Assembly (NCBI GenBank): GCA_003615045.1
Contig: ML014247.1
Location: 1-50,655, forward strand
Origin: Caulochytrium protostelioides
Lineage: Eukaryota; Chytridiomycota; Caulochytriomycetes; Caulochytriales; Caulochytriaceae
Direction of reading: 5' to 3'
Length of the DNA stretch: 50,655 nt
Shown: positions 1-50,655 of the stretch, in pieces
How positions within the stretch are numbered: the first letter of the stretch is position 1
How the letters are laid out: each line of letters opens with the position of its first letter
Made by a program: the position numbers and the translations under genes
The notes under the pieces: generated by a model
What the model was told of the DNA's origin: nothing
Seen by the model: only the letters and a program-made list of their open reading frames with translations
Databases searched by the model: none

Positions 1-588
1 GGCCGCCGCCGCCGGCCGCCGGCCGCCGAGCCCGCCGAGCCCGCCGCGGCTGCCGAGCCCGCCGAGCCCGCCGAGCCCGCGCCGGGCGACGCGGCGTCGC
101 ATTCCCCGCGCCGATCGCACCGTCGCGCCTCAGCGCCGTCGCTGGCGGACGCGGGCCTCGGCAGCCGCGGCGGGAGCGCGTTCGATCTCGACGACGACCG
201 GCTGCCTGCATCGCCGCCGCCGCCGCCGGCCGCCGCGGCGCCGCCCCGCGCTCCCGAGGGCGTCCCGCAGCGGACCGCGCGGCGGCCGCGGCGGCGCCGC
301 GACGTGGAGGCGCCGGACGCGAGCGAGTCGGCGCAAGCCGCGGACGTGGCCGTGTCGCCGCCGCCGCCGCCGCCGCCGCCGTCCGCTTCGTCCCGGCCGA
401 GCCGCGCCGCGGCCCCCGTGCCGCCGCTCGTCTCGCCGGCGCGCGTGGTCGGTGCAGGCGTCGGCGTCGGCGTCGGCGTGCGGTCCCTGCGCGACGCAGT
501 GCCCGCGCCGATCGTGGTGCAGGAGCCCGACACGGACGTGTTCGCCATGATTCCTGATTTGCAGCGTCCTGCGCCCGAGAAGCGCGGC

Positions 589-623
<35 letters not shown>

Positions 624-966
624 CACGGACGCGGACGAGGCTTGGGTCGCGGCGGCCGCGGGCGATGCGATGCGGCCCCGGGATGCGCGAGCCAACGGAT
701 CTGGCGCGGGCGCGACGCTGCGCGAGCTGGATGCGCGCCTGGCGGCCGAGAACGCGCGCAGCGGCGTCCGCGGGATCGGCATGGGCCTCGGCGGGATGGC
801 GACGGCCACGCGGGGCGAGCCCGACCTGAGTATTTTGGTGCAGCATGCGCTGGCATTCGAGCCGGGCGACGACGTCCGCGGGCTGCGGTCGAGCGCGGGC
901 GCCGACGAGGCCTGGGACTGGGAAACCATGTTTGTCCAGACCGTCGCGCGGCTCGGCATCACGTGA
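1..966 (+). CDS. IFT43: Intraflagellar transport protein 43 (IFT-A subunit), 5'-truncated by window
   Basis: The frame is open from base 1 and ends at TGA 964-966, giving 321 codons of the 3' part. The N-terminal portion seen is low-complexity (Pro, Ala, Arg), with poly-Pro and poly-Ala runs. The C-terminus carries the two landmarks of IFT43: an IPDLQ motif near base 550, and a final block reading PDLSILVQHAL, then a spacer, then DEAWDWETMF. This matches the IPDLE and 'IDL..L...L, then WDWDxLF' pattern of the family. IFT43 is a small subunit of the IFT-A complex, which drives retrograde transport in cilia and flagella. The low-complexity N-terminal extension makes it longer than animal orthologues (about 200 aa). 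The gene ends 46 bp from the stop of the convergent gene. The assignment rests on the C-terminal motif alone; the real start lies outside the window. Confidence 0.7.
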
Positions 967-1012
967 GCGTCGGTTATGATGATCGTTAACAAAAAAAAGG
1001 AAAAGAGAGGCT

Positions 1013-1990
1013 TTAATCGCGCGGCGTCGGGGCGAGCGAGATCGTCGAGGCGCTGGGCGTGAGGAGGGTCCGGCGGCGCAGCAGGAGCGTCAGCGCGAGG
1101 GCCACAAGCAGACTGAGGTCGAGCATCCACGCAGTGAGGTTGAGCGAGAAGGCGTAGCCGTACTGCGTCGTCGGCGGGAGCCCGCCGCGGCGGAGCGCAT
1201 CGAGGGTGTCGCGCTTCGTGCGGACGACCTGGACCATGAGCGTGATTCCGCAGACGGCATGGAGCAGCGTGCACCACGCCACGATGCCGACGCTCGCGAG
1301 CCGCGAGACCGCCGTGATCATGCCCACGTATGCGAGCCACGCGACGCCGCCGAAGAGCAGCATCGCGTCCTGCACGTACTGCAGATTCAGCCAGCGCGTG
1401 CACACGTCCGCGGGCAGGTCCCAGCCCTGCCATCCGGGCTGCGCGGGGTCGCGCAGCGCACACTGCCCGCCCTCCGGGAACCGGCGGCAGAGCTGCGTCT
1501 GCGGGTCCTCCACGATGCACAACTGCCGCAGCCCGAGCGTGGCGCTGAACCGCGCGCCGGTGCCGGTGCCGCCGCCGCCGCCGCCACCGGCACGGTCGCG
1601 GTGCGTGATTCGCACGAGGTCGGGCAGGTACGAGGCGATGCTGGTGCACAGCATACTCAGCGTAAAGATCACGAGTAGCACGCTGAAGGTGCGCGAGACG
1701 GAGAGCGGGTAGCCAGCCAAGGGCGGCGGCGGCGGCGACGATGATGGCGACCCGGCGGCGCTCGACGGCGCCCGCGGGCTGCCTGCCGGCAGCAGGGGCT
1801 GCCGCTCCGAATCGGCAGCGCCGTCCGCGAGCCGCGCGGGCGAGGCCATACTGGTGCTGGCGTCGAATCGATTCCGTCGGCACAACAGGGTTCGCGATGA
1901 GCGCACCAATGCGGGGCGTATAAGCGGCACGAGCGGGCGATCGGGGAGATCGTCGGGTCTGCCGATCGCTGGCGCGATGCCGTCCGACAT
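1013..1990 (-). CDS. Predicted four-TM (tetraspan) membrane protein of unknown function
   Basis: A 325-aa frame if it starts at ATG 1990 (MSDGIAP...). A second ATG at 1849 (MASPARL...) has a better context, with A at -3 and G at +4, and would remove a poorly conserved-looking 47-aa leader. The frame stays open further upstream but has no ATG there. Visible parts are an acidic, Leu-Leu-Pro containing cytosolic N-tail (DSERQPLLP), then TM1 (FSVLLVIFTLSMLCTSIA). A Gly-rich, Cys-containing loop of about 80 aa follows, then three more hydrophobic helices and a short Arg- and Ser-rich tail. The 1+3 topology with a large first loop resembles SUR7/PalI or claudin-like tetraspan proteins. I saw no decisive signature, so the function is unknown. 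It is convergent with IFT43 and divergent from the phosphosugar mutase gene. Confidence 0.5.
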   Translation of the reverse strand: MSDGIAPAIGRPDDLPDRPLVPLIRPALVRSSRTLLCRRNRFDASTSMASPARLADGAADSERQPLLPAGSPRAPSSAAGSPSSSPPPPPLAGYPLSVSRTFSVLLVIFTLSMLCTSIASYLPDLVRITHRDRAGGGGGGGTGTGARFSATLGLRQLCIVEDPQTQLCRRFPEGGQCALRDPAQPGWQGWDLPADVCTRWLNLQYVQDAMLLFGGVAWLAYVGMITAVSRLASVGIVAWCTLLHAVCGITLMVQVVRTKRDTLDALRRGGLPPTTQYGYAFSLNLTAWMLDLSLLVALALTLLLRRRTLLTPSASTISLAPTPRD

Positions 1991-2597
1991 GGGCACTCCT
2001 GCACGAGCCGTATGGGCGATGCGGCGGCTGGCACGTGCCGTCGACACTCGCGGCGATACGCATCGGCTGATTAGCACCCCGAAGCGTCCTTCCTGGCTTC
2101 GGGTATACCGTTGGCGCGGTTGGGTGGGCGGTGGCGCCACCGCTACCGGCCGATCGAGCCAACGCTGGCCCGAAAGGGGTCGTCGCGTGACGCTGGCACA
2201 TGGCTGACGTGGCGCAGTCCATCACTAAGGCCACAAGGAGGGCTTCTGGTCCTGGTCGGCGCCGCACCCCGCCTGGCGCCTCAGAGCTGCAGCGCCGTGG
2301 GCGCGGATCACCCGCATGGAGCCATGAGGTCGAATAACGGGTCCATCACTTCAGGTTCCGATGGTATATAAATCGGTGATGAACCCATCACGACCGTGAA
2401 TGAATCCTGGATGATCGGCGATGATCTACGTGAGCGTCTGATGCGAGTCTGGTCATTATATTCCGGACGCTGAGACGAATGGATGGCTGCAGATCATCCA
2501 CCCCGAGATCGGTGGCGCTGGCGTTTCCATTCGTCCCTTGAGCGCGCCTTCTGCCCTGCGCCTCTCCCGATCCCGACGCGACGCGATAGCTAACACG
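1991..2597. promoter_or_regulatory. Divergent intergenic region with a TATA-like box
   Basis: About 600 bp separates the tetraspan gene (-) from the mutase gene (+). A TATATAAA sequence at 2365-2372 lies 226 bp before the mutase ATG, in the right orientation for that gene. The rest shows no reading frame that looks coding. Promoter use is inferred from the TATA-like box and the position. Confidence 0.4.
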
Positions 2598-4448
2598 ATG
2601 GCCGCGATTCCTGAAGCGCTGCAGCAGCGCGTTACCTCTTATCTGGCGCTCGACCAGGACGAAGCCACCGCGTCGCTCATCCGGCAGTGGCGCGATGCCG
2701 GGGACGTTGCGGCGCTGACGGCGGCGCTGGGCAGTCCCCTCAAGTTCGGGACCGCCGGCCTGCGCGCGCGCATGGGCCCCGGCTTCGCGCGCATGAACGA
2801 CCTGACGGTGCTGCAGGCCTCGGACGCCGTCGCGCGGCACCTCGTGGCCACGCACGGCCTCGCTGCGTGTGCGCGCCGCGGCATCGTCGTCGGGCACGAC
2901 CACCGCCACCACTCCGCTCGCTTCGCCGAGCGCGCCGCGGCGACCTTCCTCGCCCACGGCATCGCCGTCCACGCCATCGTCGGGCCGCACCCCACGCCGC
3001 TCGTGCCCTTCGGCATCAACCGCCTCCACGCGGTCGCGGGCGTCATGGTCACGGCGTCCCACAACCCGAAGGACGACAACGGCTACAAGCTCTACGGCGA
3101 CAACGGGTGCCAGATCATCCCGCCGACGGACGCCGCAGTCGCGATGCTGATGGCCAACCACCCGCAGCCGACCACGTGGGACCTGTCGGCCCTCGCGAGC
3201 TCGCCGCTCTACCACGACGTCACCGCGACGCTCGTCGACGCGTACCTGGACGCGATCGCGGCACTCAAGATCAAGATCAAGACCGCGCCTCCCACCACGT
3301 CGCTCATCGCGTATACGGCCATGCACGGCGTCGGCGCGCCGTTCTCGGCGCGCGTCTTCGCCATCCTCGGCCTGCCGCCCTACGTCGCCGTCCAGTCGCA
3401 GCTCGCGCCAGACCCCGAGTTCCCGACGGTGGCGTTCCCGAACCCCGAGGAGCCCCACGCCATGGACGAGGCGATCCGCGTTGCGACCGAGGCCGGTATG
3501 CCCGTCGTGTTCGCGAACGACCCCGACGCTGACCGGTTTGCCGTCGCCGAGCGCCGCGCGGGTACGAGGGACGGGTGGATCCAGTTCACCGGCAACGAGA
3601 TCGGCACCCTGCTCGCACACCACCTGCTGCAGCTCTACCAGGCCGACCGCGCCGCGTCCGGCACGGCGGCGCCGACGAAGGGCCCGGCGTTCGTGACGTC
3701 CGCGGTATCGTCCAAGTTCATCTTCCACCTCGCCGCCAAGCACGGCGGGTACGCCGAGGAGACCTTGACGGGATTCAAATGGATGGGCAACAAGGCCGCC
3801 GAGCTGAGCCGCAACGGGTACGACGTGCTGTTCGCGTTCGAGGAGGCGATCGGGTTCATGATTGGCACGTCGGTGCTCGACAAGGACGGCATCCGCACGG
3901 AGGCGATCGTGGCGCAGATGGTGTACGAGCTGTATGCGCGCGGCCAGACGCTGCAGCAGCAGCTGGATGCGATCTGGGCCGAGTACGGCGTCTTTGTTTC
4001 GCAGAACTCTTACTACATCTGCGCCGACGCCGCCAAGATCGAGGGCGTGTTCCAGCTGCTGCGCTTTGGCCGCGCCCCCATCCCAGCCGCCGATGTCGCG
4101 ACCCTGACGACCGCCGACCTCGTCTACCCGGACACCATCGGGCCTGTGGCCGTCACCTCGGTCCGCGACCTGACCTGGGGCTACGACTCGACCCAGCCCG
4201 ACCACCACCCGCTGCTGCCCGTGGACCGCACCGCCGAGATGATTACGTTCCGCCTCGCGAACGGCGTCAGCATCACGCTGCGCACGTCGGGCACCGAGCC
4301 CAAGATCAAGTACTACAGCGAGCACGTCGGGCAGCCCGGTCAGACCCGCGATGCCGTGGCCCGCGAGCTGGCCGAGGTGATGCGTGATTTCCTCGCCTTG
4401 ATGCAGCCTGAACGATGGGGGCTCCAGAGCCCGGCCGCCGCTTCGTAA
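2598..4448 (+). CDS. PGM2: Phosphoglucomutase/phosphopentomutase, PGM2 family
   Basis: 616 aa from ATG 2598; the frame is open 20 codons further upstream but has no ATG there. It is an alpha-D-phosphohexomutase superfamily enzyme that moves phosphate between C1 and C6 (or C1 and C5) of hexose or pentose phosphates in the cytosol. All four active-site loops are visible: TASHNP with the phosphoserine at about residue 154; the metal loop DPDADR at 308-313; the sugar loop FEEAIGF near 415; and the phosphate loop RTSGTEPKIKYY near 562. The N-terminal KFGTAGLR motif and the spacing fit the PGM2/PGM2L1/yeast Prm15 branch better than classical PGM1. These enzymes act mainly on ribose- or deoxyribose-1-phosphate, or make glucose-1,6-bisphosphate. 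No intron is needed. It is convergent with ODAD4, with 126 bp between the stops. Confidence 0.93.
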   Translation: MAAIPEALQQRVTSYLALDQDEATASLIRQWRDAGDVAALTAALGSPLKFGTAGLRARMGPGFARMNDLTVLQASDAVARHLVATHGLAACARRGIVVGHDHRHHSARFAERAAATFLAHGIAVHAIVGPHPTPLVPFGINRLHAVAGVMVTASHNPKDDNGYKLYGDNGCQIIPPTDAAVAMLMANHPQPTTWDLSALASSPLYHDVTATLVDAYLDAIAALKIKIKTAPPTTSLIAYTAMHGVGAPFSARVFAILGLPPYVAVQSQLAPDPEFPTVAFPNPEEPHAMDEAIRVATEAGMPVVFANDPDADRFAVAERRAGTRDGWIQFTGNEIGTLLAHHLLQLYQADRAASGTAAPTKGPAFVTSAVSSKFIFHLAAKHGGYAEETLTGFKWMGNKAAELSRNGYDVLFAFEEAIGFMIGTSVLDKDGIRTEAIVAQMVYELYARGQTLQQQLDAIWAEYGVFVSQNSYYICADAAKIEGVFQLLRFGRAPIPAADVATLTTADLVYPDTIGPVAVTSVRDLTWGYDSTQPDHHPLLPVDRTAEMITFRLANGVSITLRTSGTEPKIKYYSEHVGQPGQTRDAVARELAEVMRDFLALMQPERWGLQSPAAAS

Positions 4449-4516
4449 CGGCGGCGCGGATTGTATTGGGTTTTTTTTTTCGTATGCTATGAATTTATGG
4501 AGGAATACCTGGCGGC

Positions 4517-4540
4517 GAGCGAGCGAGCGAGCGAGCGAGC
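4517..4540. repeat. (GAGC)6 tetranucleotide microsatellite
   Basis: Six perfect GAGC units sit in the 126-bp spacer between the convergent stop codons of the mutase and ODAD4 genes. Confidence 0.9.
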
Positions 4541-4574
4541 GCGTGTTTGACAGCGTTTGCTTGATAGGGCGTTT

Positions 4575-5490
4575 TTAGACGCGCATCGCGCCTTTGGGGT
4601 TTTGCTGGCGCCAGAACTGCACGCGGCTGTCGAGGTAGGACAGGCCGTTCTGGACGAGCTGGTTCAGGTCATCGGTCATGCCGGACCCATCCTCCAGCAG
4701 GCTCTTCAAGAACAGCTTGTCTTCATACATCTCCCCGAGGAGTTTACTCTCATATGCCTAGACGACAGCGATACAACGATACAACGATCGACGGCGACAG
4801 ACATCGCGCTCAGCGAATCAGAAAAGATATGGTGAGTATGTGGCGAACATGGACCAGCACGATCGATCAAATTTCCACCATGCTTACCGGGTTGAGCTGG
4901 CCAATCGGTACATTGACCACGGGGAATTTGTCAGCGCCGCGGGCGCCGTTGCGCGCCGCGTTGCCGTGGCCGTTGCCATGGCCGCCAGTGGCATTGCGCG
5001 CCATCTCGTTGCCCGAGGCGAGCGTGATCTGCTGCCAATTGCGTCGAAGCTTCTCGGGCACGCGGATCCGGCGATTCGGGTTGCCGATCGAGTTCTCGAT
5101 GGCCTCGCGGGCCTTCTGGATGCCGATGCGGAACGCAGCCAGCTCGGGGCGCAGCGCCGTCCCGCGGTGGTAGAACATGAGCGCGAGCTCAAAGTCGCCC
5201 TGGGCATACAGCGCCTCAGCCTTCTGCAGCACGCCGCGGAAGAAGGTCGGGTCGAGCCGGAGCGCCGTGTTGGCGTCTTCCAGCGCCTCGGCGGCCTGGC
5301 CCGCGGCAATGTAGCACCGCGCGCGCGCCACGAGGCAGTGCTTGTCCTCGGGCTTCATCTGCAGCGCTTTGGTATACGCGGTGATGGCCTCCGCGTAGTT
5401 GCCGCGCTGCGTCATGATGTCACCCTCGGCGGCCAGCGTCTGGAACGTCACAACGCTGTTCTGCGCGCTTTCGCCCAGGTTGTCGCCCAT
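4575..5490 (-). CDS. ODAD4: ODAD4/TTC25-like outer dynein arm docking protein, two exons, short form
   Basis: Exon 1 is 5490-4888, intron 4887-4758 and exon 2 is 4757-4575, giving 261 aa. The intron begins GTAAGC, ends TCTAG, is 130 bp long and joins in phase 0. Exon 1 holds three TPR repeats (about residues 17-118), including HCLVARARCYIAAG and a GVLQKAEALYAQGDFELALMF stretch. It also has GIQKAREAIENSIG, a close match to the N-terminus of TTC25. Exon 2 restores the next conserved piece: LLGEMYEDK..LKSLL, then GLSYLDSR..FWRQQNP. Family members attach outer dynein arms to ciliary doublet microtubules. The protein stops right after FWRQQNPKGAMRV, so the second TPR block of longer homologues (over 600 aa in animals) is absent. 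Only 126 bp remain before the neighbouring stop codon, so no further exon fits. Confidence 0.85.
4758..4887 (-). other. Intron of ODAD4 homologue
   Basis: A 130-bp GT..AG intron with donor GTAAGC and acceptor TCTAG. Without splicing, exon 1 would run into TGA at 4869-4867 and the conserved exon 2 would be lost. Homology on both sides fixes the phase (0). Confidence 0.85.
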
Positions 5491-6490
5491 GGTGGCTCCG
5501 TCAGGGGGAGGGGCGGACTCGGGGAACCGTTAGGAAGCCGATCCGATGAAAAATGCTACGAATATAAAGGCACGCGGAAGCGGGTTACGGTGATGGAGAG
5601 AAAGGGATGCGACATGATGGCGCCGGTGGTGCAAGTGGCCGCGGGTTCATCGCACCAACCGGCCGTTCCAGTATCCCTGTCAGACAGAACCGTCTCGTCG
5701 AATCAAAGGCATGGCGAAAGGCGCAACGACTCTTATGTCGGGCAGTCATCCCGCTTCGTCACGTGCGATCAACGCCGTTTGCAAGGCCCACGGAAAGCCC
5801 ACGTGAAACCGACCTTGCTCGGAGGCGGAGGCGACGCCGCCGATCCGCTGCGATCGAGGGTTCACCCGGCGGACTCCTCGGGATCGGCGACCGCTGCGAT
5901 TGGCAGCACAGAGGCGGATCTTACAGAACGCGCGCGCCCCCCTGATGACGCGCAAAAAAAAGGAAAAACTCCGATCCGAAGCTCTCCTCCGATCGGCATG
6001 CCGGGGAATGCGGGTGACACGAGCCGTGATCATCACACATCACTCATCACGCTGTCTGTGTTTGTTTCAGCCCGGACGCCCCCGCTGCGCAGGCGAGTGG
6101 CTGTGCTCCCAGTTTCCCTCGACCGGTCGTGACTGCCGACATCACGGGTTCGATCGATGTTTTGTAAAAAAACGTATACCTATCAGTTTGATGGGATGAT
6201 TAGAGATGCGGGAACGATTGGAAAGGATCAAACTGCAAGGATACGGGACGTGTGGAGGATAGGAAAAGGAATATGGGAGTATGGTGGGATCATGGGTGGA
6301 TGGTTGAGAGAGGGGTTCCAGGGATGTGGGTTCAGTGAGGGGAATTGGGGATGGGGTTGGGGTCAGAGTAAAGGGTCAGAGAAAGGGATAGGGGACGGGG
6401 GATGAAAGGGAAAAATGATGGAGAGTGAAGTATGCGAATTAACGGCCAGCGATGCTCCTCACTAAGTCAAGCAGACAGCAGCGACTTGTC
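5491..6490. other. Intergenic region; purine-rich downstream half, no gene recognised
   Basis: This lies upstream of ODAD4 (-) and downstream of the WSC gene (-). Short open frames here show no recognisable domain. From about 6180 to 6430 the plus strand is strongly purine-biased with many GGG runs, including the G-quadruplex motif listed separately. Confidence 0.6.
6339..6362 (+). other. Perfect G-quadruplex motif
   Basis: Four GGGG runs are separated by loops AATT, AT and TT, embedded in a purine-rich tract. Intramolecular G4 formation on the plus strand is predicted from the sequence alone. It lies 129 bp past the stop codon of the minus-strand WSC gene, on the non-transcribed strand of that gene's 3' flank. 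Confidence 0.6.
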
Positions 6491-7927
6491 CTACGCGACG
6501 TCAGACATCTCGTCGCTATGGCGGCTGCGGATGTCCGAGCTCGGACGCTCCGGCAGATCGTCGCCGGGCGTTCCTGCGCGCGAGGCGTTCGTCTGCGGCG
6601 TCTCCGAGCGCGACGAGCCATTCGTCTCCGTGAACGGTGTTCCACTGCGACTCACGCCGTCTTCGGTATAACTGCCGTCTTCGCCATGGTACTCGGACTG
6701 GACGTCGTCGCCGTCCTCGTGATGCTCCTCGTGGTGCTCCTCGTGGTGCTCCTCATAGCGCTCCTCGACATGCCGCGTGGCGGCGACGCCAGCGCCTGCC
6801 CCGGCACCAGCAGCCGTCGCGGCCGGCAGATCCCACGTGCTCGAGTTGCGGCGGGCGTTCTCCAGCGCGGCACGCAGGTTCGCGTCTTCGTCGTACGTCG
6901 CAGCATCGTGCGCTGCGCCGGACTCCTCGCGCGCCATCTCCCAGGGCGCATCGGCCTCGCCGGCCGCGGCGCGCGTGCCGTCCGCATACTGTCCCTCGGC
7001 ATCGACATCCCCATAGACGAGCACGTCGTCGCCAGCGGCCGTCGAGCGTTTGCGGCTGAGGATGATTTGGCGCTGGCGGTGACGCCGCCAGCCAATGAGC
7101 GCGATGACGAGGAAGATCATGCACAGCGAGAGAATCAGCAGGGCCAGCAGGATGCGCGCGATGGGGCGTTTCATGGAGAACTTGTTCTCGTCTCTGCTGT
7201 CGCTGTTCGTGTCGGTATTGCGGAATCCGTCGCTGAAGTTGGTGTTGCCATTGACGCTGTTGTCGAACCCGTTGCTGCTTCCGAATCCGTTATTCGTGCT
7301 GCTGCCAAATGCATTGTTGCTGTTGCTGCCGGTGTTGCCGCTGACGAACACATTGTTGTTGCTGTTGATGAACCCATTGTTGCTGTTGGAATTGATTCCA
7401 ACAAACCCGTTGTTGGCATTCATGTTTTGATTCCTGTTCTGCTGGCTCATGGTTGGTTGTTTCTGCGTGTTTTTGTACTGGGCCACCATGCTGCTCGGCA
7501 GATTGGCCATCGAGTAGACCGAGTACACCCCCGCAACGCCGCTTTGGCTGCGGTTTGGACCCTGATCACCGCACGAGTAGCCACCGCACAGCGCCTGACA
7601 CTGCCCACTGCCCTGTTTCACCCCGAACGACATGGAGGTCGCACAGATACACGTCCCGCCGCGGACCGCAACATAGTTGCTGTTGCCTGCATACTGCTGG
7701 CACTGCGCGTAGCAGACGGTGGGGTTGTTGACGGGGCCCAAATAGAATTCCTTGACGTCGCCGAGCTTCTGCAAATTGGCGTCGACACTGTAGCACCCAT
7801 AGGGGTTCCAGTTGCTGTTGCCTGAGGCACCCACCGACAATGGGAGCAGCACCGCGAGTACTATCGTCGCCAGCGAGGTGCCTGATATGGCCAGGTTTGA
7901 CCGGCGGGCGGACCACGGGAGCGCCAT
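6491..7927 (-). CDS. WSC-domain single-pass cell-surface (wall stress sensor-like) protein
   Basis: 478 aa from ATG 7927; the frame runs 24 codons further upstream without an ATG. The N-terminus has a basic stretch and then a hydrophobic core (LATIVLAVLLPLSVGASG), a probable signal peptide. Next comes a Cys-rich WSC domain (about residues 37-140: GCYSVD, then C..QC..., GGTCICATS, QCQALCGGYSCG). An Asn-, Ser- and Gly-rich, presumably extended stalk runs to about 240. A transmembrane helix (about 254-278, ILLALLILSLCMIFLVIALIGW) is followed by a basic stop-transfer RRHRQR. The cytosolic tail of about 195 aa holds an EEHHEEHHEEHHED repeat and several S/T-P-like motifs. This is the architecture of yeast Wsc1-3 sensors, which report wall stress to Rho1 and the MAP-kinase pathway. 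Signalling here is inferred from architecture only. Confidence 0.85.
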   Translation of the reverse strand: MALPWSARRSNLAISGTSLATIVLAVLLPLSVGASGNSNWNPYGCYSVDANLQKLGDVKEFYLGPVNNPTVCYAQCQQYAGNSNYVAVRGGTCICATSMSFGVKQGSGQCQALCGGYSCGDQGPNRSQSGVAGVYSVYSMANLPSSMVAQYKNTQKQPTMSQQNRNQNMNANNGFVGINSNSNNGFINSNNNVFVSGNTGSNSNNAFGSSTNNGFGSSNGFDNSVNGNTNFSDGFRNTDTNSDSRDENKFSMKRPIARILLALLILSLCMIFLVIALIGWRRHRQRQIILSRKRSTAAGDDVLVYGDVDAEGQYADGTRAAAGEADAPWEMAREESGAAHDAATYDEDANLRAALENARRNSSTWDLPAATAAGAGAGAGVAATRHVEERYEEHHEEHHEEHHEDGDDVQSEYHGEDGSYTEDGVSRSGTPFTETNGSSRSETPQTNASRAGTPGDDLPERPSSDIRSRHSDEMSDVA

Positions 7928-9705
7928 GGCGCAATAAGCAGGTCGGGGGCAAAAAGCAAAGCAAAGCGACGACCTGCGGCGCCCTGCGACGTGTGACAAT
8001 GGAGAAAGGGACCCGCCCTCTATCGTAGAATAGATGCCGTCGGTGATTCACTCGGTAGACCAGGCGGCACGAGAGCAAGGCGTCAGGCCTTACAAGCACG
8101 GAGGCGTTTCAATGGGGAATGCCATCTAAGGGGAAGTATGGAGTCTAATTGGAGTCTAGGAACGGCGGTCGGATGCGGTGGGAAACACGGGTGAGTAGAG
8201 CGGGAGGAGGATCAGTGCAGCAAGGGAGTGGAGAGCGGTCGGGGAACGGCGACGAGTACGGGACGACGGAAGGGACAAGGGATGATCTAGGGAAGTGGTT
8301 GTCTAGGGATTCGATGGATGGTATGAGAACCAGTACCACAAGGAGCATCTATCATGGTTAGCGTGGCCAAGGGACATGAGCGACCATTTGATTCCAAAAA
8401 CACGTCGCGACCCGTGAATGAAAAGGGTTCATTCGATGGGAACCATGCGGATATATAGTGGATCGACTATCGGATCCCACCGGGTCCTTCACAGGCAACA
8501 CCCCCTCGACGCCATCGGGCGAGTGCTTGTATCAAAGATGCCGTGACACCATGGTTGCGTAAGCGCGCCGCGACCAAGCATCCCGCAACGAGTAACTTCT
8601 GATCCACCGCGTCTGCTCGTCGCCGGCCACATAGACATCCACCGAACTTGCTGTCGTATGCGTGGAAAACCAGGATCGCCCACTTGCGGCGTGCACGAAA
8701 CCGTGAAAAAAGGAGACGAGGCCGTGCCGCTGCGGTGCGTGTGCCGAGCTTATATGACCGCGTCGAAGGATCCCATTTCATTCCAGGCGGGCGCTGCCGA
8801 CGTGGACCGACGCCGGGCCTGGTCCACAGGCCGCGCGTCTGAGCGGTCCCTCACCGTACGGCCGGGGGTGCTTGGGCCCTCCACGCCGGGACCTTACTAC
8901 GAGGGCTGTGATCGGGGTGGTCGTTTCGGGCACAAGCCGGCGCGCCGTAGGGCCGTCCCCCCTGCCGCGGCGGCACCCGCGAAAGGCAAAAAAGGAGGTC
9001 TGCGCCCATTCAAAAAATGCACCACACGTTCTGGGCTCAGCCGCCGTCGTCGTCACCGAGAGGCGAGACGCCAGGGCCCGGAATCCATCATATTTGCAGG
9101 CGCCGCAGCGGAGGTCACGACAAGACTCAACCGGAGCCTCGGGTCCGACCTGATGCCAGGCGGCATGTCCTGCGACGCGCTGGGAGCCAACGCCCGCCGA
9201 TCATCGCGTGGGCGGCGCCGGGGGGCGGCGCAGGGCCGCCGTCGCCGTTACCGCTACCACCGGTCGAGCGGTGTGGCTCGGCCGGCTCACCGTGCGGCAC
9301 AACCTTCCCCGGCGAATCGAGAAGGGCGTCTCCTATATCTGCTGCGCCACATCGCAGTGGCGGAGGCCCGACGGGGTGCGGCAACTAGCGTCCAGCGTCG
9401 CGACGGAAGGCCACTGGCCCCCGAGGGGTTGGGCTGCTGCGTCCCATCGGGACCCCGGTGACCGGCCATAAACAACTCGCCAGTAGACCTTTCGCGTGCG
9501 ATCGATGAGTCACACAACTCCACCTTGTGGATACTGCCATCCGCCGAGCCAATGATCTAGCGTTTGAATATCATTAGTCGTAGATGGGTATGAAAGCCAG
9601 GTCGCAGCGAAGCCAAATAGAAAGAGAAAACCATCCGGAGGCGCAGCGGATTCGAAACCGGCAGGTTGGATCGCTCGCTCGCTGCTCGTCACGAGGCATC
9701 TTCAT
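7928..9705. other. 1.8-kb intergenic stretch, no gene recognised
   Basis: This is the upstream flank of the WSC gene and the downstream flank of the arrestin-like gene. Several overlapping Arg- and Gly-rich frames exist on both strands (the longest about 8658-9461 plus), but none has a recognisable domain and both strands are equally open, as expected at this GC content. A TATATAG-like sequence lies near 8451. I see no tRNA or rRNA. Confidence 0.5.
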
Positions 9706-11853
9706 CTACTCATTGCGCAGGGCAACAACGAGGTCCACACTGATCGTGTCCTCTTTAATATTCGTCAGCCAGAGCACGCTTTCGTTCGGGTCGTCTTCCT
9801 TCCAGCATAGACGGAAGACCAAGCGGTGCGTCACAAAGATCTCCTCCATCCGCGTGTCTTGTGCTGCATTGAGCAGGGGGATCACGAAGGTCATGACGTG
9901 CATGTTGCGTTGCTGCGCCTGCGACGTGTCCAGTTTGTACTCGGTCAGCCGGCCGATCGTCTCGTCGTGCACGAACTGGCGGCGGCGCCCGCGAGACGGC
10001 TGCGTCAGGCCCGCGCTCGGCTTCGCTGACGGCAGCGTCACGCCGCCCGGCTGCTGCGTATGCAGCATCACCGTCGACAGGCGCAGGCCTGAGTCGGCCC
10101 CCCCCACGCCGGCGGTAGCTAAGCTCTGCGTGCTGTGGAAGAGTCCGCTCGCCGATCCCGACGCTTCGTTGCCCGAGGATCGCAGCGTGCTCGCTATGTC
10201 CAGATGGGAGAGGCGTCGGGGTCCGAGACCGCGGCTCGACGGCGCCACGCCCCCCGGCGTTCCATGGCCGGTGCCGTTCGGCGACAAGATCGGTAGGTGC
10301 TGGCTATTGGAGTGGGCGGGGTTGGCGTTGCCGTTGCTCGTGCTGCTCCCGTTGCCGCCGCGGCCCGGAGAGACGACTGGGGCGTGGTGGACGTCCGGCT
10401 GGGACAACGAGATGCCGTCGCCCGTGTTCTGCGAGAGGGACAGCGGCGAGCGGAGATCGAGCCCCCAGTTCGTCGCCGTCGAGTGGCGTGAGTTGGGCGG
10501 TTGGGAGACTGGCAGCAGATGGCCCAGGCCGGTGGGCTCGTCAATGAACGTGTAGATGCGTTGCTCCTCCAATGCACATGTCGCGAATTTAAGCTCGTTT
10601 TTTTGATCCTGCGGAACGTGGAGCAGCTTGAGCATGACTTTCACCTTGCCCGAGGCCAGATATGCTTCTCGGGGCACCATCAGCTCGTAGTCGTAGACGC
10701 CCGACTTGATGCGGCCGTTCAGAATGCGGATGCTTGACCCGGTCCGCTGCCCGGCGCACACGATGGCCGGCGCGATTCCACGTATGGGCGGCGCCGTATA
10801 GGGGGTCGGGGACAGCATCGAGCCTGAGGTGGTGCCTGCTGTCGAGGGTCCAGCGCTGATCGGCGGGATCGCCGGCGTGCTCGTGGTGGCGGTCGCCGGC
10901 ATGCTCGCGGTCGTGGTGGCCGGGTGGGGCCCCAAGTCGTTCTGGGCGGTCTCGATGTCCGAGATGGTATCCGAGCCGGTGCTCATGGGCATGTTCGTCG
11001 TGCTGGTCGCCCCGACGTCGATTGAGCAGAGGGCGTCCTTGCCAAGGCCCGTGTCACGGAGCGCGCTCACGATCGCGCCACTGCGGTGGATGTAGATCGG
11101 CAGCACGGCCTCGAGCGGCTCGTGGTCGGTGCCGCGCCGATGCAGCGTGGCCTTGAGGCAGTACTGGACGCTAGCGTGTGAGAGGTAGATGGAGTTGGGG
11201 AGATGTTCAAAAGCCGAGAGCGGGAAGCAGAAATCGAACTCGTACGACTGCGGCTGCAGCGGCTCGCTGTTGCGCCACAAAATCTTGGAGTCACGGGCGA
11301 GCGACCGCGTGCGATGCGGGACCTTAACCGCGCGGTTATCCGCGATGCGATTGACCAAGCTGTGGACATCCACGTACAAGTCGCCGCAGAACGCGATGGA
11401 GAGCTCGACCGCGTCCACGAGCCGCTTTGGCAAGGTAAGCACAACGCGGCCAAAGATGTTGGCCGTCGGCTCAAAGAGCACCTGCTCCTCCAGCTTGGGC
11501 GGACCCGTGCTCGAGCGCTTGGCATAGCGGGACTCGCGGCCAATAAGGTTGCCGAGACCGCTGGCGGACGTCGAGGCGGCGGCGAGCGGCGAGCGGGCCT
11601 GGCTGCCGGTGCCGCTGGCGTTGGTGTTAGTAGAGCCACTGCCGCGCCCCAGGGTAGAGTTGTTGGAGTTGAGTGCTGTCAGGCTCGTGTTTTGCGAGAG
11701 ATGTTCGCCGGAGTGGTTGGCGTTGCGGAGGCCGCCGCTTTGGTTCTGCAGGATGCCATTGCTGCCGTGCATCGTCTGCGACGGATCATGGGACGGCGGC
11801 TTGGCAAAGATCTGCAGCGTCGGGCCACTGCTGGCCAGGGTGAACAGGCCCAT
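9706..11853 (-). CDS. Alpha-arrestin-like protein (Arrestin_N/Arrestin_C)
   Basis: 715 aa, starting at ATG 11853 and ending TAG 9706. A Ser/Asn-rich leader (about 1-115) precedes an Arrestin_N-like beta-sandwich at about 118-285. Visible pieces are GRVVLTLPKRLVDAVELSIAF, the YEFDFCFPLSAFEHLPNSIY stretch and YCLKATLHRRG. An Ala-, Thr- and Ser-rich linker follows, then Arrestin_C-like segments: the GRIKSGVYDYELMVPREAYL stretch, KVKVMLKLLHVPQ, and a final VTHRLVFRLCW plus DLVVALRNE. Long Ser/Asn/Gly inserts split the C-domain, as is common for fungal ART and arrestin-domain proteins. Alpha-arrestins are adaptors that recruit Rsp5/Nedd4-type ubiquitin ligases to membrane proteins. I see no clear PPxY motif, so ligase recruitment cannot be claimed. 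No intron is needed. Confidence 0.75.
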   Translation of the reverse strand: MGLFTLASSGPTLQIFAKPPSHDPSQTMHGSNGILQNQSGGLRNANHSGEHLSQNTSLTALNSNNSTLGRGSGSTNTNASGTGSQARSPLAAASTSASGLGNLIGRESRYAKRSSTGPPKLEEQVLFEPTANIFGRVVLTLPKRLVDAVELSIAFCGDLYVDVHSLVNRIADNRAVKVPHRTRSLARDSKILWRNSEPLQPQSYEFDFCFPLSAFEHLPNSIYLSHASVQYCLKATLHRRGTDHEPLEAVLPIYIHRSGAIVSALRDTGLGKDALCSIDVGATSTTNMPMSTGSDTISDIETAQNDLGPHPATTTASMPATATTSTPAIPPISAGPSTAGTTSGSMLSPTPYTAPPIRGIAPAIVCAGQRTGSSIRILNGRIKSGVYDYELMVPREAYLASGKVKVMLKLLHVPQDQKNELKFATCALEEQRIYTFIDEPTGLGHLLPVSQPPNSRHSTATNWGLDLRSPLSLSQNTGDGISLSQPDVHHAPVVSPGRGGNGSSTSNGNANPAHSNSQHLPILSPNGTGHGTPGGVAPSSRGLGPRRLSHLDIASTLRSSGNEASGSASGLFHSTQSLATAGVGGADSGLRLSTVMLHTQQPGGVTLPSAKPSAGLTQPSRGRRRQFVHDETIGRLTEYKLDTSQAQQRNMHVMTFVIPLLNAAQDTRMEEIFVTHRLVFRLCWKEDDPNESVLWLTNIKEDTISVDLVVALRNE

Positions 11854-12400
11854 CGTGGCGCGTGTGTGAGGCGCGACAAATTAGGAGAAAAGCAACGTAA
11901 CCAGGATAAGGAGAGATCCCGCGAACAGGTGAGGTAGATCGGCACGTCAGAGAAACAGGTATGTGACGGTACCCAATAGGCGACGTCAGGGATCGGGCCA
12001 GATGGGTGATCCGCTGACCTCGCTGTGCTCCCTTCAGCGCTCCTTGCGGATCGTCCACCACGTGGCGTAGCGGAGATAAGGGAAAGCCGTTGGGGCGTCG
12101 TGCGGAGGATCAAGCTCAAGGTAGGTGCACCAGGTCGGTCGCGGTATGCGTTGATCGGACGCGATGGCAATCGGGTCATGCAATCAATGTCGGCGACGTC
12201 AGATAATCTCAAAAGACGCGGGTATTATGAGGGATGAGCCGGGTCGGACTTGCAAGCAACCACCAGTACAAAAAAGGAAAACGAATCGAGGAGTCGGCAC
12301 GAAGCAAACGTGCACGAAGTTGGAGCGAGGCGAAGCGGAGCAAGACGAGAGTTCAAGAGCCGATTTTGATGCGCCGATCAAGCCGACCCAGCTGATCAAG

Positions 12401-12445
12401 CTAACCGAGCTAACCGAGCTGACCGAGCTGACCGAGCTGACCGAG
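12401..12445. repeat. 9-bp tandem repeat (CTRACCGAG)5
   Basis: Five head-to-tail copies, CTAACCGAG twice and then CTGACCGAG three times, followed by degenerate CGAGTCGAT-like units. It lies in a gene-poor gap. The period is a multiple of three, but the surrounding frame is not recognisably coding. Confidence 0.85.
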
Positions 12446-15400
12446 TCGATCCAGTCGATGGAGCCGATTCAACAACCAGTCGATCCGTCCGTCAAAATGT
12501 CGTCGATCCCGAAGGCAATTTACCGTGGCTAAAGTGACGAACAAACTAACGACCGTCGGGAATCGGGAAACGGAGATCGGGCAGCGATCTCGCGGGCGCT
12601 CGTTCAGCGCGGTTAGCGGCGATGCACGGGCTAAGGGTATCTCATGGCAGGTCGGGGCCGAGTGCACGGTCGGCTTTGAAACGCTAGGTCCGATCGGGGC
12701 TCGGGCGGGCGTTGGGGGTAGCGGCGCCGTGCTTTGCTTTGCTTTGATTGCTGCGTGCTGCCGCCCCCTCGACGGCGGTTACGGCGATGTCTCTCGCGCT
12801 GTGTTGACCCGACGATGGGCCGGAAGTGCCACGGGCCAAACAGGCAGACAGACAAACACAGAGAGGTGCCTGTGTATGCAATACAGAGAGTGCGAATGAT
12901 GGCGAGAGACTGGAAGAGAGTGTGAGGGAGGAGCACACACGCACACGTAGAAACACGGGTGTGCGTGCCCGCCGACCGCTCAGTGCACCAACACGTGAGA
13001 GTGAGTGTGAACGTGATTGCAACGGCGTCAAGACAAACGCACACCTACACACACCGGCGGAGCTGAGGTGAGCGGGATAATCTTCGTCAGACAGAGAAGG
13101 TGACGGGGCCGCTATCTCGTCGGTCGGTCGCTATCTCGTGATGGCGCGAGCGATGACAATTACGAAGGCGGCCAATCGGTGATCGCGGTAGCGCCGATCA
13201 GAGATGGCTGAGAGCTGCGAAGCGAGGCGGCAATCCCTGTGGCATTTGGAAGCGCGATAGGGTTCGAACAGCGGCGATCCCTGAATCCTAAGCGGGGAGG
13301 ATCTCGGCGATCTCGGCTCGCTGGGGTCTCGTTGGCGTCGAGGCCTCGTGTCAGTTCGATCGTGGCAATGCGAGGCCCCATGTGCGCAGAACTGGGGGGA
13401 GGCGGGGGCGCACAGCGGAGCAGCCGTGGCGGCAAAACAAGAATCCGGCAATGAGAGGCGGGATCGGCGGGTTTGCCAGACGGCCACATGAGCCCCGCGA
13501 CACTTGCTCGCCACTCTTCTTCGACTTCGAGCGTCAATCGTCAACGCCACCGCCATGGTGCCACGACAACGGCGATTCATACCGCCCGACGCGTTTCGAA
13601 CTCCCCATGGTGCCGATCACGCCGCTCTTATGACCCTCATGCGCGGGCGGGGCCGGGTGCGCGCGCCGAGAAGCGCCTCTGCATCAGCCAAAAATGCAAT
13701 GCCCATGAGATCGCCGGGGGCGCCGGACGCATCATCGGGCCTGCTCCAGATGCCTCGATGCGGCGTGGTAGAAATCATTTTTGATGGACGGTGCACGAGA
13801 TGAGGCGACACCCTCCACACGATGGCGCGCAGTCCCCTATTAACAGCCTGCCGGGAGAGGGCTTTTCGCTTAAGCGCCCGGAGGCCCTCGCGCCCTCGGC
13901 ATATGTGACATGGCCGCCTTTCGCGCTTCGCCTGTGTCTCTGTTGGCCCCGCGCAGTGGCCCAGGGTGTCGCTAGCGCCGCGCCTCTCGGGGCAGGTGTG
14001 GCAGCTTCACGGAGAGCGAACGATGACCGCCGGAGAAAAAAAAATGAGAAAGAAGGGTGCCACTCGGGCAGGGGGATAGTGTCCTGGTGCCTCTGTTACG
14101 GAACAGCCGAACGGCCGACGAGGTCGAGGGCAATGTGGCGAGCGCCGCGAGGCGTTCAGGGTGATGGGCTGCCCCATGGGCGCGATCCAGCCGGCGATCA
14201 GGCCGACCATCCATGTCCATCATCGGGTCCGCCATCCGGCCGGCCATCCAAGATGGACAGCGATGGCGACGATGGGTGGGATATGGGAGAGACGATTCGT
14301 CATCACCGGCCTTCCATTCGCCGCAGGCGACGTTGAAGCCGTCGGCGCCTTCTGCCACATCTCTGATCGAAGATCTTCATCCATGCTCGTGATGTCATGG
14401 CAACAAACATCCGCTTCCGCATCGTATGCCATGCAACGATCGGCAACGGTGAGTTCAAACTGCCCTACGACGTGTTGGTCAAACGCGAACCTTGGTCCTC
14501 GCCATCATCAGTTCACGAATGCGATGCGATACGCCGACCGAGGCGAGGCGAAGCCACCGACATCGTACGGCCAAACACCCGTATTAGCGATGTGATGCAT
14601 TGTCGAAAAGTGGAGAAAGGGGGGCCTGAGAAAGCGTCAGAGAAGCGTCAGTCAAGCCGAAATCGCAGTAAGTCACTCGGCTTTGGGGCCAAGACGACGC
14701 CGAGTAAGCGAAACTCCGCTCAGGCTAATCACACAGCTTCCTTCGCCCCCTCGGTGCCGGTCGCATCTAAGTGCGTGATTGGGCGGGGGACTGGGGCGAC
14801 CGGCAAAACTTTGGCTCTTCTCCGAAGGCCTGGCCGAGAGATCGGCCGGGAAGGGATTTACATCCGAATCTCCCTCAATGCAGAACGGTGTTGTTGTTGT
14901 TTTTCCCCATCGACCACCGACATTGCTCCGGACAGACGGGCGACTAATGCGTGGGCGCGCGGACTTTTCACCACTCAGGTTGGCGCCATCAGGCCATGCG
15001 TTGAGTGGCCTGCAGGCCTGCTTGCACGTTATGCTCGTGATCACATACGGAGTGCCGGGATGCCGAGGGTCGCGCGATGGACGCCGTTGGCAGTGGATTT
15101 GGCGCGAGGCGGAGAAACAAGCTTCGAACCGGGGTGGCGATGTCAGGACTCAAGCGGGCGCTACTTTTAGTGAGAGATTTAGGCGGTCGAATGGCAGAGG
15201 TTGCTCTTGTTCTGGTGCTCCGCAGCGAGCTTCAACACTGCTTCGCATCAAACGGTAGAGATGAAGGCACCATGAGGCATGGAAGAATTTGGAGGATTTG
15301 ACTAGGAGCACTAGGCTAGTGGGATAGATCAATAGGCGACCACCATGATGGATCGTAACGATTCACAGGTCATCAATTCATGTTGTCACGATCAATGAAA

Positions 15401-15641
15401 CGATCGATTCATATTTTATACACATCGGAATGAAGTGCCGTGTCGAGTCGACATGGTGGCTCTCCTCATGATGGTACGGCTGCATTGTCATGACGAGTCC
15501 ATGCCGTCTAGCAGCCGCGACGTCGACCTTGCCCTTAGCGTACGCCGTGGTGCATTTGTCCGGCCTTTTGTCCGGCCCGTACGGACTCACTTCCCACGAG
15601 AAAAAAATAAGCTTTTTTCTTGTTCGGGGCGATCTAACGAG

Positions 15642-15649
15642 TATAAAAG
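15642..15649 (+). promoter_or_regulatory. TATA box, candidate promoter of COP1-like gene
   Basis: TATAAAAG lies 309 bp upstream of the COP1-like ATG on the same strand. Just upstream, at about 15601-15619, a GAAAAAA / TTTTTTC inverted repeat flanks the 5-base spacer TAAGC. Assigned by motif and position only. Confidence 0.45.
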
Positions 15650-15957
15650 ACGGCGACTTTTTTCTCGGTGCTGTCCGGTTTTTCGTCAATACCAGCCGAG
15701 GGCACCGTCTCTGACGGGGACTAGTGATAGACTCGCTGCCTCATACAGAACGGAAAAGATAGACGATAAAGCGAGATCAGTTGGAAGATAGGGAAGAATA
15801 CCACCCAATTCGGGACAAAGGATGACAGACCCACGGATCGGAATGCATCCACGTACGAGTTTGTTCATTCAGGCCCTCTTCCCGTCGCCTCTCCACAGTC
15901 TAGCGCCGTCGCATCGCTCCGATCCCTGGAGCATTCCGTGCTTTTCGTCCACGCGGG

Positions 15958-18867
15958 ATGGACGACCAGAGACCTTCGTCGTCGGGCACCCATGGCCCAG
16001 ACGTGCTGCGCCCACATCGATGCATCGCGTCGACAGTCACCCCGTCCCTGAACGATACCACGCGCGCTTTGATGCGCCATGTCTTGGCCGACGAGTACGC
16101 CGCCAGCCTCGCGGCGTGCCGCCGCATCCAGCGGCTCGAAGCCGCGCTAGCTCTGATCCAGCCTGCGGATGGCCTCTCCCTCAGCGACCAGTCGCTGTGC
16201 AGAAGCGTCGGTCCTACGGAGACTGTGACGATCACCAGTCAAGTGCCACCCAACCGGTCTGACGATGAAGCTGCCCTCCATATCTTGCGATCGCGATACG
16301 ATCTCGACGGTCTGACAAGTCTCATTACCCAGCTGGCCAGTCATGATGCAACAGACAACGAGCCGGAGTCCCCGGTGTCACAGAAAGTGCCGCGGTTTGA
16401 GGTGGCCGACAATGCAGCAGCTCTGGCCGCCCGCATGACAGCGCAGCTGCAGGCGCGCTCGGACGCTTATGTGGCACACCGCCTTTCGGCCACCAAATGG
16501 CCCCACCGCCGCTTCCACGGGGTCGAACCCCTGCGCCATCTCGAGCCGATCAACCGGCCTGACCTCGGCCCCATGCTAGACGCTTGCCGCCGCCACGTGA
16601 TCGACGAGCGGCAGCGCGATCCGGCCGACGTTGGGTCCCCCCCGACGTGGTCAGGTCGCCTCAATAAAGCACTTCAGACCATGCTGACCCAGACCACGCA
16701 GGTCAACGACGCGACCCTGCTGGCGCAAACCGTGACGCTGGACTATCAGTTCGGATGGAACCGTCCGGTCGCGCCGTTTGCTACGCGTCTGCTGCATGCG
16801 AACGGTGTGCCCGACAGCTACCTGCATCCACGGCGCTTGTCCTTCCACCAAGGCGAAGTGCCAGGACGCGTACATCCGCTGTACGAGAGTATCATTGCGG
16901 GTAGCGAGAGCATCCTCTCGGGTATTGATTTTGACGGTCGCGATCGATACATTGCTACGGCCGGCGTGGGGCGATGCGTGTCCATCTATGATACCCAGCA
17001 ATTTCTGGCCGATGAGGCTGACCGGGCAGCCAATGAGACCGATCAAGAGGAGAGCAATAAGGATGCCTCGGGCGCCTATCCCCCGTCGTGCAAGCGAGCG
17101 TGCGTCCGACCGCCGCTGACGGGATTTGCGACCGCCGCTGCTGCGTTCAGGGCGGCGCCATCAAACAGTGGGGTCTCGACACCGCGAACGGGGCACATCG
17201 GCATGGTTCGCCAGCCGACCCTGCCGCCGATGCCGACCAATATGTTGCCTGACCTTCAGTTCTTTGTGCCTCACAAAGTCGCGTGCTTGGCGTACGTACC
17301 TTCTCAAGCGGCACAACTGGTGACAGCCGACTATGCGGGGAACGTCTTGCTCTATGACGTGGCGCGCGTCGAGGCCTTCCAGCGGCGGGATGCGATGTCT
17401 TCTACAGGCGTAATGGGGCCGAGTGCGCCGCCCAATGCCACCGTGCAGCGCGTTCTAGCGACACCATTAACCCGCGGCGCAGGTCACAGCAGCCGGGTCT
17501 GGGGGCTCGATGTGCTGCGTGATCCCTCGCGACCGCACCCCATCGTTCTGACGGGCGGACATGACCAGCTCGTGCGCGTCCATGATCTCCGCATCCGGCC
17601 CTCATCTTCAGGGCTGGACGTCATGACCGAGTTCCCAGTGTGTGCCGTCGCGTTCCGTCCCACGTCTACGGCCGCGTCATCCGGCGTTGGCCTCGAGTTT
17701 GCTGTCGGGACGGCAGGGCGCACGATCCAGCTCTTTGACTGCCGCATGCCCGTCGCGCCCTATTGGGAAGACACGACCACCCATGAGGCGGCGGTCAGTT
17801 ACGTCAAGTGGCTCGAGCGCGATGTCTTTGTGACATCCGCGACCGACTCCTGCTTGCGCGTGTTTTCACCGCCTTCGGCCGTCGAGGCGTCGACCGCTGC
17901 GCTCCGCGCACTTAACCAGGGCCGTGCATGTCCTGGTGTGGCCGCATACGATGCGGTGCGAGGCGGCGACCCTGTCGCGCCCCCTGCGACGGCGGCATCG
18001 CCTGGGCACCACCCCATCACCACCCCAGCGCCGCTGTACCGCTGCGTTCGCGAACTGCGCGGCCATCGCAACGAACGCAATTTTGTCGGTCTCGCGGCGT
18101 GGTCGCCCGGCCCCGCATCCACGTCCGCGACACCTGGCGACGGTGTGGTGCGCGGCCTCATTATCACGGGATCCGAGCGCAACCGTGCTTACGTGTATGA
18201 CCCGTCCGGGGTCGGGCCATACGGCGCGCTGCAAGGCGCCGTCTCGATGGGTCCGGCGTGGCCCCGGTCCGCCGTGTCGGTCGGCGATCTTCCGACTGAT
18301 CCGATTCATCGGTTGCTGCAACCCCAGCGCCGCGCGTGGCCGCTGCGGCCTGAGGGCATGGGGTCCGGCCGACATGACACGAGCAGCGGCAGTGACGACG
18401 ATGACGATGACGAGGATATCGCATATGATCGATTCCAACCGTCGGGTCGATTGGCGGCCGAGCGGTCGTCGCATGAAACGTGGCCTGACGGCCTGACGGC
18501 CACGAGTGATGAGGAAGCGTCAGACGACTCCGAGAGCTCTAGCCGCACCTGCGAGGATTTGTTGTTCTCTTCAGTCGGGACTCTGCCTGGATCGCGAGAC
18601 CACCGGCCGGCGAATCGCTTCGACAAGACGCTGAGTCGCGCGTGGCTGACGCGGCCGGCACTGCTGGATCTCGACCGCCGCGAAGCGCTGCAGATGGCGA
18701 GGGATCCGTCGCCCTCGCCGCACGTGTTCGTCAGCGCCGTCGCTATGACGCGGGGCGCGCTTCACGCGCCCGGGCAGGGTCCGCTCCTGGCGACCGGCAA
18801 TTCGGCGGGCCGGCTGCAGATCCAGCGCTTGCACCTGGCCGACATGCCCTTCGTGACCACGGGGTGA
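15958..18867 (+). CDS. COP1/SPA-like WD40-repeat protein without visible RING finger
   Basis: 969 aa, ATG 15958 to TGA 18865. A helical, Ala/Arg-rich N-terminal third contains no Cys/His RING pattern. It precedes a WD40 propeller from about residue 315 with strong COP1-family signatures. These are ILSGIDFD..DRYIATAGVGR (about 315-337), ACLAYVPS..LVTADYAGNVLLYD (about 440), HSSRVWGLDV (about 510), HEAAVSYVKWL (about 611), SATDSCLRVFSP, LRGHRNERNFVGLAAW (about 700), and ITGSERNRAYVYDPS (about 745). An acidic DDDDDDED tract (about 813) and a Ser/Glu-rich insert follow, with a last blade-like segment (LATGNSAGRLQIQRL) near 945. COP1 is the substrate-recognition E3 of CUL4-DDB1; SPA proteins are its RING-less partners. 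A 5' exon carrying a RING could exist but was not found in the preceding 200 bp. Substrate and ligase role are inference. Confidence 0.8.
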   Translation: MDDQRPSSSGTHGPDVLRPHRCIASTVTPSLNDTTRALMRHVLADEYAASLAACRRIQRLEAALALIQPADGLSLSDQSLCRSVGPTETVTITSQVPPNRSDDEAALHILRSRYDLDGLTSLITQLASHDATDNEPESPVSQKVPRFEVADNAAALAARMTAQLQARSDAYVAHRLSATKWPHRRFHGVEPLRHLEPINRPDLGPMLDACRRHVIDERQRDPADVGSPPTWSGRLNKALQTMLTQTTQVNDATLLAQTVTLDYQFGWNRPVAPFATRLLHANGVPDSYLHPRRLSFHQGEVPGRVHPLYESIIAGSESILSGIDFDGRDRYIATAGVGRCVSIYDTQQFLADEADRAANETDQEESNKDASGAYPPSCKRACVRPPLTGFATAAAAFRAAPSNSGVSTPRTGHIGMVRQPTLPPMPTNMLPDLQFFVPHKVACLAYVPSQAAQLVTADYAGNVLLYDVARVEAFQRRDAMSSTGVMGPSAPPNATVQRVLATPLTRGAGHSSRVWGLDVLRDPSRPHPIVLTGGHDQLVRVHDLRIRPSSSGLDVMTEFPVCAVAFRPTSTAASSGVGLEFAVGTAGRTIQLFDCRMPVAPYWEDTTTHEAAVSYVKWLERDVFVTSATDSCLRVFSPPSAVEASTAALRALNQGRACPGVAAYDAVRGGDPVAPPATAASPGHHPITTPAPLYRCVRELRGHRNERNFVGLAAWSPGPASTSATPGDGVVRGLIITGSERNRAYVYDPSGVGPYGALQGAVSMGPAWPRSAVSVGDLPTDPIHRLLQPQRRAWPLRPEGMGSGRHDTSSGSDDDDDDEDIAYDRFQPSGRLAAERSSHETWPDGLTATSDEEASDDSESSSRTCEDLLFSSVGTLPGSRDHRPANRFDKTLSRAWLTRPALLDLDRREALQMARDPSPSPHVFVSAVAMTRGALHAPGQGPLLATGNSAGRLQIQRLHLADMPFVTTG

Positions 18868-19228
18868 GCGTCAAGGCAGTTGCATCAAGACATCATCTTC
18901 CCATCAAATGGGAAGGAGTGCCCGATGTGACACGATTCTGGCCTAGCGTCATCTCGGAAGACACCCCACCCGACCGCGCCTCACCCATGCCCGCACCAGA
19001 CCGTCCCATGCCCCAGACCCCCCTCCGCAGAGCGTCAGTATCTTCTCTGTGCGTCTGTCTGGACAGATTACGAAAACGATGTTTTTCGTTGATGTTCATG
19101 TCAGTGACGTTGGTATGATATGTTATTGATTTTTTTTCTGTTCAGTGCTTTGATTTTGAGGTGGCTGGCCCTTGCCCCCGGGCCGATGACGCGAGCAGCG
19201 CCGGCGGCAATGACGGTCGTCCCCACGC
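18868..19228. other. Spacer between convergent genes
   Basis: 361 bp between the stop codons of the COP1-like (+) and eIF2-gamma (-) genes. It contains a T8 run near 19130 and otherwise nothing recognisable. It probably holds both 3' untranslated regions. Confidence 0.6.
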
Positions 19229-20867
19229 TTAAGCACGGGGCGGGGCGCCGACGGGCTCAATGGTCTGACCGCGCTTGATCTGGCCCCAGCCGATGAGACG
19301 CCAGTGCTTCTCGATACGGCGGGAGAGGGCGATCTTCTCATCGGGCTCGGTACATGCCGGGCTGGTGAGTTGGATCTTAGCGAGATCGGCCTTGACGGAG
19401 ATAACGCGGCCGCCTGTAGAGGTGGAGCCGATGTTGACCATGAGGATCTCGTTCTTGCTGAGTTTCTGGACCTTAGTCTGCTTCTTGTCGTCGGTCTTGA
19501 CGCCGAGAAGTCGGCGCAGCAGGAAATAGTTGATCTCGAGCTCGGAGTAGATGGCCGGGAGCTTGCCGACGGAGCCGAGGACCTGGCCGACCAGACGGTC
19601 CGCACGGCAGAGAGTCGGGTCGACCTTGGTGCCGACACCGATGAGACCGCCGGGTACGGCAAACTTGAGGATGTTGCTCTCCGCGAACAGCGACGAGATG
19701 CGCGAGAAGATGGGGCGGCAGGTGATGCGGCCCTCGGCGTCCTTGCTGACGATACCGGGGCGGATCTCGACCTGGTCGCCGAGGCGCAGCACACCGCACA
19801 GGATGGACCCGCCGGCAACGCCGCCCTTCAGGTCGGCGACCTCAGAGCCCGGCTTGTTGACGTCGAAGGAGCGGATGACAATCAGGCGCGGGTCCGTCTT
19901 GAAGTCGCGGATCGGCGTCGGGATCTTCTTGACGATGTACTCGTTGATGGCGTCAATGTTGTACTTGAGCTGGGCCGAGATGGGCACGATCGGCGCGTTG
20001 TCCGCGACGGTGCCCTTGATGAACTTGAGGATGGACTGGTAGTGCTCCTCGGCGGCGGCCTCCTTGATCAAGTCGATCTTGTTCTGCAGAATAATGATGT
20101 GCTGCAGCTTCATGATCTCAATGGCGGCCAAGTGCTCCGACGTCTGCGGCTGCGGGCACGACTCGTTCGCCGCAATCAGCAGCAGCGCAGCGTCCATGAC
20201 GGCGGCACCGTTCAGCATGGTGGCCATGAGAATGTCGTGACCCGGGCTGGAGGGGGTTCATACGAAACGAGCAGGGTGGTCGTCATGGTAAAAATAAAAG
20301 AAAGGCTTTGCGGTGAGTCATTGGCTCGGGGGTGCCAGATGATGAACATGTGACCATACTCACGCGTTTAAGTCGCTTGCCGTTACGGACACACCGATGG
20401 TTTGGCACCGTCATGAGCATGCTGGCATGCAAGCAAGCTTGCCAACATCGTCAAGACTTCGCCGAGACAGCGCTCAGAACCTTGAATGTCGCAGGCCTTC
20501 AGCATCGCCATTCGACTTACCAGTCAACAAAGGACACGTGGCGCAAGAGACGCATCTTGCCGCCACATCCCGGACGCTCGCACGTGAAGACATCCTCCTT
20601 GTCCGAGCGGTACGACCGGTAGCACCCGGGGCGGGGGCACTTCTCGTTGTCGCACTTGTAGATTTTCGCGTTGGCATAGCCGAGCTTGATCGTAATGTTG
20701 CGCTCAAGCTCGTTCTTGAAGCGGACCGTCTGCACGCCAGAGATGGCTTTCACGACGGTGGACTTGCCGTGAGCCACATGGCCGATGGTGCCGATGTTAA
20801 TGGTGGCCTGGCGGGAGATGACCTCCGGCGACAGCGGCGTCAAGTTCTCAACGTCGACGAACGCCAT
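19229..20867 (-). CDS. GCD11: Translation initiation factor eIF2 subunit gamma, two exons
   Basis: Exon 1 is 20867-20521, intron 20520-20247 and exon 2 is 20246-19229, giving 454 aa. The split is inside the Cys codon of DCPGHD: TG, then GTAAGT...CCAG, then C. GTPase motifs are G1 GHVAHGKST (29-37), switch [16 protein letters not shown], a Cys knuckle ([11 protein letters not shown]...CERPGCGG), G3 DCPGHD and G4 QNKID. Domain II and III strands follow, ending [13 protein letters not shown]. eIF2-gamma binds GTP and initiator Met-tRNA and is the core of the eIF2 heterotrimer delivering tRNAi to the 40S subunit. The length is normal for the family. The COP1-like gene downstream is convergent. 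Confidence 0.97.
20247..20520 (-). other. Intron of eIF2-gamma gene
   Basis: 274-bp intron, donor GTAAGT, acceptor CTCCAG, phase 2. It separates the invariant HVSFVDC and PGHD halves of the G3 region, so the boundary is fixed by conservation. Confidence 0.93.
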
Positions 20868-22288
20868 CGTGGGCAGGCGTTAACTGTGGTCCGAGTCGTT
20901 CAATCGGGACAAAAAAGGTGGTGACACGTGTTAGTCGCCGTACGCACGTGTGTTGTCGGTCAGTGTCGCGGCGCGGAAGCAGTGGAGCAGGCCGGAATCG
21001 AGTCGAGTATCAGGATGCAGAGCGCCTCTTATAAACAGTCGTGAGGGCGGCCTGAGAGGAGAAGAACGGGGGAGCAAGCGACAGCGAGCGACAGCGTAGG
21101 GTCAGCGTAGCGCGGGGTGAGAGCGCGGGGCCACAAGAACACGGGACCCAGGACGATCCTCCAGGGGTATGCTCCGATGTCTAGACAACCTGGGTCCTGA
21201 CCACACGCGTGCTGTTGGCGGCGCCCAGCAGGCGGGCAGGCGGGCGCTCGCGTCGGCCCGAAGGCGCGCGGGCCTCCCGGGCTCCTCGTGCCACCGCGAC
21301 CCGCCAACGTGACGCTCCGTCCATGCACGCGGCCAACCTGGGTTCAGCCGTTCGGTGGCCGTCATCGAGTGTCCCCGCCGAGGTCCGCGTCTCGACTCGG
21401 CGAGCAGGGTCTCCCTCGCACTCCATGCCCATGCCTGCGGCAGCGGCGTCGGCGTCGGCGTCGGCGGGAGCGGCGGACGAGCGCGCATGCGCCTCGACGC
21501 CGTGGCGGAAGAGAGGGATTGGAGTGGACCCGCCCGTCCGCATGCGGCGGCGACACAGCGCCGCGCGGGCCCGCAGCCCGCCCGCGCTCGCGAACCCGTT
21601 CACGCCATTCCCCGTCCGCCATCCGCCGTCCGTTGCGTCGGCGGCGATAAGTCGTCGGGGGTGTTGTGTGCCATCCGCCCTCGCACCCGCCCTCGCACCT
21701 GCGGCCGTCGCCATGGCTGCGTCGGCGTCCGCTCCGCTCGTGCGCGCCGCCGCGCTGACGACCCTGGCGGGCGGCGATGGTCCTCGCCCACGACTGCGCC
21801 CACGCCTGCGCTTGCTCCTGCTACCCCTCGGGACCGAGGCACCGCGTCGCAGCCCCTTTCGCACCGAGAAAACCAGCCAGGCGGGGGGTCCGCCACTTTC
21901 TTCATCCGAACGATGCTGAGCGAACGACGCTGCGCGGAAAGCCGGGCAGACTCCGAAGCGGGATTCCGACAAGCCGCGACTCAGCACCGCGGAACGTGCT
22001 GCGCCACAGTCGAATCGTTGACGATGACGGAAACGTGGTCGGTCACTTCAAACGCATATGTGTCGCGGTCGCATCGTGACTATCGTATCGTGCGTGATGT
22101 CCATCACGCATCGCTGCGATACCGATCGGGTCAAACTAATAGGGCACGAAGGGCTCGTGAAGGTAAAGACATGAGTAAAATGTGATAACATCACGTTGAC
22201 GCAACGTTGCGATTTTTGTGCGGATGCTTGTTAAATCATGCTCAAGCGATGCTTCGACGGCGTGGAGGACGTCGTCGAAGCTGCCTGA
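20868..22288. other. Intergenic region between eIF2-gamma and the decayed Fanzor; no recognised gene
   Basis: An 800-bp GC-rich island (about 21180-21990) is open in several frames on both strands, with a (GCGTCG)-type repeat near 21450. Mutually overlapping frames of 236-276 codons there lack any domain, so I do not call a gene. The AT-richer end (22050-22288) leads into the Fanzor remnant. Confidence 0.5.
21028..21033 (-). promoter_or_regulatory. TATA-like box upstream of eIF2-gamma
   Basis: TATAAG read on the minus strand, about 160 bp upstream of ATG 20867. Position and orientation fit the eIF2-gamma promoter; no other evidence. Confidence 0.4.
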
Positions 22289-23684
22289 CCTGACCTGAAT
22301 CTGAGCTTTTATCAGCAGCTCATGCTGGGCGGCGCGGGCGCCAGGAAGCCAGAGCCTTCCGTGCGCGACTACTATCGGGACTACCCACAGCTGGCGGCCA
22401 GACTGCCTACGCAGCGCCACCTCAACGATACAAATATATACGTCGCAGGCGCCAAAAAGTACAGGACCAACCTGTTCAATCACTTCCAGCTAAGCTTTGG
22501 AACGCGCTCCGTCGATCTGAAAAGTATAAAAAAGGGGCCACCTCGATGCAAATCCCGATCATGGACATTCCCTCGTGATGCATACTCTCCCATGATAGCA
22601 CACGCATATATCATAAAATAATATGACTGCATCCAAAATCATCACGATCGACACCCTCGTGCTCCATGCCATGTTGGTGGAGCTCAACCTGCCACTTCAA
22701 GACCCTCAAGGTCATGACCCCGCCAGAGCGGAGGGCGGCCGCCCTGGCTTTCCGTAAGCTGGAAGGCAAGGATCACATGTTCACCGGTACCATCGATAGC
22801 GATGGGACCAGCATGTGCGTCCACTTTGTGCGAAAGAAGAAGGTGGCCGACGCCGTGCCGATTGTCACGGCGACCCCCGGGGTCACGACCTCCTTGCTTG
22901 TCAGCCCCGATCAGGCTGAACAGCCTCCGGAAGATGAAGCCGCGCTAGGCGAGCCCGGGCTTTCAGCTATACAGTGGCAATCAGCGCGTGTTTGGCCAGT
23001 TCTCAGACCGCGTCGCTAAGGGGCTGGCCACGGCGATGAAGCCCGTCGTCGCTGAAGTGGTGGCCGCTTATGGCGCGGCTAAGTTTGCCCCCGGCGGCAA
23101 GGGCGACATCCCTGTTTCAGCCGCTCGCGCGTATAAGGCGTGCGCCCAGCGCTTCGGCACCGTCCTGGTCGACGAGCTCCGCACGACCCAGATGCATGCC
23201 GGGACGAATGACCTCCTTGTCAAGGTGAGACACCGGGACCCGTCGAAGGTGCCGATCTCTCCCGCGTCCCGGACGAGTGTTCCTCAAATCGCGCCGACGG
23301 CCGTCCTGGTCCGCACGTCCCGGTCAGGCGCTCGCTTGATCGCGCCGACGCGGGTCAACCCGCCCCGCCGTGCTCGCGCGGGCGCTTCCCCGGCCGAGCC
23401 GACGCCGGCCACCCCGGTCGGCAAGACCCGGGTAAACGCCCAGACGCAAGTGGTCCTGAAACCGAGTCAACATCGGCGCCAGGGAACCCTGGCCCGAGGG
23501 TTCCCTGTGGTATGAAGCTACCAACCGCAATGAAGCCACCCACAGCAAGTTGGTGAACCGCGACCTCAATGCCGCGCTGGACATCCGACAATGTGTGGTC
23601 TTATCGGGAAGACCGAAGGCGTTGTGCCGCAACCCCGGGCAAACCCCACTGCCGTCCAAGGACGGCAAAGTCATCCGACACTGA
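22289..23684 (+). pseudogene. Fanzor (eukaryotic TnpB-like, RNA-guided nuclease family), decayed copy
   Basis: Homologous pieces lie in order but in different frames. The N-terminal segment SFYQQLMLGGAG...AKKYRTNLFNHFQLSFGTR is at about 22304-22511. A segment with IDTLVLHAMLVELNLPL starts near 22645. FTGTIDSDGTSMCVHFVRKKK, the pre-RuvC 'TDG' block, is near 22780-22842. The RuvC-II region with AYGAAKFAPGGKGDIP and VDELRTTQMH is at 23065-23198, and SKLVNRDLNAALDIRQC (RuvC-III) at 23547-23597. The last two are separated by one extra base near 23501-23505: deleting it would make RGFLWYE run on into RDLNAA. No RuvC-I aspartate block is visible between the TDG block and RuvC-II. The copy therefore looks dead as a nuclease. 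Family assignment follows from motif order; the C-terminal half is nearly the same as the second copy at 50 kb. Confidence 0.8.
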
Positions 23685-23771
23685 ACCGCGTGTCTGCCTC
23701 GGGAGGGGCCCCCACCGAGGGCATGGTGAGCGCCTTGACTCAATGTACGACCGCGTAACAAACAGGAGGGA
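23640..23771 (+). ncRNA. Candidate guide (omega) RNA region of Fanzor copy 1
   Basis: Sequence around and past the stop (TGA 23682) is shared with the 3' flank of the other Fanzor copy. Shared pieces are CATCCGACACTGAACC across the stop, a TGCCTC...GGGCATGG block at 23695-23726, and TACGACCGCGT followed by an AAC/AGGAGGG-like run at 23746-23770. Bases 23695-23723 fold into a stem (UGCC-UCGG paired with CCGA-GGGCA, one bulged G) around a G-rich/C-rich loop. Fanzor and TnpB guide RNAs are encoded at this 3' position and end at the element's right boundary. Transcription is not shown by the sequence. Confidence 0.5.
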
Positions 23772-24093
23772 TTTGCCAAACATCAAGCCCACATGTTCAT
23801 AATGATGCCATATTAAAAAACGCGTTTGGCGACGGGACGGGCTTGACATCGCACCAGCGCCGTATTGAGCGCCAAACGCTGTTCGATTTCGACAGCGCAT
23901 CACGTGGCTGAGCTCGTGCCGACCAGGTCGCCGTCCGTCAGGACAACTGGCCCATGATGTCTATCCAAGCCCATTGCTGTTTACAAAACGAAGAATTGTT
24001 ATTGAGACCGCAATCCAACGCGCGATACGGCGGCGGGTCGATCGACGCCAACAGGAAGCGACATCTAGACGGAAGCGCCAGGATCCGGCTGGA
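23772..24093. other. Spacer between Fanzor remnant and NST1 3' end
   Basis: About 320 bp of mixed composition with an A6 run near 23815. No gene or repeat recognised. If a guide were produced by copy 1, its variable part would be copied from the start of this stretch. Confidence 0.5.
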
Positions 24094-27000
24094 TCAGGAC
24101 CAGACATCACTCGAGACGAGGGTCGGACGCATCGCTTCGCCGGCCGTCGACGCCGAACCCGGCAGGGAGGGCGGCGGCGGTCCGGCACGGCCGACGGGGC
24201 TGCGCAGACGCGACAGGCCGGCTGGATGGTGTGGGACGCCGGCGGCGGCCGAGGCGGCGAGGGACGGCGACGAAGCGGCCGGTCGCGTTGAAGCCATCGC
24301 GAACGCGTTCATACCGCATCCCGGCGGGCCGAGTAGTCCCGGTGGCCCGAAAGGCGTCGATGCGAGGGACGCGCCGGCGGCCGTGTGTCGAGGCGGCGGG
24401 CCGAGCGCCACGCCATGATGCGGCGTGAGCCGGTGCGGCGACGGGTGGCCGAGGAGGCCGCCACGATGCAGGGCGGGCGGCGCCATGGGTACGGATGGAG
24501 CGGGTGCTTGCGCCTGGGCGAGGCGCATGCCGGCGCGGGCGCCGAAGCCGCCGAGCGGCGGGCCGTCGGGCCCGCAGAGGGCGTGACCGAGACCGCCCAG
24601 ACCGTCTGGGGGCGCACTGGCACTCGCGTGGCCGCCGGGCGGCACGGCGGAGGGCGTCATACTTGGGTTCGGAAGCGCGGTGTCCGAGACGCCGTGCAGC
24701 GGCGCCATGCGCGTCTGCGCGGCACTGCTGCTGCTGCTGCTGCTGCTGCTGCCGAACGCGTCGTATGGACCAGCGAGCGGCGGCGTGGCGAGACCGCTCA
24801 GACCGCCCAGCGCGCCAGCGCCGGCAGTCGCGTTCGTGGGATGCGCACCCGAGAGACCCGAGTGCAGCGGCTGTCCTGGCGCGCCGAGCGGGTTGAGTCC
24901 GCCGTGGTGCAATGCATGGCCGTGGTGGCTGGGCAGGTCGCCCATGGGGCCGCTATGGCCATGGCCTCGGCCATGGCCGTGCAGGGGGCCGTGCGCGGGG
25001 TGGAGCGACGGATGGGCGAACGCGGCGCTCGCACTGGCGCTGAACTCGGAGATGCTAAACGCGCTGGGGCGCAGCCCCGGCGAGCTGTGCGGATGCGAGT
25101 CGCCGTGGGGCCCGCCGAGCGAGGCGAGCGGCGATCGCGACAGGGGCGGCGCGAGCGACGGCGCGAGCGACGGCCCGTGCGACGGGATCAAGGTTTCACC
25201 AAAGAGGTGAGTCGAAGACCGGCGGGCGCCGTTGCCGCTGAGGCCACTGCCAAGGCCACCGCCGAGTCCGCCGCCAAGTCCGCCGCCGAGGCCGCCGAGG
25301 CCGCCGAGCCCAAGCCCGCTCATGCTGCGGCTCATACCAAACGGCAGGTCGCGGGCGCTAGGCGGCGAGACGACACGGCTGTTAGCGTTCGTGGCGGCAG
25401 TCGGCGTGCTCAAGCTGGTCGGAGCCGTTCCCGGCGGGAGCAGCGTGGGGTCGTCGGTCGTCGCTTTCCGCATGCCGCCGACGCCGACCGAACCACTGCC
25501 GCCGTCGTCGTCACAAAAGTTGGCGACGGACGCGGCCCACGGCCCGAGGGAGGCACCGGCGCCGTCGAGTGACATGGGACTGGGCGACCAATGGCGCGGC
25601 GGCACGTTGGAGACGACGGCGGCGTCTGGTGACAGGCCCATCGGAAGATGGCGTGCGCCGACGCTGCTGAGGCCGACGCCGACACCGACACCGACGGCGA
25701 CGCCGAAGCGCTGCGCACCGGGTGCGAGCTGGCTGCCCGAAAGACTCCCAGAGAGGCCGCCAGCAAGGCTGCCGGAAAGACTGCCCGGGAAGCTGGACGA
25801 CGCGGGGATGTCAAGTGCAGTGACGCTTGTCGTAGCCGCTGAAGAAGCCGCCGTTGTCGTCGCCAAAACGGATGCCGTCGTGGCGGCGGCCGTAGTCAAG
25901 GGCACGGGCGCGATGGCGCGACCGAAGGGATCATCGAAGGCAGGGCGGATGCCGCCGGCGCCGGTGCCGGTGCCGGCATGGCCTGAGACCGGCGACGGGG
26001 AGAGGCCCGGCGGGCCAGCGAGACGAGTGCCAAACACCGACCCTTGGCGCTTGTCCACGGAGCCGTACGGAGCGGCGGCGGCGGAGACGGTGGTCGGCGC
26101 CATCGTGAACGGCGCAAGCGATAAGGGCGTCAGAGGAACGACGGCGGCGGCCGTGGTGACCAGGACCGGCCCGAGGGGGGCGGCGGTCTCGGCCACGGCA
26201 TGCTCGACGGCCGCGAAGCCGGCGAGGCCGGGCGGACGGGCGAGACCGGCGGGCGAGAGACCGGCAGGCGCCGAGAGGCCGCCGCCGCTGGTCCCAGTGC
26301 TCCCTGGATGGCTGAGCGGCGGATAGGCCGCGTCCGGCAGCGCGCGCGGCGTCGCTAACGGCGTCAGCGATCCACGGCGGGCGCTGGCCCATGTGGACGG
26401 GTCAAGGCCGGGAGGCGGCTTGATAGCGGCGCTGCCACCACTCACACTTCCGGTGATGGAGGCCGTGGCGGCGATGGCAGTGACGGGGTACACCATCGGT
26501 GCGCCAGAGCGCGAAGAGACGCGAGCAGGCACGACCGCAGCCAAGGGTGCAGCCGTCGACGAGGCCATCGTGGCCGACGGGCGTTGAACATAGTACTCGT
26601 GCGGAATCGGGATTTCCGGTGAGGCTTCGCCCGGCGAGCAATTTCCTGGCGCCAACGCGGTGGTGGTCGCAGCAGTGGCCGCCGTGGCCGACGGCAACGG
26701 CGACGCAAGGACGGGCGTCAGCGTGGCCGGAAGCCCGAGCGGCTTTGTGGCCGTGCTTTCCGGCTTGGCGGCCACCGGTTCAGTCTTCGAGGACGCCTTC
26801 GTTGTGACCGGCGTCTCGACGATTGGCGCGGCGGCAAGCACCGGTGCGGGCGTGAGCGCCGGTGCCGGCGTCGGCACAGTCTTCGCTTCCTTGGATTTCG
26901 TCTTGCGCTGACTGCCTTTCGGGTGCGCGGTGGGCGCCGGCGCGGAGGGTCGCGGCGTGAGAGCCGGCCACTCCGCTTCCCGTGACGCGGCGGCCACGGC

Positions 27001-30000
27001 AGCAACGGCCGCGGCAGCGCGGTCAGCCGGTTGCGGCGAGGCCGCTGCGTCAGGATCCGCGGTGGCGGTGATGGCCGCCCAGGGACCGGGCGTGGCGGCC
27101 ACGGCGGCGACGGCGGTGGCCGGCTTCGTGGCGGGCTGCGCGGCGCCATTCTTAGCTGTCTCGGCCGATGCCGTCTCGGGCTTGTCCTCGGACGCGGCGT
27201 GAGCAGCCGTGTCGCCGGCTGTCCGTTTCGTCGTGCTGACGCTTGGGGCGGCGGCGGTGCGCATGGGAGCCACGTGCTGGCGGGCCGAGACAGGTTCCGC
27301 ATGGCGCAGCTGCTGCTTGGGCCCCTTGCCCTTGCCCTTGACGGGGTTGAGGCCTGGAATGACCTTGGGCGGCGGAGGCGGCGGCGGGGGTTTGGCGACA
27401 GCGGCCGGCACACTAACGATCTTGGCGGACTCTTTGGCGTCGCGCGAGGCTTTGCCGCTCGTGACATCAACGAGGGGCTTGGCCAGCCCGGAACTTGGTT
27501 TCGCCTGCTGCTGCTGCTGCTGTTGCTGCTGCATGAGCTTGGTCTTGAAGGTCGGGTGAAAGGCCAGCAGATCGGCTTCCGAGAGCACATCTACTTCGCC
27601 GTCCGAGTCCGCAGCTACCGGCTTGCTCGTCCTGGGCGTCGCTTGCGAGGCGGGAAGATGGGAGCGCTTACGATCAACGGCCCGCTTCGCCTCCCTGGTC
27701 TCCTGGGCCGCTTTGACGAGCAACGCGGCGTCGGCCGCTTTCTTGTCGGTCACACGCTTTGTCTCGGCGGCGGCAGCTTGCTTGGCCGCTTCTTTCGCCT
27801 GCGCGGCAGCGACCTGAATCGCCTTTTCGGCTTGCTTGGCTTCGGCCTTTTGGGCTGCTTCTTTCGCCAGCTTCGCAGCGTGACGCTCAGCCTTGAGAAG
27901 CGCTTCCTTCTCTGCCGCGCGCTGCGCCGCGTCGCGTTTTGCTTGAAGCAGAGCTTCTTCTTTGGCACGCGCTTCTTCGCGAAGCAGCTGAAGTCGCTGC
28001 TCGCGCGCCTTAGCGACCTTGTCCTGCTTCTTGCCCTTGCCGCGGGCCTTCAGGGCGCGGCTCTGGTTCTCCTCGGCCTCAAGCTCTTTAAGAAACTGCT
28101 CGCGGCGCTGTTCGGCGGCCCAGGCGTGGTAAGCGGCCATCACGCGGAGCTCGAACATGCGGGCCGCAAAGACCTGGAACATCCGGCGGCCCTCGTCGAT
28201 CCGCTGCGCTTCCATCATCTTGTAGCGGTTCGGGTCCCCGAACACGGCGCGGCGGATCTCCTCGTCCATGTCCACTTCACGGCCTGGCAGTTCGTCGTCG
28301 TCTTCGCCGTCTTCGTCATCGTCGTCGACAAACTGGCCGTCCTCCTCCTCGAATTCGAGGAAATCACCGCTGTCCACGCGCGGACCCGCCGTCGAAGAGT
28401 CCAAAAAATGGGCCGCATGGTGCGGGTGGGTGTGGGCATGCGGATGCACGTGGCCCATCACGCTCGTACCACCGCCCGTCAAGGGGTCCCCAAACAGGGG
28501 GACCCCATGGGAGTGGGAGTAGTGATGCGAGTGATGGGGATCCATCGCGGCCGGATCAGAGCCATCCATCGGATCGAGCGGATCATGTAGAGGCGCATGG
28601 TGGTCGTGCTCGCCATACGCCATTAGGTGGCCGTGCGCGTGGTGGTCATGGTGGTAGTGCGCGCCATGCGGATGCGACGCCGCGACCGCGGTCGGGTCCG
28701 CTTTTGCAGACAGCATGCCACCGTGCGAGGCGGCATACGCGGCAGGGTTGTGGTACAGCAAGTGATGGCCGTGAGCAATGTTTTCTTCGTCCACATACGC
28801 ATCGTCGTCGTCGTCTTCGGGTAAAGCATCGAGATCTTCGCCCAGGTAGGCGCTCGCGGCGGCCATGTACGAACGGTACTGTGTCAAGTCCGCTTGGTTG
28901 AGCTCGTTGTCTCGATCCAGATGGTACAAGGCCGGCGTCATCATGCCCTCTAGATGATCCGGCGGCGGCGCGAGAGACGCAGCGGCGGTGCCATGCTGAG
29001 GGTGGCGATGGTGCGACTGTGAGGCGGACGCACACACAGCCGGCAGAGTTGTCGCTGTAGCTGCCGGCGCCGAGGACGCCTCACCCGGTGCATGGTGGCG
29101 GTGATGGTGATGGTGATGGTGATGATGAGCCGGCGGGGGCGGCGGAGGCGGCAACGTGGAACGATGTGTCGCGTGTCCGCGGCCGTGAGCGCCGAGACCA
29201 TGGTGCCCCCCGTAGGCGAAGTCGGTGTCGAGGCCGTGGACATGGCGCGTCGGCGGCATGGGCGGCGCCACGATGGGCGGGTCGGCGGAGTGCGAGGCGG
29301 GCGAGGCCGCAGGCGAGAGGTCGTCGTACGCCGTCTGGCCGTGCAGCGGCGTCGCGGTCCGGGGCGGCAAAGTCTTCGAAGCCGGCGGATGGGCGGCTTT
29401 GCCATGCTCGTCCGCGGCGGGCAGTGCGTGGGGCGAATCAGCGGCCGCATCGGCTTCCAGCTTGCGGAGTTTGCGCTCCGCCACGCGCTCCATCAGCTCG
29501 ATGAACTTGCGACCGTCGTTTTTAATGAAGTCCTCGGCGACGTTGAAGACGCCGCCAAATTCGGAGGCCGCCAAGTCGGCCACCACCTCCGGGTGGTCCG
29601 CATAGTCGCTCTCCCAGAGCGCCGCGTCCTGGAGGTAGGCGCTCGACTGGGGCACAAGCGCATCGCTCTCGAGCATCAAGCTCGAGTCGAGCGGCTCGCC
29701 CGCTTCCTGCTGCCGCTTCTGCAGTTCGAGGTGCTTATTCGCGTAATGCTTCAGCTCCTGGTAGTACGCGTCATAGAGAATGTTGAGCTCTTCCACAATG
29801 ACGGCTTGCTTCTTGCCGCACACAGCGCAGTCGCACGCTTGGCGCTGCTGGTCCTGAATCTTTTTGAGAATGGCTTGCTTTTCCAGCTCGACGAGATGAC
29901 GGCGTTCGGACTCCGAGAGGCCCAGCCAGTATGCTTGCACTTGACGCTTTTCTTCCTCGGCCGGCGTCGCCCACACCGTATGCACCGTCGTGTCACCGTC

Positions 30001-33000
30001 TTTGTGCTGCTGGTGCTGCTGCTGGTGGTGTTGGCTGTGGTGCGACCGGTGCACGAGATGAGGGTCATCATGCTGGCGACGCGCATGGTAGTGCTTCGCG
30101 TGGCTGCCCGAGGCATGCTTGACTGACGACGATGACGATGACGCCGGCGCCGCAGCGGTTGACGATGAGGTTGCCGGCTTCTTTTGTCGCGACTGAGACG
30201 GCGGCGGCGGCGGGTGGGCATGCGAATGGGCCGGTGAATGTGATACACGGGCGTTGCTGCCGCTGGTGCACGTCGCGACGCGCGGCGGCGCCGGGGCCGG
30301 GGCTGGAGCCGAGAAGGCTCCCACGGGGTGGGGGCTGTGGGTCGCTGTGCTGACGGGCTGAGGCGGCCCCGCTGAGGGTGCCGCCGGGTAGCTCCCGCCG
30401 CGGTGGTGGTGCAGATGGCGTGCATGCGCGGGCGCGGCGTAGGGATGCGCATGACCGTGGTGATGGGGCGGTGGCGGCGCAGATCCCGACGGGTGCGGAT
30501 GCGGATGCGAGTGCAAATGCGAGTGACTGTGCGCGTGCATGTGGTGCGGATAGGCCGCATGGGGGTTCGCGTGGTGGGCGGCGTGGTAACTAGGGTGAGG
30601 CATCCCGCGACTGCTGGACGCCATGGCCTCGCCGTCGGCGGACGAGCGCATGAAGGCGGGCGCCGATGTGGGCGGCGGCGGCGCCGTCGCGGCCGACCGG
30701 GACGTCGCCGTTTCGGCTGCTGTGGTCGTGGGCAGCGTCCGAGGTGCGCCCGTCGTCGGGCCCGTCATCGCCGGCATCGATGCCGTGGATGCCAAGGTGG
30801 TGGCGGCGGCAGCCGCGGCGACGGTGGCGGGACGGAACGTGGTCATGACCTTCTCGAAGTGTTGAAGGAACAAACGCATCGTGGCTTGGCGCGTGATGTT
30901 TTGGGTTGAAGGCGCATGCGTCAGGTGGTAGCGGTTGGCTTTGACGTGACCGGAAGCCGACCCGGACGCGGCGACGACGCCACTCTCGCTCTTGCCGGCC
31001 TTGCTGCGGCCGATGTTGCTGCTGCCGCTACCCGCAGGTGGGTGGGGGTGGGGCGGTGGCAAGGGCATGGCGGAGGCGCCGTCGAGGAAAGGGTTCTGCG
31101 AGAAAGCGACCCAGCGCGGAAGGTGGGTGGTATGCTGCTCAACCGAATACGGCGGGGACTTGGCGAACTGGTACAGGGTGTAGGACGACATGCGGAAGAG
31201 ACCTGTTGCGCCGGCGGCCTCGCGGACATTATTGAGCGTCTCGGGCTGCTGCAGCCGCTGGCGCTGGCGGTATTTGGACTTGATAAACGCCAGCTTCGCC
31301 AGACCCGACTCATACTCGACGAACACGCCGTATTTGTGCCGAATGTCGCGGACCCACTCGGGGGCATCGTGGTCGACAATCATAAGCGCCACGGTCGCCT
31401 CCATGATCGCAAAGATGCTGCGCTCCATGGCGTGCGGCGGAACCTGGCCGTCCTCATTCACCGGTACATCTAGCGTGATCAGCGTAGATCGCGGCTTGGA
31501 CGAGGGTGATGACGAGGTCGAGGAGGAGGACGCCGAGGACGCGGCAGCGCCGTCCCTCGACCCTGATGACTTGCCGTTCTCGGTTACTTCGTGCTGCGAG
31601 GTCTGGAAAGGCCGTGCCATTTCGCCTTTCGTGGGCGTTGCAAACAGATACGCGATGTCGCGCGTCGGACGGACGCGGCCGTCACTGCCCGCTTCGCTGC
31701 GCGACTTGCCGTGTTTCACAGGACGATCACCGCTCGGGATCCCGGTTGTGGCCTCGGCGATCAGCTCGTGCGAGAGCGGCGCGCGGCCTGGATAGCACGA
31801 GGCGGCATCCACCATGCGCGCCGGGATGTTGTGGCGCAGGAAGCTGACCAGCTTGGGCGACGCCATCTTGGACAGTGCCGCGAGCAGCGGGTCATACGTC
31901 GGGAACATGGCGTGCTCCGAGAGCATGGTGCCCGCCGACGCCGACGCCGACGCGGCGGTACCACCCGGCGCCATCACGGTCTCCGTCGTGGCCGCGCCGG
32001 ACGCGTTGACGGCGTTCGTTGACGACCACAGGATCGTCGCCGCCGCCGCCTCCATGGCATCTGCGTCTTGCACGGGCGCGGCTGGGTCGGCATGAGGACC
32101 AGCCGCTGACGCTGGAGCAACCGATGGAGTAAGTGCAGGTGCGGACGTTGCGGGGGTATCCTGGGGCGACGACGGCGATGATGACAGCTGATGCTGGTGC
32201 GGCTGCACCGGCGATTCGGCCGATTCGGCCGAGACCGCCGCGGCTTCGCGGCGCTCTTCCTGGTGCTGCAGCTCCTGCAGCTCGTTCTGTTGCTGGGCGA
32301 GCGCCTGCAGCGCCGCCGCGGTGCTCTTGATGCGGCCGCGGGTGAACGCGCCCAGCGCGTCCGTGATGGCGGCGTTCACCTGAGGGATGACCTTCAGCTC
32401 GCTCGCACGCGCGAGAGCGTACGGGTTGACCATCCCGTCGTACATGTGGGCCGTTGCCAGCATAACCGACAGCGTTTGCATGGCTTCCTCCACGATATCG
32501 GGCGGGAGATGGCTCATGGCCGAGTCTTCGGATGGCAGGTCTTCATACAGATCGCTGTCGTCGTCATCATCTTCCGCGACCTCGATCACCTCGTCGGCGT
32601 CGCCACCGGCACCGGTCGGCGAAGGGCGTCCAGGCATGGCAGGTCCGGCCGGTGGTGCAACACCATCCGATGGGGCTTCGAGTGGTGCATCAGCATCAGC
32701 AGCAGTACCCACCGGCGTGGCCGCTGCGGTGGTGGGGGCTTGGACGTGTTCTTCGAGACACTCTTCCTCTTCAATGACCTCTTCAAACTCGAACACGTGG
32801 CGCGTCATACTGGACGTGGTGCAGATCGAGGTAAAAATGTCGAGAACAGCGTCGAATTCGGCCGAGAGCAGGAACGCGCGGGTCGCTAGTGTCGTCCGCA
32901 TCGTGATGGTCGTAAACGTCGAGAGCGCCGCAAGCTGCAGCGATGCCGTCGGACTGAGCGTCATCACGATGGGAGTCCGCGACGTCGGCAGCAGCAGCGT

Positions 33001-35760
33001 CAGCGCGATGGCGGGCAAGCCGGTCGAGGTCGTGCTGACGATCTCGTACTGAAACCCTGTGGCGATCGCGGTCGCGAGCATAATCGACTCGTGGTTCGAG
33101 CCCCACTGCATGAGGGCGGAGGGCTTCAGCCGGCCGGTGCCATAGATCCACTCACCCTCATGGGTGTACAGCCACTTGGCCGACGCCACCTCGCTGTCGG
33201 TCAGCAGCGCGTGTGACAGCGGGGGCACCGTCGTGGCGGCGGTCCAGGCGGCGTGCAGCGAGTCGAAAGTCCGCTCGGACGCGGCTTGTGAGACGGCCTC
33301 CATCTCGGACAGGATCACGCGGAACAGCGGCTCGAGCGAGGATATGGACGCGAGATCGGGCCGCGTCGGCATCGCGTCCAACGTCATGGTCGTCGTTTGA
33401 AGCGGCGAAGGCGGCGCAGGCTCCTCTGCGATCGAGGTGGCAGGTGCAGGCGTCTGGGACGCTGCCGGCGCCGTGACGGCGTCGGCCGGTTTGCTTGCCG
33501 GCACGGCAGCCGCGGCGGCATCGGTAGCGGCGGCATCGATGGCTGATGACGCCTCGCAAGGACTTGGGGTCGCTGGTCGCGATGCGCCGGGCACCACGCT
33601 TTCAGACGCAGACGGCTGCGGCGGCGCAGTAGGAGGCGCGGGCAGAGCAGGCGGAGCCGAGGACGACGAAGCGCCGCCTGCGGCGTCCACCGTGATCGGT
33701 GCTTCGGATGGCGATGCATCCTGGGCTGCTGCTGATGCGGATGCGGATGTGGGTGCACATGCGGGCGCAGGAAGGTCACTGAGGGTGGCGGGGACACCCC
33801 GCCCCATGGCCACGGCAGTGACGGGGGGCATCGGGGGCGACGAGGCCTTCGCCAGCTCGCTGGCGGTGCTGCCCGCGGGCGCCGCGACGTCTGGGATGCT
33901 GTCCGCAATGCCCATGAACGAACGGACCTGCGCCGCAAAGTCGGGCTGTTTTAGCAATTTCTGGGTCACGTCGATGATCCGCTGCGTGATGGCCTCCGAC
34001 ACGTCGACGTGCTGGAGCGGACCCATCTCGAGCACTTGTGACAGCGCGCCCTGCACGAGCTCCGGCGGGTACAGCGGCAGCACCGACTCACGGCGGCTCA
34101 GCAGGTCCGCGACCGACGCGAAGTGATCCTCGAGCTTTTGCAGCGACGCGACGATCGTGGGCGGCATCTCCCGCGGCATGACGGGTGGCTGGTCCAGCGA
34201 GTGGCTTGGCCCCTTACTCGGGCTCGTCGGCGCCGTCGTCGCGCCGCGGGCCGGCGACGTGACCGCCGAGCCTTTCTCGGACAGATCCGACACCATCGAG
34301 GTCGCATCGCACGACGCCGGCGGCGACGCCGTCGCAACGAGCGATGGCACAGCCAGCGACGTCGTGACCGACGGCCCTGGCGCGGCCGCAGGTGATGGAG
34401 CCGCAGGCGATAGCGACGATGACGGCGACGCGGCGGCGGTCGTCGCGCGGGACTCTTTGCTCGCGAGCAACGACAGAGTCGTAGACTTGGTGCCGTCCCG
34501 GCTGACCACGACTTTGTGCCGTGGTGCCGGTGTGGCGCGGCGCGGCGGGCTGCTCGGGGTTGCTGTTACACCGGGGACGGGCCCAGACGTGGCCGTAGGC
34601 GAGATCGGCGCCGAGGGCCCGGCCATGGCCGTCGCGGCCGGTGCTGGTGCCGTCGTGACTGGTGTTGGTATCGACGGGGTCAGCGACGACGAGGTCGCGG
34701 TGAAGGGCGGTGGCGGGACGCTGGACCCCTCGGACGCTTCGGCAGCAGCCTTCAAAGCGGCGATCGTCGCGTTGATATACGACACGGAGGCCGAGACGGC
34801 CGCCGTCGCGGAAACCGATGGCGATGGCGACGACGATGCCGATGCCGATGCCGATGCCGATGCCGTTGCCGATGCCGATGCTGGGGCGTGGGTCTCGCCA
34901 GCGTCGGCGCTTTCCATGACGCGAGAGGCGGCGAGGGCCGAGATCATCTGAGGGTTAATGATGGGCAGAAGCTGCTGCGCCGCAAGCGGCATGCCCGGCG
35001 GCACGGGAGCCTGCATCTTGGCGGCCTCGGCGGCGGCGGCAGCAAACTGCGGGCCCTCCACGAAGTCGGAAAGCCGGGACATGTCGGTCTGCGAAAGGCA
35101 GCCCTCCTCGGAGACGCCGGCCTCGGCGAGCTGGAGATCGACATCGATGACCTCGGCGAGCTGGGCGGGCGTGAGCGGGGGGCGGTCGGGGAACATGGCG
35201 CTGGCGATCTTCTGGATCGCGGCTTGGCTCAGCTGGTAGATGGGCGGGGTGGGGTCCATCGCCACGGCCGGCGCGAGCGGCGCGGCGATCGCGGCGGACG
35301 GGTGCGGGACGGGCGCCGCTGCAGCCGACGCCGATGCGCTGCGCGACGCCGACCGTGGTGGCGGCGCGGGTTCCAGGCCAGCCGGCGATGCGGAGGTCTC
35401 GGCGGCGTCGTCAAGAAGAAACAAAGGCGAGTCATTCACGAGCGCGAGAATCTCCTCGATGGGCACGGGCGCGCGGCGCGTCGCGGGGGTCCCGGGCGCG
35501 GAGGTCTCGGATGCCGTGAGCGGCGCCGCAGCCACGGCGGTGGGCATGGCCGCGGGTGATGATGATGCTGATGATGCTGATGATGACGGCGGCGGCGGCG
35601 AGGCGGAGGCCGGTGGTGCAGTCGTGTGGCTCGTGGCGGCCGGATGCAGTCTCGCAGCCGCGCTCGCACGGGGGGCCGCGGTCGCGGTGGCCGCGACGGC
35701 AGCGGCGGCGGCCGTGGCAGCGCCGTGGCGGTGGCCGCGTCGCCGGTGGCCCGGAGGCAT
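24094..35760 (-). CDS. NST1: Giant NST1-family protein (stress-response NST1 homologue), single 3888-aa frame
   Basis: One uninterrupted frame, ATG 35760 to TGA 24094. The NST1 core lies centrally. LSESERRHLVELEKQAILKK, then CDCAVCGKK and ELNILYDAYYQEL, fall at about residues 1940-2005. EDFIKNDGRKFIELMERVAER is at about 2077-2097 and EGRRMFQVFAARMFELRV near 2520. A charged coiled coil with KxEKE-type repeats runs to about 2715. Around this are very long Ala/Ser/Pro/Thr-rich tracts, His-rich stretches (about 1700-1920 and 2190-2440), poly-Gln and poly-Ser. A conserved-looking folded patch of unknown family lies at about 790-1000 (SLHAAW..., EGEWIYGTGRLKPSALMQWG). Fungal NST1 proteins are normally about 1000-1500 aa and modulate salt tolerance and P-body/mRNA functions. 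The size is exceptional. Fusion with an upstream gene is possible, since the N-terminal 1500 residues have no NST1 counterpart I know of. Confidence 0.8.
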   Translation of the reverse strand: MPPGHRRRGHRHGAATAAAAAVAATATAAPRASAAARLHPAATSHTTAPPASASPPPPSSSASSASSSPAAMPTAVAAAPLTASETSAPGTPATRRAPVPIEEILALVNDSPLFLLDDAAETSASPAGLEPAPPPRSASRSASASAAAAPVPHPSAAIAAPLAPAVAMDPTPPIYQLSQAAIQKIASAMFPDRPPLTPAQLAEVIDVDLQLAEAGVSEEGCLSQTDMSRLSDFVEGPQFAAAAAEAAKMQAPVPPGMPLAAQQLLPIINPQMISALAASRVMESADAGETHAPASASATASASASASASSSPSPSVSATAAVSASVSYINATIAALKAAAEASEGSSVPPPPFTATSSSLTPSIPTPVTTAPAPAATAMAGPSAPISPTATSGPVPGVTATPSSPPRRATPAPRHKVVVSRDGTKSTTLSLLASKESRATTAAASPSSSLSPAAPSPAAAPGPSVTTSLAVPSLVATASPPASCDATSMVSDLSEKGSAVTSPARGATTAPTSPSKGPSHSLDQPPVMPREMPPTIVASLQKLEDHFASVADLLSRRESVLPLYPPELVQGALSQVLEMGPLQHVDVSEAITQRIIDVTQKLLKQPDFAAQVRSFMGIADSIPDVAAPAGSTASELAKASSPPMPPVTAVAMGRGVPATLSDLPAPACAPTSASASAAAQDASPSEAPITVDAAGGASSSSAPPALPAPPTAPPQPSASESVVPGASRPATPSPCEASSAIDAAATDAAAAAVPASKPADAVTAPAASQTPAPATSIAEEPAPPSPLQTTTMTLDAMPTRPDLASISSLEPLFRVILSEMEAVSQAASERTFDSLHAAWTAATTVPPLSHALLTDSEVASAKWLYTHEGEWIYGTGRLKPSALMQWGSNHESIMLATAIATGFQYEIVSTTSTGLPAIALTLLLPTSRTPIVMTLSPTASLQLAALSTFTTITMRTTLATRAFLLSAEFDAVLDIFTSICTTSSMTRHVFEFEEVIEEEECLEEHVQAPTTAAATPVGTAADADAPLEAPSDGVAPPAGPAMPGRPSPTGAGGDADEVIEVAEDDDDDSDLYEDLPSEDSAMSHLPPDIVEEAMQTLSVMLATAHMYDGMVNPYALARASELKVIPQVNAAITDALGAFTRGRIKSTAAALQALAQQQNELQELQHQEERREAAAVSAESAESPVQPHQHQLSSSPSSPQDTPATSAPALTPSVAPASAAGPHADPAAPVQDADAMEAAAATILWSSTNAVNASGAATTETVMAPGGTAASASASAGTMLSEHAMFPTYDPLLAALSKMASPKLVSFLRHNIPARMVDAASCYPGRAPLSHELIAEATTGIPSGDRPVKHGKSRSEAGSDGRVRPTRDIAYLFATPTKGEMARPFQTSQHEVTENGKSSGSRDGAAASSASSSSTSSSPSSKPRSTLITLDVPVNEDGQVPPHAMERSIFAIMEATVALMIVDHDAPEWVRDIRHKYGVFVEYESGLAKLAFIKSKYRQRQRLQQPETLNNVREAAGATGLFRMSSYTLYQFAKSPPYSVEQHTTHLPRWVAFSQNPFLDGASAMPLPPPHPHPPAGSGSSNIGRSKAGKSESGVVAASGSASGHVKANRYHLTHAPSTQNITRQATMRLFLQHFEKVMTTFRPATVAAAAAATTLASTASMPAMTGPTTGAPRTLPTTTAAETATSRSAATAPPPPTSAPAFMRSSADGEAMASSSRGMPHPSYHAAHHANPHAAYPHHMHAHSHSHLHSHPHPHPSGSAPPPPHHHGHAHPYAAPAHARHLHHHRGGSYPAAPSAGPPQPVSTATHSPHPVGAFSAPAPAPAPPRVATCTSGSNARVSHSPAHSHAHPPPPPSQSRQKKPATSSSTAAAPASSSSSSVKHASGSHAKHYHARRQHDDPHLVHRSHHSQHHQQQHQQHKDGDTTVHTVWATPAEEEKRQVQAYWLGLSESERRHLVELEKQAILKKIQDQQRQACDCAVCGKKQAVIVEELNILYDAYYQELKHYANKHLELQKRQQEAGEPLDSSLMLESDALVPQSSAYLQDAALWESDYADHPEVVADLAASEFGGVFNVAEDFIKNDGRKFIELMERVAERKLRKLEADAAADSPHALPAADEHGKAAHPPASKTLPPRTATPLHGQTAYDDLSPAASPASHSADPPIVAPPMPPTRHVHGLDTDFAYGGHHGLGAHGRGHATHRSTLPPPPPPPAHHHHHHHHHRHHAPGEASSAPAATATTLPAVCASASQSHHRHPQHGTAAASLAPPPDHLEGMMTPALYHLDRDNELNQADLTQYRSYMAAASAYLGEDLDALPEDDDDDAYVDEENIAHGHHLLYHNPAAYAASHGGMLSAKADPTAVAASHPHGAHYHHDHHAHGHLMAYGEHDHHAPLHDPLDPMDGSDPAAMDPHHSHHYSHSHGVPLFGDPLTGGGTSVMGHVHPHAHTHPHHAAHFLDSSTAGPRVDSGDFLEFEEEDGQFVDDDDEDGEDDDELPGREVDMDEEIRRAVFGDPNRYKMMEAQRIDEGRRMFQVFAARMFELRVMAAYHAWAAEQRREQFLKELEAEENQSRALKARGKGKKQDKVAKAREQRLQLLREEARAKEEALLQAKRDAAQRAAEKEALLKAERHAAKLAKEAAQKAEAKQAEKAIQVAAAQAKEAAKQAAAAETKRVTDKKAADAALLVKAAQETREAKRAVDRKRSHLPASQATPRTSKPVAADSDGEVDVLSEADLLAFHPTFKTKLMQQQQQQQQQAKPSSGLAKPLVDVTSGKASRDAKESAKIVSVPAAVAKPPPPPPPPKVIPGLNPVKGKGKGPKQQLRHAEPVSARQHVAPMRTAAAPSVSTTKRTAGDTAAHAASEDKPETASAETAKNGAAQPATKPATAVAAVAATPGPWAAITATADPDAAASPQPADRAAAAVAAVAAASREAEWPALTPRPSAPAPTAHPKGSQRKTKSKEAKTVPTPAPALTPAPVLAAAPIVETPVTTKASSKTEPVAAKPESTATKPLGLPATLTPVLASPLPSATAATAATTTALAPGNCSPGEASPEIPIPHEYYVQRPSATMASSTAAPLAAVVPARVSSRSGAPMVYPVTAIAATASITGSVSGGSAAIKPPPGLDPSTWASARRGSLTPLATPRALPDAAYPPLSHPGSTGTSGGGLSAPAGLSPAGLARPPGLAGFAAVEHAVAETAAPLGPVLVTTAAAVVPLTPLSLAPFTMAPTTVSAAAAPYGSVDKRQGSVFGTRLAGPPGLSPSPVSGHAGTGTGAGGIRPAFDDPFGRAIAPVPLTTAAATTASVLATTTAASSAATTSVTALDIPASSSFPGSLSGSLAGGLSGSLSGSQLAPGAQRFGVAVGVGVGVGLSSVGARHLPMGLSPDAAVVSNVPPRHWSPSPMSLDGAGASLGPWAASVANFCDDDGGSGSVGVGGMRKATTDDPTLLPPGTAPTSLSTPTAATNANSRVVSPPSARDLPFGMSRSMSGLGLGGLGGLGGGLGGGLGGGLGSGLSGNGARRSSTHLFGETLIPSHGPSLAPSLAPPLSRSPLASLGGPHGDSHPHSSPGLRPSAFSISEFSASASAAFAHPSLHPAHGPLHGHGRGHGHSGPMGDLPSHHGHALHHGGLNPLGAPGQPLHSGLSGAHPTNATAGAGALGGLSGLATPPLAGPYDAFGSSSSSSSSSAAQTRMAPLHGVSDTALPNPSMTPSAVPPGGHASASAPPDGLGGLGHALCGPDGPPLGGFGARAGMRLAQAQAPAPSVPMAPPALHRGGLLGHPSPHRLTPHHGVALGPPPRHTAAGASLASTPFGPPGLLGPPGCGMNAFAMASTRPAASSPSLAASAAAGVPHHPAGLSRLRSPVGRAGPPPPSLPGSASTAGEAMRPTLVSSDVWS
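27505..27531 (-). repeat. Poly-Gln codon tract (9 codons) in NST1
   Basis: Nine consecutive CAG/CAA codons on the coding strand, in the linker C-terminal to the coiled coil. Confidence 0.9.
29092..29127 (-). repeat. His-rich codon tract in NST1
   Basis: Alternating CAC/CAT codons encode a run of nine His, an Arg, and two further His (preceded by Ala). The alternation of synonymous codons suggests selection on the His run, or an old repeat rather than fresh slippage. Confidence 0.85.
34835..34882 (-). repeat. Hexamer repeat (GATGCC)n encoding Ala-Ser in NST1 N-terminal region
   Basis: Eight near-perfect 6-bp units with one GTTGCC and one GATGCT variant. On the coding strand they give alternating Ala-Ser. 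The same hexamer type recurs in the TUG-like gene. Confidence 0.9.
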
Positions 35761-37648
35761 GGCGGTGGGCCGTCGTCCTCAGCGGCAGCGAAGCGGTTGC
35801 GGCGACGCGAGGCGACGGTCGCGCGTTGTGTGTGAGCGGCAGGCGCTCACACGGCACACCGCCCCAGGCCGCGGCGGGGTTCCTTGCGACGGCGGCCTCC
35901 CAGAACGTCAGTCGAGGGCGGCGGGCGGCGGCGGCGGCGGCGACTGCGTGGGCACGAGTCCGTGGCCAAGCAGAAGGCGGCGCCGGCGCAAGACTCAGCA
36001 AGGCATAGAGACGCTCGCTGGGCCAGGCCGCGTCGATGCGCCGAGGTGCTGATGGGCCTGTCGGGGGGCAACGGCGCCCGGCTACACCGGGATCGACCGC
36101 GTGACCGTCAGAAGACGCCGGGTCGATCCGAATCCGCGAGGCTGCGCAGGTCTCGATACCGGCAGGGTGCCTGCACGTGGCTGACAACGAGGAAAGCGGT
36201 GGTCGCCCGGGGGCCAACGGGGTCGTATGACGGGTCAGCGCAGCGCAGCCCGGCAAATGGGATGGATGGCCGCGGACGGCGTGATGCTTTTATAGGGAGT
36301 CGATGCGAATAAGCTTTTTGCCGACCGATGACCCGCGGGTGTCGGTGTGTGGGTGCTCGGGGATGGAAGACCGCCCTGCAGAGGCGCGACGCACGAGCCA
36401 GGAGACGAGGGTGCAGGTCGCTGGCGGAAGCCTTTGCCAGGGACACCTCGGGCAGCGGGTATCGACGCGAGCAGCCAGGAGGCCCGATATCCAGCCGCTC
36501 GACACGTGTGATGGACGAGCAGGCACGGGATGGGGTGGGGCTAGTAGAACCCTGTTTTTTATTTTTTTTTTAGGCAAAACGGCGGGTGGTCGGAAACCGG
36601 TGGGAGGAGGAGGACCAGGCTGGTCTTTGCCGCGGCGATGGGGGGGTTCCGGGGGCCGCTTCAGTGATGAAAACCGGCGGTGGCGGCGGTGGTGGCGGCG
36701 GCGGTGGCGGGACCATCAATAGGAAGGAGGCGGCGGCAGCGGCGGGTGGTGGCGGCGGGCTCAGAAGCGGCGTGGTCACGATAGGTGATAGTGAGAGCGC
36801 CGCGCGAGCCGAAGGGCGAGTGCAGAGCTTCGATGCTTGTATGGCGAGCAGAAGTAAACCGTAAGAGCAGAACAGCGATGGCACATCAGAATGTCGCGGC
36901 ATGGGTGGCACTGCTGATACCCGCACGCGATAATCACTTCGCCGGGTCCTCCATCCCGTCGTGGCCGGCGTCGCTGGCGTCTGCGCACCCGTTTCAGTGC
37001 GCACGGCCATGGGCCGTTCCGGCGGTTTCAGGGCTCCAGGGACGCCGGCGGACCTTATCGACCGAGACGGCCGCTCGAGCCCCGTTTCGACTCCGAAATA
37101 TTTTGTTGGAGTCGCCGCGAGCCGAACGCCGGCTCGTCGAGGCGCCGGGATCGAGGAGCTGCGTGGAGTCGAGGACGGCGGCGACACCTCACTCACAACG
37201 CCATATTCTTGCCGTCAGTTTTGAATGGGCGAATGGGAGTCCTTCGCCGCTGGGCATGCGCACGTCCCCCGCTGCTGGGCCGTCTCGCAGCGCGACGGCC
37301 TTGCATCGCCCCCTCCCGCATGCTCGCTGTCCGCAGGCATGGACAGCACCCGCAGCACCCGCAGCTGATGCGTCCGTGCAGGCAGCGTGCCCGGCACTCC
37401 CATCCCATCCACCCCGGCACGGCAAATTCGAGCCACCACCGTGCCGTGCCGTGCCGTGCCGTGTGTGCGGGCATCTTCCGGGCCTAAATAAAAGGGCTCG
37501 ACGAGGCACAGCTCGGCGAGGCGCCAGGAGCCACTGTTGTTCGTGGCCACGTGAGCTCGCGCCGCGTTTCCTCACGGTGATACGCGTCTATTTACATGAA
37601 AGCGTCGGAGAGAGAAGCGCCTATGGTGTGGTTGGGTTGGACGACGCG
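35761..37648. other. 1.9-kb intergenic region, no recognised gene
   Basis: This lies upstream of NST1 and downstream of BRK1, both minus. Pro-rich and Arg-rich frames (e.g. about 36570-37196 minus, with a poly-Pro run) lack an ATG in a good position and any domain. It contains a (GGC/GGT)n tract near 36675-36715 and a (GTGCC)n repeat at 37441. An AAATAAAAG sequence at 37485 is TATA-like but has no obvious client gene. Confidence 0.5.
37441..37460. repeat. (GTGCC)4 pentanucleotide repeat
   Basis: Four perfect units followed by GTGTG. It is noncoding, about 190 bp past the BRK1 stop. Confidence 0.85.
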
Positions 37649-38375
37649 CTAGACGGCGTCGCTGGGGGCTGCCGCAGCCGGTGGTCCCGACGGCGGTTCC
37701 GGCGGCGCGGGCGTATCGGGCGTCAGACCCTGCGAGCCGAGGTTCTGCGAGCCCATTTCGCCGCCGTTCGCGAGGAACGGCGCGGCCTGCGATGAGCGAA
37801 GCGAGCACGAAAGAAGCATAGGGATGGTGAGTCTCACGGATCAGAGAGGCGACATGATGATAGAACGGCCCTCCGCAGATCGATGGCATCTGCCCGATGC
37901 CATAGGGGCCTGCGCGGCATCGCGTGCCATCGAGGCGGCATCGCAGGTGCATCTTCTCGATCGGACTGACCTTCGCTTCGAGCAAAGCCATCCGCTGGTC
38001 CATCTGGTTCAGCGTCCCCTCCAGCGTCTTGAGGGCATGCTTGGCATTGCGGTCTGCCGGCAGATATACAACGCATAAAATATCATGCATCCGGTGAGTC
38101 CATCATGCTTGCCATCGGCCAGAGTGGAGGGTGGGGTGAGGGGGGATGGGCTGGGCTGGGATCATCCCCGCAGTGGCGGCGGCGGCCGCGCTTCGCCTCG
38201 CCTGGCCCCGGCTTCGGGAGCACGCCACCGCACATGTCACACCGAAAAGAGTATTACCGAACTCAGTCAGGAAGACGCTGATCTGGCGTAGGCCCAGCTC
38301 GATACTGGTCGCCGCATCGCGCGCCGCCCACTCCTGCTGGCGGACTTTGGTCACGGAGGACGGTGGCGCCATCAT
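37649..38375 (-). CDS. BRK1: BRICK1 (BRK1/HSPC300), small WAVE/SCAR complex subunit, three exons
   Basis: Exon 1 is 38375-38258 and encodes VRQQEWAARDAATSIELGL and ISVFLTEF. Intron 1 is 38257-38054 (GTAATA...GGCAG). Exon 2 is 38053-37971 and encodes the end of the coiled coil (ALKTLEGTLNQMDQRMALLE, then AK). Joining restores FLTEFD-R-N.. without gap against the roughly 75-aa BRK1 family, whose pattern is 'Q.DW..RE....I...I..I..FL..FD......L..LN.KL..LE..I..IEA'. Exon 3 is 37786-37649 (APFLANGGEMGSQNLGSQ, then Pro/Ala-rich to SDAV-stop). It is tentative: it is in frame if intron 2 starts at GTCAGT (37970), a weak donor. The total is about 112 aa with a tail longer than in animals. BRK1 is the coiled-coil core of the WAVE complex that activates Arp2/3 for branched actin and amoeboid motility. 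Confidence 0.78.
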
Positions 38376-39053
38376 GGGCAAGCTTCGCGTGGAGGATGTG
38401 CGCTGGCCGCGAGCACGAGCAAAGGCACGTCGGGATCAGAGACCGCTGATCGGTCAGCAGCCGCCAGGGATCCACGGGCAGATCGTGCGGGGAATGCAGG
38501 ATACCGGCGATTCGTCAACCGCTGAAGTGTTCAGGATAAGCGCGGCGAGATTGGCGGCGGATCAAGCAACGAGCTGAGCGAAGCAGGACCCGAGCATCGC
38601 GCGACGCACGCGCTAAGCGAAATGCGCTGATCGGCAAGACTCCTTTAACGAACATATCGCCTCGGCTGCCATCGTCATGTGCGCGCACCTCGTTCGCATG
38701 GCAAGAGGGGACGCTCGCTGTCGGCAGGGTGATCGTTTCTTGCGCGATGGCCTTCAGGCCCGCGTGGCCGCCGCGCCGTCGCTGGTGCCCGCAGCGCCGT
38801 GCCCCCTGCTCTCGATCTCCCGTGTGGCGTCGGGAATTTAAGCGCCGCGCTGGCGCTGACGCCGTCACCGGGCGCGTCAGGCATGGCCCCCGCTTCCACT
38901 GCGACGGACATGATAAGACCGCAGACTCATGGTCGAAGACTAACCATCCAGCCAGGTCAATGAATGCACATCCGTCTATTCGATGCCGTTTATGTTACAT
39001 GAGATCATGTTCCATCTTCATGGTCAGTGATGGCCGCGGTGAGAAGGGACCGG
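38376..39053. other. Intergenic, no gene recognised
   Basis: 680 bp between BRK1 (5' side) and the 3' end of the TUG-like gene. It is mixed composition with no domain-bearing frame. Confidence 0.55.
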
Positions 39054-41177
39054 CTACTTTCCCAGCTTGAGCCATTTGGGCAGCTTGCGCTCCTTGGAAG
39101 CCGTGGAGGCCGTGCTCGAGTCTGGCGCATGGCGGTCCGACCCGCCGAACGCGATTCCGCTCGTTTCAGGGTGCGGGTTCCATGCCGGCGCCTCATCGTC
39201 GTCGACGTCGTCGTTGTTGTTTTTGTTATCGACGTCGGCCTCGCCACTTGCGGCGTCGGCGCTCGCCCCCGGTACCGATGCGGATGCCGATGCGGATGCC
39301 GATGCGGATGCCGACGCTGATGTCGGAAACGGCACCAGTTGGCCGCGGACTTCAGGACGAAAGAAGCCGGTCCCCACGGGCGCAGCGGGGTCGGGGCGCA
39401 CCGCGCCCGTCGCGGTGCCGTCCCAGGCTAGCAGAACGTAGCTAGCGGGCGCAAGGCCGAGCGCGTACAGCGAGTCGGATGCGTGCCGCGCGAGCGTCCG
39501 CATTGGCGGTGCGACATAGAGCCGCAGGGTCGCGGCGGGCGACTGCAGCGGCGGCTGCACGTACTGGTCCACGAGGGCGTACACGGCCGCCATGCGCTCG
39601 GAGGAGAGGAACTGCGCCTCGATCACGGACCGGTCCGGCAGTCGGATCCGCAGCACCGTCTTTGGGTACCGCTGGGCCTTGAGGGCGGCCTCGCGCTCAC
39701 GCAGGGCGCGAGTCATGAGTGGGCGGTTGTCGGTTTGCTGCCGCCTAGCCGCGAGGCTGCCCATGAGCGCCTTGACCTCGGTGGACGAGAGTGTAAAGAA
39801 GTCGGGCGGGAGCACAATCCGCGACGCGAGTGGCGGGCCGCTGGTGTCAGGCGGCGGCAGGAGCAGCCGCACCCCGCGGTCCGGAAGCGTCAACGGCGCG
39901 TTGGAGACGGCGGTCGCAGCGGTCGAGTCGTCGTCGACGTCAACCTCCATACGTGAAACGGTATCTGAAACGGCCACAGGAGCCACGGGATCTACAGGAG
40001 CTGCAGGAGCTGCAGGCGCTGCTAGAGCCGGAGAAACTGTAGGAGCTGCTGAAACTGTAGGAGCTGCTGAAGACAATACAGTCGTGGGGACTGTCAGGGT
40101 GGGCGCTGACGGTATGAAGGCCGTGGCATCGAGCTGATCCAAGGTCGACCGCATCGACGTCAGAGAAACGTCAGCGTAGCGATGCAGCACGCGCAGCAAG
40201 CCGCGGCGGCCGCCGGGCCCCACGCCATCGAACCCGACATCGGCGAGCGTCGTCGACGCGAGCGCCTCAACGGTACCGATCTCACGGTTCGCGACGATGC
40301 ACACAGGCGTCATGTACGTCGCGGCCGGCGCGTGCGTCGCGTTGGCAATCTTGGAGAAGAACCGCTTGACGCTGCCGCCGCCGCCGCCGCCGCCGCCGCT
40401 CTCGGCCCGCACCGACGTGTCGGCCACCGCGTCGGGCGCGGATCCGTTGCCACCGCCCAGTGTCTGGCCGCCGCTGCCGCCGCCACGGCTCGAAGCGGGC
40501 GGATAGCCTTCGCGTCGCGTGAGGTTGAGCCGTGTTGCGGCCGAGTCGGAGGCGGCCTCCGCCTGCCGCAGGACGGCCCACAGCGTCGCGTTCGCGGTGG
40601 TCTCGACCGTGAGGCGCGGGAAGTCGCTGGCCTGCACGGCGATGGTCACGGGCCGGCCGGCGCCCGGAGCGGCGGCCGGCGTCAGCGTCGTGGTGGTAGG
40701 GGTGGGGGCCGCCGCGGGCGTGAGCGGCGGTGCCGTTGCCGCTGCGAGTGATGCCGTCGATCCTGCGACGGCGGTGGTGGGCGATGCCGGAGCGCCTGCA
40801 TGGTGGGACGTCGACGCGAGGGCCGCCGTGGATGCCGATGCCGAAGCCGATGACGATGCCGAGACTGATGCCGAGACCGAGACCGAGGCCGACGCCGATG
40901 CCATACGGGGCGCGGGCGAGCCGCTGGCCGGCGCGAGGATCAGCTTGCTCTTGGGCGCGATCTGGGCAAAGCGTACGGAGAGCGAGGGCTGCAAGGGCGC
41001 CGCGTGGCGGCGGTGCTGCAGACCCCCCAGGGAGAGCTGCCACCGGAGCGGGTCCCCGAGCGCCAGAGCCGCACAGGCCTGCCGCGTGATCTCGGCGATG
41101 GTCATGGACGGCGTCGTCTTGATCGTCGTCTTCTGGTACGGCGCATTCAGCACCTCCACGAGCACGTGCGACGCCAT
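39054..41177 (-). CDS. TUG/ASPSCR1-like UBX-domain protein
   Basis: 707 aa from ATG 41177; an open 22-codon extension upstream has no ATG. The N-terminal TUG ubiquitin-like domain is clear (about residues 1-75: SHVLVEVLNAPYQKTTIKTT, then a WQLSLGGLQHRR-like strand, then SKLILAP). A second ubiquitin-like region follows an Ala/Ser/Asp-rich linker (about 180-330, with VTIAVQASDFPRLTVET and ANREIGTVEALASTTLADVGF). A UBX domain lies at about 490-590 (KTVLRIRLPDRSVIEAQFLS...VYALVDQYV..., then SDSLYALGLAPASYVLLAWDG). Family members bind the AAA ATPase p97/Cdc48 and disassemble its hexamers; mammalian TUG also tethers GLUT4 vesicles. The tail holds an ASASAS hexamer repeat. The nearest fungal relative would be Ubx4. 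Cargo is unknown. Confidence 0.85.
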   Translation of the reverse strand: MASHVLVEVLNAPYQKTTIKTTPSMTIAEITRQACAALALGDPLRWQLSLGGLQHRRHAAPLQPSLSVRFAQIAPKSKLILAPASGSPAPRMASASASVSVSASVSASSSASASASTAALASTSHHAGAPASPTTAVAGSTASLAAATAPPLTPAAAPTPTTTTLTPAAAPGAGRPVTIAVQASDFPRLTVETTANATLWAVLRQAEAASDSAATRLNLTRREGYPPASSRGGGSGGQTLGGGNGSAPDAVADTSVRAESGGGGGGGGSVKRFFSKIANATHAPAATYMTPVCIVANREIGTVEALASTTLADVGFDGVGPGGRRGLLRVLHRYADVSLTSMRSTLDQLDATAFIPSAPTLTVPTTVLSSAAPTVSAAPTVSPALAAPAAPAAPVDPVAPVAVSDTVSRMEVDVDDDSTAATAVSNAPLTLPDRGVRLLLPPPDTSGPPLASRIVLPPDFFTLSSTEVKALMGSLAARRQQTDNRPLMTRALREREAALKAQRYPKTVLRIRLPDRSVIEAQFLSSERMAAVYALVDQYVQPPLQSPAATLRLYVAPPMRTLARHASDSLYALGLAPASYVLLAWDGTATGAVRPDPAAPVGTGFFRPEVRGQLVPFPTSASASASASASASASVPGASADAASGEADVDNKNNNDDVDDDEAPAWNPHPETSGIAFGGSDRHAPDSSTASTASKERKLPKWLKLGK
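39277..39324 (-). repeat. Hexamer repeat (GATGCS)n encoding Ala-Ser in TUG-like gene
   Basis: GATGCG and GATGCC alternate for six units, then two degenerate ones. It encodes an Ala-Ser run between the UBX domain and the C-terminus. It resembles the NST1 hexamer at 34835. Confidence 0.9.
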
Positions 41178-41584
41178 CGCGGCGGTGCTGGATGCGTGGG
41201 TCGAGCGGGAAACGCGGGTGGCGCGAGTCGAGAGGATCGCCAATGGAGCGTGGCGGTCGCGTGGCCGACGGCGGCAGGAAGGAAAGCGCGCTTCAGAGGA
41301 CCTGCCCGTGTGCAGGACGCGTGTCGTGCGATAGCGCGACCGGAGGCGGTTCTCGAGATCGGCACGCAGAAGACATCGGTTTCGACGTATGGAGAGTCCT
41401 GGCCTTCATGAGCCTCACCGACGCGCGGACGGCTGGGTCCTGCGTGTCACTTCGCGCTACGCAGCAGCCCCGCCGGGCTGGGGCCCACCTTGGGGAACGC
41501 TTCGCCGGGGTTTGCTGCGCCACACTCGCCGTGCGCTCGCTGTCTCGCTCTCGCTTCGACGATTAATTGCTGATCTTCTCTTAG
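41178..41584. other. Intergenic, promoter side of TUG-like gene
   Basis: About 400 bp between the carrier stop and the TUG-like start. No gene; a clear TATA box was not found. Confidence 0.5.
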
Positions 41585-43168
41585 TTATACGTGGAGCTGC
41601 CGCTTGAACAGCTCATAGGACCAGAAACTCACGGCAAACATGGGCGCCACTTTGAGGTATCCGATGGTCAGACCGACAAAGAAGCCGCGGAAGCCCTTCG
41701 TCTGCCAAATGAGCCGCGTCGTCTCGACCATCGACAGCCGCGTCGCAGTCTGCGGAGCGACCGGCAAGGAGGTCGCCGGTCTGGCGGCGGAAGGTATGGA
41801 AGCCGACAGTTGGGAGGCGGATGACATCGGGACGGATGGCATGCGGCCTGCTGCGGGCATCGGGCCTGGGGACGCCGTCGCAGCCTGCTGGACCTGCATC
41901 GTGCGGCGCACAATCTCCAGCGGATAAGCACTCGTCTGAGCGAGGGCGCCCGACAAGGCCCCGGCAGCCAGGTAGCTCCAGGTGCGCATCTCGGGCGCGG
42001 CGCCGTCGCGCGCGACGGCGTCGTAGTTGACGAGCGTCCAGCCCTGCCCGTGCGTCTGCAGCCACTGCTTGATCGTCTCGTACGTGAGGAACGACACGCC
42101 CGCGTACGGGAGCATGCCCAGCACGGTCGGCACGAAGCCGCGGTAGAAGTTGGAGCAGCGCAGGAGCCGCGAGACGGCGGCGCCGCCGATGCCGTGCGGA
42201 TCGGCGGCGGCGCGGGCGCCGAGCGCACTCGGCTCGCGGTAGATCTGGCGGATCATGGCCTGCAGGCCCTGCGGGTGGGGCGGCGGCGCCGGCAGCCCGC
42301 TAGGCCGCGCCGCCGGCAGGGCGACGGCGCCCTGCCGGTGGCGCACCTCAACTGCGAGTCGAACGCGGATGAGGTCCAGCGGATACGTGCAGAACACCGA
42401 CGAGACGCCGGCCATCGAGCCCGCGAGTAGGCGGCGCCACGGCGTCTCGTCCTCCGCGCGCGGCATCAGGATGAACTTGAACTGCTCGTACGCCATGAAC
42501 TTGATCGCCGCGTACGGATAGATGCGCAGCAGTGTCGCCGAGTGGCCCTGGAAGAGGCCGCGGAACCCGTCGGTGACGAGGATCTCGCGCCACGCGCGGA
42601 ACAAGCCCAGCAGGGAGCCCGCGTACTTGGCATACTGCGGGTTCGCGGTCTGGAAGAGGATTTTGACGCGGTCGAGGGGGGCGATCGCCGTCTTGGCGAC
42701 GCAGCCTGAGAGCCCGCCGGCGACAAACGTCTTGAACGCATACGTCAGGTTCTGCTGTGGCCGTGGCTCCGCGGCATGGGGTGGCGACGGCGACAAAGCT
42801 AGCGCAGGCGAAGCGACGAGTGATGAGGCGCCAGCGAGTGGCGCAGGCCGAGGCGTCACGAATGCTGCGGATGTCGACGGCGGAGACAACGCGGCAAAGC
42901 CGGCGCTGTGCATGGCGTCCGACGCCGTGGCCGCTGGAACGGCGAGCGGCAGGTCGGCGCCAGCGCCGGCGCCGGCGCCGGAGGCGGCGCGGATGGGCGC
43001 GGCGGCGCTCGGAGCCCCTGGCGGCGTCGCTGGCTGCGGTGGCACGGAGGCAGGACTCCCTAGCCGCGGCAGGAAGGAGCGGTATGCGACGGGCACGTGG
43101 AGCGGCGAGTCGTCCACGTGGACCCGCGGAATCGTTTCCACGTGGTCCGCGGTCGACGGCGGGCGCAT
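41585..43168 (-). CDS. LEU5: Mitochondrial carrier, LEU5/SLC25A16-like (probable CoA or related cofactor carrier)
   Basis: 527 aa from ATG 43168. The frame is open 92 codons further upstream without an ATG, and that extension (FANWHEKADPPTSFHSLPDD...) looks protein-like, so an upstream exon with the real start is possible. A Pro/Ala-rich leader of about 130 aa precedes three mitochondrial-carrier repeats. Their signatures are PLDRVKILFQ (repeat 1, after FKTFVAGGLSGCVAKTAIA), PLDLIRVRL (repeat 2, after LLAGSMAGVSSVFCTY), and PLEIVRRTMQVQ (repeat 3, after AGALSGALAQTSAY). FYRGFVPTVLGMLPYAGVSF and GYLKVAP close the repeats. The overall best family fit is yeast Leu5 and human SLC25A16/SLC25A42, inner-membrane carriers for coenzyme A. 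Long insertions lie between helices. The exact substrate cannot be read from the sequence. Confidence 0.85.
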   Translation of the reverse strand: MRPPSTADHVETIPRVHVDDSPLHVPVAYRSFLPRLGSPASVPPQPATPPGAPSAAAPIRAASGAGAGAGADLPLAVPAATASDAMHSAGFAALSPPSTSAAFVTPRPAPLAGASSLVASPALALSPSPPHAAEPRPQQNLTYAFKTFVAGGLSGCVAKTAIAPLDRVKILFQTANPQYAKYAGSLLGLFRAWREILVTDGFRGLFQGHSATLLRIYPYAAIKFMAYEQFKFILMPRAEDETPWRRLLAGSMAGVSSVFCTYPLDLIRVRLAVEVRHRQGAVALPAARPSGLPAPPPHPQGLQAMIRQIYREPSALGARAAADPHGIGGAAVSRLLRCSNFYRGFVPTVLGMLPYAGVSFLTYETIKQWLQTHGQGWTLVNYDAVARDGAAPEMRTWSYLAAGALSGALAQTSAYPLEIVRRTMQVQQAATASPGPMPAAGRMPSVPMSSASQLSASIPSAARPATSLPVAPQTATRLSMVETTRLIWQTKGFRGFFVGLTIGYLKVAPMFAVSFWSYELFKRQLHV

Positions 43169-44177
43169 TCCCTCGAGCGGCGAGAACGGCGGTCGCTTGA
43201 TCGACACGTGATCGTCAGGCAGCGAATGAAAGCTCGTCGGTGGGTCAGCCTTCTCGTGCCAGTTGGCAAAGGAGTGAGTGTGCAAGCGCGTGGTCGCCGT
43301 CGGTGAGGAGCCGGAAGCAGCGACGGGCCAGGCGGAGTTAGCCGCAGCGGGCCACGGGGCGCAAGGGCCGATGCGCAAGGGCTCGCCGTGAGCAGGACTG
43401 ATCACACCAACGCTGCGCCGATGCAGCCGAGGACACCCGGTCAAGGATGATGCGCACAGTCTCGCGGGAAGCCGCCGGGGTTCAATGGCATGAGGCAGCA
43501 GCGCGGTGCAGATCCGGAGAAGGCCCGTCGTGGCGGCGGCGGAGGCCGTCCGGAGGGCCGTCGCCGCTGCGGGACCTCTCTCGATCGCTCGGCGCGGCCG
43601 AGGATGCCGCCGCGCATACGACGGCGGCGGTGATCTTGCGACTTGTCATACGCGTGCCAGCACGATGCCTTCAGCGGTGCGTGCTCCCCACGCGCCGTGG
43701 CGGCCGCGGCGAGCCGCGGCTGTGGCGCCCCGCCATGGGGTTATCTCGGGGCCGGGACGCCCGGGCTCCGCCTCTCGTGGCGGCGGTGGCGGCCGCCGCC
43801 CAGGGACCCATGCGGCGGCGCGTCGCGTGACCGTCGTCCGCGTTCACGACGCCGCGGCCGCCGTCGCCGCCGTCGCCACCGGCCGCCCGCCGCATCAGCC
43901 CCGTGCCGATCCTCCGCCGCGCTCAGCGGCTCCATGGCGCGTGGCGGCGGAACCGGCGCCGGCGGCGGGCAACTCAAAATCGCCTGCGTGATGCTATTTT
44001 GATTGGGTGATCACGCGTCTTCCCAGCGCTACATCGCTGGCGATCACGTGAATTCCAGGGTGCACGGATCCTATCTTCGCTGCATCGCATATAGCGCCAT
44101 ATAACAGATAGCAGAGTGAGATGCAATGCGTTTCGTGCAGCGTTCTCCGTGAAAATTCCCAGCATTGCTATAATTCA
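43169..44177. other. Intergenic between carrier and RasGEF
   Basis: The first roughly 275 bp next to the carrier remain open in its frame and may belong to its 5' exon or leader. The rest (43445-44177) is GC-rich with no recognised gene until an AT-richer 200 bp before the RasGEF stop. Confidence 0.5.
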
Positions 44178-47100
44178 TCATGCAAGCAGCGGGTCCAGCG
44201 CATCAAGCGGCACAAACCGGCACTGGCGAAGGATGGCTGCATCTCGCGGAAACGCGTAGTCGTACTGGACATCCTGCAACGTCATCCACAGCTTGAACTG
44301 CTGCGTCAGGGTCGCGACGCGCTGGAAATCGATGCTGTTTGTCTGGCCCGGGCGCTTCGCGCACCCGAACGAGGCGGCGCCCATAGCCATCAGCGGCAGC
44401 CAGAAGGTGCCGACGAACGGGACGGCGCCGGATGCCGGCGTCGTGGGAGCTGCCGCGTCAGGCATCGTGGGTGCAGCTGCGTCCGGCGTTGCGAGCGCCG
44501 TCGGCGGACGCGACCGCGTGCTCGACCGCGACACCGGCAGATCCCGCGTCGACCGGGACGGCGACGCCGTCCGCGCCGCCGGCGGCGCCACGATCCAGTG
44601 CATCATCTCGCGGCGCAGGCGCTCGAAGCCGCGCTGCGGCGCGACGAGGTACGCCATCGCCCACAGCGCGGACCGCGTGCGGTCGGCCAGCCCATGCCAG
44701 ACCGCGCCGGGCGACGTCGCGAGCCCGATCGTGCCTTGCCGGCGGTTCGCCGCAGCGCCTCCCCCGGCGCTGGTCAGTATCGCCGTCGACGGTGCGGGCG
44801 ATGCCGCTGACGCGCGCAGCCGCGGCGTCCGGAGCAGCGCCGTCACGATCGCGAACAGCGTGCTGGCGTTTCGGTAGCGATAGCACCGCTGCGCCACGCG
44901 CACGAGTTTCTCGACTAGCCGGACGCACTCGTCGTTGCCCTCGGCGCGAGCGACGGCATCGAGGACCCACGCATGCACGCCCGCAAGCTGCATGAGCCAG
45001 CGGTCGGTGCCCGCAAAGTCAGCATGATCCGCGCACGCCGTCGTGGTCGCGAGCGGCGTCGTTGACGGCATGCCGTCGGCCCCTGCGGGCGATGCCAGGA
45101 GCCCACCGTTGCCGCCATCGCCGTTGCTGCTGCTACTGCACGGCCCTTCGAGCGCGCCGTCTCGCCGCCACCGCGCCGCCATCCGCAGCAGCTCGATCCA
45201 GTCGATCGCCTGGAACAGCGCGCGGTCGAGCAGGCAGAGCTGCTGCGCCACGATCTCGGTCCGCGCCGCGAGCAGCCACGACGGCGGCGCGGGACGGTGG
45301 CGCAGCGAATGGTGCGCGCGCAGCGACGATGTCTGCTGGAACTGCCGCTCGACCAGCGGCATGAAGGCGTTGCCGGCGAAGGGGCCCGGACCCGCGCCCG
45401 TCGGGCTCGTGGCCTCGCGCGGACCGCAGGCGCGCGTCGGACGCGCCTCGATGTTCGCGTGAGCTGCCTCGCCGTCAGCGTGATCGGCATCGCCGTCGTC
45501 ATCGCTAGCGCCAGCGGTGGCACCCGGCGACCCCTCCGGCAGCGCGGCCATCGCGCCGCCTGAGGACGACGGTGACGGCGTCGTAGCGCCGGCGGCGGCG
45601 GGTGCGCGGCCGCCAAAGAAGGAGAGACGCTGCGGGAGCCGGGAGCCGAGCCGGCGGTGCCACACGGCGCGCGGCGCGCCGGGCTCCGGCAACATCTCGC
45701 CCGCGTCCATGGCGGCGCCGGCCGTGTCTGGGGTCGACGTCGGCGAGAGGAGCGCCGGCGAGGGCGCGGCGAGCGGCGACGGCGTCGCGCCGCGCGCTTC
45801 TTCGTGGTGCACACGGTGGCGCGGTGCGGCCGCCGTGCCGAGCGCTGGGTCGGCGGGAGCAAGCGACACGGGCCGGGTCTTGCGGGCGCCCGCGGTGTTG
45901 ATGCGCAGGTGTGGCAGCAGCCGCCGATGGCGGGGTGGGTGTGTGCCGACGGGCGCCGAGGGTGAGGGCGACGCGGCCGCGGCCGACGGCGCGGTCGCTA
46001 CGACGTCGATGCCGCGGGCGGTGGCGTCAACGGGCAGCGAAGCAGGGGAAGGAAAAGCCCGCGTCGGCGATGAGGTGCTAGAGAGGGGCGGAAGGTCGGG
46101 ATGCTCGGGAGTATGCGGATCCGCGAGCATCGGTGTCGGGGGCAGCGCGAGGGGCTGATGCCGATCATTCGAGACTGAAGCAGGGGTGGCGGCGCTGATC
46201 GCCACGGCGTCAGCGGTGGCGGCCTCGGCGTCAGGGGTGTTGGCGGCAGCGGCAGCGGCAGCGGCGGTCGCAGCCTCCATGGCGTCACGGGAGCGAAGCG
46301 CCGTCAGACGGTCCAGGCACTGCCGGTGCTCGTGGTGGACGACGGCGTCGTCTGGTGCCGACTGGAAGACGGGGTGCTGCGGCAGATACAGCGTGAGGAA
46401 CGCATCGAGATGGCCGACGAGCGACGGGTCATGCGCAAAGTCGATCGGCCAGTAGTTATGCAGCCAGTAGCCGATCAGATGGATCCCGAGGGCGAGCCGT
46501 TCATACGTAGCGAGGGCGGCGGCGTCAAGGCGGGCCATGTCGGCACGGTCCACGTGGTCCAGCACGCGGCGCAAGTGCCGCATCACCAGCCGCGCAACGC
46601 GCAGTGGCGACGTGAACTGTCGAAACCCAAGAAAAAACATCTCCACAAACGTCTGGCTGTCGCGTTCGAACAGCGCGAGCACCGCGCCCTCGAGGGTCGC
46701 CGCCGAGACGTATCGGCCTTGCGATGCCGGCGCCGGGGGCCACCGCAGCGTCTCACGCAGGTCGGGGAATGCGACCAACAGCTGCTCCAGCGGCGTCATC
46801 GCTTGCATAAACGCCGTCACCAACTGCGGATGTCGGCCCATCGGAGGGCCGCCGCCCTGGGGTGACGACGGCGACCGCAGCTGCGGCGTCAACGCCGACG
46901 CCGGCGTGCCGGCCACCGTGGTCAAGGACGATGCTGTGGCCGCCGGCATGTCCCAGCCAAACATGCGGCTCAAGACTGCCATCTGCGCTGCGGTCGCTGC
47001 GAGTTCCGGCGACGCTGTTATGGCGCGCGGGCCCGCGTGCCGCGGGAAATGGTAGAAGGACCGCCGCACAGGATCCGTCGTGCCGTCGACGGGCGACGGC

Positions 47101-48679
47101 AGGGCATCCGTCTGGTTGCCGTGACCATCAGCGTCGTCCCCGGCAGCTGCGGCGTCATCTGCAGCGTCGACGGCGCCATCGAATGCAGCCGCGATTTTAG
47201 CGTCGACAGCGGCGAGGTTAGGCTCGTCGAGACCGGAAGACGACGAGGACGACTGCGGCATCAAGGAGGGCATCGCCGGCCGGCGCGCCATCAATTCGGT
47301 ATCATGATCGTCATCCGCAACCCATCGCGGCGGCGGCGGCAGCGCCGTCGCGTCGGTCGGCCTCGGCGGCGATAAAGGGGGGCGAACACAGGTCTCGTAC
47401 ATGGCAGGCTCGGCGGCGGGGGCAACTATGTTCTCGAGGCGCGTCTCAACCGCGAAGGGCACGACCGCCGGCGCGATGCGTCTGCTGTTCGCATCCGGCG
47501 CGTCCCACACAAAGGGAAGGTCGGTTTTCCCGACGGCAGCTTCATGACCGTCGGCACCCGCGGCCGTGGCCGCGTCGTCGTTCCTCCCATCGCGGGCACT
47601 CGATACGCGGGTGAGGACTGTGGTTGCCGACGAGGCTGACGAGACCGACGAGGCGCGCGAACGCCGCTTCGCCAAGGCATCCGCAGCGGCACCGTAGCCG
47701 TCAGTGTTGTCAAGGCCTTCGCCGTTGCCGACGCCGCTACCGACGCGACTATCGGTGACGCCATGATCGCCGTCGTCGCCGTCGTCCGGCCCGGGCGTCC
47801 TCACCAAAGACCGTCGAGCCGACGCGTCGCTGGGGAAAAGATACGCATCCAGCAGTCGTAGCTCGTCCGTATCGTCGATGGTGCGGTCCCAGCTCGTCGG
47901 CGGCTGCCAGACCCGGCCCGGCGAGGGCGGCGCGTCTATCAGCGGCATGCGGCTGGCCATGCGAGCATCCGGATCCGGTCGATGCGGCGACCGCGGGGGG
48001 CGTGACGGCGGCGGCGCGGAGGCGCGCCGACGCATGGAGCTGGCGCGGCTCGCGGACACGCTGCCGCCGCGAGGGAACGCTGCCATGGGCGACGACGCGG
48101 CGGCCGTGGCCTCCAGCGTGGTCGCCGGCGCGCCATGCACCGACTTTCCCCAGAACGACCGCATGAGCTGCACCATGGAAATCAGGCAGAATCGCAACGG
48201 AACGGTGAGTCGCGCGCGAGCAGGAACTTCGATCGTCGAAAGCGATTTAAGCACCTTACCTTGGGGTGCGGCCAGAAGGAATGGGGCGTCGTGGGATCGG
48301 CCGCCGCCGCGGCCGGGGCGGCGCCCGGGCGGCCCGGCGAGCGAGTAAAAACGCCGGCGGGCGGTAGCCGCATGGTGCCGGCAACGGAGCGGATCCGCTG
48401 CCGTGCCGTAGGCTTCGCCGATGAACGCGGTTGCGGCCGCAGAGTCGCGGCTTGCCGCCGCGGCGAGGCCGCGGGCAGCATGGGCACGGCGACGCCACCG
48501 TCAGACCTGGCCCATGGAGTCTGCGGCGGCGGCGACCCGGGCTTCGTCGGCGTCACGAGGATCACACTGTGCGAAAGGGTCGTGGTCATGAATGCGAGCG
48601 TGGAGACGTGCGCCGCGTCGGCCGGAGTGGCGGCGACAGGCCGGGCGGCGGGAGCGCCACGGCGCCATGGCGAGGTCAT
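44178..48679 (-). CDS. Ras guanine-nucleotide exchange factor (RasGEF_N + RasGEF/CDC25), probably two exons
   Basis: The main exon is 48167-44178. A RasGEF_N domain lies at about 46840-46290 (LVTAFMQAMTPLEQLLVAFP, YVSAATLEGAVLALFERDSQ, FRQFTSPLRVARLVMRHLR, HLIGYWLHNYWPIDF). A catalytic CDC25 domain lies at about 45390-44190. It contains EIVAQQLCLLDRALFQAI, ECVRLVEKLVRVAQRCYRYR and NASTLFAIVTALLRTPRLR, then PFVGTFWLPLM and SIDFQRVATLTQQFKLWM. The catalytic domain carries Ala/Ser-rich inserts. Upstream, a frame from ATG 48679 ends FWPHPK at a GTAAGG donor (48259) and joins in phase 0 to CTC at 48167, after GTGCAG, giving about 1469 aa. If unspliced, the first ATG of the main exon is 48179 (MVQLMRSFWG). 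RasGEFs load GTP on Ras-type GTPases. The target is unknown. Confidence 0.82.
48168..48259 (-). other. Predicted 5' intron of RasGEF gene
   Basis: 92 bp, donor GTAAGG, acceptor GTGCAG, phase 0 on both sides. The upstream frame (48679-48260) is Ala/Pro/Thr-rich like the main exon. Conserved homology does not fix it, so it is tentative. Confidence 0.5.
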
Positions 48680-49680
48680 GCCCAGCAGCCGTGCCGATCG
48701 GTCGTCGTCGTCAAGGATTCCAAGGAGAGCGCGGCGCGGCGTCGACACGCCATAGGACTCAGCGCGGGCTTGGCCAGACCGAAATAATGATGGATGGAAC
48801 AAACAATGGCCGCCAGCGGGGAGGTCGTTCTACGTTGCCCAGCCAATCGTTGATAGTGCTATGATCGTCACCGTCGTCAATTTGTCTCGTAGGCGTCTCT
48901 TGCCACATGCCCATATCTTTCCATGAAGCGCAGCACCGGCGGTGGTCGCCGGCCCACAGTTCCCAGGGCGTCGGCGTTTGCTCATTTGTTTAGTTGTGTT
49001 CGCCTCTCTGGCGACGCGACGCGTAGAGGCACCACTGCCGGGATGTTGTGATAGCCGTCGCCGTGGCCGTCATTGCTGTCGCCATCATCGCCGCCGCTGT
49101 CGCCCCTCTCGCCCTCGTGCTCGCTATCATGGCTGAGGCGCTGGTTCGTCATGTTTGTTGCGGTCGTGGCGAACGTCGTACGAAACTGCACACGCCCTTC
49201 CAGCTCTCCGGACGCTGTCGCTGACGCCCGGGGCGGCGGTGATCGCCGAGTCCGCTGTCGCGCGAGGAGGGCGACGGAACGAACGGCGATCTGGCCCCGG
49301 CTGGCCTTCCGTCCGGCCTTCGGCCCGCGCCGCCTTCGCCGACTTTTTGCTGCCTTCGGCAGGTGCTGGTGCCAACGCTGCCTCGCCTCGCCACGCTGCA
49401 TCGACCAGCCGCCATGTCGGCTGGGCGGGGCGGTCCCTACGGCTGGCGTCGATCCTAGCTGAACTGACGCCCACGGGGCGGACATGCCAGGCCATCCTCT
49501 CGGTACATCCGACTGAACGACGACTTGCCGGTCGGACGGATCGTCGTGGACATCGCGCCCGCTGTTCGTCCATTTGCATCACCCCATGTTGTGATGCATG
49601 GTGCCGGTGCGCGCTTATTGCGCTTCTGTCATCTGGTGATGCCAATGGTGGGCACAATAAGCCTTTTTTTTTTAAAACGC
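48680..49680. other. Intergenic upstream of RasGEF, no recognised gene
   Basis: The frame of the predicted RasGEF first exon stays open another 41 codons (GVSTPRRALLGILDDDD...) without an ATG, so the true start could be in a further exon. The remaining sequence to 49680 has overlapping open frames on both strands without domains. Confidence 0.5.
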
Positions 49681-49756
49681 GCTCATATATATAGACCCGG
49701 GACGTGCTCAGATATATAGGCCCTTCCTTTTGTTTAACGCGGTCGTATATAAAGGC
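49681..49756. repeat. Three TATATA-containing short repeats flanking Fanzor copy 2
   Basis: GCTCATATATATAGACCC, GCTCAGATATATAGGCCC and a related GTATATAAAGGCTC lie within 76 bp, the first two 26 bp apart. They are immediately beyond the conserved 3' motif of Fanzor copy 2. Each contains a TATA-like hexamer reading in the plus direction. Confidence 0.7.
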
Positions 49757-49860
49757 TCATCCTGGCACCTCACGCGCACGCCATGCCCGCGGTGGTGCCC
49801 TGGGGGTTCCCCACAGAGGCAGTGGCGCATTTTGGTTCAGTGTCGGATGAGCTTGCCAAC
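49722..49860 (-). ncRNA. Candidate guide (omega) RNA region of Fanzor copy 2
   Basis: Read on the minus strand, this holds the same landmarks as the 3' flank of copy 1: CATCCGACACTGAACC over the stop codon, a hairpin at 49821-49796, GCGGGCATGG, and TACGACCGCGTTAAAC ending in AGGAAGGG. The hairpin is UGCC...GGCA outside and UGGGG/CCCCA inside with an AAC loop. Its inner stem differs in sequence from that of copy 1, but the outer pairing is the same. The spacing from stop to second motif is 89 nt here against 62 nt in copy 1. A structured 3' RNA is inferred; expression is unknown. Confidence 0.5.
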
Positions 49861-50541
49861 CTTGGGCTGCCACCTGGTTGGCTCGGGGTGACAGCACAAC
49901 GCCTCCGGTCTGGTGAGTAAGGCCAGGCAGCGTCGGATGTTCCACGCGGCATTGAGATCGCGCGTCACAAACTTGCTGTGAGGGGCTTTATACCACAGCA
50001 AACCGCGCACCACGATCTCCTGGCACCGGCGTTGGCCGGGTTTCAGGACCATATTCGTCTGGGCGAACACCCTGGTCTTGCGGACTCGGTTGACGGCCGT
50101 CGGCGCGGCCAGGTAGGCGTTCGTCCGGGTGTTGCGGGCGGGGTTGACCCGCGTCGGTTCGGTCGAGCGGGCGCCCGTCCAGGACGCAGGAGAGATCGGC
50201 ACCTTCGTCGGGTCCCGGTGTCTCACCTTGACAAGGAGGTCTTTCGTCCCGGCATGCATCTGGGTCGTGCGGAGCTCGTCGACCAGGACGGTGCCGAAGC
50301 GCTGGGCGCACGCCTTATACGCGCGAGCGGCTGAAACAGGGATGTCGCCCTTGCCGCCGGGGGCAAACTTAGAGGCCCCATAGGCGACCACCACGGGCTT
50401 CATCTCCGTGACCGCCCCCTCGGCGATGCGGTTCAAGAGCTGAGCAAGTTCTTGCTTTTGTATAGCTGCAAACGCTGACGTGCCCAGGTCTCGCTGGTCA
50501 GACCAATAGCGCTGTGCCGCACATCCGGGCAAGGTCAGCAT
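49837..50541 (-). CDS. Fanzor (eukaryotic TnpB-like nuclease), C-terminal part, second copy at window edge
   Basis: Intact 234-codon frame from ATG 50541 to TGA 49837; in frame, a TAA lies upstream at 50604-50602. Visible motifs are RYWSDQRDLG, VVVAYGASKFAPGGKGDIP, TVLVDELRTTQMHAGT and RGLLWYKAPHSKFVTRDLNAA, then WNIRRC. These are the RuvC-II and RuvC-III landmarks of Fanzor, and the Glu of DELRTT and the Asp of RDLNAA are present. The usual CxxC zinc-finger pair after DE.RT is replaced by TQMHAGT in both copies. A full Fanzor is about 500-700 aa, so this is only the C-terminal third. The rest is either in another frame or exon, or disrupted, beyond the window end. In other frames 50545-50655 gives short open peptides but no certain RuvC-I. 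Confidence 0.78.
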   Translation of the reverse strand: MLTLPGCAAQRYWSDQRDLGTSAFAAIQKQELAQLLNRIAEGAVTEMKPVVVAYGASKFAPGGKGDIPVSAARAYKACAQRFGTVLVDELRTTQMHAGTKDLLVKVRHRDPTKVPISPASWTGARSTEPTRVNPARNTRTNAYLAAPTAVNRVRKTRVFAQTNMVLKPGQRRCQEIVVRGLLWYKAPHSKFVTRDLNAAWNIRRCLALLTRPEALCCHPEPTRWQPKVGKLIRH

Positions 50542-50655
50542 GGCGTGTCGTGAGCTGGACGTTGCGAGAATACTACGTACCGCAATGGCACGGCGGGAGT
50601 CTTAGTGCCGATCCATCGCTCTTCAAGAAGCTCATGATCGAGCGGCAGCACCCGT

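Follow-up and report, generated by a model that had tools for sequence, protein, structure and literature searches.

What is the block of sequence that lies across and beyond the stop codons of two Fanzor genes in Caulochytrium protostelioides, and does it encode a structured guide RNA (an omega RNA), as had been proposed from the letters of the DNA alone? The window, by which we mean the whole stretch of DNA analysed (50,655 nucleotides of contig ML014247.1), contains the block twice, and we refer to the two occurrences as copy A and copy B (Table 1). We identify both window blocks, by sequence comparison, as the right end of a Fanzor1 transposon family that has many copies in C. protostelioides. 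The sequence observation that started this work is partly confirmed, and its interpretation as a guide RNA is partly supported.

The two window copies

The block across the stop codon, CATCCGACACTGAACC, is present in both copies, and with up to two mismatches it matches the window twice, versus 0.01 matches expected. The terminal motif TACGACCGCGT lies 3' of both genes and has two exact occurrences in the window; with one mismatch it has five, versus 1.18 expected, so that the motif alone is weak and becomes notable only beside the block. As the sequence-only reading had it, the C-terminal tails diverge (LSGRPKALCRN versus LLTRPEALCCH), and a UGCC/GGCA hairpin can be drawn in copy A as well as in copy B. 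The block is present at 23682..23771, where that reading placed it, but the conserved part is larger and begins upstream of the stop. A profile of the right-end family, at E-values up to 1, finds in the window only the two right-end blocks of Table 1. The covariance model scores the copy A block at 73.4 bits with cmsearch, copy A itself being one of the 62 training rows, and gives a third place at 39217-39320 (E = 0.4), which we take as chance. In copy A, GGACGGCAA occupies the position of GGTCGGCAA in most copies.

Table 1. Coordinates of the two Fanzor1 relics and their right ends in the window, and of inverted right-end copies at other loci (functions are predicted).
Feature	Position	Strand	Match
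Copy A, Fanzor1 relic, 5'-shortened	22239..23684	+	blastn to L031, L033, L037
Copy A, right-end block from ORF tail to terminal motif (candidate omega-RNA scaffold)	23656..23760	+	nhmmer 3e-17
Copy A, ORF-tail segment GGACGGCAA, proposed 5' strand of closing helix	23660..23668	+	
Copy A, stop-spanning block CATCCGACACTGAACC (stop TGA 23682-23684)	23672..23687	+	
Copy A, inner hairpin TGCCTCGG ... CCGAGGGCA	23695..23723	+	
Copy A, terminal right-end motif TACGACCGCGT, proposed 3' strand of closing helix	23746..23756	+	
Copy B, Fanzor1 relic, C-terminal half only (RuvC-II side to stop)	49837..50490	-	blastn to L031, L033, L037
Copy B, right-end block, candidate omega-RNA scaffold	49731..49865	-	nhmmer 5e-19
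Copy B, stop-spanning block CATCCGACACTGAACC (stop codon 49839-49837)	49834..49849	-	
Copy B, terminal motif TACGACCGCGT	49737..49747	-	
Inverted right-end copy	L033:1908-1972		
Inverted right-end copy	L041:956-1077		
Inverted right-end copy	L050:749-856		
Inverted right-end copy	L051:415-523		
Inverted right-end copy	L060:1791-1909		
Inverted right-end copy	L062:648-766		
Inverted right-end copy	L066:277-377		

Relative to fuller copies, copy A has lost 394-418 nt between 22932 and 22935, the RuvC-I part included, and it contains other sequence at approximately 22507-22640. By eye, this non-Fanzor stretch resembles sequence beside the Fanzor 5' part in locus L043, and is perhaps another small repeat. 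Copy B begins after the RuvC-I stretch. The catalytic set is thus absent from the window copies, and since both are without the RuvC-I region, neither locus encodes a working nuclease; we classify them, on their sequences, as dead Fanzor1 relics and not working members of the family. Two host genes lie near the relics, both on the minus strand: a 3888-aa ORF with an NST1 domain (24094-35760) and a 1358-aa ORF with RasGEF domains (44178-48254). The host assembly comprises 20.9 Mb, while the published single-cell co-assembly of C. protostelioides is given as 10.6 Mb in a source that also mentions an enrichment culture (PMC6784888). The 20.9-Mb assembly is therefore probably not the single-cell one, which would make amplification chimeras less likely.

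Identity and state of the gene

The gene had been read as a Fanzor, and a profile of its relatives places it in Fanzor1: profile A2, made from 10 relatives, matches the solved structures of Parasitella Fanzor1 (9cf0; 1.1e-15) and SpuFz1 (8gkh; 3.6e-8). D345, E504 and D557 (P0006 numbering) are invariant in the 10 relatives and aligned to Fanzor active-site motifs, and the RuvC catalytic D, E and D are accordingly present in the relatives, as assigned by alignment to Fanzor1. For family copy L006, read through its stops, a protein search returns 13 proteins, including CXG81DRAFT_23488 of C. protostelioides; in the ORF pieces of L006, VDEFRTTQ and NRDLNAALNI share a frame that differs from the frame of NDPGRTN. 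This read-through sequence by itself gives no match to the solved structures. The metagenomic proteins P0005-P0014 are 539-645 aa long and carry Fanzor motifs, and most are apparently complete.

The Fanzor1 branch of these relatives appears to be poorly covered by Pfam, since PF07282 either falls below the cut-off (4 of 8 proteins scanned) or is absent; the Pfam scan of both window pieces and P0001 returned no family. Some of the P-numbered proteins carry a precomputed PF26935 label, which the Pfam scan here did not return. The phage records gave no match, and no IMG/VR relatives were confirmed from 600 pattern stretches.

The loci analysed consist of 73 long ones and 74 stretches of 168-259 nt, the latter too short for an ORF. 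No intact Fanzor ORF was seen among the 73, in which the longest stop-free piece with the signature has 383 aa, versus 539-645 aa in the relatives. The RuvC-II part still shows coding constraint, with mismatches to the majority base of 0.111, 0.066 and 0.146 at codon positions 1, 2 and 3 (106 copies).

The right-end family and its boundary

The right-end pattern has 78 matches in the genome with up to two mismatches, and the terminal pattern has 42; the reversed controls have none. Copy counts for the family are lower bounds, because the DNA searches scored only the best 40 candidates per query (best 40 of 574, of 60 and of 163). A right-end match is carried by 104 of 106 sequences, all of which were chosen by a match to the Fanzor 3' side or end, and 92 of the 106 yield distinct and nearly complete right ends.

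Conservation does not end at the stop codon; an end there was the outcome that the sequence-only reading had named as telling against a guide RNA. Across the 92 copies, the majority base is conserved in the C-terminal coding tail at 0.83, and in the final 36 coding nt at 0.85. Past the stop, the values for the block are 0.88, 0.88 and 0.83; they drop to 0.70 in the terminal part, which is where the subfamilies differ, and to 0.35 in the flank. The conserved stretch begins approximately 26 nt upstream of the stop and ends sharply approximately 100 nt past it, and so overlaps the ORF by 8-9 codons (in copy A, 23656 versus the stop at 23682). In 60 distinct ends that share one type, information drops at the element end from approximately 1.3 bits to no more than approximately 0.1 over 8 nt. 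The most invariant positions are within the terminal motif, and from approximately 8 nt past GTTAAAC the flanks of the copies are unrelated.

By eye, the last 20-30 nt distinguish subfamilies that end in ACGACCGCGTTAAACTCAATAT, in CCGACCGTAAATAAATAT, in ACGACCGCGTTAAACAAAA, or without a motif but with repeats of TCAATATAC. Seven loci (L110, L116, L106, L109, L127, L079 and L084) end in an extra TCAATATAC-like unit, with a variable number of repeats. The right ends first looked ORF-less, because the query copy carries a deletion, and we considered them as ghost elements; this was rejected, since among the best 40 of 163 candidates Fanzor coding sequence lies upstream in 33 of the 34 right-end loci read by eye. 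L076 alone is cut just before the stop.

Folding and the closing helix

The sequence-only reading also held that foldability is preserved between the two copies, which is true of copy B but not of copy A. Copy B (49735-49863) folds with a z-score of -2.26, its ORF tail GGUUG pairing with CGACC. For copy A, the z-score is +0.39 at 23672-23757, where 133 of 200 shuffles are at least as stable, and +0.22 at 23656-23768, which spans the whole block (114 of 200 shuffles); the proposed closing helix is not formed. Subfamily A, examined by eye, is without the terminal CGACC, and part of the lower stem is lost.

For the family, the segment from the stop to the element end has a mean z-score of -2.04 under dinucleotide shuffles, with 52% of the 92 distinct copies below -2; 48 upstream coding controls have a mean of -0.73, with 10% below -2. 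The reverse strand of the segment is nearly as stable (mean -1.77, 40% below -2). RNAalifold with RIBOSUM scoring predicts a long hairpin of -43.3 kcal/mol, and with default scoring predicts no structure. The sole Rfam match is to SNORD66, on the opposite strand and far below the gathering score.

The predicted fold takes in coding nucleotides approximately 25 nt before the stop, and in these models it is closed by a possible pairing of ORF tail and terminal motif, a feature that is new here. At least four expected base pairs between tail and motif are found in 37 of 54 copies folded singly, nearly all of the 54 having B- or C-type ends. In two subfamilies, the duplex energy of tail and motif gives p = 0.006 and p = 0.003 versus mononucleotide-shuffled ends, a comparison carried out once the pairing was known. 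Such a helix would give TACGACCGCGT a reason for being kept. In the relatives, the last codons are conserved in the protein as IGK, so that protein and RNA constraint on the ORF tail are inseparable here.

Covariation and covariance models

Covariation was the check proposed for the guide RNA, and its outcome is divided: double changes are in excess over shuffles, but no pair is significant when the null is simulated along the IQ-TREE tree with site rates (92 sequences). Under this phylogenetic null, the best pair within the structure, U-A 42 / C-G 30, has an E-value of approximately 16, and the best pair of any kind, which lies outside the structure, has 0.6. Within the family, covariation is not expected and power is low, because the copies are alike and decay independently after insertion.

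The named structure, which was drawn from one training copy, was scored on alignment A3. This contains 62 of the 92 distinct right ends, namely those with a B-, C- or D-type terminus, together with copy A. In the 62 sequences, 87.1% of cells are paired, versus 86.0% in shuffles and 32-38% with slid partners. Cells with a double change number 27, versus 12.9 in shuffles and 14-27 in slid versions, and 14 of the 27 belong to a single U-A/C-G pair; nine pairs contain a double change, which is no higher than the 9-12 of slid versions. The covariation score is 0.109, versus 0.027-0.071 in slides. Stems differ from the consensus at 172 of 2351 cells (7.3%) and loops at 358 of 3769 (9.5%; p = 0.003, although the cells are not independent), as counted in 48 rows that are mostly B-type copies. 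Strand-asymmetric mutation was considered on account of 122 G>A versus 54 C>T changes in the B-type block, but the singletons are symmetric, and for this reason the G>A excess is probably shared ancestral variation.

A structured covariance model exceeds a sequence-only model on 27 of 30 held-out loci, by a mean of 6.9 bits, the two models differing in information content. It exceeds a model of equal information, slid by two columns, on 25 of the 30, and this mean gain of 6.2 bits is indicative only, because the effective sequence numbers of R1 and R3 differ (2.23 and 3.17). The held-out set comprises 28 of the 30 right ends outside A3 (L005 and L007 were left out) plus L013 and L027, and held-out L009 was read through the overlapping locus L038. 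Taken together, we regard the support for a conserved structure as moderate.

Termini, truncation and mobility

Upstream of the Fanzor 5' part, an inverted right end is found in seven of the 33 loci that have this part (Table 1), with best E-values per locus from 4e-14 to 0.005, which suggests that full-length elements may have inverted repeats. None was seen in the other 26, where the sequence upstream often reaches 1.5 kb or less. Four of the seven loci also match the L041 piece. The inverted piece of L041 also contains C-terminal coding sequence, and a similar inverted coding piece lies upstream in L036.

Copies are often shortened, on either side: the right end is present in at least 13 of 30 loci chosen by their 5' part, and the 5' part in seven of 26 right-end loci. 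L104, L108, L117, L128, L138, L143 and L076 consist of the right end only, cut inside or just before the hairpin and abutting unrelated DNA. Direct repeats of at least 8 nt occur at two of 37 automatically placed junctions, versus 1.6% for mismatched pairs; in this set L016, L020 and L034 had misplaced ends. An earlier set gave one of 28, versus 4.8%. L106, which is cut approximately 88 nt before its end, has a perfect 12-bp flanking direct repeat, TATGGATGCAGA, and L019 has an 8-bp direct repeat at its junction.

The 5'-shortened copies with a common 3' end (L076, L104, L106, L108, L117, L128, L138 and L143) suggested retrotransposition. We set this aside on several grounds: target duplications are not clearly enriched at the junctions; the five reverse-transcriptase loci read, of 19 RVT_1 matches, look Ty3-like by eye; internal deletions are not GT-AG introns, with one fit each in L033 and L126; and the right end is also often missing in loci chosen by their 5' part. 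A non-LTR retroelement would be expected to leave target site duplications where its copies are truncated and to have a reverse transcriptase as partner, and the junctions and the five RVT_1 loci read do not show this pattern. By eye, Ty3-like reverse transcriptase fragments lie on the same strand inside the Fanzor of L146 (C144) and upstream of that in L103 (C183).

What the block may be

From the sequence comparisons and predicted folds, we consider it probable that the block forms the right end of a Fanzor1 element and encodes an omega-RNA scaffold. The candidate scaffold is most likely approximately 130 nt long and includes the final 8-9 codons of the ORF; the unique flank that follows it would be the guide. 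The right-end stretch would be transcribed with or from the Fanzor mRNA, and the transcript would fold into a single long hairpin (UGA/UCA, CCG/UGG, GCGC/GCGC and CUUCGG/CCGAAG), with a closing helix between the terminal CGACCGCG and the ORF tail, which in one subfamily reads CGUGGUCG. Bound to this omega RNA, the Fanzor protein would take approximately the next 15 nt of flank as its guide and cut matching DNA beside a TAM. The window relics, whose own nuclease is dead, may at most supply a guide in trans. It is a quite improbable extension of this that the dispersed right ends (the 78 pattern matches), with a separate guide in the flank of each, act in trans as guide loci for a single Fanzor that has survived or been domesticated; the scaffold would then be held by the pairing of ORF tail and terminal motif, and stems would therefore still evolve more slowly than loops.

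The block might instead be a cis-acting transposon end only, that is, a terminal repeat with a palindrome that a transposase reads as DNA, with no role as RNA. The seven inverted right ends on the left side, which resemble terminal inverted repeats, are what such an end would predict, as are the near-equal stability of the reverse strand, the lack of significant covariation and the concentration of the most invariant positions in the terminal motif. Against it, the predicted fold extends into the coding sequence, and 26 of the 33 loci with a 5' part show no inverted right end in the upstream sequence examined, often 1.5 kb or less. Moreover, the corresponding stretch of known Fanzor1 elements is described as having both roles (PMC10432273; PMC10711439, where there is a folding prediction), so that a role as a cis-acting end does not exclude one as RNA, and we find the restriction to DNA rather unlikely. 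It is very improbable that the block is an ordinary 3' UTR, alike because the copies are young, with a hairpin that is incidental in GC-rich DNA (66% GC in the window). The copies do differ little, copy A is no more stable than its shuffles, and default RNAalifold gives nothing, but youth alone fails to explain the family z-score under dinucleotide shuffles, and the lower divergence of stems than of loops and the held-out gain of the structured model also speak against it. For the omega-RNA scaffold that we prefer, and for the proposal that a structured guide RNA overlaps the ORF end, the Fanzor1 gene, the location and the conservation past the stop hold good, while covariation answers only by half.

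Comparison with known Fanzor systems

In place, size and end, the block fits, by analogy, the known pattern of Fanzor1 omega RNAs, from which a transcript is inferred here; it differs in the predicted closing helix with the ORF tail and in how decayed the copies examined are. For other Fanzor1 genes, omega RNAs have been mapped to the interval between the ORF end and the element end (Saito et al. 2023, PMC10432273). In Spizellomyces punctatus, the region from the stop to the right end yields an RNA of 88-90 nt, consisting of a 75-nt scaffold and a 14-15-nt guide, and in Guillardia theta the omega RNA overlaps the last 17 codons (PMC10432273). Reported lengths of Fanzor1 omega RNAs lie between 75 nt, for PpFz1, and 150 nt, for GtFz1, and their first stem, of seven pairs, is shared (PMC11423790).

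A close likeness is to SpuFz1/Spu-1 of S. punctatus, as described in PMC10432273: the host is a chytrid, the Fanzor1 gene lies in a 2-3 kb element, a conserved stretch from stop to right end is followed by variable sequence, and there are partial copies, with Ty3 in some of the S. punctatus Fanzor loci. Spu-1 is reported there to have clear 30-nt inverted repeats, whereas here inverted ends occur in seven loci, and to have 19 full-length genes among 42 Fanzor loci, with 134 ghost elements, whereas no intact gene was seen here. Its 75-nt scaffold follows the stop, while the predicted scaffold here is longer and probably overlaps the ORF. In this it is like GtFz1, whose omega RNA of approximately 150 nt overlaps the coding end by 17 aa, compared with the 8-9 codons predicted for the present family; the GtFz1 RNA was established by sequencing and cryo-EM, and ours is a prediction (PMC10432273; PMC11423790). 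GtFz1 has four stem loops, versus one long hairpin and a closing helix predicted here (PMC11423790).

MCi-2 of Mucor and CMe-1A of Cyanidioschyzon are Fanzor1 repeats in which no inverted repeats could be recognised, as described by Bao and Jurka (2013, PMC3627910). The family resembles MCi-2 in that 3' regions are uniform and 5' regions differ, and CMe-1A in that the latter has about 150 copies of about 80% identity; target duplications of 11-12 bp are reported for MCi-2A and 2D, whereas one of 37 junctions here (L106) has a repeat of such size (PMC3627910).

In the papers searched we found no Fanzor of Caulochytrium, nor is the genus named in the main text of PMC10432273. The present Fanzor1 family, with its large copy number, is an addition for this chytrid lineage. 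Its many diverged right ends, within one genome, amount to a natural set of scaffold mutants, and the predicted helix between ORF tail and element end is a concrete, testable feature of an omega RNA that would overlap the Fanzor1 ORF.
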